Positions 1-56,373 of a stretch of DNA of 56,373 nt are shown here, in pieces. Origin of the DNA: an uncultured Phocaeicola sp. GTDB lineage: Bacteria; Bacteroidota; Bacteroidia; Bacteroidales; Bacteroidaceae. Both the position numbers and the translations under genes were made by a program. How positions within the stretch are numbered: the first letter of the stretch is position 1; each line of letters opens with the position of its first letter. The notes under the pieces were generated by a model, which did no database searches, had not been told where the DNA came from, and saw only the letters and a program-made list of their open reading frames with translations. The stretch covers positions 1 to 56,373 of the forward strand of contig CANQSM010000008.1 of NCBI GenBank assembly GCA_947626525.1, written 5' to 3'.

Positions 1-252
1 CCCCATCATTATAGGAAAATCTTTCATTAGAGGAGTGTCTTTCATTCTGACTGAAACTCCCGGTAACGCGTGTTTTCGCTCGTCCAATACTTTACCTTTT
101 AACCGGACTGTTTTTTGTGCCGGTGAGACTCTTCCGTTCTGGACAAAGTCCGTTGCCCGGACATTGCTTTGCGGCAGGATGGCGCATAAAAAAATCAGCC
201 ATAGCCTCAGCCTTCCGAAGGCTTTTTTCTTGATAATTCCTTTTTCTTCCAT
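1..252 (-). CDS. SusC/RagA-type TonB-dependent outer membrane receptor, N-terminal part (runs off left edge)
   Basis: An open frame reads leftward from an ATG at 252 to the window edge (84 codons). It begins with a basic stretch and a hydrophobic signal-peptide core (LRLWLIFLCAILPQ, about residues 16-29). Then comes VRLKGKVLDE followed by LPGVSVRMKDTP, the typical start of the carboxypeptidase-regulatory-like plug extension that opens SusC/RagA receptors. Such proteins import glycans or peptides across the outer membrane with a SusD lipoprotein; the partner would lie outside the window. The gene lies just downstream of an inverted-repeat pair (363-678) that may carry its promoter. Another carboxypeptidase-regulatory-domain outer membrane protein is possible because only the first 84 residues are visible. 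Confidence 0.65.
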   Translation of the reverse strand, partial: MEEKGIIKKKAFGRLRLWLIFLCAILPQSNVRATDFVQNGRVSPAQKTVRLKGKVLDERKHALPGVSVRMKDTPLMKDFPIMMG

Positions 253-362
253 AGGTTTTGAGTTTAATAGTAGCGATGTGGCACATACCGGAATGGCCCG
301 TAGCGGTATGCTCCTGTTTTTTATAAGTTGTAATTACATCATTTTCTTGTTTTATCACTTTT

Positions 363-678
363 ACGGCTCGTCACAATCCGGTAAGTCCGGATAGTACTTA
401 TCAGATTGGTCGGGATAATATTTATGTACTTGTTCACGTGGAACAGACGGATATTTGAAACTTATCTTTCTGAATTCCAATAAGAGACTTGAGTCTCGGG
501 AGAAAACGAGCGATGTTAAAAAAACATAATAATAAGAAAGTGAATGATGCAAAAAATAAAACTTTTATATATTTGTTCACAAATAGAATGAAAGTATACC
601 GCGCTTGAATGACAAGCGTATGGGAATCCTTTAATTTTTGGAAGTTCTATCCGGACTTACCGGATTGTGACGAACCGT
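363..678. repeat. 37-bp inverted repeat pair, candidate invertible promoter segment
   Basis: Positions 363-399 and 642-678 are inverted copies of each other, matching at 35 of 37 positions. Each copy contains an inner dyad (ATCCGG, spacer TAAGT, CCGGAT) with an asymmetric spacer, the arrangement expected of a recombinase crossover site. They enclose 242 bp without a convincing gene. The segment lies about 110 bp upstream of the SusC-like start at 252. Phase-variable SusC/SusD operons with invertible promoters are known in Bacteroides; that this is one is inference. No recombinase gene is visible nearby. Confidence 0.6.
568..575 (+). promoter_or_regulatory. -7 promoter-like box TATATTTG inside the inverted-repeat segment
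   Basis: TATATTTG matches the Bacteroidetes -7 consensus TAnnTTTG and points right, away from the SusC-like gene. It overlaps a 16-bp palindrome (TATTTGTTCACAAATA). No good -33 TTTG lies 19-21 bp upstream, so this is a weak call. Confidence 0.35.
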
Positions 679-732
679 TAAACCGATAAAAAACAAAACA
701 CAGTCGTCCGACAACTTCATTGCCAACCAATC

Positions 733-763
733 GGGAGCGTAACTATGATTGCTCCCCCTTTTT
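733..763 (+). terminator. Rho-independent terminator
   Basis: GGGAGC (733-738) pairs with GCTCCC (751-756) across a 12-base loop, and a C-rich then T5 run follows. It would stop rightward transcription leaving the 363-678 segment. Confidence 0.5.
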
Positions 764-840
764 CCGCGTGGGGACGGCAGTACCGGCCAACCTATATGAA
801 TCGCCCTTGTCACGGATGTGTTTGGTCTGTTCCATATATC

Positions 841-945
841 TCCGTTCACCGTCCAGCGAACGCTGGACGGTCCATGCAGATAGGTGCGTCGGCTTTCGCA
901 GCTATCTGACTTCACCGTCCAGCGTACTGTTGGACGGTGAACGGA
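841..945. repeat. Nested palindromic repeats based on ACCGTCCAGCG
   Basis: A perfect 24-bp palindrome lies at 848-871 (arms ACCGTCCAGCG and CGCTGGACGGT). A second, looser dyad lies at 914-938 (ACCGTCCA and TGGACGGT). In addition 841-855 and 931-945 are a perfect 15-bp inverted pair. No gene is recognisable between 680 and 990. The pattern resembles repeated palindromic intergenic elements or paired recombination or transcription-stop structures; function is unknown. Confidence 0.6.
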
Positions 946-1019
946 GCTTACTGTCATGGCTATGTGACTTCTCTATGTCTTTGATATGACGCGGGTTCAA
1001 CGAATTCAGAACAAAGCAA

Positions 1020-1097
1020 GGATTAGAAAAGTTTCGCAAGGCTTTCGCGGAGTTCACAAACAATTATGTGGTTATTGGAGGAACAGCTTGCGACATA
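1020..1097 (+). pseudogene. Fragment of a nucleotidyltransferase (AbiEii/AbiGii-like) gene
   Basis: The frame starting at 1020 reads a helix followed by NNYVVIGGTACDI, the signature start of AbiEii/AbiGii-type nucleotidyltransferases (the GG-T-A motif before the catalytic aspartates). The similarity stops abruptly at about 1097, where unrelated sequence begins in another frame. There is no start codon and no catalytic D-x-D, so this is a scrap left by rearrangement. Confidence 0.5.
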
Positions 1098-1098
1098 G

Positions 1099-1305
1099 CC
1101 AGCCGTCCAAAGAGAAAAACTCAGCAAGGCGGAAAGGGAGAAAACCATCGTGGCGATGTACAACAACGGGCATTCAATCGATGACATCTGGAAAGTAAGC
1201 GGATTCAGCAGCCGCAGCTCCGTGTTCCGCATACTCAACAAATACGGAGTTTCGCTCAATCGGGGTAAGTTTAGCGGGCCGCTGGGAAAACGTAAACCGA
1301 AATAA
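1099..1305 (+). pseudogene. C-terminal helix-turn-helix fragment, origin unknown
   Basis: The frame from 1099 to the TAA at 1303-1305 reads a lysine/arginine-rich helix (KLSKAEREKTIVAMY) and a helix-turn-helix-like segment (IDDIWKVSGFSSRSSVFRIL), ending in a basic tail. There is no upstream start in this frame (TAG at 1096-1098), so it is the 3' end of a gene whose front is missing. Such helix-turn-helix ends occur in resolvase-like and mobile-element proteins. The exact family is not recognised. Confidence 0.4.
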
Positions 1306-1351
1306 GAATAAAGTAAACTATAAAACATACTGCATATTTGAAAAAAAGCAG

Positions 1352-1359
1352 TATCTTTG
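1352..1359 (+). promoter_or_regulatory. -7 promoter box TATCTTTG for the AbiEi gene
   Basis: TATCTTTG matches TAnnTTTG exactly. Transcription would start near 1366, which excludes the TTG at 1357 as a start and favours the ATG at 1381. Confidence 0.5.
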
Positions 1360-1380
1360 CAAGGTAAATATGTTCGGCAT

Positions 1381-1950
1381 ATGTGTATTACAGACAAACT
1401 CAAAGAAGAAGGCTTCGTCTCGACTAAGAATTTGAGCGACTGGCAAGAACAACAGTTGCAGGATGCTGTCCGTAAAGGCGAAGCGGTAAGGCTCAAAAAC
1501 GGCATATATGCAGACATTGATGCCTTGGCGAATACCATGGTGGATATACGGATGATAGTCCCCGGTGGCATATTATGCCTTTGGTCGGCATGGTCTGTTT
1601 ATAATTTGACGACACAGATACCTAATGCTTACTATATAGCCATTGAACGAACACGAAAGATCGTTCTGCCTGATTATCCGGAATTTCAACTGGTTTATCA
1701 ATCCGACAATCTGCTCTCTATCGGGGCAATCCGAAAAAATGTGCAAGGATACGATATTCCTATCTTTGATATGGAGCGTTCTGTATGCGACGCAATCAAA
1801 TACAGAAACAAAGTCGGCATTGATGTAATGGCAGAAATCCTCCAGACTTATCTAAGACGTCCGGATAAAAATATCTCACGGCTGATGGATTACGCGTCAA
1901 AGCTAAGAATACGTAAAACACTGAATCAATATCTTGAAGTATGGCAATAA
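1381..1950 (+). CDS. AbiEi-family antitoxin, type IV toxin-antitoxin
   Basis: This 189-residue protein has the AbiEi layout. An N-terminal winged-helix region (about 1-45, with LSDWQEQQLQDAVRKGEAVRL) is followed by the antitoxin C-terminal domain (GIYADIDAL, then DMERSVCDAIKYRNKVG). AbiEi proteins repress their own operon and neutralise the AbiEii nucleotidyltransferase. Its stop overlaps the start of the toxin frame (1941), the usual coupled arrangement. The open frame extends upstream to a TTG at 1357, but the promoter box overlaps that codon, so ATG 1381 is preferred. The gene looks intact although its toxin partner does not. Confidence 0.8.
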   Translation: MCITDKLKEEGFVSTKNLSDWQEQQLQDAVRKGEAVRLKNGIYADIDALANTMVDIRMIVPGGILCLWSAWSVYNLTTQIPNAYYIAIERTRKIVLPDYPEFQLVYQSDNLLSIGAIRKNVQGYDIPIFDMERSVCDAIKYRNKVGIDVMAEILQTYLRRPDKNISRLMDYASKLRIRKTLNQYLEVWQ

Positions 1951-2526
1951 AAGAAATACATAATTTCGGCTGTTCGGTAAAAACCAAATTGTTGAATATC
2001 TCACGGAATGAGAAACTTGGGTACCAGATGTTGGTAACAAGATACCTCCAGGAGCGTTTGCTCTATCGTTTGTCAATAAGCCCGTATTACGACCATTTCT
2101 TCCTGAAAGGTGGAGCCTTGTTGTATGCACATGAACGCTTTATGGCAAGGCCTACATTGGATATTGATTTTAACATTTTGGCATATTCATTAGAAACCGT
2201 AATCGCCGAAAAGTTTCAAACTGTGATTGTAAGAGCGGAAGCCAACAGCAGGATGAAAGATTTTTACGACCTATACACTTTTATACGGAGGGAAATATGA
2301 CAGTGAGATATTAAGTGAGGCCATTAACGCCACTTTTGAAAATCGCCAGACTGCCTATACGGATAATCATATTGTATTCAGTCATGATTTTGCCAACAAT
2401 ACGGACTTAAACACACGATGGAACTCGTTTGTCAAGAAACTTGAACTTCAACAAGAGCTGACTTTTCCTGAAGTTGTAGGTTTTCTGCAAACCAAACTCG
2501 AACCTTATTGGGAGAAACTAAAATAG
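1941..2526 (+). pseudogene. AbiEii-family nucleotidyltransferase toxin, broken
   Basis: The front reads as AbiEii: FFLKGGALLYA followed by RPTLDIDFN, the nucleotidyltransferase motif with its catalytic aspartates. The sequence then jumps directly to LETVIAEKFQTVI and SRMKDFYDLYTF, late motifs of the family, so the central part appears deleted in frame (roughly 80-100 residues, estimated from memory of the family). A stop follows at 2298-2300. The remaining C-terminus continues in another frame (YDSEILSEAINATFENR to the TAG at 2524-2526), so there is also a frameshift. The toxin is almost certainly inactive. Confidence 0.75.
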
Positions 2527-2619
2527 GCACATATCGCATTGATATTTAACATTATATATTCGTCTATGTCGCGATTTTTTCGTATCTTTACAAGTAGTAA
2601 TCAGAGATAAATCAGTGAT

Positions 2620-2775
2620 ATGGGAGACGTAATCATTTACAGTATTGGGATTGTGGGTGTTTATCAAAATCTTGAAAGTGATATTCGGAGGCTGGAGCAA
2701 AAGCGACTACCAGCGAGACAGGTAAGATTCAACCAACGGAAAGCAGCCTATGCCAATCGTTCCTGCCTGGCATAG
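2620..2775 (+). CDS. Small hypothetical protein (51 residues)
   Basis: An ATG at 2620 opens a 51-codon frame (MGDVIIYSIGIVGVYQNLES, then a basic helix). A near-consensus -7 box (TATCTTTA, 2583-2590) lies about 30 bp upstream. No family is recognised. It lies in a decayed stretch and could be the front of a truncated gene. Low confidence that it is expressed as a protein. Confidence 0.25.
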   Translation: MGDVIIYSIGIVGVYQNLESDIRRLEQKRLPARQVRFNQRKAAYANRSCLA

Positions 2776-2796
2776 CGAGGGACGTAAAAGTCAGCA

Positions 2797-2840
2797 CTTA
2801 ACTTCGTTGGCACATGAAGTTAACTTGACCTGAAAAGGGG
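2797..2840. repeat. Hairpin repeat, copy 1 (second copy at 42273-42314)
   Basis: TTAACTTC (2798-2805) and GAAGTTAA (2816-2823) form a perfect 8-bp stem, followed by a tail close to CTTGACCTGAAAAGGGG. Nearly the same hairpin and tail occur at 42273-42314, almost 40 kb away. Apart from this and a second short dyad (GCGGTTC/GAACCGC near 2848-2873), nothing recognisable lies between 2776 and the sigma-factor promoter. Confidence 0.6.
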
Positions 2841-2996
2841 TTGAGCGGTTCGATTCTGGGCTTGAACCGCAGCACTCCCATTATAATAAGGAGAAGGCAA
2901 GAAAAGAATTCTCCACATGTCATTGGGACAACTGCTTGCTTGTCCTTAGAAGATGTTAAAAGAGTCTTTTTGAAAAAATATCTCTTAGGGATGCAG

Positions 2997-3004
2997 TATT
3001 TTTG
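2997..3004 (+). promoter_or_regulatory. -7 promoter box TATTTTTG upstream of the ECF sigma factor
   Basis: TATTTTTG matches TAnnTTTG. A TTTG lies 24 bp further upstream, longer than the usual 19-21 bp spacing. Transcription would start near 3011, about 30 bases before the proposed start codon. Confidence 0.45.
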
Positions 3005-3042
3005 TACTTTCTTCATTTATAATGTAAAATATCGAGAAACAC

Positions 3043-3603
3043 GTGTTGCGGACAATTAGTGAAACAGAGCTGACAGAACGGTGCAAGCAGGGAGATAAGA
3101 AAGCATTCCAACAGCTTTATGAGCAGTATGCCGGTTTGTTGATGGCTGTTTGTATCCGTTATTCAGGTGAGAGAGAGGCCGCACAGGATATTCTTCACGA
3201 TGGTTTTCTTAAGATATTCCGTTCGTTTGCTCAGTTTTCCTATCGGGGTGAAGGCTCTCTTCGCGCATGGCTTATCCGTATCATGGTGAATGAATCATTG
3301 GAGTTTCTGCGCAGGAAAAAACAGTTGAGTCAAACTGTATTAATGGAGAACCTGCCTGATACCATTCCGGATTCGGAGGAACGCGATTGGGAACAAATAC
3401 CTCAGTCTCAGCTTATGCGTTTTATTGAAGAATTGCCTACTGGTTACCGTACCGTGTTTAACTTGTATGTGTTAGAGGAAAAAAGCCATAAAGAGATTGC
3501 CGAGATATTAGGTATAACGGAAAGGACCTCCTCTTCTCAATTGTATAGGGCGAAATCTTTGTTGATGAAAAAAATAAATGATTATATCAAAAAGGAACAA
3601 TGA
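3043..3603 (+). CDS. ECF-family RNA polymerase sigma factor
   Basis: The 186-residue protein has the two sigma-70 domains of ECF factors. Region 2 (about residues 8-95) contains AFQQLYEQYAGLLMAVCIRY, AAQDILHDGFLKIFRSFAQF and the -10-binding segment. Region 4 (about 120-178) contains a helix-turn-helix, SHKEIAEILGITERTSSSQL. The start is GTG 3043 or TTG 3046, as no in-frame ATG lies nearby. It recruits RNA polymerase to target promoters, usually under control of a neighbouring membrane anti-sigma factor. The next gene starts at 3600 inside its stop codon (ATGA overlap), so the two are translationally coupled and the downstream protein is the likely regulator. Confidence 0.9.
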   Translation: MLRTISETELTERCKQGDKKAFQQLYEQYAGLLMAVCIRYSGEREAAQDILHDGFLKIFRSFAQFSYRGEGSLRAWLIRIMVNESLEFLRRKKQLSQTVLMENLPDTIPDSEERDWEQIPQSQLMRFIEELPTGYRTVFNLYVLEEKSHKEIAEILGITERTSSSQLYRAKSLLMKKINDYIKKEQ

Positions 3604-4943
3604 AAGAAGAACAAGATAAATGGATAGAAAAATTCCGTAACCGGATGAACAATTATTCGGAATCTGTGCCCGGACATATCTGGGAACAGTTGGATGCGGA
3701 GTTGGAAAGGCCAAAGGGCGTTCCTTTCTATACTCGTTGGCGGATGGTTGCCGCTGTGGCAGCACTATTGGCAGTGCCTTCTCTTACGATATGGTTCATT
3801 CATTCGCCTTCGGCGGATTATACTGAAAATGTGTCCGAACAGATTAGCCGTATTGCGGGAGATAAGTTATCTGTTCATCAAGATCCGGCCAGAATGCCGG
3901 ACTTGATAAAAGAGCGGATTAAGCCTTCTCTGCCGGTTCCGTTATCGTCTTCCCCAATGGCTGTGGCTGCTGTTTCGTCAGAGAATGAAACAACAGAGGG
4001 GATTGTTATAGAGGCTCTGCAAAAGAAAGAAGCACAGGAGAAGATGGAGGCAATGGAAAAGAAGGATACTCGTCAGGAAAACAAGACCGGAACATCTGAG
4101 GGGGGGAAACGGATTGAGGATACGCCTGTGCGTAAAGTGCGGAACTCCGGTTACTCTTTTACAGCTTCTCCTGCCGGTCATCGAGATAAATCATGGGAAG
4201 TAGGCATTTCGGTAGGCAATGTGCCGGCTTCGGTTTCCAATACATCTCCCGGATATAAGAGCTTGCCTCGTCCGAAGTCCCAGAGTGGTGAAATGATGAG
4301 TGATCCCTCCTATTCATCATTTCCTGTGGATGATATGGACTATAACCATGTAATGAGTCCTGTGAACGGCAATAGCGAAGCTTATGTGTTGAATCAGATA
4401 CTTTCGAATAATGTTTGGAATACGGTTGTTTCTGATATAAAACATCGTATGCCTATAACGGTAGGGGCTTCTGTCAGATTGCACCTTGATGAGCGGTGGG
4501 CTTGTGAAACCGGACTGACTTATACATTTCTTTCTTCCGATATAAGAGCTGGAGGTGATAGTTACTATTATGAAACCGAACAACAGCTTCATTATGTGGG
4601 TATTCCGGTAAAAGTGAGTTATAATGTATGGGAAAGCAATCGTTTTTCCTTTTACATTTCAGCGGGAGGAACTGTGGAAAAATGTGTGTCGGGCAAAACA
4701 AAAAATGTATATACCACCGGTGATGAAAAAAATATGTCCGGTAGTGAAGACCTGAAAGTAAAGCCCTTGCAGTGGTCTGTCTCTTCGGCTGTAGGAGCTC
4801 AGTTTAAGCTTTCCAGGCAGATAGGTATTTATGCGGAACCTGGTGTCGCCTATTATTTTAATGACGGGAGCGAGGTGCAGACCATACGCAAAGAGCACCC
4901 GTTTAATTTTAATTTACAGGTAGGAGTTCGCTTTTCCTATTGA
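3600..4943 (+). CDS. Membrane-anchored protein with putative anti-sigma N-terminus and outer-membrane beta-barrel-like C-terminus
   Basis: The 447-residue protein begins with about 45 charged residues (KWIEKFRNRMNNYSESVPGH), as in membrane anti-sigma factors. One hydrophobic segment follows (about 48-67, MVAAVAALLAVPSLTIWFI). Next is a long low-complexity linker rich in E, K, S and P (about 70-230). The C-terminal 180 residues have alternating aromatic/polar strands typical of porin-family outer membrane barrels (VGASVRLHLDERWACETGLTY cut here to show the pattern is not continuous; final NFNLQVGVRFSY). It is coupled to the ECF sigma gene by an ATGA overlap, so control of that sigma factor is the likely role. 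The mixed topology is unusual. Confidence 0.6.
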   Translation: MKEEQDKWIEKFRNRMNNYSESVPGHIWEQLDAELERPKGVPFYTRWRMVAAVAALLAVPSLTIWFIHSPSADYTENVSEQISRIAGDKLSVHQDPARMPDLIKERIKPSLPVPLSSSPMAVAAVSSENETTEGIVIEALQKKEAQEKMEAMEKKDTRQENKTGTSEGGKRIEDTPVRKVRNSGYSFTASPAGHRDKSWEVGISVGNVPASVSNTSPGYKSLPRPKSQSGEMMSDPSYSSFPVDDMDYNHVMSPVNGNSEAYVLNQILSNNVWNTVVSDIKHRMPITVGASVRLHLDERWACETGLTYTFLSSDIRAGGDSYYYETEQQLHYVGIPVKVSYNVWESNRFSFYISAGGTVEKCVSGKTKNVYTTGDEKNMSGSEDLKVKPLQWSVSSAVGAQFKLSRQIGIYAEPGVAYYFNDGSEVQTIRKEHPFNFNLQVGVRFSY

Positions 4944-5013
4944 AGACGGGATGTCCTTTTGGAAAATAAGCGATTTTTTTCGTTGGGCCTGCACGTAAAT
5001 CGGATTTTATATG

Positions 5014-5021
5014 TAAGTTTG
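5014..5021 (+). promoter_or_regulatory. -7 promoter box TAAGTTTG upstream of rpe
   Basis: Exact match to TAnnTTTG, 25 bp upstream of the rpe ATG. No clear -33 TTTG at standard spacing. Confidence 0.45.
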
Positions 5022-5046
5022 CCAAACGACAAATCTGAGTCATGAT

Positions 5047-5697
5047 ATGAAACCTATGATAGCTCCTTCTTTGCTGTCGGCAAATTTTGCCGATTTGCGG
5101 ACTGATATAGAGATGATAAACCGTAGTGAGGCCGACTGGTTGCATCTGGATATAATGGACGGCGTGTTTGTCCCGAATATATCGTTTGGTTTTCCGGTAT
5201 TGAAATATGTGGCGGAATTGTGTGAGAAACCGCTGGACGCGCATCTGATGATTGTGGAGCCGGGAAAGTTTATACATGAGGTACAGGCATTGGGAGCGAT
5301 GATGATGAATGTGCACTATGAGGCTTGTACGCATTTGCATCGGACTATTCAACAGATTAAAGAAGCCGGCATGAAAGCGGGAGTGACTTTGAATCCGGCT
5401 ACTCCGGTAGTTATGCTGGAGGATATCATTGGCGAGGTGGATATGGTTTTGCTGATGGGTGTAAATCCGGGATTTGGCGGACAGAAGTTTATAAAGCATA
5501 CCTTGGATAAAGTACGTGATCTACGTGAATTAATCAGTCGAAGCGCTTCGACCGCGCTGATTGAAGTAGACGGAGGGGTAAATATGGAAACCGGGAAAGG
5601 CCTGATTGAAGCCGGGGCTGATATTTTAGTGGCGGGTAATGCTGTTTTTAAGGCGGATAATCCTATAAATATGATTCGCTTTCTAAAAAATCTTTGA
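5047..5697 (+). CDS. rpe: Ribulose-phosphate 3-epimerase
   Basis: The 216-residue TIM-barrel protein interconverts ribulose-5-phosphate and xylulose-5-phosphate in the pentose phosphate pathway. Visible family motifs are the N-terminal PSLLSANFADL, the metal-binding HLDIMDGVFVPNISFG, AHLMIVEP, the phosphate-binding VNPGFGGQKF and the catalytic EVDGGV near residue 177. Length is normal for the family. A -7 box lies just upstream. The comEC frame begins at the stop codon, so the two are probably cotranscribed. Confidence 0.95.
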   Translation: MKPMIAPSLLSANFADLRTDIEMINRSEADWLHLDIMDGVFVPNISFGFPVLKYVAELCEKPLDAHLMIVEPGKFIHEVQALGAMMMNVHYEACTHLHRTIQQIKEAGMKAGVTLNPATPVVMLEDIIGEVDMVLLMGVNPGFGGQKFIKHTLDKVRDLRELISRSASTALIEVDGGVNMETGKGLIEAGADILVAGNAVFKADNPINMIRFLKNL

Positions 5698-5711
5698 CGC
5701 GGTTGACTTGT

Positions 5712-7637
5712 ATGGCAGCGCGGCTGGAGAAATATCCGTTCATCCGATTCCTGATTCCATTCGTGGCGGGTATTTTGTGTGGAGAAGCGTGCCCTGTCGA
5801 ATGGGCTGTATATGTGCCTGTGTTAATAGGAATGAGCCTGGCGCTTTTGTGCTTCTTTTATAGAAGCGGATGCTTTTTCGGAATGGCTCTGTTTTTCTTT
5901 CTTTTCTTTTCGGGAAGTCAATGTCTTTTTCTTCAAAAGCGGAAAACCTGTGTCTCATGGACCGGAGAGAAAGAGCTTTATAAAGGAATCATCACGGATA
6001 CGCCTCAAGAAAAACCTCGTAGCTTTTTGTGTCCGGTGGAGTTGAATAAGCGTAAAGTGCTGTTGTATTTGGCAAAGGATTCTTTGTCCGGGAAATTGAG
6101 ACGGGGAGACTGGATTCTTTTTTATACATCCGTCTCTGTTCCGGAACAGAGAGTTATTCCGGGGCAATTTGATTATGCCCGTTATCTGAGACATCAGGGG
6201 ATAGCGGGCACAGCCTATGTGCCGGAAGGCTTTTGGCGACGAATGGAAACGGAACAGCGCGCCTTTTCGTTAAAACAGGAAGCTTTGAATTTGCGAGACC
6301 GGCTGTTGGAGCGTTATGGTAATCTGGGATTTCATGGAGATGAATGGGCGGTTTTATCTGCTTTGACATTGGGGGACAAGAGTGAATTGAAAGAAAGCTT
6401 GAAAGAAACCTATTCTGTAACCGGCGCCAGTCATGTGTTGGCTTTGTCGGGCTTGCATTTGGGTATATTGTACGGCATCTGCGCGTTTGTTTTGTCTTTT
6501 CTTCGTTTGGGACGCTTTACGGGTTGGGTAAGGATGGGATGTCTGGTGACCGTCTTATGGAGCTTTTCATTTATGGTAGGACTTTCCGCTTCGGTTGTCC
6601 GTTCGGCTTGCATGTTTTCGTTGTTTGCGATAGCCACTTGTCTGAACCGTAAAAGTTTGTCATGGAATACGCTGGCTCTGTCCGCGTTTTTAATGTTGCT
6701 TTATCAACCCTATTACTTGTTTGATGTGGGCTTTCAGCTCTCTTATACGGCGGTGGCCTTTATTGTCTGGCTTCATCCTAAGGTCTCTGCCTGGTGGAAA
6801 CCCTCCAGCCGGATACTTCGTTATATATGGGGAATTTTGTCTGTTTCCTTGGTTGCGCAGTTAGGAGTCGCGCCGTTGATTATGTATTATTTTTCTCATT
6901 TTTCTGTTTATTTTTTATTGACCAATTTATTGGTTATTCCTCTCACGTTCTGTATTGTTGCCGGAACACTGTTGATGTGGGGCTGTAGTTTTTATCCGCC
7001 TTTGCAAAGAGGTGTGGCGACTGTGCTGAATGAAAGCATAAAGGGGATGCATGTGGGTTTGGGTTGGATAGAGCGATTGCCGTATTCCGCCGTAGATCAA
7101 ATAAAGATAGAGGTATGGGGTATCGCCGGTTTTTACCTGTTCCTTTTCTTCCTTGTCGGATATCTCTTGTATAGAAAGGCGAAGTATCTGACAGGTATGT
7201 TGGCGGTTGCGGCTTGTTCGATGGTATTGTGCGCTCTGCCTCTTTTTGAGGAGAAGCCTGCCCGGCTTCTTTTTTATCATTCTGTACAGGGAGCCTCAGT
7301 ACAATGCGCGTATGCGGGAAAAGAACCTTTTGAGTTGTTTTCTGTGGAAAGGGAGTCCGGCATACAACGTTTTGGCGGAAAGACAATCGCCTTGTTGAAG
7401 GATGACGGTTGGCTGGATTGCAGTGCCGGATTTGTATTGCCTCTGGATTACTTGTTTATACAAAGAGGATTTACCGGGAACATCATGGATTTGCAAGAAC
7501 TTTTTGTGATACACCACATTGTACTGGATACATCATTAAGTATGTGGCAGAGGAAACGTTTGCGGGAAGAGAGCGAAAGGTTGGGGATTAAGGTATTTAC
7601 ACTTTCTGAGAAAGGTTATTTATGGGTTGAAGTGTAG
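5712..7637 (+). CDS. comEC: ComEC/Rec2-family DNA-uptake channel protein
   Basis: The 641-residue inner-membrane protein has several N-terminal membrane segments and a DUF4131-like soluble region (about 90-190). The competence domain follows, with the hallmark VLSALTLGDKSEL and SHVLALSGLHLGILYG and many further helices. ComEC forms the channel through which single-stranded DNA enters the cytoplasm in transformable bacteria. This copy lacks the C-terminal metallo-beta-lactamase domain of longer homologues, ending in about 150 soluble residues instead. The frame could start at TTG 5694, but ATG 5712 (MAARLEKYPFIRFL) is the natural start, 14 bp after the rpe stop. Confidence 0.85.
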   Translation: MAARLEKYPFIRFLIPFVAGILCGEACPVEWAVYVPVLIGMSLALLCFFYRSGCFFGMALFFFLFFSGSQCLFLQKRKTCVSWTGEKELYKGIITDTPQEKPRSFLCPVELNKRKVLLYLAKDSLSGKLRRGDWILFYTSVSVPEQRVIPGQFDYARYLRHQGIAGTAYVPEGFWRRMETEQRAFSLKQEALNLRDRLLERYGNLGFHGDEWAVLSALTLGDKSELKESLKETYSVTGASHVLALSGLHLGILYGICAFVLSFLRLGRFTGWVRMGCLVTVLWSFSFMVGLSASVVRSACMFSLFAIATCLNRKSLSWNTLALSAFLMLLYQPYYLFDVGFQLSYTAVAFIVWLHPKVSAWWKPSSRILRYIWGILSVSLVAQLGVAPLIMYYFSHFSVYFLLTNLLVIPLTFCIVAGTLLMWGCSFYPPLQRGVATVLNESIKGMHVGLGWIERLPYSAVDQIKIEVWGIAGFYLFLFFLVGYLLYRKAKYLTGMLAVAACSMVLCALPLFEEKPARLLFYHSVQGASVQCAYAGKEPFELFSVERESGIQRFGGKTIALLKDDGWLDCSAGFVLPLDYLFIQRGFTGNIMDLQELFVIHHIVLDTSLSMWQRKRLREESERLGIKVFTLSEKGYLWVEV

Positions 7638-7653
7638 AGTCACAAATAATTTG

Positions 7654-7661
7654 TATTTTTG
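7654..7661 (+). promoter_or_regulatory. -7 promoter box TATTTTTG upstream of the DHH gene
   Basis: Exact TAnnTTTG match, 28 bp upstream of the ATG at 7690. The -33 element is not clear. Confidence 0.45.
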
Positions 7662-7689
7662 TATCCTGTAATTTTAAGGATAAAGGAAT

Positions 7690-8730
7690 ATGCTGACAAA
7701 AGTAATAGAGCAGTCGAGGATTGATCATTTGAGTAAATGGATAGAGCGCGCGGAGAAAGTGGTTGTTGTTTCTCATGTGGCTCCTGACGGAGATGCCATC
7801 GGTTCTTCGTTAGGACTGGCTCACTTTTTGGAGTCACAGGATAAAACGGTGAATGTAATTGTGCCGAATGCCTTTCCTGACTTCCTGCGCTGGATGAGTG
7901 GAGCGAAAGATGTATTGCGCTATGATAAATACAAAGAATTCGCGGATAAATTGATTAATGAGGCTGATGTCATATTTTGTCTGGATTTCAATGCGCTGAA
8001 GCGCATAGAGGATATGGCTGGTGTGGTAGCCGCTTCACCCGCGAGAAAAGCGATGATTGACCATCATCCTTATCCTGAGGATTTTTGTAGGATTACAATC
8101 TCTCATCCTGAAGTAAGTTCAACTTCTGAATTAGTCTTTCGGCTTATCTGTCGCTTAGGTTATTTTGAGGACATCACTAAAGAAGGGGCGGAATGCATTT
8201 ACACAGGTATGATGACAGATACAGGCGGTTTTACTTATAATTCGAATGATCGTGAGATTTATTTTATTATCGGTGAATTGCTTTCGAAAGGCATTGACAA
8301 GGATGAGATTTATCGTCGGGTATATCATACCTATTCAGAAGATCGGTTGCGTCTGATGGGCTATGCGTTATATTCTAAGATGCATGTTTTTCCGGAATTT
8401 CATTCAGCCTTGATTGCGTTGACACAGGAAGAGCAGGACCGTTTTCATTATGTGAAAGGAGATACGGAGGGTTTTGTTAACATTCCGTTGAGCATAAAGA
8501 ATGTTTGCTTTTCCGTCTTCTTGCGCGAAGACAAAGAGAAAGGGATGATAAAGATATCCTTGCGCTCCGTGGGCGACTTCCCTTGTAATCAGGTGGCTTC
8601 CGAATTCTTTAACGGAGGAGGACATCTGAACGCGTCTGGCGGAGAATTCTATGGAAGCATGCGGGAAGCGATAGACGAATTTAAGAAAGCGTTAGTCAGA
8701 TATCAGGGCCTTTTGGTAAACAAAAAATAG
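7690..8730 (+). CDS. DHH-family phosphoesterase (NrnA-like nanoRNase/pAp phosphatase)
   Basis: The 346-residue cytoplasmic protein carries the DHH motifs in order: SHVAPDGDAIGSSLGLA (about 31-47), IFCLDFNAL, the metal-binding IDHHPYPEDF (about 122) and YTGMMTDTGGF. A C-terminal DHHA1 domain ends in NGGGHLNASGGEFYG. Family members hydrolyse short RNA oligonucleotides (nanoRNA) and 3'-phosphoadenosine-5'-phosphate, recycling RNA and sulfate-assimilation products. Length and motif spacing are normal. The gene has its own -7 box and lies between comEC and the DUF4827 gene, all in the same direction. Confidence 0.9.
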   Translation: MLTKVIEQSRIDHLSKWIERAEKVVVVSHVAPDGDAIGSSLGLAHFLESQDKTVNVIVPNAFPDFLRWMSGAKDVLRYDKYKEFADKLINEADVIFCLDFNALKRIEDMAGVVAASPARKAMIDHHPYPEDFCRITISHPEVSSTSELVFRLICRLGYFEDITKEGAECIYTGMMTDTGGFTYNSNDREIYFIIGELLSKGIDKDEIYRRVYHTYSEDRLRLMGYALYSKMHVFPEFHSALIALTQEEQDRFHYVKGDTEGFVNIPLSIKNVCFSVFLREDKEKGMIKISLRSVGDFPCNQVASEFFNGGGHLNASGGEFYGSMREAIDEFKKALVRYQGLLVNKK

Positions 8731-8782
8731 TTATATAAGTATAATTGTCCTCGAAATAGATGTTTCTTAAAGGGCTATTTAT

Positions 8783-8790
8783 TACTTTTG
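8783..8790 (+). promoter_or_regulatory. -7 promoter box TACTTTTG upstream of the DUF4827 gene
   Basis: Exact TAnnTTTG match 24 bp before the ATG at 8815; a TTTC 16 bp upstream is a poor -33 element. Confidence 0.4.
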
Positions 8791-8814
8791 CGACCATATT
8801 ATTAGAAATTGGAT

Positions 8815-9438
8815 ATGAAAAAAATAAGTTACTTGTTCCTTTTTCTTTGGGCGGCAGGATGGTGCTTGCAGGCATGTGACGATTCTGAAACGTATGCCGA
8901 CTTGAAAAAGAAAGAGAGAGGAGCCATTCAAAATTTTATTGAAGAGCATAATATAAAAGTGATTACCGAATCTGAATTCGAGGCACAGGATTCTACCACT
9001 GATGTTTCAAAGAACGAATACGTCCTTTTCAATGACAATGGAGTATATATGCAGATTGAAAAGAAAGGGAATGGAGAAAAAATTAAAGATGGGGAATGGA
9101 AGGAAATAAATGTCCGTTTTTGGGAAGTGTATGTGGAAAGTGGTGATACGACCTCTGTTTCTAACAGGTTGGAACGTCAGCCGGATACGTTTATGTGTAA
9201 AAATACAAGCGGGTCGTTTACGGCTTCTTTTACTTCGGGTAATATGTACGCTACGTATGGAAGCTCTGTGCCTACAGGTTGGCTGATTCCTTTAAGCTAT
9301 ATTCATTTGGGCAAAGGGCCGAATCAAAAAGAGTGGGGAAGGGTAAAAATCATTGTTCCGCATAGTGCCGGGCACTCGGACGCGTCTTCTTCCGTATACC
9401 CTTGTTATTATGAAATCGCTTATCAAGAAGGAAGATGA
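8815..9438 (+). CDS. DUF4827-family lipoprotein
   Basis: The 207-residue protein starts with a lipoprotein signal (MKKISYLFLFLWAAGWCLQAC; lipidated Cys near residue 21), then a charged helix and a domain resembling FKBP-type isomerases. Recognisable parts are VLFNDNGVYMQIEKKGNG, then NVRFWEVY, and the closing PTGWLIPLSYIHLGKG and YPCYYEIAY. I recognise it as the DUF4827 family of Bacteroidales, whose function is not established. It probably sits in the periplasm, anchored to a membrane. The frame could start at TTG 8809, but ATG 8815 fits the signal peptide. Its stop overlaps the glmM start (ATGA), so the pair is coupled. Confidence 0.8.
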   Translation: MKKISYLFLFLWAAGWCLQACDDSETYADLKKKERGAIQNFIEEHNIKVITESEFEAQDSTTDVSKNEYVLFNDNGVYMQIEKKGNGEKIKDGEWKEINVRFWEVYVESGDTTSVSNRLERQPDTFMCKNTSGSFTASFTSGNMYATYGSSVPTGWLIPLSYIHLGKGPNQKEWGRVKIIVPHSAGHSDASSSVYPCYYEIAYQEGR

Positions 9439-10823
9439 CACTTATTAAATCGATTTCCGGCATTCGTGGAACAATAGGCGGCCGGCCCGGAGAGGGATTG
9501 ACCCCACTTGACATAGTGAAGTTTACTTCCGCGTATGCTTCATTTATACGTAAGACAACTGCCGTACCGGGTAATAAAATTGTCGTAGGGCGTGACGCAA
9601 GGGTTTCCGGTGAGGTGGTCAGGCAAATTGTATGCGGAACTTTGATGGGGATGGGCTTTGATGTGGTAAACATCGGTTTGGCTTCTACGCCTACTACCGA
9701 GTTGGCCGTGACGATGGAAAGAGCCTGCGGAGGTATGATTTTGACGGCGAGTCATAATCCGAAACAGTGGAACGCCTTGAAATTGTTGAATGAAAAAGGA
9801 GAATTCCTGAGCGTGGAGGAGGGAAATGAAGTGTTGGCTCTTGCTGAGGCGGGTGATTTTATGTATGCGGATGTGGAGGCTTTGGGGTCTTATCGGGAGG
9901 ATCATACATATAATCAAAAGCATATAGACCGTGTATTGGCTTTGAAGTTGGTGGACGCGGAAGCGATTCGCAAGGCTCGTTTCAAGGTGGCTATTGATTG
10001 TGTGAACTCTGTCGGAGGCATTATTTTGCCGGAGTTGTTAGAGCGTCTGGGAGTGGAAAAGGTCGAAAAACTCTATTGTGAGCCTACCGGACTGTTTCAA
10101 CATAATCCGGAGCCGTTGGAAAAAAACTTGGGGGATATCATGCGACGGATGAAGGAAGGAGATGCGGATGTCGCTTTTGTAGTGGATCCGGATGTAGACA
10201 GGCTGGCTATGATTTGTGAAAACGGTGAAATGTATGGGGAAGAGTATACGTTGGTTACCGTAGCGGATTATATACTGAAACATACGCCGGGCAATACCGT
10301 TTCTAACCTTAGTTCTACCCGTGCGCTGCGGGATGTGACGTTGAAATATGGCGGGCGATATACCGCATCCGCTGTAGGAGAGGTGAATGTGGTGGCTAAA
10401 ATGAAGGAGACCCATGCGGTGATAGGTGGGGAAGGAAACGGCGGAGTAATCTATCCGGAGTGCCATTATGGAAGGGACGCGCTGGTAGGGATTGCCCTGT
10501 TCTTAAGCCATTTGGCCCACGAAGGAAAGAAAGCCAGTGAATTGCGTGCCGGTTATCCTTCCTATTATATTGCGAAGAATCGTATTGACTTGACTCCGGA
10601 TACGGATGTGGACGCTATTTTGATGAAAGTGAAAGAGCTTTATAGAGAAGAAGAAATCAATGATGTGGATGGAGTAAAAATAGATTTCCCTGATAAATGG
10701 GTACATTTGCGTAAAAGCAATACCGAACCTATTATCCGGGTGTATTCGGAAGCTGGCACCATGGAAGCGGCAGAGGAAATCAGCAAGCGAATAATGGAAG
10801 CGGTTTATTCGTTGGGTAACTGA
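9435..10823 (+). CDS. glmM: Phosphoglucosamine mutase
   Basis: The 462-residue alpha-D-phosphohexomutase converts glucosamine-6-phosphate to glucosamine-1-phosphate on the way to UDP-GlcNAc for peptidoglycan and surface glycans. Motifs in order: SISGIRGTIGGRPGEGLTP, the active-site serine loop LTASHNPKQWNALKL (about 106), the magnesium loop VDPDVDRLAM, the sugar-binding GGEGNGGVIYP and the phosphate-binding RKSNTEPIIRVYSEAG. Phosphomannomutase activity is possible in this family, but the Bacteroidales single-copy homologue of this length is normally called GlmM. It starts inside the DUF4827 stop codon and ends four bases from convergent hemW. Confidence 0.85.
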   Translation: MTLIKSISGIRGTIGGRPGEGLTPLDIVKFTSAYASFIRKTTAVPGNKIVVGRDARVSGEVVRQIVCGTLMGMGFDVVNIGLASTPTTELAVTMERACGGMILTASHNPKQWNALKLLNEKGEFLSVEEGNEVLALAEAGDFMYADVEALGSYREDHTYNQKHIDRVLALKLVDAEAIRKARFKVAIDCVNSVGGIILPELLERLGVEKVEKLYCEPTGLFQHNPEPLEKNLGDIMRRMKEGDADVAFVVDPDVDRLAMICENGEMYGEEYTLVTVADYILKHTPGNTVSNLSSTRALRDVTLKYGGRYTASAVGEVNVVAKMKETHAVIGGEGNGGVIYPECHYGRDALVGIALFLSHLAHEGKKASELRAGYPSYYIAKNRIDLTPDTDVDAILMKVKELYREEEINDVDGVKIDFPDKWVHLRKSNTEPIIRVYSEAGTMEAAEEISKRIMEAVYSLGN

Positions 10824-10827
10824 CTGA

Positions 10828-11964
10828 TTACAGATTATCTACCCAAAGCAAATCGCTCATAATACTGTCGGAGATAAAGATACCTTGCCGTGTCAGACGG
10901 AGGGTATCTTCTTTTATTTCCAGTAATCCGCGCTCGATATGGGGTGACGCGTTTTGCAGGCAGTAGAGATATAGCTCTTCTCCGAATTCTTCTTTGAGCG
11001 AAGAGAGCCGGAGTCCCCGAATCGTCCGTATGGAGGTGATGACGCGCTCGTTATATCTGGTATGGAGATTTAAATCTTCTTTTTCAAAGGGCAGTTTCCC
11101 TTTTTCTATTTGTTCTATGTACCGGTCCAAGGAGGATAGGTTCCATTGGCGGGAAGTTTGGTTATATGAATGGGCGGAGGGGCCGCATCCCAAATATTTT
11201 TTCTCAGTCCAATAGCTGGAGTTATGTCGCGAATGATATCCGGGCAAACAGAAATTGGAAATTTCATATTGTTCGTATCCTGCTTCTTTGAGGGTATCGA
11301 TGAGTCGCGCGAAGAAAGAGAGGCTTTTCTCTTCATCCACTTCGTTCACTTGATGCCGGTCTTTTAGTTGCCAGAGTGGAGTACCTTCTTCATAAATAAG
11401 GTGATAGGCTGAAATATGTTGCGCCTTTAGGTCTATGGCTTGTCGCAGGTCCTTTTCCCAAATCGCGTTTGTTTCATTCGGTAATCCGTATATGAGGTCT
11501 ATGCTGATATTTCCGAAGCCGGCGTCTTGACACCGGTGTACGGCGTCTATGGCCTGGTGAGCTGTATGGCGTCTGTGAAGCCATTGCAACATGGGGTCGT
11601 GAAATGTCTGTATTCCTATACTGATACGGTTGAAGGGGAGACGGCGGAGCATTTTCACATAATCCGCGTTTAAGTCATCAGGATTTGCCTCGAGGGTGAT
11701 TTCCTTGCATCCTTCCATGCCATAAGCGCGGGTGACGCAGTTGAAAATCTCCAGGAAGGCTCTTTCATCTAATTGTGAAGGAGTGCCTCCTCCAAAGTAG
11801 AGGGTTTCCACTGTTTCCCCGTCAAGATAAGAGTTGCGCGATACCAATTCTTTGCACAAGGCGTGTACATAGCTTTCTTTTTTCTCCTCTTGGGTCGTGG
11901 AGTAGAAGTCGCAATAGATACATCGTCTTTTACAAAAAGGAATATGGATGTAAATACCTGCCAT
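10828..11964 (-). CDS. hemW: HemW-type radical SAM protein (heme chaperone)
   Basis: The 378-residue protein opens with IYIHIPFCKRRCIYCDFYS, holding the radical-SAM cysteine cluster C-x3-C-x2-C, and has the SAM-binding GGGTPS (about 58-63). Further HemN/HemW-family signatures are LEANPDDL, RISIGIQTF and SIDLIYGLPNET, and a C-terminal HemN domain (GCGPSAHSY, GLRLSSLKEEFG). HemW resembles coproporphyrinogen III dehydrogenase but is thought to bind and deliver heme. It is convergent with glmM, and its start overlaps the tail of the open frame of an upstream SDR pseudogene. Confidence 0.9.
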   Translation of the reverse strand: MAGIYIHIPFCKRRCIYCDFYSTTQEEKKESYVHALCKELVSRNSYLDGETVETLYFGGGTPSQLDERAFLEIFNCVTRAYGMEGCKEITLEANPDDLNADYVKMLRRLPFNRISIGIQTFHDPMLQWLHRRHTAHQAIDAVHRCQDAGFGNISIDLIYGLPNETNAIWEKDLRQAIDLKAQHISAYHLIYEEGTPLWQLKDRHQVNEVDEEKSLSFFARLIDTLKEAGYEQYEISNFCLPGYHSRHNSSYWTEKKYLGCGPSAHSYNQTSRQWNLSSLDRYIEQIEKGKLPFEKEDLNLHTRYNERVITSIRTIRGLRLSSLKEEFGEELYLYCLQNASPHIERGLLEIKEDTLRLTRQGIFISDSIMSDLLWVDNL

Positions 11965-11984
11965 ATATGTGTTGGATTGGTTTG

Positions 11985-12178
11985 TACAAAATGGCTATTC
12001 CCGATTTTATCATCCCGGGTACAATCATGCGTGTGATGGCCAATAACGCTTTTTCTTTGTCTGTGCCGATAACCAGTCCGGCGTTGTTGATGAGTATGTC
12101 AATCGCTTTCCATTCATCCGGAAGGGAGTTCAACGCTTCCGACTTCTCCAGATTGCGGCCGTTCAGAATCTTATCCAT
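11985..12178 (-). pseudogene. Short-chain dehydrogenase/reductase, internally deleted
   Basis: The leftward frame joins three separate SDR segments: LNGRNLEK from the early nucleotide-binding part, then SLPDEWKAIDILINNAGLVI (the NNAG motif), then KALLAITRMIVPGMI from the helix before the catalytic region. The Rossmann glycine motif, the catalytic Tyr-x3-Lys and the whole C-terminus are missing, yet the frame stays open across both joins. A functional homologue is about 250 residues long. The open frame runs on to 11930 through the hemW start, without SDR similarity. Clearly a decayed gene. Confidence 0.75.
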
Positions 12179-12284
12179 GTTGTTTATTGTTGGTTGGGTA
12201 TGGCAAAGTTACGTGAAAACAATGAGATAAACGAATAAAACCGAAAGAATACGGAACAGGAAACGGATAAAGTTGCCGGTTGGA

Positions 12285-12455
12285 GTTCCCTATGGTTTAG
12301 GATGGACTTTGGCATGCGCACGCGGCCCTCTGGGCCGTAGGCTTGGGACTTCCCGAGCCATAGGCCTATGGTTGTCAGAGCCATAGGCTTACGGCTATGT
12401 ATAGTGACAGGCCTATGGCTTGGATAACCGCAGGCTTATGGTTTGGCGAGCCTTT
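12285..12455. repeat. Cluster of short inverted and direct repeats (AGGCCTATGG-type)
   Basis: Variants of AGGC(C/T)TATGG(T/C)T and its complement GCCATAGGC recur about eight times over 170 bp, for example GCCATAGGCCTATGGT near 12358-12373, GCCATAGGCTTACGGCT near 12381, and AGGCCTATGGCTTGG near 12409. The rest of 12179-12651 has no gene. Function unknown. Confidence 0.6.
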
Positions 12456-12462
12456 TGGGGAC

Positions 12463-12499
12463 ATAAAAAAAACTGTCGCATATCTCACATATACGACAG
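12463..12499 (-). terminator. Rho-independent terminator (leftward)
   Basis: Read leftward, CTGTCGTATAT pairs with ATATGCGACAG over a 5-base loop and is followed by eight T residues. It lies 150 bp after the stop of the small secreted protein gene and ends that transcript. Confidence 0.75.
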
Positions 12500-12651
12500 C
12501 TCATTGCTTGAAGAATAAAGGTTTGATTGTTGTTTGATCTCCCCTTTTTCGTTAAGGATTACTTGTAATGTCCTTTTCTTCTTTGCTTACTAAAACAACC
12601 TTATAAAGTTTATCTTCTCTTTTCGTCCCGGAATGAACTTCTTGATAAGAT

Positions 12652-12984
12652 TCAGAGCCTTGAAGCTTTTGTTTGTCTTATGCTTTCTCCTTCTTCATTG
12701 ACTATGATGAAGAAAGATTCTCCGGCATGGTCAATCAGTTCTATTTTATATACTCTCTGTCCTCCCTGGTAACTGCTGTAGGCTTCGAAGAAATAGCAAT
12801 CCGGATTCGCTTTTTCTACGGCTTGCATTACCTTTTCCGGAATGTCTTTCATTTCTATCTTTGAATATCTGTCTGCCGCCTGCGCCGATTCCGCTTTATT
12901 TGCCGGCGGATTGGGTATTGCCGCTATCGTTGTTCCGTTGCCCAAGCTTATAGCCGTTGCTATAATCACTAATACCTTTTTCAT
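12652..12984 (-). CDS. Small secreted PepSY-like protein
   Basis: The 110-residue protein has a signal peptide (MKKVLVIIATAISLGNGTTIAA) and a mature part of about 88 residues. KIEMKDIPEKVMQAVEKANP, then CYFFEAYSSYQ, YKIELIDHAGESFFIIV and NEEGE follow the helix-then-strands rhythm of periplasmic PepSY-like (BLIP-like) domains of Bacteroidetes. Family membership is a resemblance, not a firm call. A sigma-54 type promoter lies 33 bases upstream, and an NtrC-family regulator gene lies next to it, so induction by that two-component system is likely. The A-rich stretch AAAGAGAA just before the ATG may help translation. Confidence 0.65.
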   Translation of the reverse strand: MKKVLVIIATAISLGNGTTIAAIPNPPANKAESAQAADRYSKIEMKDIPEKVMQAVEKANPDCYFFEAYSSYQGGQRVYKIELIDHAGESFFIIVNEEGESIRQTKASRL

Positions 12985-13016
12985 TTCTCTTTATTGATGT
13001 TATCTGTAAAAGAAGA

Positions 13017-13032
13017 AGCAATGTTTGTGCCA
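13017..13032 (-). promoter_or_regulatory. Sigma-54 (-24/-12) promoter
   Basis: Read leftward the site is TGGCAC, AAACA, TTGCT. The GG and GC pairs are 12 bases apart, as in the consensus TGGCAC-N5-TTGCW. Transcription would start about 12 bases on, near 13006, leaving a leader of about 22 bases to the ATG at 12984. The neighbouring gene (13411-14763) encodes a sigma-54 activator. Confidence 0.7.
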
Positions 13033-13410
13033 CGCTTGGCTTGTTTTGCATGTAAGGGAGAATAAAGCGGAATAAAAGGGCGTTATGTTTTGTAGGGATG
13101 TAGCGTATGGCAAGATGAAGGATGTTATATTGATTCCCTTTTTGGAAAAATGGGCATGATATGTAAGAAAGATGGTGGGGTATGTATAATGTAAAAGCGA
13201 TATCCTGAACAAAATGATAGGTTCTGCCTGTGGAATGGCAGGGGCGGGCATGGAAAAAGAAAGAAGAATATTTTCGGGAAGAATACTTCATTCGCATGGG
13301 GAATAGTGTGGAATCCTGTAGAATGTGTAGAAGTGTTTGTGGAAAAATTCCCCATCGGTGTCTCGTGGCTTGTTCCGGGCTGGGCGGGACATAATCCGTT
13401 TTTCTGTTGT
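13033..13410. other. Intergenic region between the sigma-54 promoter and the NtrC-type gene
   Basis: I see no credible gene in these 378 bases; short frames on both strands have no recognisable content. It is the expected place for activator binding sites (upstream activating sequences) for the sigma-54 promoter at 13017-13032, but no clear dyad stands out by eye. Confidence 0.4.
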
Positions 13411-14763
13411 TTATTGGATACCGTATAGTTTTAGCTTGTTATATAAGGTCTTGCGGTCAATTCCCAGTAGTTGGGCTGCCCGGCTTTTGTTTTGGCTGGT
13501 TTGTCGTAATGCTTCCAATATCCTGCTTTTTTCTGTTTCTTCATTGTGAAGGCTCAGAGGATTCGTGGCCGAACTGTTTTCTGTTAATTCGGAAGCGATG
13601 TCCGAATAAGTGATATAATTACCTTGTGCCAGGAGTGTGGCGCGTTTAATGATATTCTTCATTTGACGCAGGTTCCCCGGCCAAGTATAGTTTTGCAAAG
13701 CGGCGGAAGCTTGGGAATCAAATCCGGTTAAATTGCGCCCCAATTCATGGTTGGCCTGATCTAAAAAGAAATTGGCAAATAAAAGGATGTCTTCTTGGCG
13801 CTCTTTCAGCGAAGGCATGCGTAGCGTGAATTCGTTTATCCGATGAAATAAATCTTCCCGGAAGTGTCCTTTCTCAATGGCGTTTTCCAAGTTTTCATTG
13901 GTGGCGCTAATGAGACGCACATCCACTTCTATCTCTTTGGACGAACCTACAGGGCGGATACGTCGCTCCTGTAATGTACGGAGTAACTGTATCTGTACTT
14001 CGTAACTCAAGTTACCTATTTCATCTAGAAAAAGAGTGCCTCCGTCAGCTTCCTCAAAAGCTCCGGTTTTATCTGTTAGCGCTCCGGTGAAAGAGCCCTT
14101 TATGTGGCCGAAAAATTCAGAGGCTGCCAGCTCTTTTGGGATAGAGCCGCAGTCAATGGCTATAAATGGTTTGCCGGCTCTTTTACTTAACTGATGGATA
14201 CGATGAGCGACATATTCTTTTCCGGTCCCGCTCGCCCCATTGATAAGAACTGACATTTGGGTAGGAGCCACCAGACCGACGTAATTATAGAGTTGACGGG
14301 CCGCTTCACTCTCTCCTTCCAGAAAGTTCGGACTATTGGTTGATGCCGGAGACATTTTGTCTGTCTTGGGGATATCGGAAGAATGTTGGGCGGTCAGTGT
14401 TTCCGGCTGTAATGCCTCATTGATTTTCTTTAGAAGTTCGTCTGGTTGCGCGGGTTTGGCGATATAATCTTTTGCGCCGCGTTTCATTGCCAGCACGGCT
14501 GATTGGATATCGGCATATCCGGTCATAATGATGAGGGGGTAACTATATCCTTCTTCGTCCATCCAGGTAAGTAAAGCAATGCCATCGTCATCTGGCAGAC
14601 GCAAGTCAGACAATACCAAATCATAGGCTTCCGTTTTGAGCTGTTTCTTCGCGCGGGCTATGCTGCTGGCTGTGTCGACAATGAATCCTTTCTTTCCCAA
14701 CCATGTTTTTAGCATGAGGGAAAAAGTAACATCGTCTTCAACTATTAGAATATGTTTGGCCAT
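13411..14763 (-). CDS. NtrC-family sigma-54-dependent response regulator
   Basis: The 450-residue protein has a receiver domain (about 1-115; phosphoacceptor Asp53 in VLSDLRLPDDDG, Lys103 in IAKP). An AAA+ sigma-54 interaction domain follows (about 145-380; Walker A NGASGTGKE, Walker B GGTLFLDEI, and GSFTGA at about 223-228, a variant of the sigma-54-contacting GAFTGA loop). A C-terminal Fis-type helix-turn-helix ends it (KSRAAQLLGIDRKTLYNKLK). Phosphorylation by the kinase encoded just upstream would trigger remodelling of sigma-54 polymerase. The nearest visible target is the promoter at 13017-13032. It is the last gene of a leftward run from the cyclophilin gene. Confidence 0.92.
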   Translation of the reverse strand: MAKHILIVEDDVTFSLMLKTWLGKKGFIVDTASSIARAKKQLKTEAYDLVLSDLRLPDDDGIALLTWMDEEGYSYPLIIMTGYADIQSAVLAMKRGAKDYIAKPAQPDELLKKINEALQPETLTAQHSSDIPKTDKMSPASTNSPNFLEGESEAARQLYNYVGLVAPTQMSVLINGASGTGKEYVAHRIHQLSKRAGKPFIAIDCGSIPKELAASEFFGHIKGSFTGALTDKTGAFEEADGGTLFLDEIGNLSYEVQIQLLRTLQERRIRPVGSSKEIEVDVRLISATNENLENAIEKGHFREDLFHRINEFTLRMPSLKERQEDILLFANFFLDQANHELGRNLTGFDSQASAALQNYTWPGNLRQMKNIIKRATLLAQGNYITYSDIASELTENSSATNPLSLHNEETEKSRILEALRQTSQNKSRAAQLLGIDRKTLYNKLKLYGIQ

Positions 14764-14845
14764 TTTCTATTCTCTTCCTCTTACAAAAATAATTCCTTTT
14801 GGGAAAACAATGGGCGTGTACTAATACCTTTTAACTTAAAACGAT

Positions 14846-17326
14846 TTAAAGGATATTTTCTGCTTGCCGGATAATGTTTTTCATTTCGGAAGTAATGAGC
14901 CGCACTTTTTTTGTTACTTCATCTGTGACTTCTTCTAATACCGATTGTTCTAACCATTTCAGAGACTCCAGGCATTTTGTGGCTCCCAACAGAGTGAACA
15001 GGGGAAGTAATTTGTGAGCTATAGCCTTGATTTCTTTTATTTCCCCGGATTGTAGATGGAGCAATAGGTGTTCCCGGTTTTTTTCCGTTTCGGTTATAAA
15101 AGTATGTATGATTTCCCGTGCGGCATCCGGGTCGTCTTCTGAGAAAGCTGTGAGCGCTTTAAAATCCAATGTGTCGTTTTTTCTTTCGTCTGGAGCCTTT
15201 CCTGTTTCTAAATGAATATCTGCGGATAGAATACGGTTTATTTCTAGGATGATTTCGTTTAGCGTGAACGGTTTATGAAGGCATCCGGCGAATCCTTTTT
15301 CTATAAATTGCCTTTTATTCATGTCGCTACGTGCTGTAAGCGCTATGACGGGAATCATTCGGGCTTGAGGCACAGCCAGTGATCGGATGGCTTCTAATAA
15401 GTCGAATCCGTTCATTGCGGGCATTTGTATGTCTGTGAATAGGATGTCGTACGAATGATTTTTCAGTAATTTAAACAGGGCTTCCGGTTGCTCGCAGCAG
15501 GTAACATTGAAATCAGGCCGGTCAAGCATATCTGCCGTCAAATTGAGTTGTATGCGGTCATCGTCAATCAGAAGTATATTTATTGTCCGATTCCACTGGA
15601 TAGCGGATTCAGATGGTGTCTGTTTGGAATGAGTTACCTGGTTCTCCTTGGCTACAGGTAAGGGAATGGATACTTTGAACGAACTGCCTTTTTCCGGTTC
15701 ACTTTCAAGCCGTATTTCTCCGTCAAGTAATTTGACCAGTTTTTTGGTGATTGCCAATCCGAGGCCAAATCCTTCCTCTCCTTGTGCATTATGGAGGCGG
15801 GTGAATTCTTGAAACAATTTTTTTTGTTCCTCTAGGGATATTCCGCTTCCTGTATCTGCTACGGAAAAACAAAGTCGGTTGTTTTTTAGCTCAGTATGTA
15901 AAGTGATACTTCCTTGTTTAGTGAATTTTAGGGCATTGGATAATAAATTTTCGGCAATTTGGCGAATACGGAATGGGTCCCCCATGTATAAGCAGTTCAG
16001 TCCTTCATCACTTTCGTAGTATAAAGCAAGTTGTTTTTTGGCGGCTAATGGTTCGAAACTGATATGGATGGTATCGAACAGTTGTTGCGGGTTGAACGGT
16101 ACATAACTGATTTCCATTTTATGTGAATCGAGCCGATGGAAATCAAGTAATGATTTAACCAGATTGAGCAAGTGTGAAGCTGAACTTTGCATGTTATCCA
16201 GATAAAAGCGCTGGCGATTGTCGGTTAAAAGACGGGAAAGCAAATCGATGTATCCTAAAATGGAGCCTATGGGAGCTTTAATGTCATGGGTAATTGTCAG
16301 CATCATTTTTTCTCTGGCGACTAATAAATCTTCCGCACGTTTCTTGGCTCTCTCCAGTTCCATCCGGTAATGATTGCTCCGGGTTATGTCGCGTCCGATA
16401 AGAAATAAAAATAGGATGACCAATATGACGGCAGCAATGGCAATAGAGGCTATTGTTCTGGCCGAATTCCTACGAATCTGTTTTTCTTGTTCAAGTTTCT
16501 GTTGGGTATATAGTTGTTCTTCCTGTTCAAAAGTGCTAAGGATAAGGTTCACTTTATTGCTGAGTGCTCTGCCGTTATGTTGCAGCTTGTAGATACGGTA
16601 TCGTAACAATTCGTCTATTTGGGATTGGCTGTCGCTGACTTTGGCTTGAATATCACGTAGAATCGTTACAATGGTGTCTGCTGGGTTATAAGCCTGTAAA
16701 AGAGTATCGGTAAGCAGTTCTTGACGAGTGTTGGTTACTGTTGTGGAATCGGGTTTTCCTCCGGAAAATACATCAGCCAGTCGTTTGAAAAAGCCTCTCG
16801 GCTTTTTCTTTACAGTGTAAGAATTTTGGTGGATAATGACTTTCCGCTGTACTCGTTGTTGGTTTAGCAGCGAATCCTGTTCCTCAATCACTTTTTCCAT
16901 ATTCTGTTTATAGAGCTTGTCCGTGTCGGAGTCTTGGATAACTTTAAGCAGATTACGCATGTTCTGTTCCTTTTCTATCAGGAGATTGGAAACAGTATCT
17001 AACCGGCAGATTTGAAGACTGTCCGAAAGGAGTTGTTTTAAATCGTATATGGATTGGAGAACTTCTTTCATGGCCTCTTTATATTGCGGAAGATTCCGTA
17101 TTTGCCCGGCACTGAGTGATTGGCCGATAATCTCTGCCTGGTATAATTGGGAAATGACTTGATTGGTGGCTTTTCGACGGATATTGAGTTCGGTTTCATA
17201 ATTGCCCGAACCGGTCAAGGCCTTCATCTCCTTATAAATATAGCCGACGGCAAATATCAGTAGTAAGGTTAGCAGAATGTAACCTGCTACAACTTTCAGC
17301 TGAGTCGATTTGTATGTGTTGGACAT
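14846..17326 (-). CDS. Hybrid sensor histidine kinase with receiver and HPt domains
   Basis: The 826-residue protein has a membrane helix at about 13-32 (VAGYILLTLLLIFAVGYIY), a periplasmic sensor of about 250 residues rich in coiled-coil-like helices, and a second helix near 290-312. Then come a HisKA domain (phosphoacceptor His in TITHDIKAPIGS, about 350), an ATPase domain (ENLLSNALKF, then VADTGSGIS and GFGLGLAITKKL), a receiver (Asp in ILFTDIQMPAMNG) and a C-terminal HPt domain (IKAIAHKLLPLFTLLGA). This is a His-Asp-His relay, probably ending on the NtrC-type regulator encoded 82 bp downstream. Its start overlaps the MATE gene end by about 30 bp, so they are cotranscribed. Confidence 0.92.
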   Translation of the reverse strand: MSNTYKSTQLKVVAGYILLTLLLIFAVGYIYKEMKALTGSGNYETELNIRRKATNQVISQLYQAEIIGQSLSAGQIRNLPQYKEAMKEVLQSIYDLKQLLSDSLQICRLDTVSNLLIEKEQNMRNLLKVIQDSDTDKLYKQNMEKVIEEQDSLLNQQRVQRKVIIHQNSYTVKKKPRGFFKRLADVFSGGKPDSTTVTNTRQELLTDTLLQAYNPADTIVTILRDIQAKVSDSQSQIDELLRYRIYKLQHNGRALSNKVNLILSTFEQEEQLYTQQKLEQEKQIRRNSARTIASIAIAAVILVILFLFLIGRDITRSNHYRMELERAKKRAEDLLVAREKMMLTITHDIKAPIGSILGYIDLLSRLLTDNRQRFYLDNMQSSASHLLNLVKSLLDFHRLDSHKMEISYVPFNPQQLFDTIHISFEPLAAKKQLALYYESDEGLNCLYMGDPFRIRQIAENLLSNALKFTKQGSITLHTELKNNRLCFSVADTGSGISLEEQKKLFQEFTRLHNAQGEEGFGLGLAITKKLVKLLDGEIRLESEPEKGSSFKVSIPLPVAKENQVTHSKQTPSESAIQWNRTINILLIDDDRIQLNLTADMLDRPDFNVTCCEQPEALFKLLKNHSYDILFTDIQMPAMNGFDLLEAIRSLAVPQARMIPVIALTARSDMNKRQFIEKGFAGCLHKPFTLNEIILEINRILSADIHLETGKAPDERKNDTLDFKALTAFSEDDPDAAREIIHTFITETEKNREHLLLHLQSGEIKEIKAIAHKLLPLFTLLGATKCLESLKWLEQSVLEEVTDEVTKKVRLITSEMKNIIRQAENIL

Positions 17327-18669
17327 AATTTTGTCATTTTAGCTGTTTGCTTACGAAATCGTAAAAGAAACATGATTCCTGCACTGGTTAATCCAAACGG
17401 GAAAGCCATCCAGATGCCCACAGCGCCTCCTTCTAAGATAAATCCGAAGAAATAACTTGCTGGCAAGGAAATCAAAAGATAAGCAATGAACGCAATATAC
17501 ATCATTGATTTGACATCGGCTATTCCACGTAAGGCATTGGCAAAATTAGTTTGCATGCCATCTCCAACTTGGTATAGCAACATGGGTAGAATAAGGGAAA
17601 TAACCAATTGATTGACTTCTGCACTGTCCGTGAACCATCCGCTTAACTGATAACGGAATATAAAAATGAAAAAGCAAGCAATGGCTCCCATTAATAGGAT
17701 TAGATGAAAACCGGCGTATGCTGTGCGTCGTAAGTTGGGAATATCTTGTTGTCCTTTAAAGTTGCTGACCCGGACGGCTACGGCAGCTCCCATCCCGTAA
17801 TAGACCATGAAACAGGCACTTCCGATAGTGCACATAATTTGATGGGCCGCTAAAGCGGCAGCTCCGATCCACCCGAGCATAATGGCACAAAGACTGAAGG
17901 AAGCTGTTTCCATACCCATTTGTAAAGCTACGGGCCATCCTAATTTATTTAACCGTTTGAAATCCGGAAGATTGATTCGTATTTTGCGGAATCCTTCTTT
18001 ATAAGGAGCGTAATGTTCGGATTGAAAAAATAAAAAAGCAAAGGCAATTACCATTAGGATTCTGGATGTCAGTGTGGAGATGCCTGCTCCGGTAAGGCCC
18101 ATTTCAGGAAATCCCAACTTTCCGTAAATAAGCAGATAATTTCCTGTGATATTCAATACGTTTCCGCTTAGCAGAATCCACATAGCCGACCGGGTATCGG
18201 TGATTCCCTCTGCAAATTGTTTGAATCCGTTGAATAGCATGACAAACAGGATAGAGCACCAGATTGTCATGAAATAAGGCCGTATAAGAGGCAGCAATTC
18301 TTCAGGTTGGTCCAGCTTATCTAGGTTCAGATACAGGATTCCCATAACGATAGATAAAAAAACACCAATTAAAAGGTTGGCTATAAGGCTGTTCTTTAAA
18401 CTACCTCCGGCATGTATATAGTCTTTTCGTCCGTAAAGTGCTCCGACAATAGGGGTCAGTCCGTATGAAAATCCCAATCCGAAAATGATGGCCAGATTGA
18501 ACAGATTATTTACGAATCCGGCAGCAGACAATTCATTGGCACTGTGGTGTCCTATCATCAGTGTATCGGCGAAGCCTAAAATGATGATACCTATTTGACC
18601 GATTACGATGGGAACTCCTAAATAGATAAGTGCTTTATAGTGTTTTTTGTAAGATATTATTTGATGCAT
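17296..18669 (-). CDS. MATE-family multidrug/metabolite exporter
   Basis: About 457 residues with twelve predicted membrane helices and MATE hallmarks: YLGVPIVIGQIGIIILGFAD at the front, LGFSYGLTPIVGALYGRKD, and in the second half GWPVALQMGMETASFSLCAI and AALAAHQIMCTIG. Members export drugs or metabolites using sodium or proton gradients. The frame could begin at 18702, but the M at 18669 (MHQIISYKKHYKALIYLGVP) places the usual short N-terminus before helix 1. It overlaps the end of the M16 peptidase gene by 13 bp and the start of the kinase gene, forming a compact leftward operon. Confidence 0.88.
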   Translation of the reverse strand: MHQIISYKKHYKALIYLGVPIVIGQIGIIILGFADTLMIGHHSANELSAAGFVNNLFNLAIIFGLGFSYGLTPIVGALYGRKDYIHAGGSLKNSLIANLLIGVFLSIVMGILYLNLDKLDQPEELLPLIRPYFMTIWCSILFVMLFNGFKQFAEGITDTRSAMWILLSGNVLNITGNYLLIYGKLGFPEMGLTGAGISTLTSRILMVIAFAFLFFQSEHYAPYKEGFRKIRINLPDFKRLNKLGWPVALQMGMETASFSLCAIMLGWIGAAALAAHQIMCTIGSACFMVYYGMGAAVAVRVSNFKGQQDIPNLRRTAYAGFHLILLMGAIACFFIFIFRYQLSGWFTDSAEVNQLVISLILPMLLYQVGDGMQTNFANALRGIADVKSMMYIAFIAYLLISLPASYFFGFILEGGAVGIWMAFPFGLTSAGIMFLLRFRKQTAKMTKLCPTHTNRLS

Positions 18670-19907
18670 GTTTTTTGAGCTTTGTATAAAAGGGTACAAC
18701 AATTTTCCGGAATAAAGGTGTGAGTGGCTGTTCCCTGTATGTCCAAGGCTTTTATTTTACGGTAATTATTTACTTCTTTATTAATGTCTTCTGCTTTACC
18801 TATCAGTTCGAAAAAGGCTAGGTTACTGGCTACATTCAGATAATTGAGACTGTTGAAAATAAATTCCGATTCATAGCGGTTTTTAACCTTTTCTATTTCC
18901 GTTTCCAAAACGGCTTCATTCTTTATTTTTTCTAGTTCTTTCCAGATTGCTTTTTCTACTTCTGCGAGGGATATATCAGGAGCGGGTTTGGCTACAATTT
19001 GGAATAGTCCTTCATCAATACTTCCTGTAATATAGGCGTCAATAGTAGTGCATATCTGCTGTTTTTGCACGAGTTCCTGTTCCAGACGGCTTGATTTTCC
19101 GTTTGAAAGAATATCTGAAAGCATGTCGAAAACATGATAATCCGGATGTTTTCGGTCGCACATGTGGAATGCCATGTAAAGTGCGTCTATCGGTACATTC
19201 CTTTCCACTTCTAATCGACGGGGAGAAGTTTGTACGGGTTCTTTTGGCAGGTTCCTGCTTGACAAAGGGCGTGAAGGAATCGGAGCGAACCATTTTTCAG
19301 CGAGACGTTTGGTCTCTTCAAAAGATATATGTCCGGTTACGGCAAGGATGGCATTGTTGGGAGCATAAAAACGGTAAAAGAAATCTTTCACTTCCTCCAA
19401 AGTGGCCTGTGCGATATGGTCTATGCTTTTCCCGATAGTAGGCCATCGATATGGGTGTTTGACGTAGGCTAACGACCTAAGTAGATGAGAGACATCTCCA
19501 TAAGGTTGGTTTAAATGACGCTGTTTGAACTCTTCAATGACTACTTGGCGTTGTATTTCAAGGTTTTTAGGGTTAAAATCCAGTCCTATCATACGGTCGG
19601 ATTCTAACCAAAAAGCAATTTCCACGTTTTGGTGCGGTAAAGTGATATAGTAGTTGGTCAGATCATTGTTGGTCCAGGCATTGTTTTCCCCACCTGCATT
19701 CTGTACGGGTATATCATAATCAGGGATGTGCAGGGAACCACCGAACATCAGGTGTTCGAACAAGTGTGCGAATCCGGTATGCTCTTCCTCTTCATCTCGA
19801 GCCCCTACATGATATAATAAATTTAGTGCAACCATTTGAGTAGTCGTATCTTCATGGTGCACGATTCGCAATCCATTGGCAAGGATATGTCTATTGACTT
19901 TGATCAC
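18657..19907 (-). CDS. M16-family zinc metallopeptidase
   Basis: The 416-residue protein has the inverted zinc motif H-x2-E-H (HLFEHLMFGGS, about 47-57), the downstream glutamates of the site in the NNAWTNNDLTNYY and QRQVVIEEFKQR region, and the inactive-half signature (FYAPNNAILAVTGHI). This is a single M16 unit, shorter than insulysin. No signal peptide is visible, so it probably acts in the cytoplasm on small peptides or as half of a dimer. It follows the cyclophilin gene by only 6 bp, and the MATE gene starts inside its 3' end. Confidence 0.9.
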   Translation of the reverse strand: MIKVNRHILANGLRIVHHEDTTTQMVALNLLYHVGARDEEEEHTGFAHLFEHLMFGGSLHIPDYDIPVQNAGGENNAWTNNDLTNYYITLPHQNVEIAFWLESDRMIGLDFNPKNLEIQRQVVIEEFKQRHLNQPYGDVSHLLRSLAYVKHPYRWPTIGKSIDHIAQATLEEVKDFFYRFYAPNNAILAVTGHISFEETKRLAEKWFAPIPSRPLSSRNLPKEPVQTSPRRLEVERNVPIDALYMAFHMCDRKHPDYHVFDMLSDILSNGKSSRLEQELVQKQQICTTIDAYITGSIDEGLFQIVAKPAPDISLAEVEKAIWKELEKIKNEAVLETEIEKVKNRYESEFIFNSLNYLNVASNLAFFELIGKAEDINKEVNNYRKIKALDIQGTATHTFIPENCCTLLYKAQKTCIK

Positions 19908-19913
19908 AATTCT

Positions 19914-20747
19914 TTAGTTCTCTATGGTTACTTCTTTTATGATGACATCTTCTATAGGACGGTCATTGTGGTTGGTCTTCACTTTTTGAATGTTTTCTAC
20001 TACATCGAGTCCTTCTATCACTTCCCCAAAAACGGTATAACTTCCGTCCAAATGCGGAGTCCCTCCAATGGTTGTATATGCCCGCTTTTGTTCCGGGGTG
20101 AATCGGAACGGCGTTTTGGCAGCTTCTGCTTCGGCCTCTGCTACGAGTCTTTCCTGTAAAGCTGAAAGGGAATCTATATCGTTTGCCTTACGCATTTTGT
20201 AGATATCTTTCATGTATGGACGGGCTAAGGAATCGAATTTTTCTTTTACGACGCGACGGTTCAGGTTCACTTCCATTTCATTTAATTCTTCTGGAGTGAA
20301 GACTGTTCCTGTTACAATGTAAAACTGACATCCGGATGAGGCTTTTTCAGGGTTGATATCATCTCCTGTTCTGGCTGCTGCCAAGGCTCCTTTTTTGTGA
20401 AAATATTGAGGGTATACAAATTCCGCGGGAATTGTATATCCGGTATCTCCTTCTCCCAATATCTTGTCTGTGTGAGCATTTTTTGAATTTGGATCACCTC
20501 CTTGAATCATAAAGTCATTGATGACGCGATGAAATAATGTCCCGTTGTAAAATTTGTCTTTTATTAGTTTGATCATGTTGTCACGATGTTGAGGTGTCTT
20601 GTTGTAGAGTTTTACTTTGATATCACCTTTGTTTGTTTCAAAGCGAATAATAGTTTCATTTTCCATATTATTTTTGTTTTGACCATTGCAAGCGGCTAAT
20701 CCGTAAAGCAATGTGATGGATACAATAGATCTGATAAGTTTTTTCAT
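19914..20747 (-). CDS. Cyclophilin-type peptidyl-prolyl isomerase, lipoprotein
   Basis: The 277-residue protein has a lipoprotein signal (LYGLAACNGQ, Cys about 20) and a cyclophilin domain starting FETNKGDIKVKLYNKTPQHR. Catalytic and binding motifs are LFHRVINDFMIQGGDP, SSGCQFYIVTG and GSYTVFGEVIEGLDVV. An insertion of about 75 residues, rich in E, K and A, splits the domain, as often seen in Bacteroidetes forms. It should catalyse proline isomerisation during folding of envelope proteins. A -7 box lies upstream at 20768-20775, making this the first gene of the leftward operon. Confidence 0.92.
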   Translation of the reverse strand: MKKLIRSIVSITLLYGLAACNGQNKNNMENETIIRFETNKGDIKVKLYNKTPQHRDNMIKLIKDKFYNGTLFHRVINDFMIQGGDPNSKNAHTDKILGEGDTGYTIPAEFVYPQYFHKKGALAAARTGDDINPEKASSGCQFYIVTGTVFTPEELNEMEVNLNRRVVKEKFDSLARPYMKDIYKMRKANDIDSLSALQERLVAEAEAEAAKTPFRFTPEQKRAYTTIGGTPHLDGSYTVFGEVIEGLDVVENIQKVKTNHNDRPIEDVIIKEVTIEN

Positions 20748-20767
20748 TTATTTAGAATTTGATGAAG

Positions 20768-20775
20768 CAAAAGTA
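20768..20775 (-). promoter_or_regulatory. -7 promoter box TACTTTTG (leftward) for the cyclophilin operon
   Basis: Exact TAnnTTTG on the minus strand, 20 bp upstream of the ATG at 20747. No clear -33. Confidence 0.45.
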
Positions 20776-20955
20776 CGATATTTTACAGGAGTAAAGGGTG
20801 CTTTTTAATAATTATTGGGATTTTGAACTGATTTATCTGCCAGGCTGTTTTATATAAAGCTGCTTTTGTGCGCCAGCTATGGGACTGCGGAACTTTTTTT
20901 TCTTGTCCGGACTTAAAAAAATAAAGGAAATCATTAGTCAGACAATATATTTCTG

Positions 20956-20963
20956 TAACTTTG
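20956..20963 (+). promoter_or_regulatory. -7 promoter box TAACTTTG upstream of the DHODH-like gene
   Basis: Exact TAnnTTTG match, 47 bp before the ATG at 21011. A nine-codon frame (ATG 20970 to TAA 20999) sits in the leader but has no evident significance. Confidence 0.45.
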
Positions 20964-21010
20964 CCTTCCATGAAAAATAAAAATGCATTAAACACTTAAA
21001 TAATGATATT

Positions 21011-21985
21011 ATGAACAGATTAGAAACTTCTTTTGCAGGACTGAAATTAAAGAATCCCTTGATTGTAAGTAGTTCGGGGTTAACAAATAGTGTTGATAAA
21101 AATAGACAATGGGAAGAGGCTGGTGCCGGTGCCATTGTATTGAAGTCTCTTTTTGAGGAACAGATTATGTTGGAGGCAGCCAGAATGCAGAACAGTGAAT
21201 ATTCGGAGGGTAATGATTATCTTCAGACCTATTATCGGGGGCATTGCCTGAACGAATACATGGAGTTGCTTAAAGGGACAAAAAGCGTGTGCACTGTTCC
21301 TGTCATAGCAAGTATCAATTGTTATAGTGATGCGGAGTGGACGGATTTTGCCCATTCGTTGGAAGAAGCCGGAACAGATGCCATCGAGCTGAACATTATG
21401 GCCATACAAAGTGATTTGAATTATAAGTATGGTTCGTTTGAACAACGGCATATTGATATCTTGAGGAAGGTAAAGAAGGGAGTGAAAATTCCGGTTATTG
21501 TAAAATTAGGTAGTCATTTTACCAATTGTATACCTTTGATTGATCAGTTATATGCCAATGGCGCTGCTGCGGTTGTCTTATTTAATCGAATGGCCTCTCC
21601 TGATATTCAGATAAATACAAAATCCTACATCGGTGGAGAGGTGTTGGGACATCCCTCTGATCTTTCGGAAGTAATCCGTTGGATTGGCCTGACCTCTGCC
21701 CGTGTTCCCAATCTGGATTTGATTGCTTCTGGAGGAGTGTGGGACGGAGCGGCCTTGGTTAAAACAATTTTGGTAGGCGCTTCGGCAGCGGAAGTATGCA
21801 GTACTTTATACCGCCATGGGGCCGACCAGGTTAAGGCAATGCTTCAGTTCGTAGAGACTTGGATGGAAGAGAATAATTATCAGTCCATCGGGCAGTTCAA
21901 AGGTGTGATGAATGCAAAGCAGATAAAAGATGGAACAGCGTTTGAGCGTACCCAGTTCTTTAAATATTTCTCTCTGAAAGAATAA
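21011..21985 (+). CDS. Dihydroorotate dehydrogenase-like flavoprotein
   Basis: The 324-residue TIM-barrel protein begins like class 1 DHODH (LETSFAGLKLKNPLIVSSSG) and has FMN-barrel segments VPVIASINCYSD, AIELNIMAI, KIPVIVKLGSHF and LIASGGVWDGAALVKTILVG. True PyrD carries a catalytic Cys or Ser in a conserved loop that I cannot place confidently. Bacteroidales genomes commonly carry this paralogue annotated as DHODH-like, with unproven substrate. Cytoplasmic. It is followed 51 bp later by tamB in the same direction. Confidence 0.8.
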   Translation: MNRLETSFAGLKLKNPLIVSSSGLTNSVDKNRQWEEAGAGAIVLKSLFEEQIMLEAARMQNSEYSEGNDYLQTYYRGHCLNEYMELLKGTKSVCTVPVIASINCYSDAEWTDFAHSLEEAGTDAIELNIMAIQSDLNYKYGSFEQRHIDILRKVKKGVKIPVIVKLGSHFTNCIPLIDQLYANGAAAVVLFNRMASPDIQINTKSYIGGEVLGHPSDLSEVIRWIGLTSARVPNLDLIASGGVWDGAALVKTILVGASAAEVCSTLYRHGADQVKAMLQFVETWMEENNYQSIGQFKGVMNAKQIKDGTAFERTQFFKYFSLKE

Positions 21986-22036
21986 TACTTGTGAGCCTTG
22001 TTTTGGGCATAATCCTTGAAGTTAAGATAAAAGTTT

Positions 22037-25000
22037 ATGAGGAAGGTCTTTAAGTGGGTCGGGATTACTTTATTGTGTCCCGTCGCACTTTTTATCCTAT
22101 TGACATTCTTGCTTTATATTCCTCCTTTACAGAATTACATTGTAGGGAAGGTGACGGATTATGCTTCGGAAGAAACAGGAATGCATATTCATATTGATCA
22201 GGTTAGACTGGCTTTCCCTTTGAACCTTGTGGTGAATGGTGCTGAAGTGGTTTCCGGTCAGGACACTGTTTTGTTGGTAGAACGCATGGAAGCGAATGTG
22301 CAGTTGCTTCCTTTGTTGCAAAAAAAGATAGAGATAGATGGGATAAGTTTGAAAAACGCCAGAGTAAATACAGCTGATTTGATAGCGACAATGAGACTAA
22401 GTGGTTCACTCGGCGAATTTTACCTTTCATCTCATGGTATAGAACTGAATCCGGAGAAAGCGATTGTAAATGAGGCTTATCTAAAGAATGCTGATTTGCA
22501 TATATGTCTGAAAGATACAGTTATAGAGGAAGAAGATACTACTTCCTCACCTGTCTATTGGAAATTTGAACTTCAGAAAATAGCGTTGCGAAATGTAGCG
22601 TTGGCATTGCAAATGAATGATACGACATCTCTTTCTGCTTCTGTAGGAGAGATCGATTTGCGCAATGGCCATGTCGATTTGAAGAAAGATGCTTACGATC
22701 TTGATAAATTCTCGTTGAAGGAAGGAACCTTTTTGTATGATGCGGACACTCTAACGGCACAACCCGGATGGGATGCTTCGCATATTGCTCTGAGTGGCAT
22801 ACAGGCCGAATTGGATTCTATTCGATATTCTGGCCGTAATATGGCCATGTCTGTATCTCATTTGGAGGCAAAGGAACGTTCAGGTTTAAATCTAATCTCT
22901 TTAAAGGGAAAACTGGTTTCAGATGCGGCCTCTCTCCGGATTCCCGTGCTTTCCATCCGTACATCTGATTCGTTTGCGGACTTTTCGGCAGATATGGATT
23001 GGAATGCCTTGGAACCGGGGAGGAACGGGGTTCTTACGGCACGTCTTCTTGCAGGGATGGGGAAGCAGGACCTTATGACTTTGGTCGGTCGGATGCCGGA
23101 AAGTTTTGTAAAAGAATATCCGAATGCACCGATTGTGTTGCGTGCCGGAGTAGACGGCAATATGGATAAATTGCATCTGACAAGTCTGCAGGTACAGTTG
23201 GAAGGGGCTTTCCGGGCCTTGGTACAAGGCGATTGCGTGAATGTATTGGATAGCATACATCGTTCAGGTTCTATGACCATCCGATCAGAAACTCAGGATT
23301 TGGCTTTTGTTACGGCTCTTATAGACAGCACAAATACCGGACGGTACGCCCTTCCTCGAGGAATGTTTGTGAATGGGGATGCGAGTATGAAAGGGGGAAG
23401 GTATACGGCAAATCTGCATTTTAAGGAAGGAACGGGTGGAATGATTCTCTCAGCCTCTTATGACGCGCAAAAGGATTCGTATGAAGCCGATTTACAGATT
23501 GACAGTTTGCAGGTGCATGATTTCTTGCCTCAAGATTCTGTTTATTATCTTTCAGCCGGGCTTTTTGTAAAGGGAATAGGCTTTGACATGTATTCTCCCC
23601 GTACTTATATGGAGGCACGGGCCGTACTGGATACGTTGCAGTATGGATATTTGGATTTGTCGGATATCATATTGGAGGCAAAAATGCAAAAGGGAAAGGT
23701 GGCGGTTACATTGGACAGTCATAATCCATTATTGCAAATGACCTCCCGGTTGGATGGAACATTAAAGAAACAGGAAGTAACCGGCAAGCTCAAAATGGAT
23801 ATACAAGAAGCGGATTTGTATGAAATGAGGCTGGTTGACGCGCCACTGAAAGCTTCGGTATCTTTAGATTTGGAAGCCAGAAGCGACTGGCAAAAATTGA
23901 TAGCCGTACAAGGTAGTCTTAAAAGGATAGGTGTGTCTACTTCGAAACAGAATTATCATCCTAAAGATTTGTTTTTGAATGCCTATACGGCAGCGGATTC
24001 CACTTTCATGAGTGTCAGCGCGGGTGATTTTAAGATGAAGCTGGAAGGCCGGAAGGATATAGGGACCATTATAGGGAATCTGGGAGAATTTTCTGCCGAA
24101 TTGATAAAGCAGGCGGAGAATAAGCATTTGGAATTGAGTCTGCTGAAGACTTATCTGCCTGAACTCTGTGCACAGATTGCGTCCGGTGCGGACAATCCGG
24201 TAAGTAATTATTTGATGTTGCAAGGACTCCGGTATGACCGTTTCTTCATGGATGTGGATACATCTCCCGAGGAAGGTATCAATGGAACATCTTATTTATA
24301 TGCCTTACGTATGGACAGCCTGTGTCTGGATACCTTACGCCTGGATATTCGTCAGGATACGGCAGGTGTCAGACTTTTCACGGAGATAAGAAATGCGCCT
24401 GCGAATAAGCAATTTGTATTTGATGCGATGTTAAACGGACGGATTCATGAGAAAGGAGCGAAGTTTGAACTGAAATATCTGGACGGGAAACAGCGGACAG
24501 GCGTACATTTGGGATTTGGAGCGGATATGGTAGACCATGGCTTGCTTTGTTATTTTTTTCCTGAACACCCTATTATAGCCTATCAGCCTTTTAATTTAAA
24601 TGAGGGGAATTATCTCTATTTCCGTAAGGATGGGCATGTGGACGGGAAAGTGAATTTGTTGAATGATAAGGGCATGGGGATACGTTTTTATTCTACCCCC
24701 AATGAAGATGCTTTTCAGGATTTGACTTTTGATCTTTGTAAAATAGACATCGGGGAGTTATTGCAGGTAATGCCGTATATGCCGGATATAGCTGGTGTCC
24801 TTGACTCGGAGATCCATTATATAAAGTCGGGTGAACAGATGTCTTTGGTGGCTGAGACTTCGATAGATAGTCTGAGTTATGAGCAGTGCCTGATAGGTAA
24901 CATTTCCAATTCGTCTGTTTATTTGCCTAAGGACAAAGTCACGCATTATGTAGATACTCGCTTTGTAAAGGAAGGGAAAGATATTTTTGTGCTTCAGGGG

Positions 25001-26632
25001 GATTATAAGGATGTGGAAGAAGGACTTTTGGATATGAATATGACTTTGGAGCATTTTCCTTTGAATATGGCAAATGGATTTATCCCTGATCAGTTGGTTG
25101 GTCTGGAAGGCGATGTGGATGGAGAACTGGAGGTGAAGGGTACGACAGTGAAACCTCTTGTCAATGGAGAATTAATGCTGGATTCCGTTTTCATGAGCTC
25201 GGAAATGTATGGAGTTCGTTTCCGTTTCGATAATCGCCCTGTGGCAATTAAGAACAGTAGTATGCGGTTTGATCGTTTCAATATTTATACCTTGGGCAAG
25301 AATCCGTTTTCTATTGATGGAAACATTGATTTTGCCGACCTCGACCATATTGGACTGAATTTGCGCATGCGTGCGACTGACTATGAATTAGTGAATGCGC
25401 CGCGTAAAAAAACATCGGTTGTCTATGGAAAAGTGTATGTTGATTTTTTCTCAACGTTGCGGGGTTCGCTGGATAATCTGGTGATGCGGGGAAATATGAC
25501 CGTACAGGGGAAGACAGATGTCACTTACGTGTTGAAAGATTCTCCTTTAACCGTTGACGACCGTTTAAGTGATTTGGTGACTTTCGTTAATTTCAATGAT
25601 ACGATAAAAGTAGAGGAAGCGGAAGATAAGAAATATGCTTTGGGTGGAATCGATCTGTTAATGAATGTGCAGATAGATCAGGGGGCAGAGATACGGGTTG
25701 ACCTGAGTGCCGGTAGGGAAAGCTATGTGGAATTGCGGGGAGGTGGCAATTTGTCGATGCAATATACGCCGCAGGGCGATTTGTTATTGTCGGGCCGCTA
25801 TACCTTGACCAGCGGAGAGATGAAATACGAATTGCCTGTTATTCCACTGAAAACCTTCAATATTAAAGAGGGCAGCTTCGTGGAATTTACAGGGAACCCG
25901 ATGAATCCCTATATGAATATATCGGCTACGGAAAGAGTACGTTCTTCGGTTACGGAAAACGATGTGCCTCGCACCGTATCCTTTGATGTAGGAGTGTCTA
26001 TTACGAATACACTCGAGAATATGGGACTGGAGTTTACGCTTGAGGCACCTGAAGACATGTCGGTACAGAATCAGTTGGCGGCTATGTCAAAGGAAGAAAA
26101 AGGCAAATTGGCCGTGGCAATGTTGGCTACCGGTATGTATTTGGGTGGTGAAGGCAGTTCGGGAGGATTCAATGCGAACAACGCGCTGAACTCCTTCTTG
26201 CAGAGTGAAATCTCAAATATTGCGGGAAGCGCATTGAAGACGGTAGATATAAGTGTAGGTATGGAAGATGCTACTTCTTCAGACGGAACTTCCCGTACGG
26301 ATTATTCTTTCCGTTTTGCCAAGCGTTTTTGGAATAACCGCCTGAGTGTAGTCATCGGGGGACGTATCTCTTCGGGAAATGATGCGGCGGAGGCCAATAA
26401 CAATGAATCGTTTATTGATGATGTCTCGTTGGAATGGCGTTTGGATGATAGCGGGACACGTTATATCCGTCTGTTCCATAATAAGAATTATGAAAGTATT
26501 CTTGAAGGAGAGATAACGGAAACGGGAGTCGGTGTCGTGCTCCGGCGTAAGATGACCCGACTGGGGGAACTCTTTATCTTTAAGAAAAGGAAAAACAGAA
26601 CCATGAATCGTGAAATAACTCCAAGACCATGA
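22037..26632 (+). CDS. tamB: TamB-type translocation and assembly module protein
   Basis: This 1531-residue protein has an N-terminal membrane anchor (about 8-28, ITLLCPVALFILLTFLLYIP) and a very long repetitive beta-rich body of alternating hydrophobic residues, as in AsmA/TamB lipid-channel proteins. The C-terminal TamB domain lies at about 1080-1480, including LSGRYTLTSGEMKYELPVIP, FNIKEGSFVEFTGNPMNP and LEFTLEAPEDMSVQNQLAAM. TamB spans the periplasm and is linked to outer membrane protein insertion and phospholipid transport. Its stop overlaps the start of the TamA-like gene (26629), so the two are coupled. Confidence 0.9.
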   Translation: MRKVFKWVGITLLCPVALFILLTFLLYIPPLQNYIVGKVTDYASEETGMHIHIDQVRLAFPLNLVVNGAEVVSGQDTVLLVERMEANVQLLPLLQKKIEIDGISLKNARVNTADLIATMRLSGSLGEFYLSSHGIELNPEKAIVNEAYLKNADLHICLKDTVIEEEDTTSSPVYWKFELQKIALRNVALALQMNDTTSLSASVGEIDLRNGHVDLKKDAYDLDKFSLKEGTFLYDADTLTAQPGWDASHIALSGIQAELDSIRYSGRNMAMSVSHLEAKERSGLNLISLKGKLVSDAASLRIPVLSIRTSDSFADFSADMDWNALEPGRNGVLTARLLAGMGKQDLMTLVGRMPESFVKEYPNAPIVLRAGVDGNMDKLHLTSLQVQLEGAFRALVQGDCVNVLDSIHRSGSMTIRSETQDLAFVTALIDSTNTGRYALPRGMFVNGDASMKGGRYTANLHFKEGTGGMILSASYDAQKDSYEADLQIDSLQVHDFLPQDSVYYLSAGLFVKGIGFDMYSPRTYMEARAVLDTLQYGYLDLSDIILEAKMQKGKVAVTLDSHNPLLQMTSRLDGTLKKQEVTGKLKMDIQEADLYEMRLVDAPLKASVSLDLEARSDWQKLIAVQGSLKRIGVSTSKQNYHPKDLFLNAYTAADSTFMSVSAGDFKMKLEGRKDIGTIIGNLGEFSAELIKQAENKHLELSLLKTYLPELCAQIASGADNPVSNYLMLQGLRYDRFFMDVDTSPEEGINGTSYLYALRMDSLCLDTLRLDIRQDTAGVRLFTEIRNAPANKQFVFDAMLNGRIHEKGAKFELKYLDGKQRTGVHLGFGADMVDHGLLCYFFPEHPIIAYQPFNLNEGNYLYFRKDGHVDGKVNLLNDKGMGIRFYSTPNEDAFQDLTFDLCKIDIGELLQVMPYMPDIAGVLDSEIHYIKSGEQMSLVAETSIDSLSYEQCLIGNISNSSVYLPKDKVTHYVDTRFVKEGKDIFVLQGDYKDVEEGLLDMNMTLEHFPLNMANGFIPDQLVGLEGDVDGELEVKGTTVKPLVNGELMLDSVFMSSEMYGVRFRFDNRPVAIKNSSMRFDRFNIYTLGKNPFSIDGNIDFADLDHIGLNLRMRATDYELVNAPRKKTSVVYGKVYVDFFSTLRGSLDNLVMRGNMTVQGKTDVTYVLKDSPLTVDDRLSDLVTFVNFNDTIKVEEAEDKKYALGGIDLLMNVQIDQGAEIRVDLSAGRESYVELRGGGNLSMQYTPQGDLLLSGRYTLTSGEMKYELPVIPLKTFNIKEGSFVEFTGNPMNPYMNISATERVRSSVTENDVPRTVSFDVGVSITNTLENMGLEFTLEAPEDMSVQNQLAAMSKEEKGKLAVAMLATGMYLGGEGSSGGFNANNALNSFLQSEISNIAGSALKTVDISVGMEDATSSDGTSRTDYSFRFAKRFWNNRLSVVIGGRISSGNDAAEANNNESFIDDVSLEWRLDDSGTRYIRLFHNKNYESILEGEITETGVGVVLRRKMTRLGELFIFKKRKNRTMNREITPRP

Positions 26633-28956
26633 TGAAGGAAATAAAAAATCATAGCAAAGAGTTGATTTATGCCATCCTATTAATAGGTTTTACAGCTTGT
26701 TCCACAACAAAGAATCTGCCTGTAGACGAGACGTTGTATACAGGGATTAAAAAGATGGTGGTTGAGAACCGGGATCGTAGTGATGAGGGAGACGCTACGA
26801 TGGTGGAGGTGGAGGCCGCATTGGCTTATCCTCCTAATAACGCATTGTTGGGAAGCTCCTCTATTCGTGTCCCTTTTCCGTATAAGTTATGGATATATAA
26901 TGGCTTTGTCAATAGCAGAACCAAACTGGGTAAATGGATATTCAATCATTTTGCGGCGAATCCGGTCTATCTTTCTGTCGTGAATCCGGAACTTCGGGCT
27001 AAGATTGCGACCAACGTGTTACATAATTATGGCTATTTTAATGGTACGGTATCGTATTCGGTTGAGGAAGAGAAGAATCCCAAAAAGGCCAAGGTCAATT
27101 ACCTGATAAATATGGGAAAACCTTATTATATTGATTCCGTTGTATACGAACGTTTTCCTCATGCGGCGGACAGTTTGATTAGGGCTGCTTATCCCGACAG
27201 GCTGATTCATGGAGGAGAGAATTTTAGTGTGTTGCGGCTGGAAAATGAACGGACGCGCTTATCGGATCTTTTTCGTAATCATGGATATTATTATTATCGT
27301 TCGGACTATATAACCTATCTGGCTGATACCATACAGAAGCCCGGTGAAGTGAGTCTGAAGGTCGTGCCCATAGGAGGACTGACCCATCGTATAAACCGGC
27401 AGTGGCATATTGGCGATTTGTCGATATATATGCGGAATAATCAGCAAAGGGGGAGCTATACCGATTCCTTGAAGAGGGAGGGTTTGGCTATTTATTATAG
27501 CGGAAAGAAAATTCCGTTGCGTCCTCGGGTGTTGTTTAACAATTTCCGTTTTCGTAAGGGGGAATTGTATTCGCAGGAAAGACAGTCTTATACGCAGCAG
27601 AATATAACGCGCATGGGTATTTTCAGTTCATTGGATTTTCAGTACACGCCCCGGGATACAACGAGTGTGTGTGATACGTTGGATGTTCGTATCAATGCTA
27701 CCTTCGACAAACCGTTGGATGGAGAGCTGGAATTTGATTTTACATCGAAGAGCAATGATCAGTTAGGGCCCGGTGTCTCGTTCGGAGTTTCTAAACGTAA
27801 TGCTTTCAGGGGTGGAGAGACCTTTTCGTTCAAATTGGATGCTTCGTACGAATGGCAGACAGGCTCGTCCGTGGAAGGGAACAGTTCCATGATTAATTCG
27901 TATGAGTTTGGTGCGTCTGTTTCTCTGGATTATCCCCGGCTGGTTATTCCTTTTATGAAATACAAATGGACGCGTTATCCCTCCAGCTCTCAGTTCAAAT
28001 TATATGCCGAACAGTTGAACCGTGCCGGATATTTCAGGCTTTTGTCTTTCGGGGGAAATGCTTCGTATGCGTATCAGCCTTCCGCTACATCTAAACATTC
28101 CTTTTCTCCTTTTAGGCTTACTTTTAATTTGTTGCAGAGTACGACGGCTAAGTTCGATTCCATTACAGCCAATAATAAGGCCCTGTATTCGAGCTTGAAA
28201 AATCAGTTTATTCCGGCTATGAGCTATACTTATACCTATGATGACACTCCCATGAAGTCCAAAAGGAATCATTTGTGGTGGGAAACATCTGTCACGTCGG
28301 CAGGCAATGTCACTTCGCTGGTTTATCGTATGTTCGGACAAGCGTTCTCGGAGAAGGACAAGGAGTTGTTTGGCAATCCTTTTGCCCAGTTCCTGAAGTT
28401 CACCACAGAAATGCGTAAAACGTATAGGCTGGGAGAGAAAAGCCGTTTGGCGACACGTCTTATGGCAGGAATCATTCATCCGTATGGCAATTCCTCCACG
28501 GCTCCATACAGTGAGCAGTTTTATATTGGAGGAGCAAACAGCATCCGTGCGTTTACGGTCCGTTCCTTGGGGCCGGGACGTTATCGTCCGGAGTCGGAGA
28601 AAATGTATTCCTATATAGACCAGACCGGAGATTTGAAATTAGAGGCCAATGTCGAATACCGTTTTCCCATATTAGGCAGCCTGTACGGAGCCGCGTTTCT
28701 GGATGCAGGCAATATCTGGCTGTTACATAAAGACGAGCAGCGTCCCGGAGCCGAATTCTCTTTTTCCAGGCTTGGAAAGGAAATGGCGTTGGGCACAGGG
28801 GTAGGCGTGCGGTATGATTTGGAGTTCATCATTCTTCGTCTGGATTTGGGTATTGGTATTCACGCTCCCTATGAAACGTCGAAGAAAGGATATTATAATA
28901 TTCCGAAGTTTAAGGATGGATTGGGATTACACTTTGCTATTGGATATCCTTTTTGA
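26629..28956 (+). CDS. tamL: TamL: TamA/BamA-family outer membrane barrel lipoprotein
   Basis: The 775-residue protein starts with a lipoprotein signal (LLIGFTACSTTKNLP, Cys about 23), then POTRA-like periplasmic repeats (about 40-400), then a BamA/TamA (Omp85) beta-barrel. Barrel signatures are YIGGANSIRAFTVRSLGPG, LEANVEYRFPILGSLYGAAF (where a conserved barrel strand ends in ...FLDAGNIW) and the terminal GLGLHFAIGYPF. Lipidated TamA homologues (TamL) partnered with TamB are characteristic of Bacteroidetes. The coupled tamB upstream supports this assignment. Confidence 0.88.
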   Translation: MMKEIKNHSKELIYAILLIGFTACSTTKNLPVDETLYTGIKKMVVENRDRSDEGDATMVEVEAALAYPPNNALLGSSSIRVPFPYKLWIYNGFVNSRTKLGKWIFNHFAANPVYLSVVNPELRAKIATNVLHNYGYFNGTVSYSVEEEKNPKKAKVNYLINMGKPYYIDSVVYERFPHAADSLIRAAYPDRLIHGGENFSVLRLENERTRLSDLFRNHGYYYYRSDYITYLADTIQKPGEVSLKVVPIGGLTHRINRQWHIGDLSIYMRNNQQRGSYTDSLKREGLAIYYSGKKIPLRPRVLFNNFRFRKGELYSQERQSYTQQNITRMGIFSSLDFQYTPRDTTSVCDTLDVRINATFDKPLDGELEFDFTSKSNDQLGPGVSFGVSKRNAFRGGETFSFKLDASYEWQTGSSVEGNSSMINSYEFGASVSLDYPRLVIPFMKYKWTRYPSSSQFKLYAEQLNRAGYFRLLSFGGNASYAYQPSATSKHSFSPFRLTFNLLQSTTAKFDSITANNKALYSSLKNQFIPAMSYTYTYDDTPMKSKRNHLWWETSVTSAGNVTSLVYRMFGQAFSEKDKELFGNPFAQFLKFTTEMRKTYRLGEKSRLATRLMAGIIHPYGNSSTAPYSEQFYIGGANSIRAFTVRSLGPGRYRPESEKMYSYIDQTGDLKLEANVEYRFPILGSLYGAAFLDAGNIWLLHKDEQRPGAEFSFSRLGKEMALGTGVGVRYDLEFIILRLDLGIGIHAPYETSKKGYYNIPKFKDGLGLHFAIGYPF

Positions 28957-29007
28957 TAAAGAAAAGTTAAGAATATGGTCTGATTGGCATTTTGCCTCTT
29001 TTTTCTA

Positions 29008-29015
29008 TACCTTTG
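29008..29015 (+). promoter_or_regulatory. -7 promoter box TACCTTTG upstream of the nucleotidyltransferase gene
   Basis: Exact TAnnTTTG. Transcription from near 29022 excludes the upstream open frame from 28984 as coding start. Confidence 0.45.
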
Positions 29016-29070
29016 TACTTTATTTTATACCATGAAGAATTATCAGACGAAACGTTTAAATGAAAGAAAT

Positions 29071-29979
29071 ATGAAACCTACATTATTTGTATTGGCAGCA
29101 GGGATGGGAAGTCGTTACGGCGGTTTGAAACAACTGGACGGCTTGGGCCCTAACGGTGAGACCATCATGGATTACTCTGTCTTCGATGCCATCCGCGGAG
29201 GCTTCGGCAAGATTGTGTTTGTGATTCGTAAAGACTTTGAGACGGATTTCCGTGAGAAGATACTTCGTAAATATGAGAACCATATTCCTGTGGAGACTGT
29301 TTTCCAGTCGCTGGATAAGCTGCCTGTCGGTTTTTCCTGTCCGGAAGGCCGGGTGAAACCTTGGGGCACCAATCATGCTGTATTGATGGGTAAGGACGTG
29401 ATTAAAGAGCCTTTTGCGGTGATTAATGCGGATGATTTTTACGGACGTGACAGTTTTGCCGTATTGGGAAAGTTCTTGACGGAATTGCCGGAAGGAACGA
29501 AGAACCAATATTGTATGGTGGGATTCCGGGTAGGAAATACGCTTTCTGAAAGCGGCGCGGTGGCTCGCGGCGTATGCGGTACAAATAAGGAGGGATGCCT
29601 GACGACGGTAGTGGAGCGGACGGAGATTATGCGTGTCGACGGACCGGTATGCTATAAGGACGAGAAAGGAGAATGGGTGGCCATAGAGGATAATACTCCG
29701 GTCTCCATGAATATGTGGGGATTCACACCTGATTATTTTGACTATTCGGAATCCTATTTTATAGAGTTCCTGAAGGCAAATCAGGAAAACTTGAAAGCTG
29801 AATACTTCATCCCTTTGATGGTCAACAAGCTGATAACGGAAAGGACGGCCACCGTAAAAGTGTTGGATACGGTCAGCAAATGGTTTGGCGTGACGTATGC
29901 GGTAGATCGTCAGGGGGTAGTCGATAAGATTGCATCTTTGATTGAGGCGGGCGAGTATCCTTCTGAACTATTCAGATAA
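29071..29979 (+). CDS. Sugar-phosphate nucleotidyltransferase-like protein
   Basis: About 302 residues. The N-terminus MKPTLFVLAAGMGSRYGGLK carries the nucleotide-binding G-x-G-S-R of NTP_transferase enzymes, followed by IMDYSVFDAIRGGF, WGTNHAVLMG and the metal-binding AVINADDFYGRDSF. The C-terminal third (FGVTYAVDRQGVVDKIASLI) is of the kind seen in Bacteroidales homologues. Such enzymes activate sugar-1-phosphates with NTP; the substrate cannot be told. ATG 29032 (MKNYQTKRL) is an alternative start, but 29071 has a purine-rich stretch just before it and fits the family N-terminus. Confidence 0.8.
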   Translation: MKPTLFVLAAGMGSRYGGLKQLDGLGPNGETIMDYSVFDAIRGGFGKIVFVIRKDFETDFREKILRKYENHIPVETVFQSLDKLPVGFSCPEGRVKPWGTNHAVLMGKDVIKEPFAVINADDFYGRDSFAVLGKFLTELPEGTKNQYCMVGFRVGNTLSESGAVARGVCGTNKEGCLTTVVERTEIMRVDGPVCYKDEKGEWVAIEDNTPVSMNMWGFTPDYFDYSESYFIEFLKANQENLKAEYFIPLMVNKLITERTATVKVLDTVSKWFGVTYAVDRQGVVDKIASLIEAGEYPSELFR

Positions 29980-30063
29980 ATTTCAGGACGAAGTTGGGGC
30001 AGCCTGTGCTATGGCTTCGGCTGCTGCCAACCGATTGTCCGGAGGCAGTCCTGCACAGATTTT

Positions 30064-31473
30064 TCAATAGGCATTGGCTTCCCTGCGTAGCGCGTTCCGT
30101 ACTGTCAGGTAGATAATCCTCATATCCAGCCAGAAACTCCAGTTCTCTACGTACCAGATGTCTTTCCTGATACGTGCTTCCATTTGGGCCAGTTCCTTGG
30201 TTTCACCCCGGCAACCGTTCACTTGGGCCCATCCGGTGATACCGGGTTTGATGAAATGGCGAATCATGTACTTGTTTATCAGTTTGGAGTATTCCTTTGT
30301 ATGTTTGAGCATGTGCGGACGCGGGCCGACAATGGACATATCTCCTTTCAGCACATTGATGAACTGGGGCAATTCATCGATGCTGCTCTTACGCAAAAAG
30401 TTTCCGAACTTGGTCTTTCTCGGATCGTGTTCAGTGGCTTGCAGGGTATCGCTTTGGGCATTTACTTTCATGCTGCGGAATTTGTAGCAGTAGAACTCTT
30501 TCCCATTTAATCCGTTGCGCTTTTGTTTGAAGAATACAGGCCCCGGAGAAGTTATTTTGGTAATGATGGCCACTATCAGGTAGATGAACGGGAATAAAGT
30601 GCACAAGAACAGAGAAGAAAATACGATGTCGAATATCCTTTTCTGAAAACGGTTTAACGGTTTGCGCATCGGTTCTTCACGGATATACAGGACGGGGACT
30701 TCGCCTACTAAGTCCATGCGCATCGGGCGGCGGAGATAATTGCGTACATTCGGTACGCTATAGAAACGGATCAGATGATTCTCGCAGTAGTCGATGATTT
30801 GTCTGATTTCCGCTGCCCGGGCGGAAGGAAGACAGCAATAAATTCTTCCCATGGGATGGAAGTGCGATTCTTCCATATATTGCGGTATGAGGTCAATCGT
30901 GCCCAGATAAGGAATGGGAACATTGAAATTTTCCTGTTTTTTATCGTCAAAATAACCCAAAATCCGATAACCGGCAGTCGGGTCTCCCATCATTTCATTG
31001 TACAGTTCTTCCATATTGGGGTTGCTTCCGATGAAGAGTACGTCCCGGGTATTGCACCCTTTGCATCTGTACCATTTTATATAGGCTCTCGTACAAAGTC
31101 GGGAAATGGTGAGACACACGAAGAGACACCCGTAAAAGAGCAATGCGCATTTCCATGGAAAGAGGCTCGGGTCGATATAATTTATGGCCAGGAATGACAG
31201 GGGAGCGTACCATATGATTAATGAGAAAACCCTTCCGACAATTTGTTCGGGACGTACTTTCCTCATGTATAGAATCGGACTTTTAAGGTATACACAGACA
31301 AGGTATACGATATTCAATGCAAAATAGAAAATCTGATAATTCCCCTGCAGATACTCGGTCGCGAATGAGGACGAGAAGAATATGAGACAGGATAACAATC
31401 CGTTTAATATCAGGAAGTCGATGGTGATTACTCCCCATTTGATTAACAGGAATGATTGAGATTCTTGTTGCAT
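30064..31473 (-). CDS. Undecaprenyl-phosphate glycosyl-1-phosphate transferase (priming enzyme, WbaP/EpsE-like)
   Basis: The 469-residue inner-membrane protein has four N-terminal helices (about 12-110), a CoA-binding-like domain (about 140-250) and a fifth helix (about 285-308, IFDIVFSSLFLCTLFPFIYL). The bacterial sugar transferase domain follows, with the catalytic-region motifs FFKQKRNGLNGKEFYCYKFR, RKSSIDELPQFINVLKGD, MSIVGPRPHM and PGITGWAQVNGCRGET. It transfers a sugar-1-phosphate to undecaprenyl phosphate, starting capsule or exopolysaccharide repeat units. No priming enzyme is visible in the capsule cluster 6 kb downstream, so this one may supply it. Confidence 0.9.
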   Translation of the reverse strand: MQQESQSFLLIKWGVITIDFLILNGLLSCLIFFSSSFATEYLQGNYQIFYFALNIVYLVCVYLKSPILYMRKVRPEQIVGRVFSLIIWYAPLSFLAINYIDPSLFPWKCALLFYGCLFVCLTISRLCTRAYIKWYRCKGCNTRDVLFIGSNPNMEELYNEMMGDPTAGYRILGYFDDKKQENFNVPIPYLGTIDLIPQYMEESHFHPMGRIYCCLPSARAAEIRQIIDYCENHLIRFYSVPNVRNYLRRPMRMDLVGEVPVLYIREEPMRKPLNRFQKRIFDIVFSSLFLCTLFPFIYLIVAIITKITSPGPVFFKQKRNGLNGKEFYCYKFRSMKVNAQSDTLQATEHDPRKTKFGNFLRKSSIDELPQFINVLKGDMSIVGPRPHMLKHTKEYSKLINKYMIRHFIKPGITGWAQVNGCRGETKELAQMEARIRKDIWYVENWSFWLDMRIIYLTVRNALRREANAY

Positions 31474-31856
31474 ATAGTAGTTGTCTTTTTGTTATGTATT
31501 TAAGCTTGTGACCTTGAAAAGAATCCTCGGATTGATTCTTTTTGCTTGCGTATTGTTTGTACATTTATTTGATTCCGAATGTTTTGTAAAACATTCTGGC
31601 CAATACGGTCAGACAATGTATGAAAAGGCAATCCAATAAAGAGAGAAACTTATTCATTGTCACTTTTTATTAGTGCAAAGAAAATAAATAAACTACAAAT
31701 TGCCAAATTATTTGAATCCAATAAGGCGATTTTTTTTGTTTGGTGTGGGTTTTTGATGGGACTCCTTCATGGACCGCATTGTGCTTGTTGAATGCCTGTA
31801 AAAGTGGAGAATCCGATAGAATCGTCATTTTTGTTTTACGGATTCAATAAATTGTC
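31474..31856. other. Divergent intergenic region between the priming transferase and ABC-F genes
   Basis: No credible gene is present. It holds a small perfect hairpin at 31577-31596 (GAATGTTTT, GT, AAAACATTC) in the leader of the leftward gene and a leftward promoter at 31676-31707. Confidence 0.5.
31676..31707 (-). promoter_or_regulatory. Leftward promoter for the priming transferase gene
   Basis: Read leftward: TTTG (31704-31707), 20 bp, then TTTCTTTG (31676-31683), one mismatch from TAnnTTTG and with ideal spacing. It would give a leader of about 195 bases. Confidence 0.5.
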
Positions 31857-31864
31857 TATTTTTG
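31857..31864 (+). promoter_or_regulatory. -7 promoter box TATTTTTG upstream of the ABC-F gene
   Basis: Exact TAnnTTTG; a TTTG lies 23 bp upstream (31830-31833), slightly long spacing. The box overlaps the upstream end of the open frame, so translation must start later, at GTG 31895. Confidence 0.5.
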
Positions 31865-31894
31865 CAAGGGTTAATCAGTTTAGATTGTGGAAAG

Positions 31895-33844
31895 GTGATT
31901 TCAGTAGAAAGTTTACAGGTGGAATTCGGGGCCACTCCTTTGTTTGAGGATGTTACGTATGTCATCAATAAGAAAGACCGTATCGCTTTGGTAGGCAAGA
32001 ACGGAGCGGGAAAGTCGACCATGCTTAGGATATTGGCCGGATTGCAGGCTCCTACGGGAGGGACAGTTTCGGTTCCTAAGGATACGACAGTAGGCTATTT
32101 GCCTCAGGTGATGGTTCTTAGTGATACGCATACAGTCATGGAGGAAGCGGAGAAAGCGTTTGAGCATATTTCCGAGATGCAGGCGAATATGGAGAGGATG
32201 AATCGGGAACTGGCGGAGCGCACGGACTATGAATCGGAAGGGTATCAAAAGCTTATAGAACGGTTCTCTCATGAAAACGAGCGTTTCCTGATGATGGGAG
32301 GCGGCAATTACAAGGCGGAAATAGAACGGACTTTGACAGGACTGGGATTTGACCGGAGTGACTTTGACCGTCCCACTTCCGAATTCAGCGGAGGATGGCG
32401 GATGCGTATCGAACTGGCTAAGTTGTTGTTGCAGCACCCGGATGTATTGTTGCTGGATGAGCCTACCAATCATTTGGATATAGAGAGCATCCAATGGCTG
32501 GAAAGCTTTTTGTCCGCCCACGGTAATGCGGTGGTATTGGTCAGTCACGACCGCGCTTTCATCAATAATGTGACCAATCGTACGATTGAGATTTCCTGCG
32601 GGCGTATATATGATTATAAGGTGCCGTACGATGAGTATGTCGTGCTTCGTAAGGAACGGCGCGAGCAGCAATTGAGGGCATACGAGAATCAGCGGAAACA
32701 GATACAGGACACGGAAGAGTTCATAGAACGTTTCCGTTACAAAGCCACCAAGGCCGTGCAGGTACAAAGCCGGATCAAACAGCTGGAACGGATTGTCCCC
32801 ATAGAAATCGATGAGGAGGACTGTTCGGCGTTACGGCTGAAATTTCCTCCGGCCATGCGTAGCGGCAATTATCCCGTCATAGCGGATGACGTCAGGAAAG
32901 CATACGGGGAACATGTCGTGTTCGACCATGTCACGTTGACTATCAACCGGGGAGAGAAAGTGGCTTTTGTAGGCAAAAACGGGGAAGGAAAGTCTACATT
33001 GGTGAAATGCATCATGCAGGAGATTCCTTTTGAAGGCAGGCTGACCATCGGCCATAATGTGCGGATCGGTTATTTTGCGCAGAATCAGGCACAAATGTTG
33101 GATGAAGACCGGACGGTATTCGATACGATAGACCGGGTGGCACAGGGAGACATACGTTTGAGAATAAGGGATATTCTTGGCGCGTTTATGTTTGGCGGAG
33201 AGGCATCTGAGAAAAAAGTAAAGGTTCTTTCCGGAGGGGAGCGCAGCCGTCTGGCCATGATACGTTTGCTGTTGGAGCCGGTGAATTTCCTGATCCTTGA
33301 CGAGCCGACCAACCATTTGGACATGCGCTCGAAAGATGTCCTGAAAGAGGCCATACGTGATTTCGACGGCACGGTGATTGTGGTGAGCCACGACCGGGAG
33401 TTCCTCGACGGACTGGTTACGAAAGTGTATGAATTCGGCGGTGGCAAGGTAACGGAGCATTGGGGAGGCATTTATGATTTTCTGCGGAAGAAAAAGATAG
33501 ATTCGCTGAATGAGCTGCAGCCTACTTCTCCGCAAAAGCCAACCGGACAGGAGAGCCGGAAATCCGAGGAGAAGACGCAAGGTTCCGATACGAAGCTAAG
33601 TTATGAGGCCCGGAAGGAACAGGCTAAAAGGATGCGGAAAGCGGAGAAGCGGGTCGAGGAGTGTGAAAGGAAGATAGAGGAACTGGAAAACGGACTCAAA
33701 CGGTTGGAAGAACGGATGGCCACTCCGGAAGGCGCCTCGGACAGCGTGTTGTATGAGGAGCACGCCCGCATGAAGAAGGAGCTGGACACGGTGGTGGAGG
33801 AATGGGAAAAGGCTTCTATGGAATGGGAGGACTTGAATTCATAA
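31895..33844 (+). CDS. ABC-F family ATPase (ribosome-associated type)
   Basis: About 649 residues with two ABC ATPase domains and no membrane segment. Domain 1 has Walker A GKNGAGKST, signature EFSGGWRMRIELAK and Walker B VLLLDEPTNHLDIES. Domain 2 has GKNGEGKST, LSGGERSRLAM and FLILDEPTNHLDMRS. The interdomain linker is charged (about 240-320) and the C-terminal tail is a coiled coil (about 570-640, rich in E, K and R), as in Uup-like proteins. ABC-F proteins act on the ribosome in translation or antibiotic protection. The start is taken as GTG 31895 with GGAAAG before it; the frame extends upstream only to a TTG overlapping the promoter. Confidence 0.9.
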   Translation: MISVESLQVEFGATPLFEDVTYVINKKDRIALVGKNGAGKSTMLRILAGLQAPTGGTVSVPKDTTVGYLPQVMVLSDTHTVMEEAEKAFEHISEMQANMERMNRELAERTDYESEGYQKLIERFSHENERFLMMGGGNYKAEIERTLTGLGFDRSDFDRPTSEFSGGWRMRIELAKLLLQHPDVLLLDEPTNHLDIESIQWLESFLSAHGNAVVLVSHDRAFINNVTNRTIEISCGRIYDYKVPYDEYVVLRKERREQQLRAYENQRKQIQDTEEFIERFRYKATKAVQVQSRIKQLERIVPIEIDEEDCSALRLKFPPAMRSGNYPVIADDVRKAYGEHVVFDHVTLTINRGEKVAFVGKNGEGKSTLVKCIMQEIPFEGRLTIGHNVRIGYFAQNQAQMLDEDRTVFDTIDRVAQGDIRLRIRDILGAFMFGGEASEKKVKVLSGGERSRLAMIRLLLEPVNFLILDEPTNHLDMRSKDVLKEAIRDFDGTVIVVSHDREFLDGLVTKVYEFGGGKVTEHWGGIYDFLRKKKIDSLNELQPTSPQKPTGQESRKSEEKTQGSDTKLSYEARKEQAKRMRKAEKRVEECERKIEELENGLKRLEERMATPEGASDSVLYEEHARMKKELDTVVEEWEKASMEWEDLNS

Positions 33845-33865
33845 ATCTAAATTATAAACATAAGA

Positions 33866-35905
33866 ATGAAGACAAAACATTATTTACCAATCGTTGCGCT
33901 GGCCCTGACAACCTTGGCCGGCTGTAACATGAAAAAGGAGGCGACTATGACTTCGGGACTTGATTTGGCTAATCTCGACACGACGGCGCTGCCGGGAGCG
34001 GATTTTTATCAGTACGCCTGTGGAGGCTGGATGAAGAATCATCCTCTTACGGCAGAATATGCGCGTTTTGGAAGCTTTGACGAGCTGGCTGAAAATAACC
34101 GTCAGCAAATGAAAACATTGATTGCCGGGATTGCCGCCAGGCAAAATGTACAAGGAAGCATCGAGCAGAAAATAGGCGACCTGTACAATATGGTGATGGA
34201 CAGCGTGAAACTGAATGCCGAGGGCATAGAGCCTGTCAAGGCTGAGCTGGCGCGTATCGCCGCCGTGAAGGACAAGAGTGAGATATTCCCTTTGATGACG
34301 GAACTGGGCCTGAAAGGAATCGGAGGCTACTTCGGCGAGTATATCGGTGCGGATATGATGAACAGCAGCGTCAACCTGTTTGAGATTGGACAGGGAGGTA
34401 TCAGTCTGGGCGAAAAAGAATACTATATCGATGAAGACGAGGCCACTAAGAATATTCGTGAAAAATATAAGGCCCATATCGTGAAGATGTTCCGGCTGGC
34501 AGGTTTTGATGAGGCCGCCGCACAGAAGAAGATGGAGGCTGTGCTCGCCATTGAGACCCGCATTGCCAAGGCTTCTTATGATAAAGTGAAACAGCGCAAT
34601 CCGGCCGAGAACTACCATAAGATGACTGTGGATGAATTTAAGAAAGAGTATGCCGGCCTGGATTGGGACCGTTACTTTGAAATTCTGGGCATAAAAGATT
34701 TGAAAGAGCTGAGCGTGGGACAGCCCGAACCGATAAAGGAGGTGATTGCTATAGTCAATACCGTTCCGGTGGAGGAGCAGAAAGCTTATATGGAATGGAA
34801 ACTGATGGATAGTGCGGCCGGTTGTCTGAGTGATGAACTGGCTGAACAGAATTTTGATTTCTACGGACGGACCTTATCAGGGAAACAGGAGCAAAGTCCC
34901 CGTTGGAAACGTGCGGTCGGGACGGTAAACGGCCTGTTGGGCGAAGCTGTCGGACAGATGTACGTGCAGAAATATTTCCCGCCTGAAGCGAAAGAGCGTA
35001 TGGTGAACCTGGTGAAGAACCTGCAGACGGCCCTGAAGGAACGCATACAGGCACAGGAGTGGATGAGTGACAGCACCAAGGCCAAAGCCATAGAGAAACT
35101 GGATGCTTTTTATGTCAAAATCGGTTATCCGGACAAATGGAAAGACTATTCCGGACTGGAAATCAAGAATGATTCATATTGGGCTAATCTGGAGCGTGCC
35201 CACGAATTCGGATGGAAGCGCATGATCGAGGAAAAATACGACAAGCCGGTGGATAAGGATGAGTGGTATATGACTCCGCAGACCGTGAACGCCTATTACA
35301 ATCCTACTACCAATGAAATCTGTTTCCCGGCTGGTATCCTGCAATATCCCTTCTTCGATATGCAGGCGGATGACGCTTTCAATTACGGAGCCATCGGTGT
35401 GGTCATCGGACACGAGATGACTCACGGATTCGATGATCAGGGACGTCAGTTCGACAAGGACGGCAACTTTGCCGATTGGTGGACAGCCAGGGACGCGGAA
35501 GATTTCAAGGCTCGCGCCCGGGTAATGGTCGATTTCTTTGGAAACATCGATGTATTGCCCGACCTGAAAGCGAATGGCGAACTGACTTTAGGTGAGAATC
35601 TGGCAGACCACGGAGGGTTGATGGTCGCCTATCAGGCATTTAAGAATGCTACGAAGGACGCGCCGTTGGGAATGGCCGACGGATTTACTCCGGAGCAGCG
35701 TTTCTTCTTGGCATACGCTTCGGTATGGGCGGGCAATATCCGTGACGAGGAAATCCGCAATCTGACGAAGAGCGATCCGCATTCATTGGGACGCTGGCGC
35801 GTGAATGCCGCGCTGCCTCATATTGATGCCTGGTACGAGGCATTCGGCATTACGGAAAACGATCCGTTGTTCGTGCCGAAAGAGAAACGGGCGGCTATCT
35901 GGTAA
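33866..35905 (+). CDS. M13-family (neprilysin-like) zinc metallopeptidase, lipoprotein
   Basis: The 679-residue protein starts with a lipoprotein signal (TTLAGCNMKK, Cys about 20). A large helical N-terminal M13 domain (from PGADFYQYACGGWMKNHPL) follows, then the catalytic domain with HExxH in VIGHEMTHGFDDQGRQFD (about 513) and the third ligand motif LGENLADHGG (about 575). It ends with a final W rather than the C-x-x-W of eukaryotic neprilysins. It should cut peptides in the periplasm or at the surface. Length is normal. A strong terminator follows at 35935. Confidence 0.93.
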   Translation: MKTKHYLPIVALALTTLAGCNMKKEATMTSGLDLANLDTTALPGADFYQYACGGWMKNHPLTAEYARFGSFDELAENNRQQMKTLIAGIAARQNVQGSIEQKIGDLYNMVMDSVKLNAEGIEPVKAELARIAAVKDKSEIFPLMTELGLKGIGGYFGEYIGADMMNSSVNLFEIGQGGISLGEKEYYIDEDEATKNIREKYKAHIVKMFRLAGFDEAAAQKKMEAVLAIETRIAKASYDKVKQRNPAENYHKMTVDEFKKEYAGLDWDRYFEILGIKDLKELSVGQPEPIKEVIAIVNTVPVEEQKAYMEWKLMDSAAGCLSDELAEQNFDFYGRTLSGKQEQSPRWKRAVGTVNGLLGEAVGQMYVQKYFPPEAKERMVNLVKNLQTALKERIQAQEWMSDSTKAKAIEKLDAFYVKIGYPDKWKDYSGLEIKNDSYWANLERAHEFGWKRMIEEKYDKPVDKDEWYMTPQTVNAYYNPTTNEICFPAGILQYPFFDMQADDAFNYGAIGVVIGHEMTHGFDDQGRQFDKDGNFADWWTARDAEDFKARARVMVDFFGNIDVLPDLKANGELTLGENLADHGGLMVAYQAFKNATKDAPLGMADGFTPEQRFFLAYASVWAGNIRDEEIRNLTKSDPHSLGRWRVNAALPHIDAWYEAFGITENDPLFVPKEKRAAIW

Positions 35906-35934
35906 GGAATCGTCAGGCATATAATAAGATAGGT

Positions 35935-35969
35935 AAAGGAGGCAAAGTGATGGAAACTTTGCCTCCTTT
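35935..35969 (+). terminator. Rho-independent terminator after the M13 peptidase gene
   Basis: AAAGGAGGCAAAGT pairs with its complement ending CCTCCTTT across a short loop, followed by GTTATT. It separates the housekeeping genes from the capsule locus. Confidence 0.75.
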
Positions 35970-36080
35970 GTTATTGGCCTGTATGGGTTTCGGAAGTTGA
36001 AACGCTGCTTTCGTGCGCGCTTTTCATGGGGAAAAGTTCGTTTTATTTGCGTGACGTTTTACCTATTAAAATCCCAGATA

Positions 36081-37061
36081 ATGAAAAGAAAAGCAAATCT
36101 AAGAATGGTATTGGAATTTATCCGTACGGAAGTTGAGAACATGAGAGCGGTGAATCGCTTCGGAGTAGCCAAAAATTATGCGTGCGTTCGCAATAGCTTC
36201 TTCCGCTATTTGCGGTCGGAGGGTATGAAAGATATCTCTTTCAAGAAACTGACATCCGAGTTTGTGGACGGTTATCAGACGTGGCTTTGGAACAATGGAG
36301 TCGGTCGGAACAGCTCTTCCTGCTACATGCGTTGCTTGCATGCTCTGTTCAATAAGGCTGTCAGGAAGGGAGTCGCTTCCGGCAATCCTTTCACCGGAGT
36401 GTACACGGGCATTGCGAAAACCCGGAAACGGGCCGTTACAGCGGATGACATTCGCAGCCTGGCCCACTTGGACATCAGGGCGGAACTTATAAAAAGAGGA
36501 AGGAACCCGGAACGGAAGGACTTTGAGGCCTTTTTCCGAAGCCTTCTGTTTACGAAAGACCTGTTCCTGTTCTGCTTTTGCGCTTGTGGCATGACTTTTG
36601 TCGATTTGGCCCATTTGAAAAAGAGCGATTTGTCTGACGGCTTTATCCGTTACGCCCGCAAGAAGACCCGCCAGCCTATTGAAGTGAAGGTGGAAGCCGT
36701 GATGCAGAAGATTATTGACAAGTATGCGAATACGTCTCCCTATCTTTTCCCGATTCTTTCTTCTACTGATACCCGCGAAGCTGAACTGCAATACCGCAGG
36801 GCGATTCGCATTTATAATCTGAACTTGAAAAGGCTGTCTTCGTTTTTAGGGGGCGATGTTTCGTTGACTTCTTATGTCGCGCGCCATACATGGGCCACTA
36901 CCGCCTATCGGCAGCACCTTCCTTTATCTGTCATTTGTCAGGCTATGGGACATGATTCCGAGCATACCACCCAGATTTATTTGAAATCCTTGGAAAATGC
37001 CGTGATTAATGAGGCCAATCACAAGCTATTGGATCATATATTCCATAATTATCCGCAATAA
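36081..37061 (+). CDS. Tyrosine recombinase (integrase/invertase) at the capsule switch, Arg-I replaced
   Basis: The 326-residue protein has a SAM-like core-binding domain (about 5-105) and a tyrosine recombinase catalytic domain (about 120-310). Visible catalytic residues are Lys in RYARKKTRQP, Arg268 in TSYVARHTWAT, His291 in AMGHDSEHTTQIYL and the nucleophile Tyr300. The first catalytic arginine, expected in the segment that reads FCFCACGMTFVDLAHL, is a Cys here (residue 169, codon TGT at 36585-36587; Arg would be CGT). The ORF extends to 35997, but ATG 36081 fits the family N-terminus. Capsule-linked Parabacteroides recombinases invert the promoter next to them. This one sits 60 bp from the inverted repeats but may be inactive. 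Confidence 0.85.
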   Translation: MKRKANLRMVLEFIRTEVENMRAVNRFGVAKNYACVRNSFFRYLRSEGMKDISFKKLTSEFVDGYQTWLWNNGVGRNSSSCYMRCLHALFNKAVRKGVASGNPFTGVYTGIAKTRKRAVTADDIRSLAHLDIRAELIKRGRNPERKDFEAFFRSLLFTKDLFLFCFCACGMTFVDLAHLKKSDLSDGFIRYARKKTRQPIEVKVEAVMQKIIDKYANTSPYLFPILSSTDTREAELQYRRAIRIYNLNLKRLSSFLGGDVSLTSYVARHTWATTAYRQHLPLSVICQAMGHDSEHTTQIYLKSLENAVINEANHKLLDHIFHNYPQ

Positions 37062-37120
37062 CTCCCGGTCATATCTGAATCTGTTTTGCGGCCAAAAAGA
37101 TTGATAAATTATCGCACAAA

Positions 37121-37329
37121 TTTCTTCCTCCTCTTATATAGAGGAGGAAAGATTGTGCGCAAAGATAGTGAATGTTCCTGAATTACAAAAAGTTTGTCAG
37201 GTAAAAAAAGGTAAATTCCTCCGTCCGTATGGTCTTTTTTAAATCACTTTTCTGATATGTCTGATTGCATTTAACTGATTCACAATTCATTATAAGAGCT
37301 TTCCTCCTCTATATAAGAGGAGGAAGAAA
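37121..37329. repeat. Invertible promoter segment with perfect 31-bp inverted repeats
   Basis: 37121-37151 and 37299-37329 are exact inverted copies (31 of 31). Each contains a dyad, TTCCTCCTC and GAGGAGGAA, around an asymmetric 7-bp core TTATATA, as expected of a tyrosine-recombinase crossover site. The 147 bp between them (37152-37298) hold one good promoter that points left. Inversion would place that promoter just before the right repeat, reading into the upxY-like gene at 37484. The structure matches the phase-variable capsule promoters known in Bacteroides and Parabacteroides. The sequenced orientation is OFF. Confidence 0.9.
37160..37189 (-). promoter_or_regulatory. Capsule promoter, currently facing left (OFF)
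   Basis: On the minus strand TTTG (37186-37189), 18 bp, then TATCTTTG (37160-37167): an exact -7 box with a -33 at slightly short spacing. No comparable rightward promoter is seen in the segment. Confidence 0.7.
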
Positions 37330-37483
37330 ATACCTCTATTTGGCGTATGATGGGCCGGTAGAAAAAGAAAGAAAACAGGGAAAGGCATCCATGCATTGTT
37401 TGGAAAAAATTCCATTCGGTATGTTCCTTTGATGTTTTCTAAGTAATTGAAAATAAATTGATAACCTCATCCGGTAAAGCGGG
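37330..37483 (+). other. Capsule leader region between the switch and the upxY-like gene
   Basis: About 154 bases with no gene and no rightward TAnnTTTG. In the ON orientation the transcript would begin with the right repeat, a GC-containing hairpin (TTCCTCCTC, 7-base loop, GAGGAGGAA), then this leader. UpxY-type antiterminators are known to act through such 5' leaders; no specific site is recognised. Confidence 0.5.
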
Positions 37484-38650
37484 ATGGGGGAGTATGAGGA
37501 ACATCTCATGCAGGATTATCTTCAGCCAGAAACGGAACTGTCAGGTGTTTCCCGTTGGTTTGTGATGACTTCTCCGGATCCGAAGTCCGTGGAGGAGGAC
37601 TTGTCGAATGAAAACCTTCGTCGCAAGGAACGCGGCGCGGTTCCTTTCCGGTATTTTATCCCTTATGCGTTTTTAAAGCGGCGGATAGTCGATCGGTGTG
37701 ACCGCAGCGACGATATTTCGGAGGCAAGTCCCTATTTCAATCCGGGAGCTCGTGAGGAAGTGACTACCAACAATGAGTTGCGTTCGGCACTGAGGCGGTA
37801 TATTTTCATAAAGTCCTCGCCTCTTGATTTGGACCGCCTGTTGCGTGACAGGATGTATCGTGACGCTTACCATAGCCTTTGGTACTACCGCGACCGTTCG
37901 GGCCGGAAAGTTATCGTGGAGGATGTGGAGATGTCCGATTTTATCCGCGCGTGCTGCGACACCCGTCTCCGTTTCGAGGTCTGGCCCGCTTTGGACGGGA
38001 TAGAGGCGAATGACGAGGTTCTGCTCAACAGTACGCCCTTTAAGGGATACAGGGCCCGTGTCCTGGAAGTGCGTCACGGGAAGAACGGCTGTACGCTGAC
38101 GGTGGGTTTTCATCTTCTCCATGGGGGCATGTTGTTGAAATTGCCGGATTTGCATCCCGAGGATGTGCTTTACGAGCGGAAGGACAGTGACAGGTTCGTA
38201 CGGGAGACCAACCGATATAAAATGCTGGAGGATATCCAGCGTAAGCTGTTTGCGGTCATGAGCCGCCGTCAGGAAGTGGGACTGTCGGAAAAGCGAAAGA
38301 AGGAGGACTATTCCACGTTGTCCATGCTGTACAATTACCGTTACCATTTGTTTGAGAGCGATGTCATGCGTCGTAAGTTGAGCGGTTTGATGTTGATTTG
38401 CGCCACATTGTTGGGGGACGCTTCCGGCAAGTCCGAACTGGTCTCTGTGGTTCGTGATGAACTGCGTGCGATGGATACGCATCCTGCGGGTAAGGTGGCG
38501 CATGATGTCCGTGCCCTTCTTCATTCGTGTCTTTACCTGGCCACCCGCGATGCGTATCATTTCGAGGAGGCCATGTCGTATTTCCGTTCCCATTCCCATC
38601 TTTCCGCTACGCATAAGCAATGGATGAAATTACTCCTTGTGAGGCAATAA
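37484..38650 (+). CDS. UpxY-type NusG-like transcription antiterminator (long form)
   Basis: The 388-residue protein has a NusG N-terminal domain (about 24-165): SRWFVMTSPDPKSVEEDL with the aromatic W-F-V start, FRYFIPYAFLKRR, and LRSALRRYIFIKSS, the usual ...RYIFI strand. A KOW-like segment follows near 175-200 (GIEANDEVLLNSTPFKGYR). The remaining 190 residues form an extra helical region, so it is about twice the length of the roughly 170-190-residue UpxY proteins of B. fragilis. UpxY proteins prevent premature termination within their own capsule operon. Position as first gene after the invertible promoter supports this. No upxZ-like gene follows. Confidence 0.8.
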   Translation: MGEYEEHLMQDYLQPETELSGVSRWFVMTSPDPKSVEEDLSNENLRRKERGAVPFRYFIPYAFLKRRIVDRCDRSDDISEASPYFNPGAREEVTTNNELRSALRRYIFIKSSPLDLDRLLRDRMYRDAYHSLWYYRDRSGRKVIVEDVEMSDFIRACCDTRLRFEVWPALDGIEANDEVLLNSTPFKGYRARVLEVRHGKNGCTLTVGFHLLHGGMLLKLPDLHPEDVLYERKDSDRFVRETNRYKMLEDIQRKLFAVMSRRQEVGLSEKRKKEDYSTLSMLYNYRYHLFESDVMRRKLSGLMLICATLLGDASGKSELVSVVRDELRAMDTHPAGKVAHDVRALLHSCLYLATRDAYHFEEAMSYFRSHSHLSATHKQWMKLLLVRQ

Positions 38651-38735
38651 TATTGGATAAACTAATCATATTCACGGAGATTATTAAAATCAAAAGAAAA
38701 TAGATGTACCAACCTAATTATTCTGTAATTGTGCT

Positions 38736-38743
38736 TACCTTTG
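38736..38743 (+). promoter_or_regulatory. -7 promoter box TACCTTTG upstream of the AlbA_2 gene
   Basis: Exact TAnnTTTG about 110 bp before the start. It suggests the next gene can be expressed independently of the capsule switch. Confidence 0.45.
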
Positions 38744-38852
38744 CAAAAGATTGGTTTATTCTTTTGGAGAAGAAAAAGATCAATTGCGAATATATTATAA
38801 AATGCAAAAGTATCAAGAATAGGGTTCGGAAATAATATATGATGATTAACTG

Positions 38853-40334
38853 ATGATTGACATGAACATAGATATACATACTTTGATTGGTGAAGCAACA
38901 GCCTACGACAAGAAACAGATGCTTGAAATCAAGCGACCTAAAAGCTGGCTCAAAAGTGTATCTGCCTTTGCTAATGGTGAGGGCGGAACATTGATTTTTG
39001 GCATCAGCGATGATAACCAAGTAGTAGGGCTTACTGATGCGGAAGGTGATGCGGAGAAAATTAGTGAGGAGCTAAAGAACAAACTTGATCCAGTGCCGGT
39101 CGTCAATCTTGAATACAAGGAAGTGGATGGGAAAAAACTTGTGTTGCTACATGTATATCCGGGACAAGAGACTCCGTATTACTATATCGGTGACAAACAG
39201 CGCCTTGCATTTGTCCGCGTGGGCAATGAATCGGTTATAGCAGATCGTATCCAACTGAAAAGTCTTGTTCTAAAGGGCTCCGGTCGTACTTACGATAGTC
39301 TGTCATCCAACTATAGATTTGAAGATATGGCATTTTCCAAGCTCAAGTCCATTCATTACAAAAGATTGCAGCGTTCGTTTGAAGACAATGAGTTTGTTTC
39401 GTGGGGGATCATTGACGAAAATGGCAATTTGACAAATGGCGGTGCATTATTGGCTGATGAATCTCCAATACGTCAGTCTCGTATATTCTGTACACGTTGG
39501 AATGGTTTAGACATGACAAACGGTTTGGGAGAAGCGATAGATGATGTTGAATTGGAAGGTTGCGTAATCGGTCAGTTGCAGGATGCCGTATCTTTTGTCA
39601 GAAACAATTCTCGTAAGAAATGGTGGAAAGAAAATGATCATCGGGAAGAACTTCCTGATTATCCCGAACGTGCCGTGACGGAAGCAATAGCAAATGCCAT
39701 TATACATCGGGATTATATGCAGATGGGTAGTGAAATACACATTGATATGTATGATGATCGCTTGGACATATATTCACCTGGAGGCATGATGGATGGAAGG
39801 CTTATTCAGCAGTTGAATCCTCTTACCGTTCCATCTAAAAGAAGAAATCCATTACTGGCCGATTTTTTCAGCCGGTTAGGGCTTATGGAGAGACGTGGTA
39901 GCGGAATGAAGAAGATAATCGATTCCTATAAAAGGTTTGAGCGTCTGCCTAATTATCATATCCCTGAATTTCAGTCAAATACATCAGAATTTCATGTGAC
40001 ATTATGGAACTTGAATTATGGGAATGGTAGTGTAATAAATGAGAAAAAGTTCCTAAAAGAGGTTATAGGAACGGGAAAAGAGTTCCTAAAAGAGGATAAT
40101 AAGTTCCGGAAAGAGTTCCTAAAAGTTCGGCGGATGATTTACAAAATGATTTCAGCAAATCCGGGAATTACAATTGCTGAAATGGCTGTAAATATAGGTA
40201 TTTCTGACCGCCAAGTGCGTAAATACATAAAGAGAATGACTGATATGAAGTTCATTGTCAGAGAAGGAGGACGAAAGAACGGGATATGGAAAATAATAGA
40301 CGGTGATTACGAAGACTTCTTTGAAAGAATATGA
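38853..40334 (+). CDS. AlbA_2/Schlafen-type putative ATP-dependent DNA/RNA-binding protein
   Basis: The 493-residue protein starts with an AlbA_2 (Schlafen-like) domain at about 15-130: LEIKRPKSWLKSVSAFANGE, GGTLIFGISDDNQVVGL, and YYYIGDKQRLAFVRVGNES. A C-terminal ATPase-like domain (HATPase_c_4 type, about 250-365) contains DYPERAVTEAIANAIIHRDY, DIYSPGGMMDGR and RRGSGMKKII. A K/F-rich linker and a winged helix (about 430-490, ITIAEMAVNIGISDRQVRKY) follow. Such proteins are annotated as transcriptional regulators or helicases, and some are in defence islands. It sits between the upxY-like and flippase genes, with its own promoter, so it looks like an insertion in the capsule operon. Confidence 0.8.
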   Translation: MIDMNIDIHTLIGEATAYDKKQMLEIKRPKSWLKSVSAFANGEGGTLIFGISDDNQVVGLTDAEGDAEKISEELKNKLDPVPVVNLEYKEVDGKKLVLLHVYPGQETPYYYIGDKQRLAFVRVGNESVIADRIQLKSLVLKGSGRTYDSLSSNYRFEDMAFSKLKSIHYKRLQRSFEDNEFVSWGIIDENGNLTNGGALLADESPIRQSRIFCTRWNGLDMTNGLGEAIDDVELEGCVIGQLQDAVSFVRNNSRKKWWKENDHREELPDYPERAVTEAIANAIIHRDYMQMGSEIHIDMYDDRLDIYSPGGMMDGRLIQQLNPLTVPSKRRNPLLADFFSRLGLMERRGSGMKKIIDSYKRFERLPNYHIPEFQSNTSEFHVTLWNLNYGNGSVINEKKFLKEVIGTGKEFLKEDNKFRKEFLKVRRMIYKMISANPGITIAEMAVNIGISDRQVRKYIKRMTDMKFIVREGGRKNGIWKIIDGDYEDFFERI

Positions 40335-40426
40335 CGATATCAGATATGGACAAGCTTTGAGTTCTATAAACGGGCTTCATGAACATTCAGATACTGGACC
40401 GGAGCATGGAAAAAGAGAGACTCCGG

Positions 40427-40458
40427 TTTGGCGTTCTCGCATGAAAGATGTATGTTTG
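40427..40458 (+). promoter_or_regulatory. Full-consensus Bacteroidetes promoter for the AAA-ATPase gene
   Basis: TTTG (40427-40430), exactly 20 bp, TATGTTTG (40451-40458). Both boxes and spacing match the consensus. Transcription from near 40465 rules out the upstream starts of the open frame and sets the start at ATG 40476. Confidence 0.7.
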
Positions 40459-40475
40459 TAGAAAATTTGTTTGAT

Positions 40476-42275
40476 ATGACTTCGAAGGCTTACCCCAAAC
40501 GCATTCCTTACGGAATGATGAACTTTGTCGATGTGCGCGAGGACAATTGCTACTATGTGGACAAGACGCACTTTATCGAAAGGATAGAAAGCGCGCACCG
40601 TTTCTTCTTCTATATACGTCCGCGCCGTTTCGGCAAGAGCCTGACGATGTCGATGCTACGGCATTACTATGACGTGCTGGAAGCGGACAAGTTCGAGCGG
40701 TGGTACGGGGGATTGTATATCGGCAGCCATCCTACTCCGGAGCGTGGAAGTTACTTGATCCTTTACCTGAATTTCGCGGAAGTGGCGGCCGGCTTGGGCG
40801 ACTATCGGAAAGCTTTGGATTCGTATTGTGATATCTGTTTCAACAGTTTTTGTTTCCGGTATGCGGCTTATCTGCCGGAGGGCACAAAAGAAGAATTGAA
40901 CCGTCATGACGGTGCGGTGGCGCGGTTGAGTTTCCTGCATAAGCTGTGCACGGATATGAACCTGAAGATTTATTTGTTCATCGACGAGTACGACCATTTC
41001 ACCAACAAGATACTGTCCGACCCGATATCGTTGGAAAGCTATAAGAGCGAGACACATGGAACAGGGTATCTGCGCTCTTTCTTCGATACGGTAAAGGGAG
41101 GTACGGACACCAGTATCAAGCGTTGTTTCATTACAGGGGTAAGTCCGGTGACCATGGACGATGTGACGAGCGGTTTCAATATCGGCACCAACTATTCGCT
41201 CTCTCCGGAATTCAACGAAATGACGGGTTTCACGGAGGAGGAGGTGCGCGCCATGCTGGACTATTACCGCACCACTTGCGAGTTCCACCATACTACGGAC
41301 GAACTGATAGCCCTGATGAGGCCTTGGTACGACAACTATTGCTTCGCCAGGCAAAGCTACGGGAGAACCACCATGTACAATTCGAACATGGTGCTCTACT
41401 TTGTGGACAATTACATTCGCAACGGCGGATATGTGCCTGACAATATGCTGGAAGAGAACATCCGTGTGGATTACGAGAAGTTGCGTATGCTCATCCGCAA
41501 GGACAAGGAGTTCGCGCACGACGCCTCGATAATACAAACCTTGGTGGAGCAGGGCTACATCGCGGGCGAGTTGAAGTCCGGTTTCCCGGCCGGGAAGATT
41601 TCCGACCCGGACAACTTCGTGAGCCTGCTGTTCTACTTCGGCATGCTGACTCTTGACGGAACGATAGAGGGAAAGACTAAGCTGGCCATCCCGAATCAGG
41701 TGGTGCGGGAGCAGCTGTACAGTTACCTGCTGGATACCTATAAGGAAGTGGACTTGCGGTTCGAGAGTCACGAGAAGAGCGAATTGTCTTCCCGTCTGGC
41801 CTATCGTGGTGACTGGCAGGTCTATTTCGGATACATTGCCGACTGTTTGCGGCGTTACGCTTCCCAGCGTGACCGCCAAAAGGGCGAATCGTTTGTACAC
41901 GGTTTTACGTTGGCCATGACGGCCCAGAACCGTTTCTACCGTCCCGTATCGGAACAGGACACTCAGGCCGGATACGTGGATCTGTTCCTATATCCGTTGT
42001 TGGATATCTATCGGGACATGAAGCACAGCTACGTGATAGAATTGAAGTACGCCAAAAGAAAAGATACGGATGAGCGTGTGGAACGTCTCCGCAGGGAAGC
42101 CATTCTTCAGGCCGACCGCTATGCCGCCAGCGAGCTGGTGCAAGGTGCCGTTGGAGATACGACACTGCATAAGATAGTGGTTGTCTATCGGGGTATGGAC
42201 ATGGTGGTGTGCGAGGAAATTACGCAGATAGCTGCAAGTGGCAATGCAGCTATGTGCGTTGGCCAATGCAGCTAA
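40476..42275 (+). CDS. AAA-ATPase-like protein with PD-(D/E)XK nuclease-like domain
   Basis: About 599 residues. The N-terminal AAA-ATPase-like domain begins RIPYGMMNFVDVREDNCYYV, then VDKTHFIERIE, and a nucleotide-binding region written RPRRFGKSLTMSML (a Walker-A variant, about 50-63). A Walker-B-like IYLFIDEYDHFTNK (about 165) and a sensor ITGVSPVTMDDVTSGFNI follow. The C-terminus (YVIELKYAKRKDTDERVERL and QADRYAASELV) matches the PD-(D/E)XK nuclease-like DUF1703 domain. These genes are abundant and mobile-looking in Bacteroidetes; function is unproven, possibly nucleic-acid restriction. Its promoter is independent, and a repeated hairpin overlaps its stop codon. Confidence 0.8.
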   Translation: MTSKAYPKRIPYGMMNFVDVREDNCYYVDKTHFIERIESAHRFFFYIRPRRFGKSLTMSMLRHYYDVLEADKFERWYGGLYIGSHPTPERGSYLILYLNFAEVAAGLGDYRKALDSYCDICFNSFCFRYAAYLPEGTKEELNRHDGAVARLSFLHKLCTDMNLKIYLFIDEYDHFTNKILSDPISLESYKSETHGTGYLRSFFDTVKGGTDTSIKRCFITGVSPVTMDDVTSGFNIGTNYSLSPEFNEMTGFTEEEVRAMLDYYRTTCEFHHTTDELIALMRPWYDNYCFARQSYGRTTMYNSNMVLYFVDNYIRNGGYVPDNMLEENIRVDYEKLRMLIRKDKEFAHDASIIQTLVEQGYIAGELKSGFPAGKISDPDNFVSLLFYFGMLTLDGTIEGKTKLAIPNQVVREQLYSYLLDTYKEVDLRFESHEKSELSSRLAYRGDWQVYFGYIADCLRRYASQRDRQKGESFVHGFTLAMTAQNRFYRPVSEQDTQAGYVDLFLYPLLDIYRDMKHSYVIELKYAKRKDTDERVERLRREAILQADRYAASELVQGAVGDTTLHKIVVVYRGMDMVVCEEITQIAASGNAAMCVGQCS

Positions 42276-42314
42276 CTTCATCGGCACATGAAGTTAACTT
42301 GCCTGAAAAAGGGA
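42273..42314. repeat. Hairpin repeat, copy 2 (first copy at 2797-2840)
   Basis: TAACTTCAT (42273-42281) and ATGAAGTTA (42288-42296) form a perfect stem, followed by CTTGCCTGAAAAAGGG. It matches the copy near 2800 at most positions and overlaps the stop of the AAA-ATPase gene. Confidence 0.6.
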
Positions 42315-42586
42315 ATTCTTCTGTGTGACTATGACTGCTTTGCTTCACACATTATTTGTTTATTTACTGCTTTGCTTCACATATTCTGCAATGCCTTTCT
42401 AAGATGCTTTACAGTTTTGTTCTGTTGTTCCTAATTTCAACAACAATCAGGCTTTTGATGGACGGGAATGGGAGTTATGACGACCTTGTTCCTGTGTCAA
42501 GGACTGTATGACATATTATAAATCATTGAATTTTAAAATACTCAAAGGCTCATCTCTTTGATTCTTAAGAGGGTGGACTCTGTCAA
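42315..42586. other. Gap before the flippase, with a 16-bp direct repeat
   Basis: No gene seen. ACTGCTTTGCTTCACA occurs at 42334-42349 and again at 42366-42381. No consensus promoter is evident, so the capsule genes that follow probably depend on transcription from upstream. Confidence 0.5.
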
Positions 42587-44041
42587 GTGCTTACCGTGGC
42601 TTCAATTAAGGTAAATTATATATTTAATCTGGTAAATTCAGGGACACAAATACTGTTTCCCTTAATTACGTTCCCTTATGCTTCCCGCATCATAATGGCG
42701 GAAGGCATAGGACAGGTAAACTTCTTCAATTCTATAATCTTTTATATTACGCTATTTACTTGTTTGGGAATACCCATGTATGCAATAAGGGAAATAGCCA
42801 AAGTTCGAAATGATATAAAAAAAACATCGGTCACAACTATTGAAATTCTGTCGCTACATGCTATACTATCCATATTAGGATATGTAGCTGTTGCTATAAT
42901 ATGTATGACCGTAACAGAAGTACAGGTAAACATCCCCCTATTCCTGATTCTTAGTGCCAGTATATTTTTTACAGCAATCGGTTGTGAATGGTTTTATCAA
43001 GGGATAGAAGATTTCAAGTATGTAACCATACGTGGCCTAGTCGTAAAAATTGTATCCATTATACTCTTATTCCTATTAGTCAAAAATCAGGAAGACATAT
43101 TGTGGTATGGCGTATACAACGTATTGGGTGTTCTGGGCGGCAATCTCTTTAATTATATTCGCTTAAGGAAATTCATAGACAAGGAATGCATCTCAATACA
43201 TGATTTACACCCTATACGACATTTAAAACCGGCATTACGTATTTTTGTCCTTAATGTTATTACAAGTATATATCTCCAACTTAATACCTTGTTATTAGGT
43301 TGCTTGAAGGACGTAACCGCCGTAGGATACTTTACAGCCGCCACCAAACTCATGCAGGTAACAAGAAGTGTACCCAGTTCATTAGGAACTGTTATCATGC
43401 CACATGTTTCATACCTGATAGCTGAAAATAAAATGGATGAATTTAAAACGGTCAGCCAAAAATCGTATGATTTTATTCTGGCAATATCAATACCACTGAC
43501 AATCGGTCTTATATTCACAAGTAAAAGTGCGATATTAATGTTAAGCGGCGAAAGTTTTCTTCCCGCCGTAACATCCTCACAAATTGTAGCATTCAATATC
43601 ATCTCAATAGGAATATCCAATGTATTAGGCCTTCAAATACTATATCCTATGGGAAAAATAAACCTTGTCACAACATGTACTTTTTTAGGTGCAATCATAA
43701 ATGTAATTTTAAACGTTGTACTGATACCATTATATGGCCATAACGGCAGTGCAATGGCTTTTATGGCTACCGAAGCCGTAGTTACCTCATCTATGTATAT
43801 CATCGGAAGAAAATACTTTCCTCATAAATTATTCAAACGTCAACATCTGAATTATCTATTTGGAGGTTTTCTGATGATAATATGTCTTTATGGTGTAAAT
43901 TTAATACAATTGAATTATATCACATCCTTTATCGTCATGGTCATTATTGGAGTAGTGGTTTATAGCATGACATTAATTATAATGAAAGACCCTATAACTA
44001 TCCTGATATTGAATGCATTAAAACTAAAATTGGGCCATTAA
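42587..44041 (+). CDS. wzx: Polysaccharide repeat-unit flippase (Wzx-like, MVF/MATE fold)
   Basis: The 484-residue protein has about fourteen membrane helices. Polysaccharide-flippase motifs include YIFNLVNSGTQILFPLITFP, then YASRIIMAEGIGQVNFFNSI and the cytoplasmic YAIREIAKVRND, ending in a cluster of helices. It moves undecaprenyl-linked repeat units across the inner membrane for polymerisation by Wzy. Start is GTG (42587, or the in-frame GTG at 42596). Base composition is visibly more AT-rich than the genes before it, as usual for laterally exchanged capsule genes. Confidence 0.88.
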   Translation: MLTVASIKVNYIFNLVNSGTQILFPLITFPYASRIIMAEGIGQVNFFNSIIFYITLFTCLGIPMYAIREIAKVRNDIKKTSVTTIEILSLHAILSILGYVAVAIICMTVTEVQVNIPLFLILSASIFFTAIGCEWFYQGIEDFKYVTIRGLVVKIVSIILLFLLVKNQEDILWYGVYNVLGVLGGNLFNYIRLRKFIDKECISIHDLHPIRHLKPALRIFVLNVITSIYLQLNTLLLGCLKDVTAVGYFTAATKLMQVTRSVPSSLGTVIMPHVSYLIAENKMDEFKTVSQKSYDFILAISIPLTIGLIFTSKSAILMLSGESFLPAVTSSQIVAFNIISIGISNVLGLQILYPMGKINLVTTCTFLGAIINVILNVVLIPLYGHNGSAMAFMATEAVVTSSMYIIGRKYFPHKLFKRQHLNYLFGGFLMIICLYGVNLIQLNYITSFIVMVIIGVVVYSMTLIIMKDPITILILNALKLKLGH

Positions 44042-44129
44042 TGTATGTAATGACAATGTGTCTTGGGCTGAAAGAAGTTGGCTAAATCATAACATTATGA
44101 TATAAACCCTCTCAAATTAGGGCTCCCAA

Positions 44130-44371
44130 ATGAAATACCTATCTTCTGAGATGTTTGGACAAGAAGTATATGAACATCCCCGAACCGTTATATCTAAAGA
44201 ATATTTTAAGGAATGGGATTATGGTATAGAACCCTATTATCCGGTGAATGATGTGAAGAATTCCAATTGGCAAATATGGAATCAAATGTCATATTTGGTA
44301 GTCGATTGGCGGAGTATAAATATTATGACATGGCGTCAATTATAGAAAACGTTTTAAATATTAAATTATGA
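44130..44371 (+). pseudogene. glf: UDP-galactopyranose mutase (glf) 3' remnant
   Basis: The frame from 44130 contains EHPRTVISKEYFKEW followed by EPYYPVNDVKNS, a diagnostic late region of UDP-galactopyranose mutase. It then breaks. In another frame 44290-44371 reads ESNVIFGSRLAEYKYYDM and ASIIENVLNIKL, the true Glf C-terminus. The two parts are joined with a short deletion and frameshift near 44262-44290, and roughly the first three quarters of the roughly 370-residue gene are missing. Its stop overlaps the start of the next gene by ATGA. Glf makes UDP-galactofuranose; its loss suggests the ancestral capsule contained Galf or that recombination imported a neighbour. Confidence 0.75.
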
Positions 44372-45411
44372 GAAGGGGTTATAAAGTTGTTTGTAATACG
44401 GCTGCAGGCCGTCATAGGTATATGAATTTGTTGGTACCGTATGTATTAGCAAATGAAATTGTTGATAGATATGATATATGGGTTAATACGCTTAATCCTG
44501 TAGATTTACGATTTTTTGAGTTATTAGCAAAAAAATATTCTAAAATAAATTTGATATATATTGATGACAATAAGTTTAATGGATTAGGTTCAATATTTGG
44601 CTTTTATAAACATTGTGTAGAAGAAGATACTATATATGTTAAGTTGGATGATGATTTAATATGGCTTGATCCAGAGGCTATAACAAAGATGGTTGATTTT
44701 AGAATAGATAATCCAGATTACTTTATAGTATCTCCTTTGGTTATTAATAATTGTGCTGGGACTTATTTGTTGCAGAATGAGGGGAAAATTAGATTGAAAA
44801 AATATTTATCATCAGCAATGACATGGGAAAGCTCTTGGTGTTCAGCTACATTTGCATATCAACTTTTAGATTGGTTTCATGGAAAAATTATAGATGATAG
44901 TTATAAGAATTTATACATGGGGAAAAAGACTATTTCCATGTTACGTTTTTCTATAAATATGATAGTGTGGTTTGGGGCAACTTTTAAAGAATTTGGTGGA
45001 GTTTGTCCTGATGGTAATAATGATGAGGAATATTTTTCAGTGATAAAACCTACTCAATTAGGGCTTGCTAATTGCATTAATACAGATGCAATTGTCGCTC
45101 ATTTTGCGTTTACATATCAGCGTAAGGAACTTGATAAAACTGATATTCTTTTAAAATATGAGAATTTAATAAAATGCGGGGATGATAAAGTTCGTTTGAT
45201 ATATGAAAATATTAAGGAACTTATATTTATGGCCAAAGAAAATACAGATATTAAAGTCCCTAAATATGAAGATTGCCGTCCTAAAGAAAATAAAATTCGT
45301 GTTTTTCTTCGAACGAGGAGAATTCCAGGAACGTTTTATGATTGGGGTAGAATTAGTTATAGGTTGAAGGAGCATAGGATAGAATTTGATGATGGTTTTA
45401 TTAGAGTATAA
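44368..45411 (+). CDS. Putative glycosyltransferase (GT-A-like, capsule)
   Basis: The 347-residue protein has a Rossmann-like front (YKVVCNTAAGRHRYMNLLVP) and a metal-binding DxD-type motif in YVKLDDDLIWLDPEAI (about 90-105), followed by FIVSPLVINN. A later acid-rich segment PDGNNDEEYFSV could hold the catalytic base. No signal or membrane segment is seen. I do not recognise a numbered family with confidence. It is very AT-rich and is translationally coupled to the end of the glf remnant. In context it should add one sugar of the capsule repeat unit. Confidence 0.6.
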   Translation: MRRGYKVVCNTAAGRHRYMNLLVPYVLANEIVDRYDIWVNTLNPVDLRFFELLAKKYSKINLIYIDDNKFNGLGSIFGFYKHCVEEDTIYVKLDDDLIWLDPEAITKMVDFRIDNPDYFIVSPLVINNCAGTYLLQNEGKIRLKKYLSSAMTWESSWCSATFAYQLLDWFHGKIIDDSYKNLYMGKKTISMLRFSINMIVWFGATFKEFGGVCPDGNNDEEYFSVIKPTQLGLANCINTDAIVAHFAFTYQRKELDKTDILLKYENLIKCGDDKVRLIYENIKELIFMAKENTDIKVPKYEDCRPKENKIRVFLRTRRIPGTFYDWGRISYRLKEHRIEFDDGFIRV

Positions 45412-45704
45412 ATTTGTATTTTATTTCGGAATTGTCTACTTTGGGCTTACGCCCGTCAAACATTTGTGCTTCATCGTCTCAGCCAATGCCGGTGAATCCA
45501 TGTACTCCTCGCTTCCTGTAGATGCTTTGCAAATATATGAATGTTATGTTCAATTTCCAGTAAATCCAAATCAGGGCTGTCCTTTGATAGCAGCCGGACG
45601 GCGAATGTGTGTCGGTTGCTTGTCATACCTTGATATCCACTTGCGGGGCCAATGGCATAGCCGCCTTGGCTTATTTGAAGAAATAATTCAGTCCATGTAA
45701 AGTT
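45412..45704. other. Gap with an unrecognised leftward open stretch
   Basis: No intact gene. A leftward frame of 75 codons (45471-45695) without a start reads protein-like text (including RLLSKDSPDLDLLEIEHN and WIHRHWLRR), which I cannot assign. A rightward frame over the same bases reads nothing familiar. It is more GC-rich than the gene before it and is probably debris from a replaced gene. Confidence 0.35.
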
Positions 45705-46366
45705 ATGATTAATACAAAAAAAGAATTGCGGTTTTATATCATGGCAGACCGTATTATGGCCGGGCTGCCTGCAAAGGCTTCGTTGAAAGAACGTTGTGGT
45801 TGTTTCCTGAAAGAATTGGCAGGAATCTATCGGACCGTCTCTTATCTGGAGGCGATGCGACGATATGCCTATTATTAAAACCGGCAGAGTATATGTGTAG
45901 GGGGGGGGAAAATATGTTACTAATATTTCTTCGATCTTACTGGAAGTATCGTTATGTCAAGATCGGTCAGAGGCTTGGCTTTACGATTGGTTTCAACGTG
46001 TTTGGCTATGGTTTGATGATTCCTCATGATGGCACTATTGTAGTAAGTTCCGTATCTCGTGTAGGAAATTTTGCGGTTCTTCATGCTTGTGCGCTTATTG
46101 GAGGGCCTGGCAAGAGGATAGGCAATGCATTATATATGGGGAACGGTTCCAAGATAGTGCGGCCGTTGACGTTGGGTGATAACGTACAGGTATCCGCAGG
46201 CAGCCTCGTCAACCGTAGTTTCGGGTCAGGCATTTTGCTGGCTGGCAGTCCGGCCACGGTGAAAAAGCAAGGTCTCAGACCATGGTACGAGGAACAAGGG
46301 TCGCCATGGAAAGACAGGGCTGAGGTTGTGTTGAGGTTACGTAGAGATATATTCGGTGTAAGTTGA
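45705..46366 (+). pseudogene. Serine O-acetyltransferase-like (hexapeptide repeat) gene, frameshifted beside a G9 tract
   Basis: From ATG 45705 a frame reads MINTKKELRFYIMADRIMAG and onward to a stop after RRYAYY (about 45881-45883), the N-terminal helical region of capsule-type serine acetyltransferases. The catalytic left-handed beta-helix continues in the next frame (KYRYVKIGQRLGFTIGFNVF, then GYGLMIPHDGTIVV, RVGNFAVLHACALIGG and NVQVSAGSLVNRSFGSG). A nine-G run lies at 45900-45908 just after the break. One base gained upstream of the stop would restore a single frame. Translation of the hexapeptide part alone from ATG 45914 is conceivable. It would acetylate serine or a sugar in the capsule. 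Confidence 0.7.
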
Positions 46367-46432
46367 ATATTATCAATGGTTAAAATTCAGCAGAAAAAGT
46401 ATGGCTAAAATTTAACCCTAATTCGAGTACCT

Positions 46433-46570
46433 ATGGAAAGCTTCATAAAGAGGTTTTTCTTATTTGGGTACGTTAAAATGGGACGCTTACTAACTTCCAA
46501 ATTCAAGCCCGAATCGGATAGTCCTAAAAGAAAAAAATGCAGATTTAAAACAAGAAAAATTATCATATGA
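46433..46570 (+). CDS. Small basic hypothetical protein (45 residues)
   Basis: ATG 46433 opens a 45-codon frame (MESFIKRFFLFGYVKMGRLL then a lysine/arginine-rich tail). It ends in an ATGA overlap with the polymerase start at 46567. The overlap suggests translational coupling. No family recognised; it may be a leftover of a truncated gene. Confidence 0.3.
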   Translation: MESFIKRFFLFGYVKMGRLLTSKFKPESDSPKRKKCRFKTRKIII

Positions 46571-47898
46571 TTTATGGTAAGAAGCTTAATCCTATACTGT
46601 TAGTTTTTTTTATGGTTTGGATTGTAGCCATGGGAGGGGCACTATTGGATTTCAATAGTCATGCCTTACGTTTAAACAATATTCAGTCGTGTATCCTTCC
46701 GGTTTGTTTCCTGTTTTTTTGGGTGCTCTTACGGTTTCGCCCACAAGACATGAAGCCTTATTGGAGTATAGTGTGTTGTTTGTTGCTATGGCAGGTGGCA
46801 CTGATTGTAAAGTTTGGCAGTTATGATTTCCTTATAGGACGGTTTTATGACATAACATTTGCTTTTGTCTTGGTGCGTGCTTTAGGGCTGAGAAAGATGT
46901 TGTATTATTATGAAGTTGCCGTGGCCAAGTTATCCCTGTTGGGACTTTGTCTTTGGATTCTGGTGCAGGTAATCCCAATGCTGCAAAAAGCACTCGTAGG
47001 TTTTTCTTTGCCAATCAATGAAACGGGTACACAAGTAGCAAGTTGGGGGATTGTTGGAATCTCCAATTCGGAGAATGTGGGTATTTTACGTAATTTGGGT
47101 TTTGCGTGGGAACCTGGACGTTATGCATCTTTTGTTGTTTTAGCTTTGATGTTCCATTTGTATCGTACACGTTTCCGTTTGTTTCAAGCGAACTTTTGGC
47201 CATTGTTTCTGGGTTTGTTCAGCAGTTTGTCCACGACTGGTTATATGGCATTTATGATATGTATTTGGGGTTATTATCTGAATGCACGGAGAACTACTGC
47301 ATCCCAGATACTGAAGTTCTTGTTGCCGGTAGTATTTTTCGCTATCTTTATAGTTTTTCCGTTCATGTTGGAGAAAGTTCTGGAGATTTCTGATACAGAT
47401 AATTTTATTACCGATAATAAGGTAAGTTATTACGGAAGTATTGGCTATACTTATATTCCGCAAAGAATCGAGGGGTTATTCTATGAGGCTTTGAATATAT
47501 TTAATGACCCATTGTTGGGCTATGGCGATAATTTGTACTACTCTTATGTGCAAAGTGTCTTGTTCTCTCAGATGTCCATTAGGCTGTCTAATGGTTTTTT
47601 GCAGATAATAGCTATGTTGGGCATTCCTTTAGGTTTGTTGTTCTATTGGGCGATATACCGTTCTTCATCTTGCATCTCCCGAATGTATAATATAAAAGGA
47701 AATTATTTGATTTTCTTGGTTATATGTGCCGTGAATATCTCTTATAACTTTTTCTTTGAACCTTTCTTCGTGGCTCTTGCATTATATTGTGTATTCATGC
47801 CACAGTCCGATAAGGCAATTATTTTTAATCAAGAATATGAGAAAACGAGTCGTAGCCGTCCGTCCGTACCAATTCAAGGAAGGCATGCAGTTTCTTAA
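46567..47898 (+). CDS. wzy: O-antigen/capsule polymerase (Wzy-like)
   Basis: The 443-residue protein has about ten to twelve membrane helices with short loops and one large periplasmic loop (about 270-320, LEISDTDNFITDNKVSYYGS) before the last helices. This is the usual Wzy topology, although Wzy sequences share few motifs. The helix pair IVGISNSENVGILRNLGFAW followed by EPGRYASFVVLALMFHLYR resembles the conserved W-E-P-G segment of O-antigen ligase/polymerase proteins. It would polymerise lipid-linked repeat units at the periplasmic face. The downstream glycosyltransferase gene starts inside its 3' end (47837). Confidence 0.8.
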   Translation: MIYGKKLNPILLVFFMVWIVAMGGALLDFNSHALRLNNIQSCILPVCFLFFWVLLRFRPQDMKPYWSIVCCLLLWQVALIVKFGSYDFLIGRFYDITFAFVLVRALGLRKMLYYYEVAVAKLSLLGLCLWILVQVIPMLQKALVGFSLPINETGTQVASWGIVGISNSENVGILRNLGFAWEPGRYASFVVLALMFHLYRTRFRLFQANFWPLFLGLFSSLSTTGYMAFMICIWGYYLNARRTTASQILKFLLPVVFFAIFIVFPFMLEKVLEISDTDNFITDNKVSYYGSIGYTYIPQRIEGLFYEALNIFNDPLLGYGDNLYYSYVQSVLFSQMSIRLSNGFLQIIAMLGIPLGLLFYWAIYRSSSCISRMYNIKGNYLIFLVICAVNISYNFFFEPFFVALALYCVFMPQSDKAIIFNQEYEKTSRSRPSVPIQGRHAVS

Positions 47899-48787
47899 CG
47901 GCGCATTTCGTGCCTGGAGAGATGCCGGAGGGGCATGGTGTAACCATTGCTGGCGGCCTCGTCCTTTCCATTATTTCTTCCACCATTACAGCGTGCCTTT
48001 CCGCTTTCCTCAATCAAAAAGGGAAGCAAGACTGGTGTTCGTGTCGTCTTCCATCTTTCGGTTCAATACTTTTGCCGATTATGTACGTTATGAGGTGATT
48101 CCGATGATTTGGGACTGTTGGCCATGTTATTTTGAGGAAATAGCTGCATTCCTGAATAAGAATAAGGTGCGAACTGCAATATTCACGTCGTCAATGACTG
48201 CCGACTTGATGAGAAAACGTTTTCCAGGGATGAATATACTATTTGTCCCAGAGGGAATAGATGTCTCACCCTATCATGCCGGTAAACTGTTGAGGAATCG
48301 TGGCATTGATTTGTTAGAGTTTGGCAGGAGTAATAAAAAGGTATTAAATGAGGGTTTCAAAAGGAAAGATATCGTGCATAAATGTAGTAGGCACGGTGAA
48401 TGGGTATTCCCTACAAATAAAGAATTATATGATGGGTTGGCCGACTCTAAAGTGTCGCTGACTTTCCCCCGTTGCGACACGCATCCCGAAGTGGCCGGTA
48501 GCATAGAGACCCTCACGCAAAGATATTGGGAGTGCATGTTGAGTCGCGTGGTGATGGTGGGTAGGGCGCCATTCGAACTTGTGAACCTTGTCGGATATAA
48601 CCCGGTGGTAGAAATCGGCAGAAAGACTGCCGAGGATTTGATTATGGATGTGGTGATGCATCCTGAAACCTATCAGGGCCTTGCGGATAAAAATCGCAAA
48701 GTCGCTTTGCAATATGCCAGATGGTCGGGACGGATGCCTAAGATTATGAATTTCTTGAAGGAATGTGGTTATGTCGTGTTAGAATAA
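47837..48787 (+). CDS. Capsule glycosyltransferase (GT-B-like)
   Basis: About 316 residues from ATG 47837 (MRKRVVAVRPYQFKEGMQFL). The middle part has NILFVPEGIDVSPY, typical of the interdomain donor-binding region of GT-B enzymes. The C-terminal part (LADSKVSLTFPRCDTHPEVA, then TQRYWECMLSRVVMVGRAP) resembles the glycosyltransferase-1-like domain used for nucleotide-sugar binding, with the acidic residue near the end. The open frame reaches back to 47756 but overlaps the polymerase; ATG 47837 gives a normal N-terminus. A role in repeat-unit assembly is inferred from context. Confidence 0.7.
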   Translation: MRKRVVAVRPYQFKEGMQFLNGAFRAWRDAGGAWCNHCWRPRPFHYFFHHYSVPFRFPQSKREARLVFVSSSIFRFNTFADYVRYEVIPMIWDCWPCYFEEIAAFLNKNKVRTAIFTSSMTADLMRKRFPGMNILFVPEGIDVSPYHAGKLLRNRGIDLLEFGRSNKKVLNEGFKRKDIVHKCSRHGEWVFPTNKELYDGLADSKVSLTFPRCDTHPEVAGSIETLTQRYWECMLSRVVMVGRAPFELVNLVGYNPVVEIGRKTAEDLIMDVVMHPETYQGLADKNRKVALQYARWSGRMPKIMNFLKECGYVVLE

Positions 48788-48835
48788 ATATGGTCAAATG
48801 AATCTGATAATTAACAAATATTCAAACAACTAAAA

Positions 48836-49762
48836 ATGGAAAATAAGAAAAAGATAGCGATAGTGATTGTAACTTTCAATCGGAAGGAAGAGCTTCGACG
48901 ATGCCTGCATGCTTTGTTTCAGCAGGAATATCTTCCTGCGGCCATTTATATTGTCGACAATAACAGCAGCGATGGGACAGGGCAGATGTTGAAAGACGAA
49001 GCCCTTCTTGAACATCAAAAGATAAAGTTGCATTATATTAATAGCGGAAAGAATCTAGGAGGTGCGGGAGGTTTTTACTTAGGGGTAAAGACTGCGCACG
49101 AGACGCAACTTTATGATGCCTATTTGTTGATGGATGATGATGGCTGGCCAGACAAAGGCGAGATTAAGGAAATGGTGCCGTTTTTAGGAAAGTATGACTT
49201 TATCAATGCCTTTGTGGTTAATCTCAATGACGAGACGAAGACCGCATTCAAACAGTCTGAGGTAAATGGTAATGACAGAAGGAAAGTTGAAGCCTTACAG
49301 AATGAAGAGGGCTTAATCTTGGACTATGCCAATCCTTTCAATGGCACGATGATCAGCAAGAAACTCGTAGGACAGATAGGTTATCCCAAAGCAGAGATGT
49401 TTATATATGGAGATGAGGTGGAGTATTTTAACAGGGCAAGGAAATTCGGCTTTCAGCCGGTTACTCCCATCAAATCCATTCATCGTCATCCACGGTCAAA
49501 AGCGAAAATGAATTATCAGAAAATTCTGTGTTGGAATATACCATATGTGTTGAGAACTAATCCGCTAATAATATATTGTGCTCATAGGAATGAATTATAT
49601 AATATATGCACAATACGTAATGGATTGAAGATATTTCTTGCTGATATAGTAACATTGTATCATTACAATAAGACTTCTAAGGAGTTACGCAATGTTATGC
49701 TTTCCGCTATTTGGGCAGGTCTGAGGCGTGATTTTACGGGGCATTTAAAGTTCGTAAAATAA
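48836..49762 (+). CDS. Family 2 glycosyltransferase (galactofuranosyl/rhamnosyltransferase type)
   Basis: The 308-residue GT-A enzyme begins KIAIVIVTFNRKEELRRCL. It has the nucleotide-binding IYIVDNNSSDGTGQML, then GKNLGGAGGFYLGVKTA, and the metal-binding LLMDDDGWPDKGEIKEM (about 98-114). A later MFIYGDEVEYFNRAR (about 196) carries the likely catalytic base region. The G-G-A-G-G-F and DDD-W-P pattern is that of the GlfT-like GT2 subgroup, which often transfers galactofuranose or rhamnose. A decayed UDP-galactopyranose mutase gene upstream makes a Galf connection tempting, but substrate is not shown. Confidence 0.82.
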   Translation: MENKKKIAIVIVTFNRKEELRRCLHALFQQEYLPAAIYIVDNNSSDGTGQMLKDEALLEHQKIKLHYINSGKNLGGAGGFYLGVKTAHETQLYDAYLLMDDDGWPDKGEIKEMVPFLGKYDFINAFVVNLNDETKTAFKQSEVNGNDRRKVEALQNEEGLILDYANPFNGTMISKKLVGQIGYPKAEMFIYGDEVEYFNRARKFGFQPVTPIKSIHRHPRSKAKMNYQKILCWNIPYVLRTNPLIIYCAHRNELYNICTIRNGLKIFLADIVTLYHYNKTSKELRNVMLSAIWAGLRRDFTGHLKFVK

Positions 49763-49908
49763 TATCGGAGATTTCTTTGGTCTTGCAGAGGTGTAAGATG
49801 CCCCAACAGGGATTCCATTTTTAGAAAGTATGTGCAGGTGTCTATAAAATATTATATGAGAATCAAAGACGGGGAATAATAGTAGAAAATCATATAAAAA
49901 TTAGATGT

Positions 49909-50940
49909 ATGGGAACAAATAATCCATTGGTTACGATAGCCACCTCTATGTACAAGGTGGAGCAATATGTTGCGCAGAACATTGAATCACTGATTGCACA
50001 AACATATGCAAACCTTGAGATTATTATTGTTGATGACGGTTCGCCCGACAACTCAGGCAAGATTGCGGACGAATACGCCTTGAAGGATAGTCGCATTAAG
50101 GTTATTCATCAACATAACAAAGGTTTGGGGAGTGGACGTAATGCGGCAATTGACATTGCTACGGGCGATTACATCACATTCGTTGACGCAGATGACACTA
50201 TATGCCCTGATTTTGTTGAATATATGCTTCGTCTTATAACAGATGCTGGTGCGGACATAGCCATTTCAAAAAACTGTTTTACCACGTCAGATATGCACCA
50301 AGTGAAAGAAGAAACAATTGAAATTTATTCACCGGAAAAGGCTGTCACCGAATTCTTCTATCCTTATATCCAATTGGGGGCATGGAACAAAATGTATAGC
50401 ATGGCTTTCATGAGAAGCCATGGGCTGAGGTTTGTTCCAGAGTTGAAAACTGGCGAAGGACTTGAGTTTATAACGCGAGCTGCGTCTTTTGCAAATAAGA
50501 TAGTTACCGGAAATCGTAAAGTGTATGTATATCGGTTAGATAATGCCGGTTCCGCAACGACCAAAGCTGATGTTGAACGGCAGGGTAAAGGTTCTCTTGA
50601 AACGATAAAATATATTGGGGAACATCTTGAAATAAAAACATCACAAATAAAATCGGCATATAGCTGGCATTTATGGAATTGCCATAGGTATTGTCTGAGA
50701 CAGATTATTGATTCTGGGACTAAAACGCAATATAAGGATTTATACGCTGAGTGTAAACGATATTTGCGTAAACATTCATGGGATATAATATTTTCAGACG
50801 TGAAGCTAAGACTGAAAGTAAAAGCTTTGTTAGTATTCTTATCTCCTTCTTTTTATGCGCATCTGCAAATTGCAAAAAAGAAACGTATAATGAAACAATC
50901 TTATGGATATCAAGATAATTACCCGTCACGCTGTTTCTAA
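49909..50940 (+). CDS. Family 2 glycosyltransferase
   Basis: The 343-residue protein opens with PLVTIATSMYKVEQYVAQNI and IIIVDDGSPDNSGKIADEY, the GT2 nucleotide-binding front. GLGSGRNAAIDIATGDYITF is followed by VDADDTICPDF, which holds the metal-binding D-x-D (about 88). It is cytoplasmic or membrane-peripheral with no transmembrane helix. It would add one sugar to the lipid-linked repeat unit. The pyruvyltransferase gene begins at 50903 inside its 3' end, so the two are coupled. Confidence 0.85.
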   Translation: MGTNNPLVTIATSMYKVEQYVAQNIESLIAQTYANLEIIIVDDGSPDNSGKIADEYALKDSRIKVIHQHNKGLGSGRNAAIDIATGDYITFVDADDTICPDFVEYMLRLITDAGADIAISKNCFTTSDMHQVKEETIEIYSPEKAVTEFFYPYIQLGAWNKMYSMAFMRSHGLRFVPELKTGEGLEFITRAASFANKIVTGNRKVYVYRLDNAGSATTKADVERQGKGSLETIKYIGEHLEIKTSQIKSAYSWHLWNCHRYCLRQIIDSGTKTQYKDLYAECKRYLRKHSWDIIFSDVKLRLKVKALLVFLSPSFYAHLQIAKKKRIMKQSYGYQDNYPSRCF

Positions 50941-52000
50941 TTACGGCTCTTTGCTCCAGGCAATAGCGACTCAGACCATAATTGAAAACTTGGGTCATAA
51001 GTGTGAAATAATCGACTATATGCGCAATGATGAGCACGGATTTCATGGAGTGATTACCGCCTTACAAAGAAAAAGGGAATGGACAGACAGTATATTAAAG
51101 GAGTTGGCCTATGTGATTCTACGTTATCCGGATGAAAAAATAGCGGAAATGAGATTCGGTGCGATGCGCCGTAAATATTTGAACCTGACGGAACGTTGCC
51201 GGACATTTAAAGGCTTATCAAAACTTGATGCGGATGTATTCATGACCGGCAGCGATCAGGTGTGGGGACCGATGATGAACGGTAAGCCTGACGGAGCTTA
51301 CTTTCTTGATTTTGTAAAACAAGGAAAGAAAGTGGCATACGCCGCTAGCTTCGGGCGCACGGAATTCATGCCACAAGTGTTGTTCGAATATAAAAAACTG
51401 TTAGGTTGTTATGACCGTATTGCCGTCCGTGAAAACTCTGCAGTAAAGTTGCTTGAAGAAATGAATATAGCTTGTGTCGGACAGGTACTCGATCCAACGC
51501 TGTTGTTGACGGGTGAGGAGTGGAGTCAGTACATTAAGAAGGACGTAAAAGGAAAATACGTATTGGTTTATCAGTTGCACAACAATCCGATGCTGTGCAG
51601 ATATGCCCAGCATTTTGCAAATAAAGTGAAATTGCCTTTATTGCGTATTTCGCCATCTTTCCATCAGTTTCGCTGTGGCGGAAAGTTTGTTTATTTACCA
51701 GATATAGACGAGTTCCTGTCGTATATCAAGAACTCTACTTATTTTATTACCGACTCGTTCCACGGGACAGCTTTTGCAATCAATTTTAATCGGCAGTTCA
51801 TTGAGATATTGCCCAATAACAAAACTGATTCTCGTAATCAAAGTATTTTACAGCTTACAGGGCTGACCGAACGTATAGTAACTGACTATGAAAATTTCTC
51901 TATTGCCAATAAGACAATTGATTATAAGACTGTGAACGAGATTTTGGATAAAGAAAGACGGAAATCTATGAAGATACTTAAAACTCTTTTGGGGGATTAG
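50903..52000 (+). CDS. Polysaccharide pyruvyl transferase family protein
   Basis: The 365-residue protein has the family's opening KIITRHAVSNYGSLLQAIAT and the diagnostic FMTGSDQVWGPMMNG (about 112-126), then YAASFGRTEFMP, IAVRENSAVKLLEEMNI and, in the second domain, FITDSFHGTAFAINFNRQFI. Such CsaB/WcaK-like enzymes transfer pyruvate from phosphoenolpyruvate to a sugar as an acidic ketal, giving the polymer charge. The fold is GT-B-like and cytoplasmic. It overlaps the preceding glycosyltransferase by 38 bp, and a GT4 gene follows 6 bp later. Confidence 0.88.
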   Translation: MDIKIITRHAVSNYGSLLQAIATQTIIENLGHKCEIIDYMRNDEHGFHGVITALQRKREWTDSILKELAYVILRYPDEKIAEMRFGAMRRKYLNLTERCRTFKGLSKLDADVFMTGSDQVWGPMMNGKPDGAYFLDFVKQGKKVAYAASFGRTEFMPQVLFEYKKLLGCYDRIAVRENSAVKLLEEMNIACVGQVLDPTLLLTGEEWSQYIKKDVKGKYVLVYQLHNNPMLCRYAQHFANKVKLPLLRISPSFHQFRCGGKFVYLPDIDEFLSYIKNSTYFITDSFHGTAFAINFNRQFIEILPNNKTDSRNQSILQLTGLTERIVTDYENFSIANKTIDYKTVNEILDKERRKSMKILKTLLGD

Positions 52001-52006
52001 GGTAAA

Positions 52007-53164
52007 GTGAAAATCTTATTGGTCAATAAATTCTATTACCGCCGGGGCGGTGATTGTGTTTACGTGCTCAATCTTGAACAGTTGTTGAAGAAACACGGAC
52101 ATGAAGTGACCGTATTTGCCATGGATTATCCAGAGAATATAGACACGGAATGGAAGCGGTATTTCCCTCAGAACATGACTAAATGGATGGCCTTTACGCG
52201 TCCGTTCGGTTCAAGAGAGGTAAGGGGAAAATTCAACAGGCTTTTGGATGACTTCCGTCCAGAAGCGGTACATCTGAACAATATCCACACCCAGCTGTCT
52301 CCCGTGCTGGCTGAATTGGCACACGGGCGCGGTATAAAGGTCGTGTGGACTCTGCATGATTATAAATTGCTGTGTCCGCGATATGATTGTCTGCTCAACG
52401 GAGATATGGTGTGTGAAGCTTGTTTCAAAGGGGATAAGAAAGCATGTCTGGACCACAAATGCATGAAAAGTTCCAAATTGGCCTCTTTCGTGGGGTTTCG
52501 TGAAGCGAATGTGTGGAACCGGAAGAGATTGGAAACTTCAACGGATGTGTTTGTCTGTCCGAGCCGGTTTATGGCAGAGAAGATGTCACAAGGAGGCTTT
52601 GATCAAAAGAAGCTATATCCGTTGTGCAACTTTATCGATGTGGAGAAGTGTATAGGCTTGGATTGTACTGAACGGAAAGATTATTATTGTTTTATAGGCC
52701 GGTTGAGTCATGAGAAAGGGGTGAAAACGTTGATTGAGGCTGCCAACCGACTTCCATATAAATTGAAGATTATCGGTGACGGACCGCTCTATGGCGAGTT
52801 GAAAGCTATTGCCCATAATCATATTGAATTCTTAGGACATAAGGGTTGGGATGAAATTAAGATGCTTGTGGGGCAGGCCCGTTTCTCAGTGATTCCTTCT
52901 GAATGGTATGAGAATAATCCCCTCTCGGTGATTGAAGCGGAATGTCTTGGCACTCCTGTTTTAGGAGCTGCCATAGGTGGTATTCCGGAATTAATAACTC
53001 CAGTGTCCGGCATGACTTTCGAAAGCCGTAATGCGGATGATTTGGAATCGAAAATAGAGGCTATGTTTGACCATAAATTTGATTATTCGGCGATTGCCGG
53101 GGCATCGCTGAGGCGATACGATGCCGGGGCTTACTACCATGAGATAATGAAAATATATAAATGA
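52007..53164 (+). CDS. Family 4 glycosyltransferase
   Basis: The 385-residue GT-B enzyme starts at GTG 52007 (KILLVNKFYYRRGGDCVYVL). The N-terminal acceptor domain (about 1-190) contains VHLNNIHTQLSPVLAELAHG, VVWTLHDYKLLCPRYDCL and a cysteine cluster (CEACFKGDKKACLDHKC) common in this subgroup. The C-terminal donor domain has YYCFIGRLSHEKGVKTLIEA, LKIIGDGPLYGEL and the E-x7-E motif in SEWYENNPLSVIEAECLGTP. It adds a sugar to the growing repeat unit. Confidence 0.87.
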   Translation: MKILLVNKFYYRRGGDCVYVLNLEQLLKKHGHEVTVFAMDYPENIDTEWKRYFPQNMTKWMAFTRPFGSREVRGKFNRLLDDFRPEAVHLNNIHTQLSPVLAELAHGRGIKVVWTLHDYKLLCPRYDCLLNGDMVCEACFKGDKKACLDHKCMKSSKLASFVGFREANVWNRKRLETSTDVFVCPSRFMAEKMSQGGFDQKKLYPLCNFIDVEKCIGLDCTERKDYYCFIGRLSHEKGVKTLIEAANRLPYKLKIIGDGPLYGELKAIAHNHIEFLGHKGWDEIKMLVGQARFSVIPSEWYENNPLSVIEAECLGTPVLGAAIGGIPELITPVSGMTFESRNADDLESKIEAMFDHKFDYSAIAGASLRRYDAGAYYHEIMKIYK

Positions 53165-53191
53165 GATGTGGGGTTGTTGATTTATTATTCG

Positions 53192-53199
53192 TATCTTTG
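53192..53199 (+). promoter_or_regulatory. -7 promoter box TATCTTTG ahead of the AAA remnant
   Basis: Exact TAnnTTTG, 24 bp before ATG 53224. It probably belonged to the intact ATPase gene. Confidence 0.4.
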
Positions 53200-53223
53200 G
53201 ACTCCAAACAAACAAAGAACGGA

Positions 53224-53557
53224 ATGAACAGGTTGGTAATAAAGAATTTTGGTGCGATAAAGGAAGCCTCGGTCGAACTGAAACCCTTGTTGCTGTTGAT
53301 TGGCGGACAAGGTACGGGGAAAAGTACGATTGCCAAAGTCTTGTCGATTTGCAGGGATGTGACTTAAGGAGCGTATTGAATGTGCTCAAAATCATTTTGG
53401 AATCCATACGGAAACTGATATAAGATGTCATATCATAGTGTCTGTTCTGTTTCCGAGGAGCCGGGCCGTGGAACAAACGTATCAATTGGCTTTTGCGCAA
53501 GATACGGGCATAGCTTTAAGTTTTGAGAATAAAATTACTTTCCATTCCGTATTGTAA
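53224..53557 (+). pseudogene. Truncated AAA ATPase gene with an unassigned tail
   Basis: ATG 53224 starts MNRLVIKNFGAIKEASVELK followed by the Walker A IGGQGTGKSTIAKVLS, the front of an SMC/RecF-like AAA ATPase. The frame stops after 47 codons (TAA 53365-53367). A second open stretch in another frame (53363-53557, LKERIECAQNHFGIHTETDI to KITFHSVL) may be the original C-terminus or unrelated. The body of the gene is missing. Its own -7 box suggests it was an independent insert between capsule genes. Confidence 0.6.
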
Positions 53558-53684
53558 TACTTATAGCATAATCATCCCTTTTTTACTACATAATAATAAG
53601 TAGGCTGGTACTTAGGTCTATACATGTACGGTTATATGGCTGTACATCTTTTTTGTTTCTGTTTCATAAATACAAATTTATTTT

Positions 53685-54758
53685 ATGATGGCAAATTGCA
53701 ATATTCCGTGTTCCACGGATGCAAGTATCATTTTGACTTATCGTTGCCCGATGAAGTGCAAGATGTGTAATATCTGGTTTAATCCGACTCATAAGAGTGA
53801 GGAAATCAAGGCGTGTGATTTGCGCACGCTGCCGAAGTTGAAGTTTATCAATCTGACCGGTGGTGAGCCGTTCATCCGTGAAGACCTGGACGAGATAGTG
53901 GAGGAGTGTTACAGGCATACCGGCCGCATCGTCATTTCCACTTCCGGATGGTTTGAGGGGAAAGTGGTTGCGTTGGCAAAGAAGTTCCCTGATATCGGAA
54001 TCCGCATCTCCATCGAGGGACTGAGCCAAAAGAACGACGAGCTGAGAGGCCATGCGGGAGGTTTTGATAAGGGGCTTCGTACGTTGCTGGCGTTGAAAGA
54101 GCTGGGACTGAAGGATATCGGATTCGGTTGTACGGTTTCCAATAATAATTCAAGGGACATGCTTTCCCTTTATCAGTTGAGTAAGTCGCTCGGAATGGAG
54201 TTTGCCACGGCCGCTTTCCATAACAGCTATTATTTTCATAAGGACGACAATGTGATAACGAACAAGGAGGAGGTTTGCGGGAACTTTGCGAAACTGATAG
54301 AATGGCAGTTGAAGGAAAATCATCCTAAAAGTTGGTTCCGGGCATGGTTCAACATGGGACTTATCAATTATATTGAAGGCGGAAAGCGCATGCTCCCTTG
54401 CGAGGCGGGTATGGTGAACTTCTTCATCGACCCGTTCGGAGATGTGTATCCATGTAACGGGTTGGAAGAAAAGTATTGGATGAAATCGATGGGGAATATT
54501 CATGAGACCCCGGATTTCATGGAGATCTGGAAGAGCGGTCGGGCTCAGGAGGTGCGTGCGATGGTGCGCAAGTGCCCCAAGAACTGCTGGATGGTGGGTA
54601 CGGCAAGTCCGGTGATGCACAAGTACCTCAGGTATCCTGCCAGGTGGGCGCTGACAAACAAGCTGCGCTCGATGCGGGGAAAGCCTGCTTGCATAGACCC
54701 GAAGTGGTGCGACGTGGGACAAGACCCGTGTCAGGGGGATTTGAGGGAGAAGTTCTGA
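53685..54758 (+). CDS. Radical SAM protein with SPASM-like C-terminus (capsule-associated)
   Basis: The 357-residue protein has the radical SAM cluster motif C-x3-C-x2-C in TYRCPMKCKMCNIWFNP (about 19-35), the SAM-binding INLTGGEPFIREDLDEI and GIRISIEGLSQ. Later cysteines in PFGDVYPCNGLEEKYW, then CPKNCWMVG, and near the end (KPACIDPKWCDVGQDPC) may bind auxiliary Fe-S clusters as in SPASM/twitch proteins. Reaction and substrate are unknown. Position among glycosyltransferases suggests modification of a sugar or lipid-linked intermediate. Start may be either of two adjacent ATGs (53685, 53688). Confidence 0.85.
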   Translation: MMANCNIPCSTDASIILTYRCPMKCKMCNIWFNPTHKSEEIKACDLRTLPKLKFINLTGGEPFIREDLDEIVEECYRHTGRIVISTSGWFEGKVVALAKKFPDIGIRISIEGLSQKNDELRGHAGGFDKGLRTLLALKELGLKDIGFGCTVSNNNSRDMLSLYQLSKSLGMEFATAAFHNSYYFHKDDNVITNKEEVCGNFAKLIEWQLKENHPKSWFRAWFNMGLINYIEGGKRMLPCEAGMVNFFIDPFGDVYPCNGLEEKYWMKSMGNIHETPDFMEIWKSGRAQEVRAMVRKCPKNCWMVGTASPVMHKYLRYPARWALTNKLRSMRGKPACIDPKWCDVGQDPCQGDLREKF

Positions 54759-54759
54759 T

Positions 54760-54870
54760 TTACCTGATTCTTTTACCAGTCAGGAAAAGCCACACAGCAG
54801 ACAGGCAAGAAACCGTTATGATTCTTGCATAAAGCATATTCTCTTTAAGGCGGTTTAGTAGCTGTCTCAT
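54760..54870 (-). CDS. Possible small membrane protein (36 residues)
   Basis: A leftward frame from ATG 54870 reads MRQLLNRLKENMLYARIITV and a hydrophobic stretch (VSCLSAVWLFLTG), ending RIR. A leftward -7 box TACTTTTG lies at 54891-54898, 20 bp upstream, without a -33 at normal spacing. It is the only leftward candidate in the capsule region. No family recognised. Confidence 0.3.
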   Translation of the reverse strand: MRQLLNRLKENMLYARIITVSCLSAVWLFLTGKRIR

Positions 54871-54929
54871 TGATTCGGCTTTTGTCTTTACAAAAGTAAC
54901 AGTTTGTTTTCAAAATCAAGAATGTTTTT

Positions 54930-56054
54930 ATGAAGATTGTTGTGACCGGCACCCGTGGTATTCCGAATATCATGGGTGGCGTGGAGACGCACTGCGAGGA
55001 GCTGTTCCCGAGGATTGCGGCAAGGGGCTTCGATGTGACCGTGATACGCAGGGACAGTTATGTGAGGGATAATCTGACGGAATGGAAAGGCGTGAAGCTG
55101 GTGGACATGGAAAGCCCGAAGAAAAAATCGTTCGAGGCCATCATCCATACATTCCGTGCCATCCGCCGTGCTAAAAGACAGGGGGCTGATATCATTCATA
55201 TCCATGCCATAGGTCCTGCATTGCTGGTGCCATACGCCAAGATGCTGGGCATGAAGGTGGTGTTCACCCATCACGGGCCGGACTATGACCGAGACAAATG
55301 GGGCTTCTCAGCCAAGGCGATGTTGAGGCTGGGTGAACGCATGGGCTGCATGTTTGCGGACGAGGTGATTGTCATATCCGATGTCATCCGTAACCTGATA
55401 AGAGGGAAGTATGGAAGGACGCAGCACGTACACCTTATATATAATGGTGTGTCGCAACCGGAAGTCTGTGACTTTCCTGAATATTTCGAGGAATTAGGCA
55501 TTGAGAAGGGGAAGTACATCTTGGGCATGTGCCGTTTTGTGCCGGAAAAGAACCTGCACCACCTGGTGGCAGCTTTTACCAAAGTGAAGAATGAAGAGTC
55601 AGGAATGAAGCACGGCGGTTCCGGCATTAAATTGGTGCTTGCCGGTGACACGGATTTTGAGGATGACTATTCATTGTCATTGAAGAGGAAGGCAAAAGAG
55701 AACGGGGTTGTGCTGACCGGATTTGTTAAAGGCCGGAAGTTACATTCTCTATTGTCCAATGCTTGTGTCTATTGTCTTCCTTCCAGCCACGAAGGATTGC
55801 CTATTTCGTTGTTGGAAGCCATGAGTTACCGTTTGCCGGTCGTGGTGAGTGACATCCCCGCCAATAAGGAGATAGGGTTGTCGGAAAAGTGTTATTTCCC
55901 GTGCGGGGACATCGAAGCGTTGACTCGGCGACTGGCATATTGGGTGGAAAGACCCTTACAGCGGATGGATTACGGGATGAAGGCTTATGATTGGGATGCG
56001 ATTGCAGTCCAAACGGCCGATGTATACAGAAGTCTCATGGCTTCCGGCCGGTAA
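54930..56054 (+). CDS. Family 4 glycosyltransferase with DUF1972-type N-terminus
   Basis: The 374-residue GT-B enzyme begins KIVVTGTRGIPNIMGGVETH, the start typical of DUF1972/rhamnosyltransferase-like proteins. IIHIHAIGPALLVPYAKMLG, VVFTHHGPDYDRDKWG and NGVSQPEV follow. The C-terminal GT1 domain has LGMCRFVPEKNLHHLVAAF, VLAGDTDFEDDY and E-x7-E in SSHEGLPISLLEAMSYRLP. This type often adds rhamnose or a deoxysugar early in repeat-unit synthesis; the substrate here is not shown. No further biosynthetic gene follows before the helicase. Confidence 0.87.
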   Translation: MKIVVTGTRGIPNIMGGVETHCEELFPRIAARGFDVTVIRRDSYVRDNLTEWKGVKLVDMESPKKKSFEAIIHTFRAIRRAKRQGADIIHIHAIGPALLVPYAKMLGMKVVFTHHGPDYDRDKWGFSAKAMLRLGERMGCMFADEVIVISDVIRNLIRGKYGRTQHVHLIYNGVSQPEVCDFPEYFEELGIEKGKYILGMCRFVPEKNLHHLVAAFTKVKNEESGMKHGGSGIKLVLAGDTDFEDDYSLSLKRKAKENGVVLTGFVKGRKLHSLLSNACVYCLPSSHEGLPISLLEAMSYRLPVVVSDIPANKEIGLSEKCYFPCGDIEALTRRLAYWVERPLQRMDYGMKAYDWDAIAVQTADVYRSLMASGR

Positions 56055-56092
56055 GGCCAAAGCTAACAGGCAAATGATTGTTTCTTCCATTG

Positions 56093-56373
56093 ATGACACA
56101 CCGTGACGACAGTTTTCTATTCAACTACCAGGTTGAGATGAAGGACCGTCTGTATGCCTCCTGGAAGGAGGTCCGCTCCGTGATGGTTCAGATGCCCACG
56201 GGTACGGGGAAGACGCACCTTCTGGTCTCCGTTGTCCGCGACTATGTCCGGTCGGAGTTCCGTCCTGTTTGGATTGTGGTCCACCGCATCGAGCTTGTGG
56301 AGCAGATATCCTCCACGCTGGTCCGTTACGGGATTTCCCATGTCCGTTATGCGTGCGGTTCGTTCAGTTCCAT
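56093..56373 (+). CDS. DEAD/DEAH-box helicase, N-terminal part (runs off right edge)
   Basis: From ATG 56093 the frame reads 93 codons to the window edge. FLFNYQVEMKDRLYASWKEV resembles the Q-motif region. VMVQMPTGTGKTHLLVSVV is a superfamily 2 Walker A (motif I), and PVWIVVHRIELVEQIS is motif Ia. Domains II-VI lie outside. Codon use is GC-richer than the capsule genes, so it may mark the end of the capsule cluster or a separate insert. Confidence 0.75.
   Translation, partial: MTHRDDSFLFNYQVEMKDRLYASWKEVRSVMVQMPTGTGKTHLLVSVVRDYVRSEFRPVWIVVHRIELVEQISSTLVRYGISHVRYACGSFSS

Follow-up and report, generated by a model that had tools for sequence, protein, structure and literature searches.

A probable invertible capsule promoter, sequenced in the OFF orientation, beside a tyrosine recombinase gene in an uncultured Phocaeicola

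Layout of the locus and the inverted segment

The window, i.e. the whole 56,373-nucleotide stretch of DNA analysed here, comes from an uncultured Phocaeicola sp. and carries an ABC-F-type ATPase gene and an M13 peptidase gene to the left of a tyrosine recombinase gene, followed by a short segment bounded by inverted repeats, a leader, a long UpxY-like regulator gene, two further genes and a polysaccharide locus (Table 1). The original prediction had described perfect 31-bp inverted repeats around 147 bp, and this description holds exactly. The arms are 100% complementary and form the longest perfect inverted repeat of the whole window among pairs at most 500 bp apart; when the window was randomised 20 times with a first-order Markov model, the longest perfect pair under the same spacing limit was only 11-15 bp. 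A point absent from that prediction is that a single arm is itself near-palindromic, TTCCTCCTC-TTATATA-GAGGAGGAA, which amounts to a layout of half-site, 7-bp spacer and half-site. Viral contigs held no exact match to the site, and two 15-letter strings from the arm core had no match in literature text, a search that does not cover letters within figures.

Table 1. Features of the locus, in window coordinates.
Feature	Position	Strand	Remarks
Tyrosine recombinase, probable invertase of the switch	35997..37061	+	PF13102, E 4.6e-18; PF00589, E 3.3e-10
Left inverted repeat arm	37121..37151	+	CTC-N7-GAG core; spacer TTATATA at 37134-37140
Interior of the invertible segment, 147 bp	37152..37298	.	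between the arms
Promoter TTTG-N18-TATCTTTG	37160..37189	-	leftward, i.e. OFF for the capsule genes
Right inverted repeat arm	37299..37329	-	exact reverse complement of the left arm
Leader, switch to upxY-like gene	37330..37483	+	hairpin before conserved GGGGAGTATG; alignment of four leaders
Long UpxY-like (NusG-related) regulator with C-terminal extension	37484..38650	+	start 37484 or 37508; NF033644
AlbA_2/HATPase_c_4 gene, between regulator and sugar genes	38853..40334	+	
AAA-ATPase-like/PDDEXK_9 gene, between regulator and sugar genes	40428..42275	+	
Polysaccharide locus	42587..56054	+	flippase, O-antigen ligase/Wzy-like, glycosyltransferases, pyruvyl transferase, radical SAM

The expected single Bacteroidota-type promoter, pointing left and away from the upxY-like gene, is likewise present, and was named by the Bacteroidota promoter consensus. 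The pattern TTTG-N17-21-TANNTTTG occurs four times on the two strands of the window, compared with a mean of 1.05 in 20 randomisations, a rate from which about 0.004 motif would be expected in the 209-bp segment. A single -7 box, of the TATCTTTG/TACCTTTG kind, lies in the segment, and no full promoter motif there points right. Inversion had been proposed to place the transcription start just before the right repeat, and the predicted -7 box would indeed then lie at 37283-37290, 194 bp from the ATG at 37484. In the leader, a hairpin (37455-37512, with equivalents on L059, L061 and L060) stands directly before GGGGAGTATG, which is strong in the window (fold z -5.06) and weak in the other three (-2.20, -1.08 and -1.78). 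The presence of a flippase, glycosyltransferases and a pyruvyl transferase agrees with the capsule or polysaccharide genes that had been expected downstream of the switch; the O-antigen ligase/Wzy match is below cut-off and several genes of the locus are without a match. Because the AlbA_2 and AAA-ATPase/PDDEXK genes precede the flippase, the reach of a transcript to the sugar genes is assumed.

The regulator, the recombinase and their recurrence

The gene at 37484 had been called upxY-like. The likeness stands, as the NCBIfam model antiterm_UpxY (NF033644) matches the product with an E-value of 8.4e-8; membership of the family does not follow, as 32.4 bits is below the curated cut-off of 100 bits. 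Judged by its sequence, the regulator is a distant, long and divergent relative of UpxY, which we do not place in NF033644. The 388-residue protein, a NusG-like part followed by an extension of about 150 residues, has no Pfam match; the UpxY model matches four of its four long homologs, and hhalign of the profile against a short UpxY gives 87% probability over 115 columns. Structure prediction for the UpxY-like protein without an alignment was poor (mean pLDDT 45) and was not used. One long homolog, in genome G023, adjoins a gene that looks like one for a dTDP-glucose dehydratase, and no arm pair was seen by eye in front of it. The UpxY model has nine matches in the window's own genome, three of which exceed the cut-off (C44, C85, C38). 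No comparable switch was recognised upstream of six match places (C44, C85, C38, C11, C56 and C7, the last a NusG by our reading) when about 3.1-3.5 kb was scanned for exact arms of at least 12 bases spaced 60-500 bp apart, and the only arm pairs encountered were one of 14 bp and one of 12 bp.

The recombinase gene, a neighbour absent from the original prediction, ends 59 bp left of the left arm, and its product belongs to the tyrosine recombinases by its match to the PF00589 catalytic-domain profile and by the R-H, GH and Y motifs read from the alignment. It is most likely the enzyme that would flip the segment. An ortholog with 72% identity adjoins the equivalent switch in G001, the nearest relative and also an uncultured Phocaeicola, and both frames are without stops. 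In both enzymes (L060:5895-7043 in G001), a Cys takes the place of the Arg that stands before GM/GL in five paralogs, in an alignment that covered five of eight strong paralogs (seven entered, L018 and L019 left out for a wrong reading frame), and five recombinase homologs outside the genus also have Arg at that position, before GL, GI or GM. The activity of the window enzyme is therefore not certain. According to the accessible part of PMC8138268, CTnDOT-type enzymes are without the usual box I arginine and have another Arg downstream instead, and we read the Arg of YARKKT in the window recombinase as an IntDOT-like alternative at a like place.

The substitution bears on a second explanation, in which the capsule promoter is genuinely invertible but another tyrosine recombinase flips it in trans, while the adjacent enzyme is a relic or acts at other sites. 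The genome holds eight other recombinase matches at E<1e-40, and P. vulgatus inverts its promoter despite a broken adjacent recombinase, as far as the accessible text of PMC13114119 describes it. However, the conservation of two open frames at 72% identity, the retained motifs together with the alternative Arg as we read it, and the pairing of this recombinase with CTC-N7-GAG arms in four other genomes all speak for the adjacent gene, and we regard flipping in trans as rather unlikely.

Recombinase matches at E<1e-80 were present in 7 of 151 family genomes, own genome included, a set drawn from a larger group. The order of recombinase, arms, left-pointing promoter box and UpxY-like gene recurs in four family genomes (G001 at C14, G145, G023 and G155), with differing arm sequences. 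Outside the genus, a CTC-N7-GAG arm pair lies behind the recombinase in three of five genomes (G145, G023, G155), with three other spacers that are unlike the classes of the window and G001. Our script found no arm pair of at least 14 bp beside the recombinase homologs of G098 and G135, so the association of recombinase and arms is not universal. The in-frame stops in the recombinase matches of G023 and G155 fall at the outset, ahead of a possible Met, and by our reading these genes may therefore be whole. A UpxY-like protein follows the switch in G145, G023 and G155, and one also occurs in G098, where no switch was recognised. The three short ones, in G023, G155 and G098, reach 83.9, 90.2 and 79.0 bits, all below the 100-bit cut-off. 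Recognition of the G155 regulator as UpxY-like slightly strengthens the reading of an invertible capsule promoter. Behind C26, C11 and C14 of G001 the contigs stop just after or inside the regulator, and the sugar genes are outside view there. The G001 recombinase frame (L060:5895-7043) crosses the left arm and enters the invertible segment, and inversion would therefore alter the last residues of the recombinase.

Copies of the site and contig ends

The core of the site, in an observation that goes beyond the original prediction, occurs at three further places in the same genome, beside amidase, clostripain and seryl-tRNA synthetase/tRNA-Arg genes, and is thus not capsule-specific. A 25-base core pattern with up to three mismatches found 6 sites in the own genome (G000) and 10 in G001, and its reversed control found none in either; among 61 genomes searched with 117 bases of copy C70, a match appeared in these same two alone. 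The arm of the window copy together with the promoter end of its interior is 87-91% identical to C70, C54 and C100. The spacer TTATATA is the single class at all four own-genome places (window, C70, C54, C100); G001 has three classes, namely TTATATA (C9, C23), TTACATA (C11, C26) and TAATATA (C14). Paired spacers are identical within the element in all ten complete elements, of which C9 and C23 have a common flank and may be one locus, and differ between loci. Since tyrosine recombinases require matching spacers, this fits ongoing exchange, though common descent of the two spacers in a pair would also produce a match.

In each of the ten elements seen complete, a TATCTTTG or TACCTTTG box occurs exactly once. 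The full promoter pattern in a loose form matched in five regulator-linked elements, ending 36-40 nt from the segment's edge as we set it, and did not match in the elements of G145 and G155. Among the non-capsule copies, the C54 promoter faces a short leader, behind which tRNA-Arg and serS lie on the other strand, that of C100 is antisense to the clostripain gene, and those of C23 and C70 point into flanking DNA. The C9 copy of G001 (L063:765-4222) points at an HD-CE/HATPase pair, two overlapping frames that look like one gene split by a frameshift, in which PADLOC found no match. The outer flanks of C70 and C9/C23 were on no further contig, and an Rfam scan of L002, L003 and L004 returned nothing beyond one tRNA. 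A repeat of 85-109 bp, which includes a long hairpin (AGCCAACTAATTC...GAATTAGTTGGCT), lies near non-capsule copies (L034:218-302, L062:8838-8946, L063:4282-4390), and in two of these copies the right arm is followed by alike short leaders with a possible tiny ORF (MFTRL...; L034:108-180, L063:254-416).

The contig ends allow some further insight into flipping. In G001, the start of C9 and the end of C23 have exactly 77 bases in common (50 of flank, 25 of core and 2 more), beyond which they enter one segment from opposite ends; the two versions of this segment are 99.5% identical. Overlaps of 77 bases also join the start of C54 with C70 in the own genome and the ends of C11 and C14 in G001, and this repetition suggests that both assemblies probably used an assembler k of 77; the C100/C70 overlap of 76 does not fit this value exactly. 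The distance from the start of C70 to the divergence point of its two arms is exactly 77 bases. Both the C70 start and the C9/C23 fork would fit what is expected of a mixed population at one site, and we take the fork as indirect evidence that a non-capsule copy may flip in G001. Past the other arm, C9 and C23 agree at 87% over about 190 bp, so that exchange between two loci, duplication of the flank or a mixture of strains may also account for the fork.

The window contig, unlike the forked copies, crosses both arms without a break, which indicates that one orientation dominated its assembly. The contrast with the sister site C70, where the contig break lies exactly 77 bases away from the inner edge of the arm, would also be expected of a locked switch, in which the arms are intact, inversion has ceased and the locus is permanently OFF or runs on another promoter. 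The promoter faces away from the UpxY-like gene in seven of seven elements (window, C14, C26 and C11 of G001, G145, G023, G155), as such a lock would have it. However, most capsule loci are expected to be OFF at any given time, so little can be drawn from this uniformity, and the arms are still perfect; we consider a locked switch quite improbable. A dispersed element of the MITE kind, whose terminal inverted repeats enclose a promoter by chance, could explain the interior common to C70, C54 and C100, but we found no target-site duplication by eye at the two outer edges, and C9 and C23 show opposite orientations beside one flank. We reject this reading as extremely improbable for the kept position beside a homologous recombinase and the diverged arms in other genera.

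Proposed mechanism and relation to known switches

The element at 37121-37329 is thus very probably an invertible capsule promoter of known type in the OFF orientation. We propose that a tyrosine recombinase, most likely the adjacent one, would bind the half-sites TTCCTCCTC/GAGGAGGAA in both arms, and that strand exchange within the 7-bp spacer would invert the 209-bp segment. In the sequenced orientation, the only recognised promoter would fire left, toward the 3' end of the recombinase gene, so that the upxY-like and polysaccharide genes would be without a transcript from that promoter and the downstream capsule genes presumably silent. After inversion, transcription would pass through the right arm and the leader into the upxY-like gene (ON), whose product may act as an antiterminator and let RNA polymerase read through the long operon. 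Possible, though doubtful, is an extension of this scheme to one invertase regulon, in which the capsule invertase would also flip the non-capsule promoters (amidase, clostripain, serS/tRNA and, in G001, HD-CE/HATPase), the spacer would pick the partners, and the OFF promoter, antisense into the invertase gene, could stabilise the OFF state. If so, capsule state would be tied to unrelated functions.

Such switches are well known, and mildly new is the presence of the same switch sequence beside genes without an obvious capsule tie. A third known system, besides those of P. vulgatus and B. fragilis, reportedly exists in a Bacteroides species, in which one recombinase of the tyrosine type serves local and distant sites, a model that we also propose for the window. 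The accessible text of PMC13114119 presents invertible promoters before upxY with an upstream recombinase as a frequent feature of gut Bacteroidaceae, and the promoter upstream of upxY in a polysaccharide locus of P. vulgatus CL10 was shown to invert, with a site-specific recombinase upstream. Compared by architecture, CL10 differs from the window in that its neighbouring recombinase is broken and its broth cultures are almost exclusively ON (same text of PMC13114119). Mpi of B. fragilis is a global invertase, one enzyme for many loci, and as in the window, a promoter feeding capsule loci lies between short arms; however, Mpi belongs to the serine recombinases and its arms read ARACGTTCGTN, whereas the window has a tyrosine recombinase gene and CTC-N7-GAG arms (accessible parts of PMC8375218 and PMC5903667). 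An Mpi-type switch, or membership of the Mpi regulon, is ruled out by the tyrosine type of the recombinase and the different arms.

Capsule switching shapes how sensitive gut Bacteroidales are to phages and how they interact with the host. The pair of tyrosine recombinase and CTC-N7-GAG site can be traced across genera, and its natural spacer variants and linked non-capsule sites form a test set for site choice by the invertase; the common non-capsule sites and the spacer classes are the best new handle.

The window also contains a second inverted pair at 342-399 and 642-698 (58 bp at 88% identity, of which 27 bp are perfect, with about 240 bp between the two), which encloses a TATATTTG and no full promoter motif and is possibly another invertible or mobile element. 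Finally, an imperfect 107-bp palindrome with CGTTCACCGTCCA at 840-946 is a dispersed repeat, which recurs on C44, in front of upxY, in the form of a short inverted pair.
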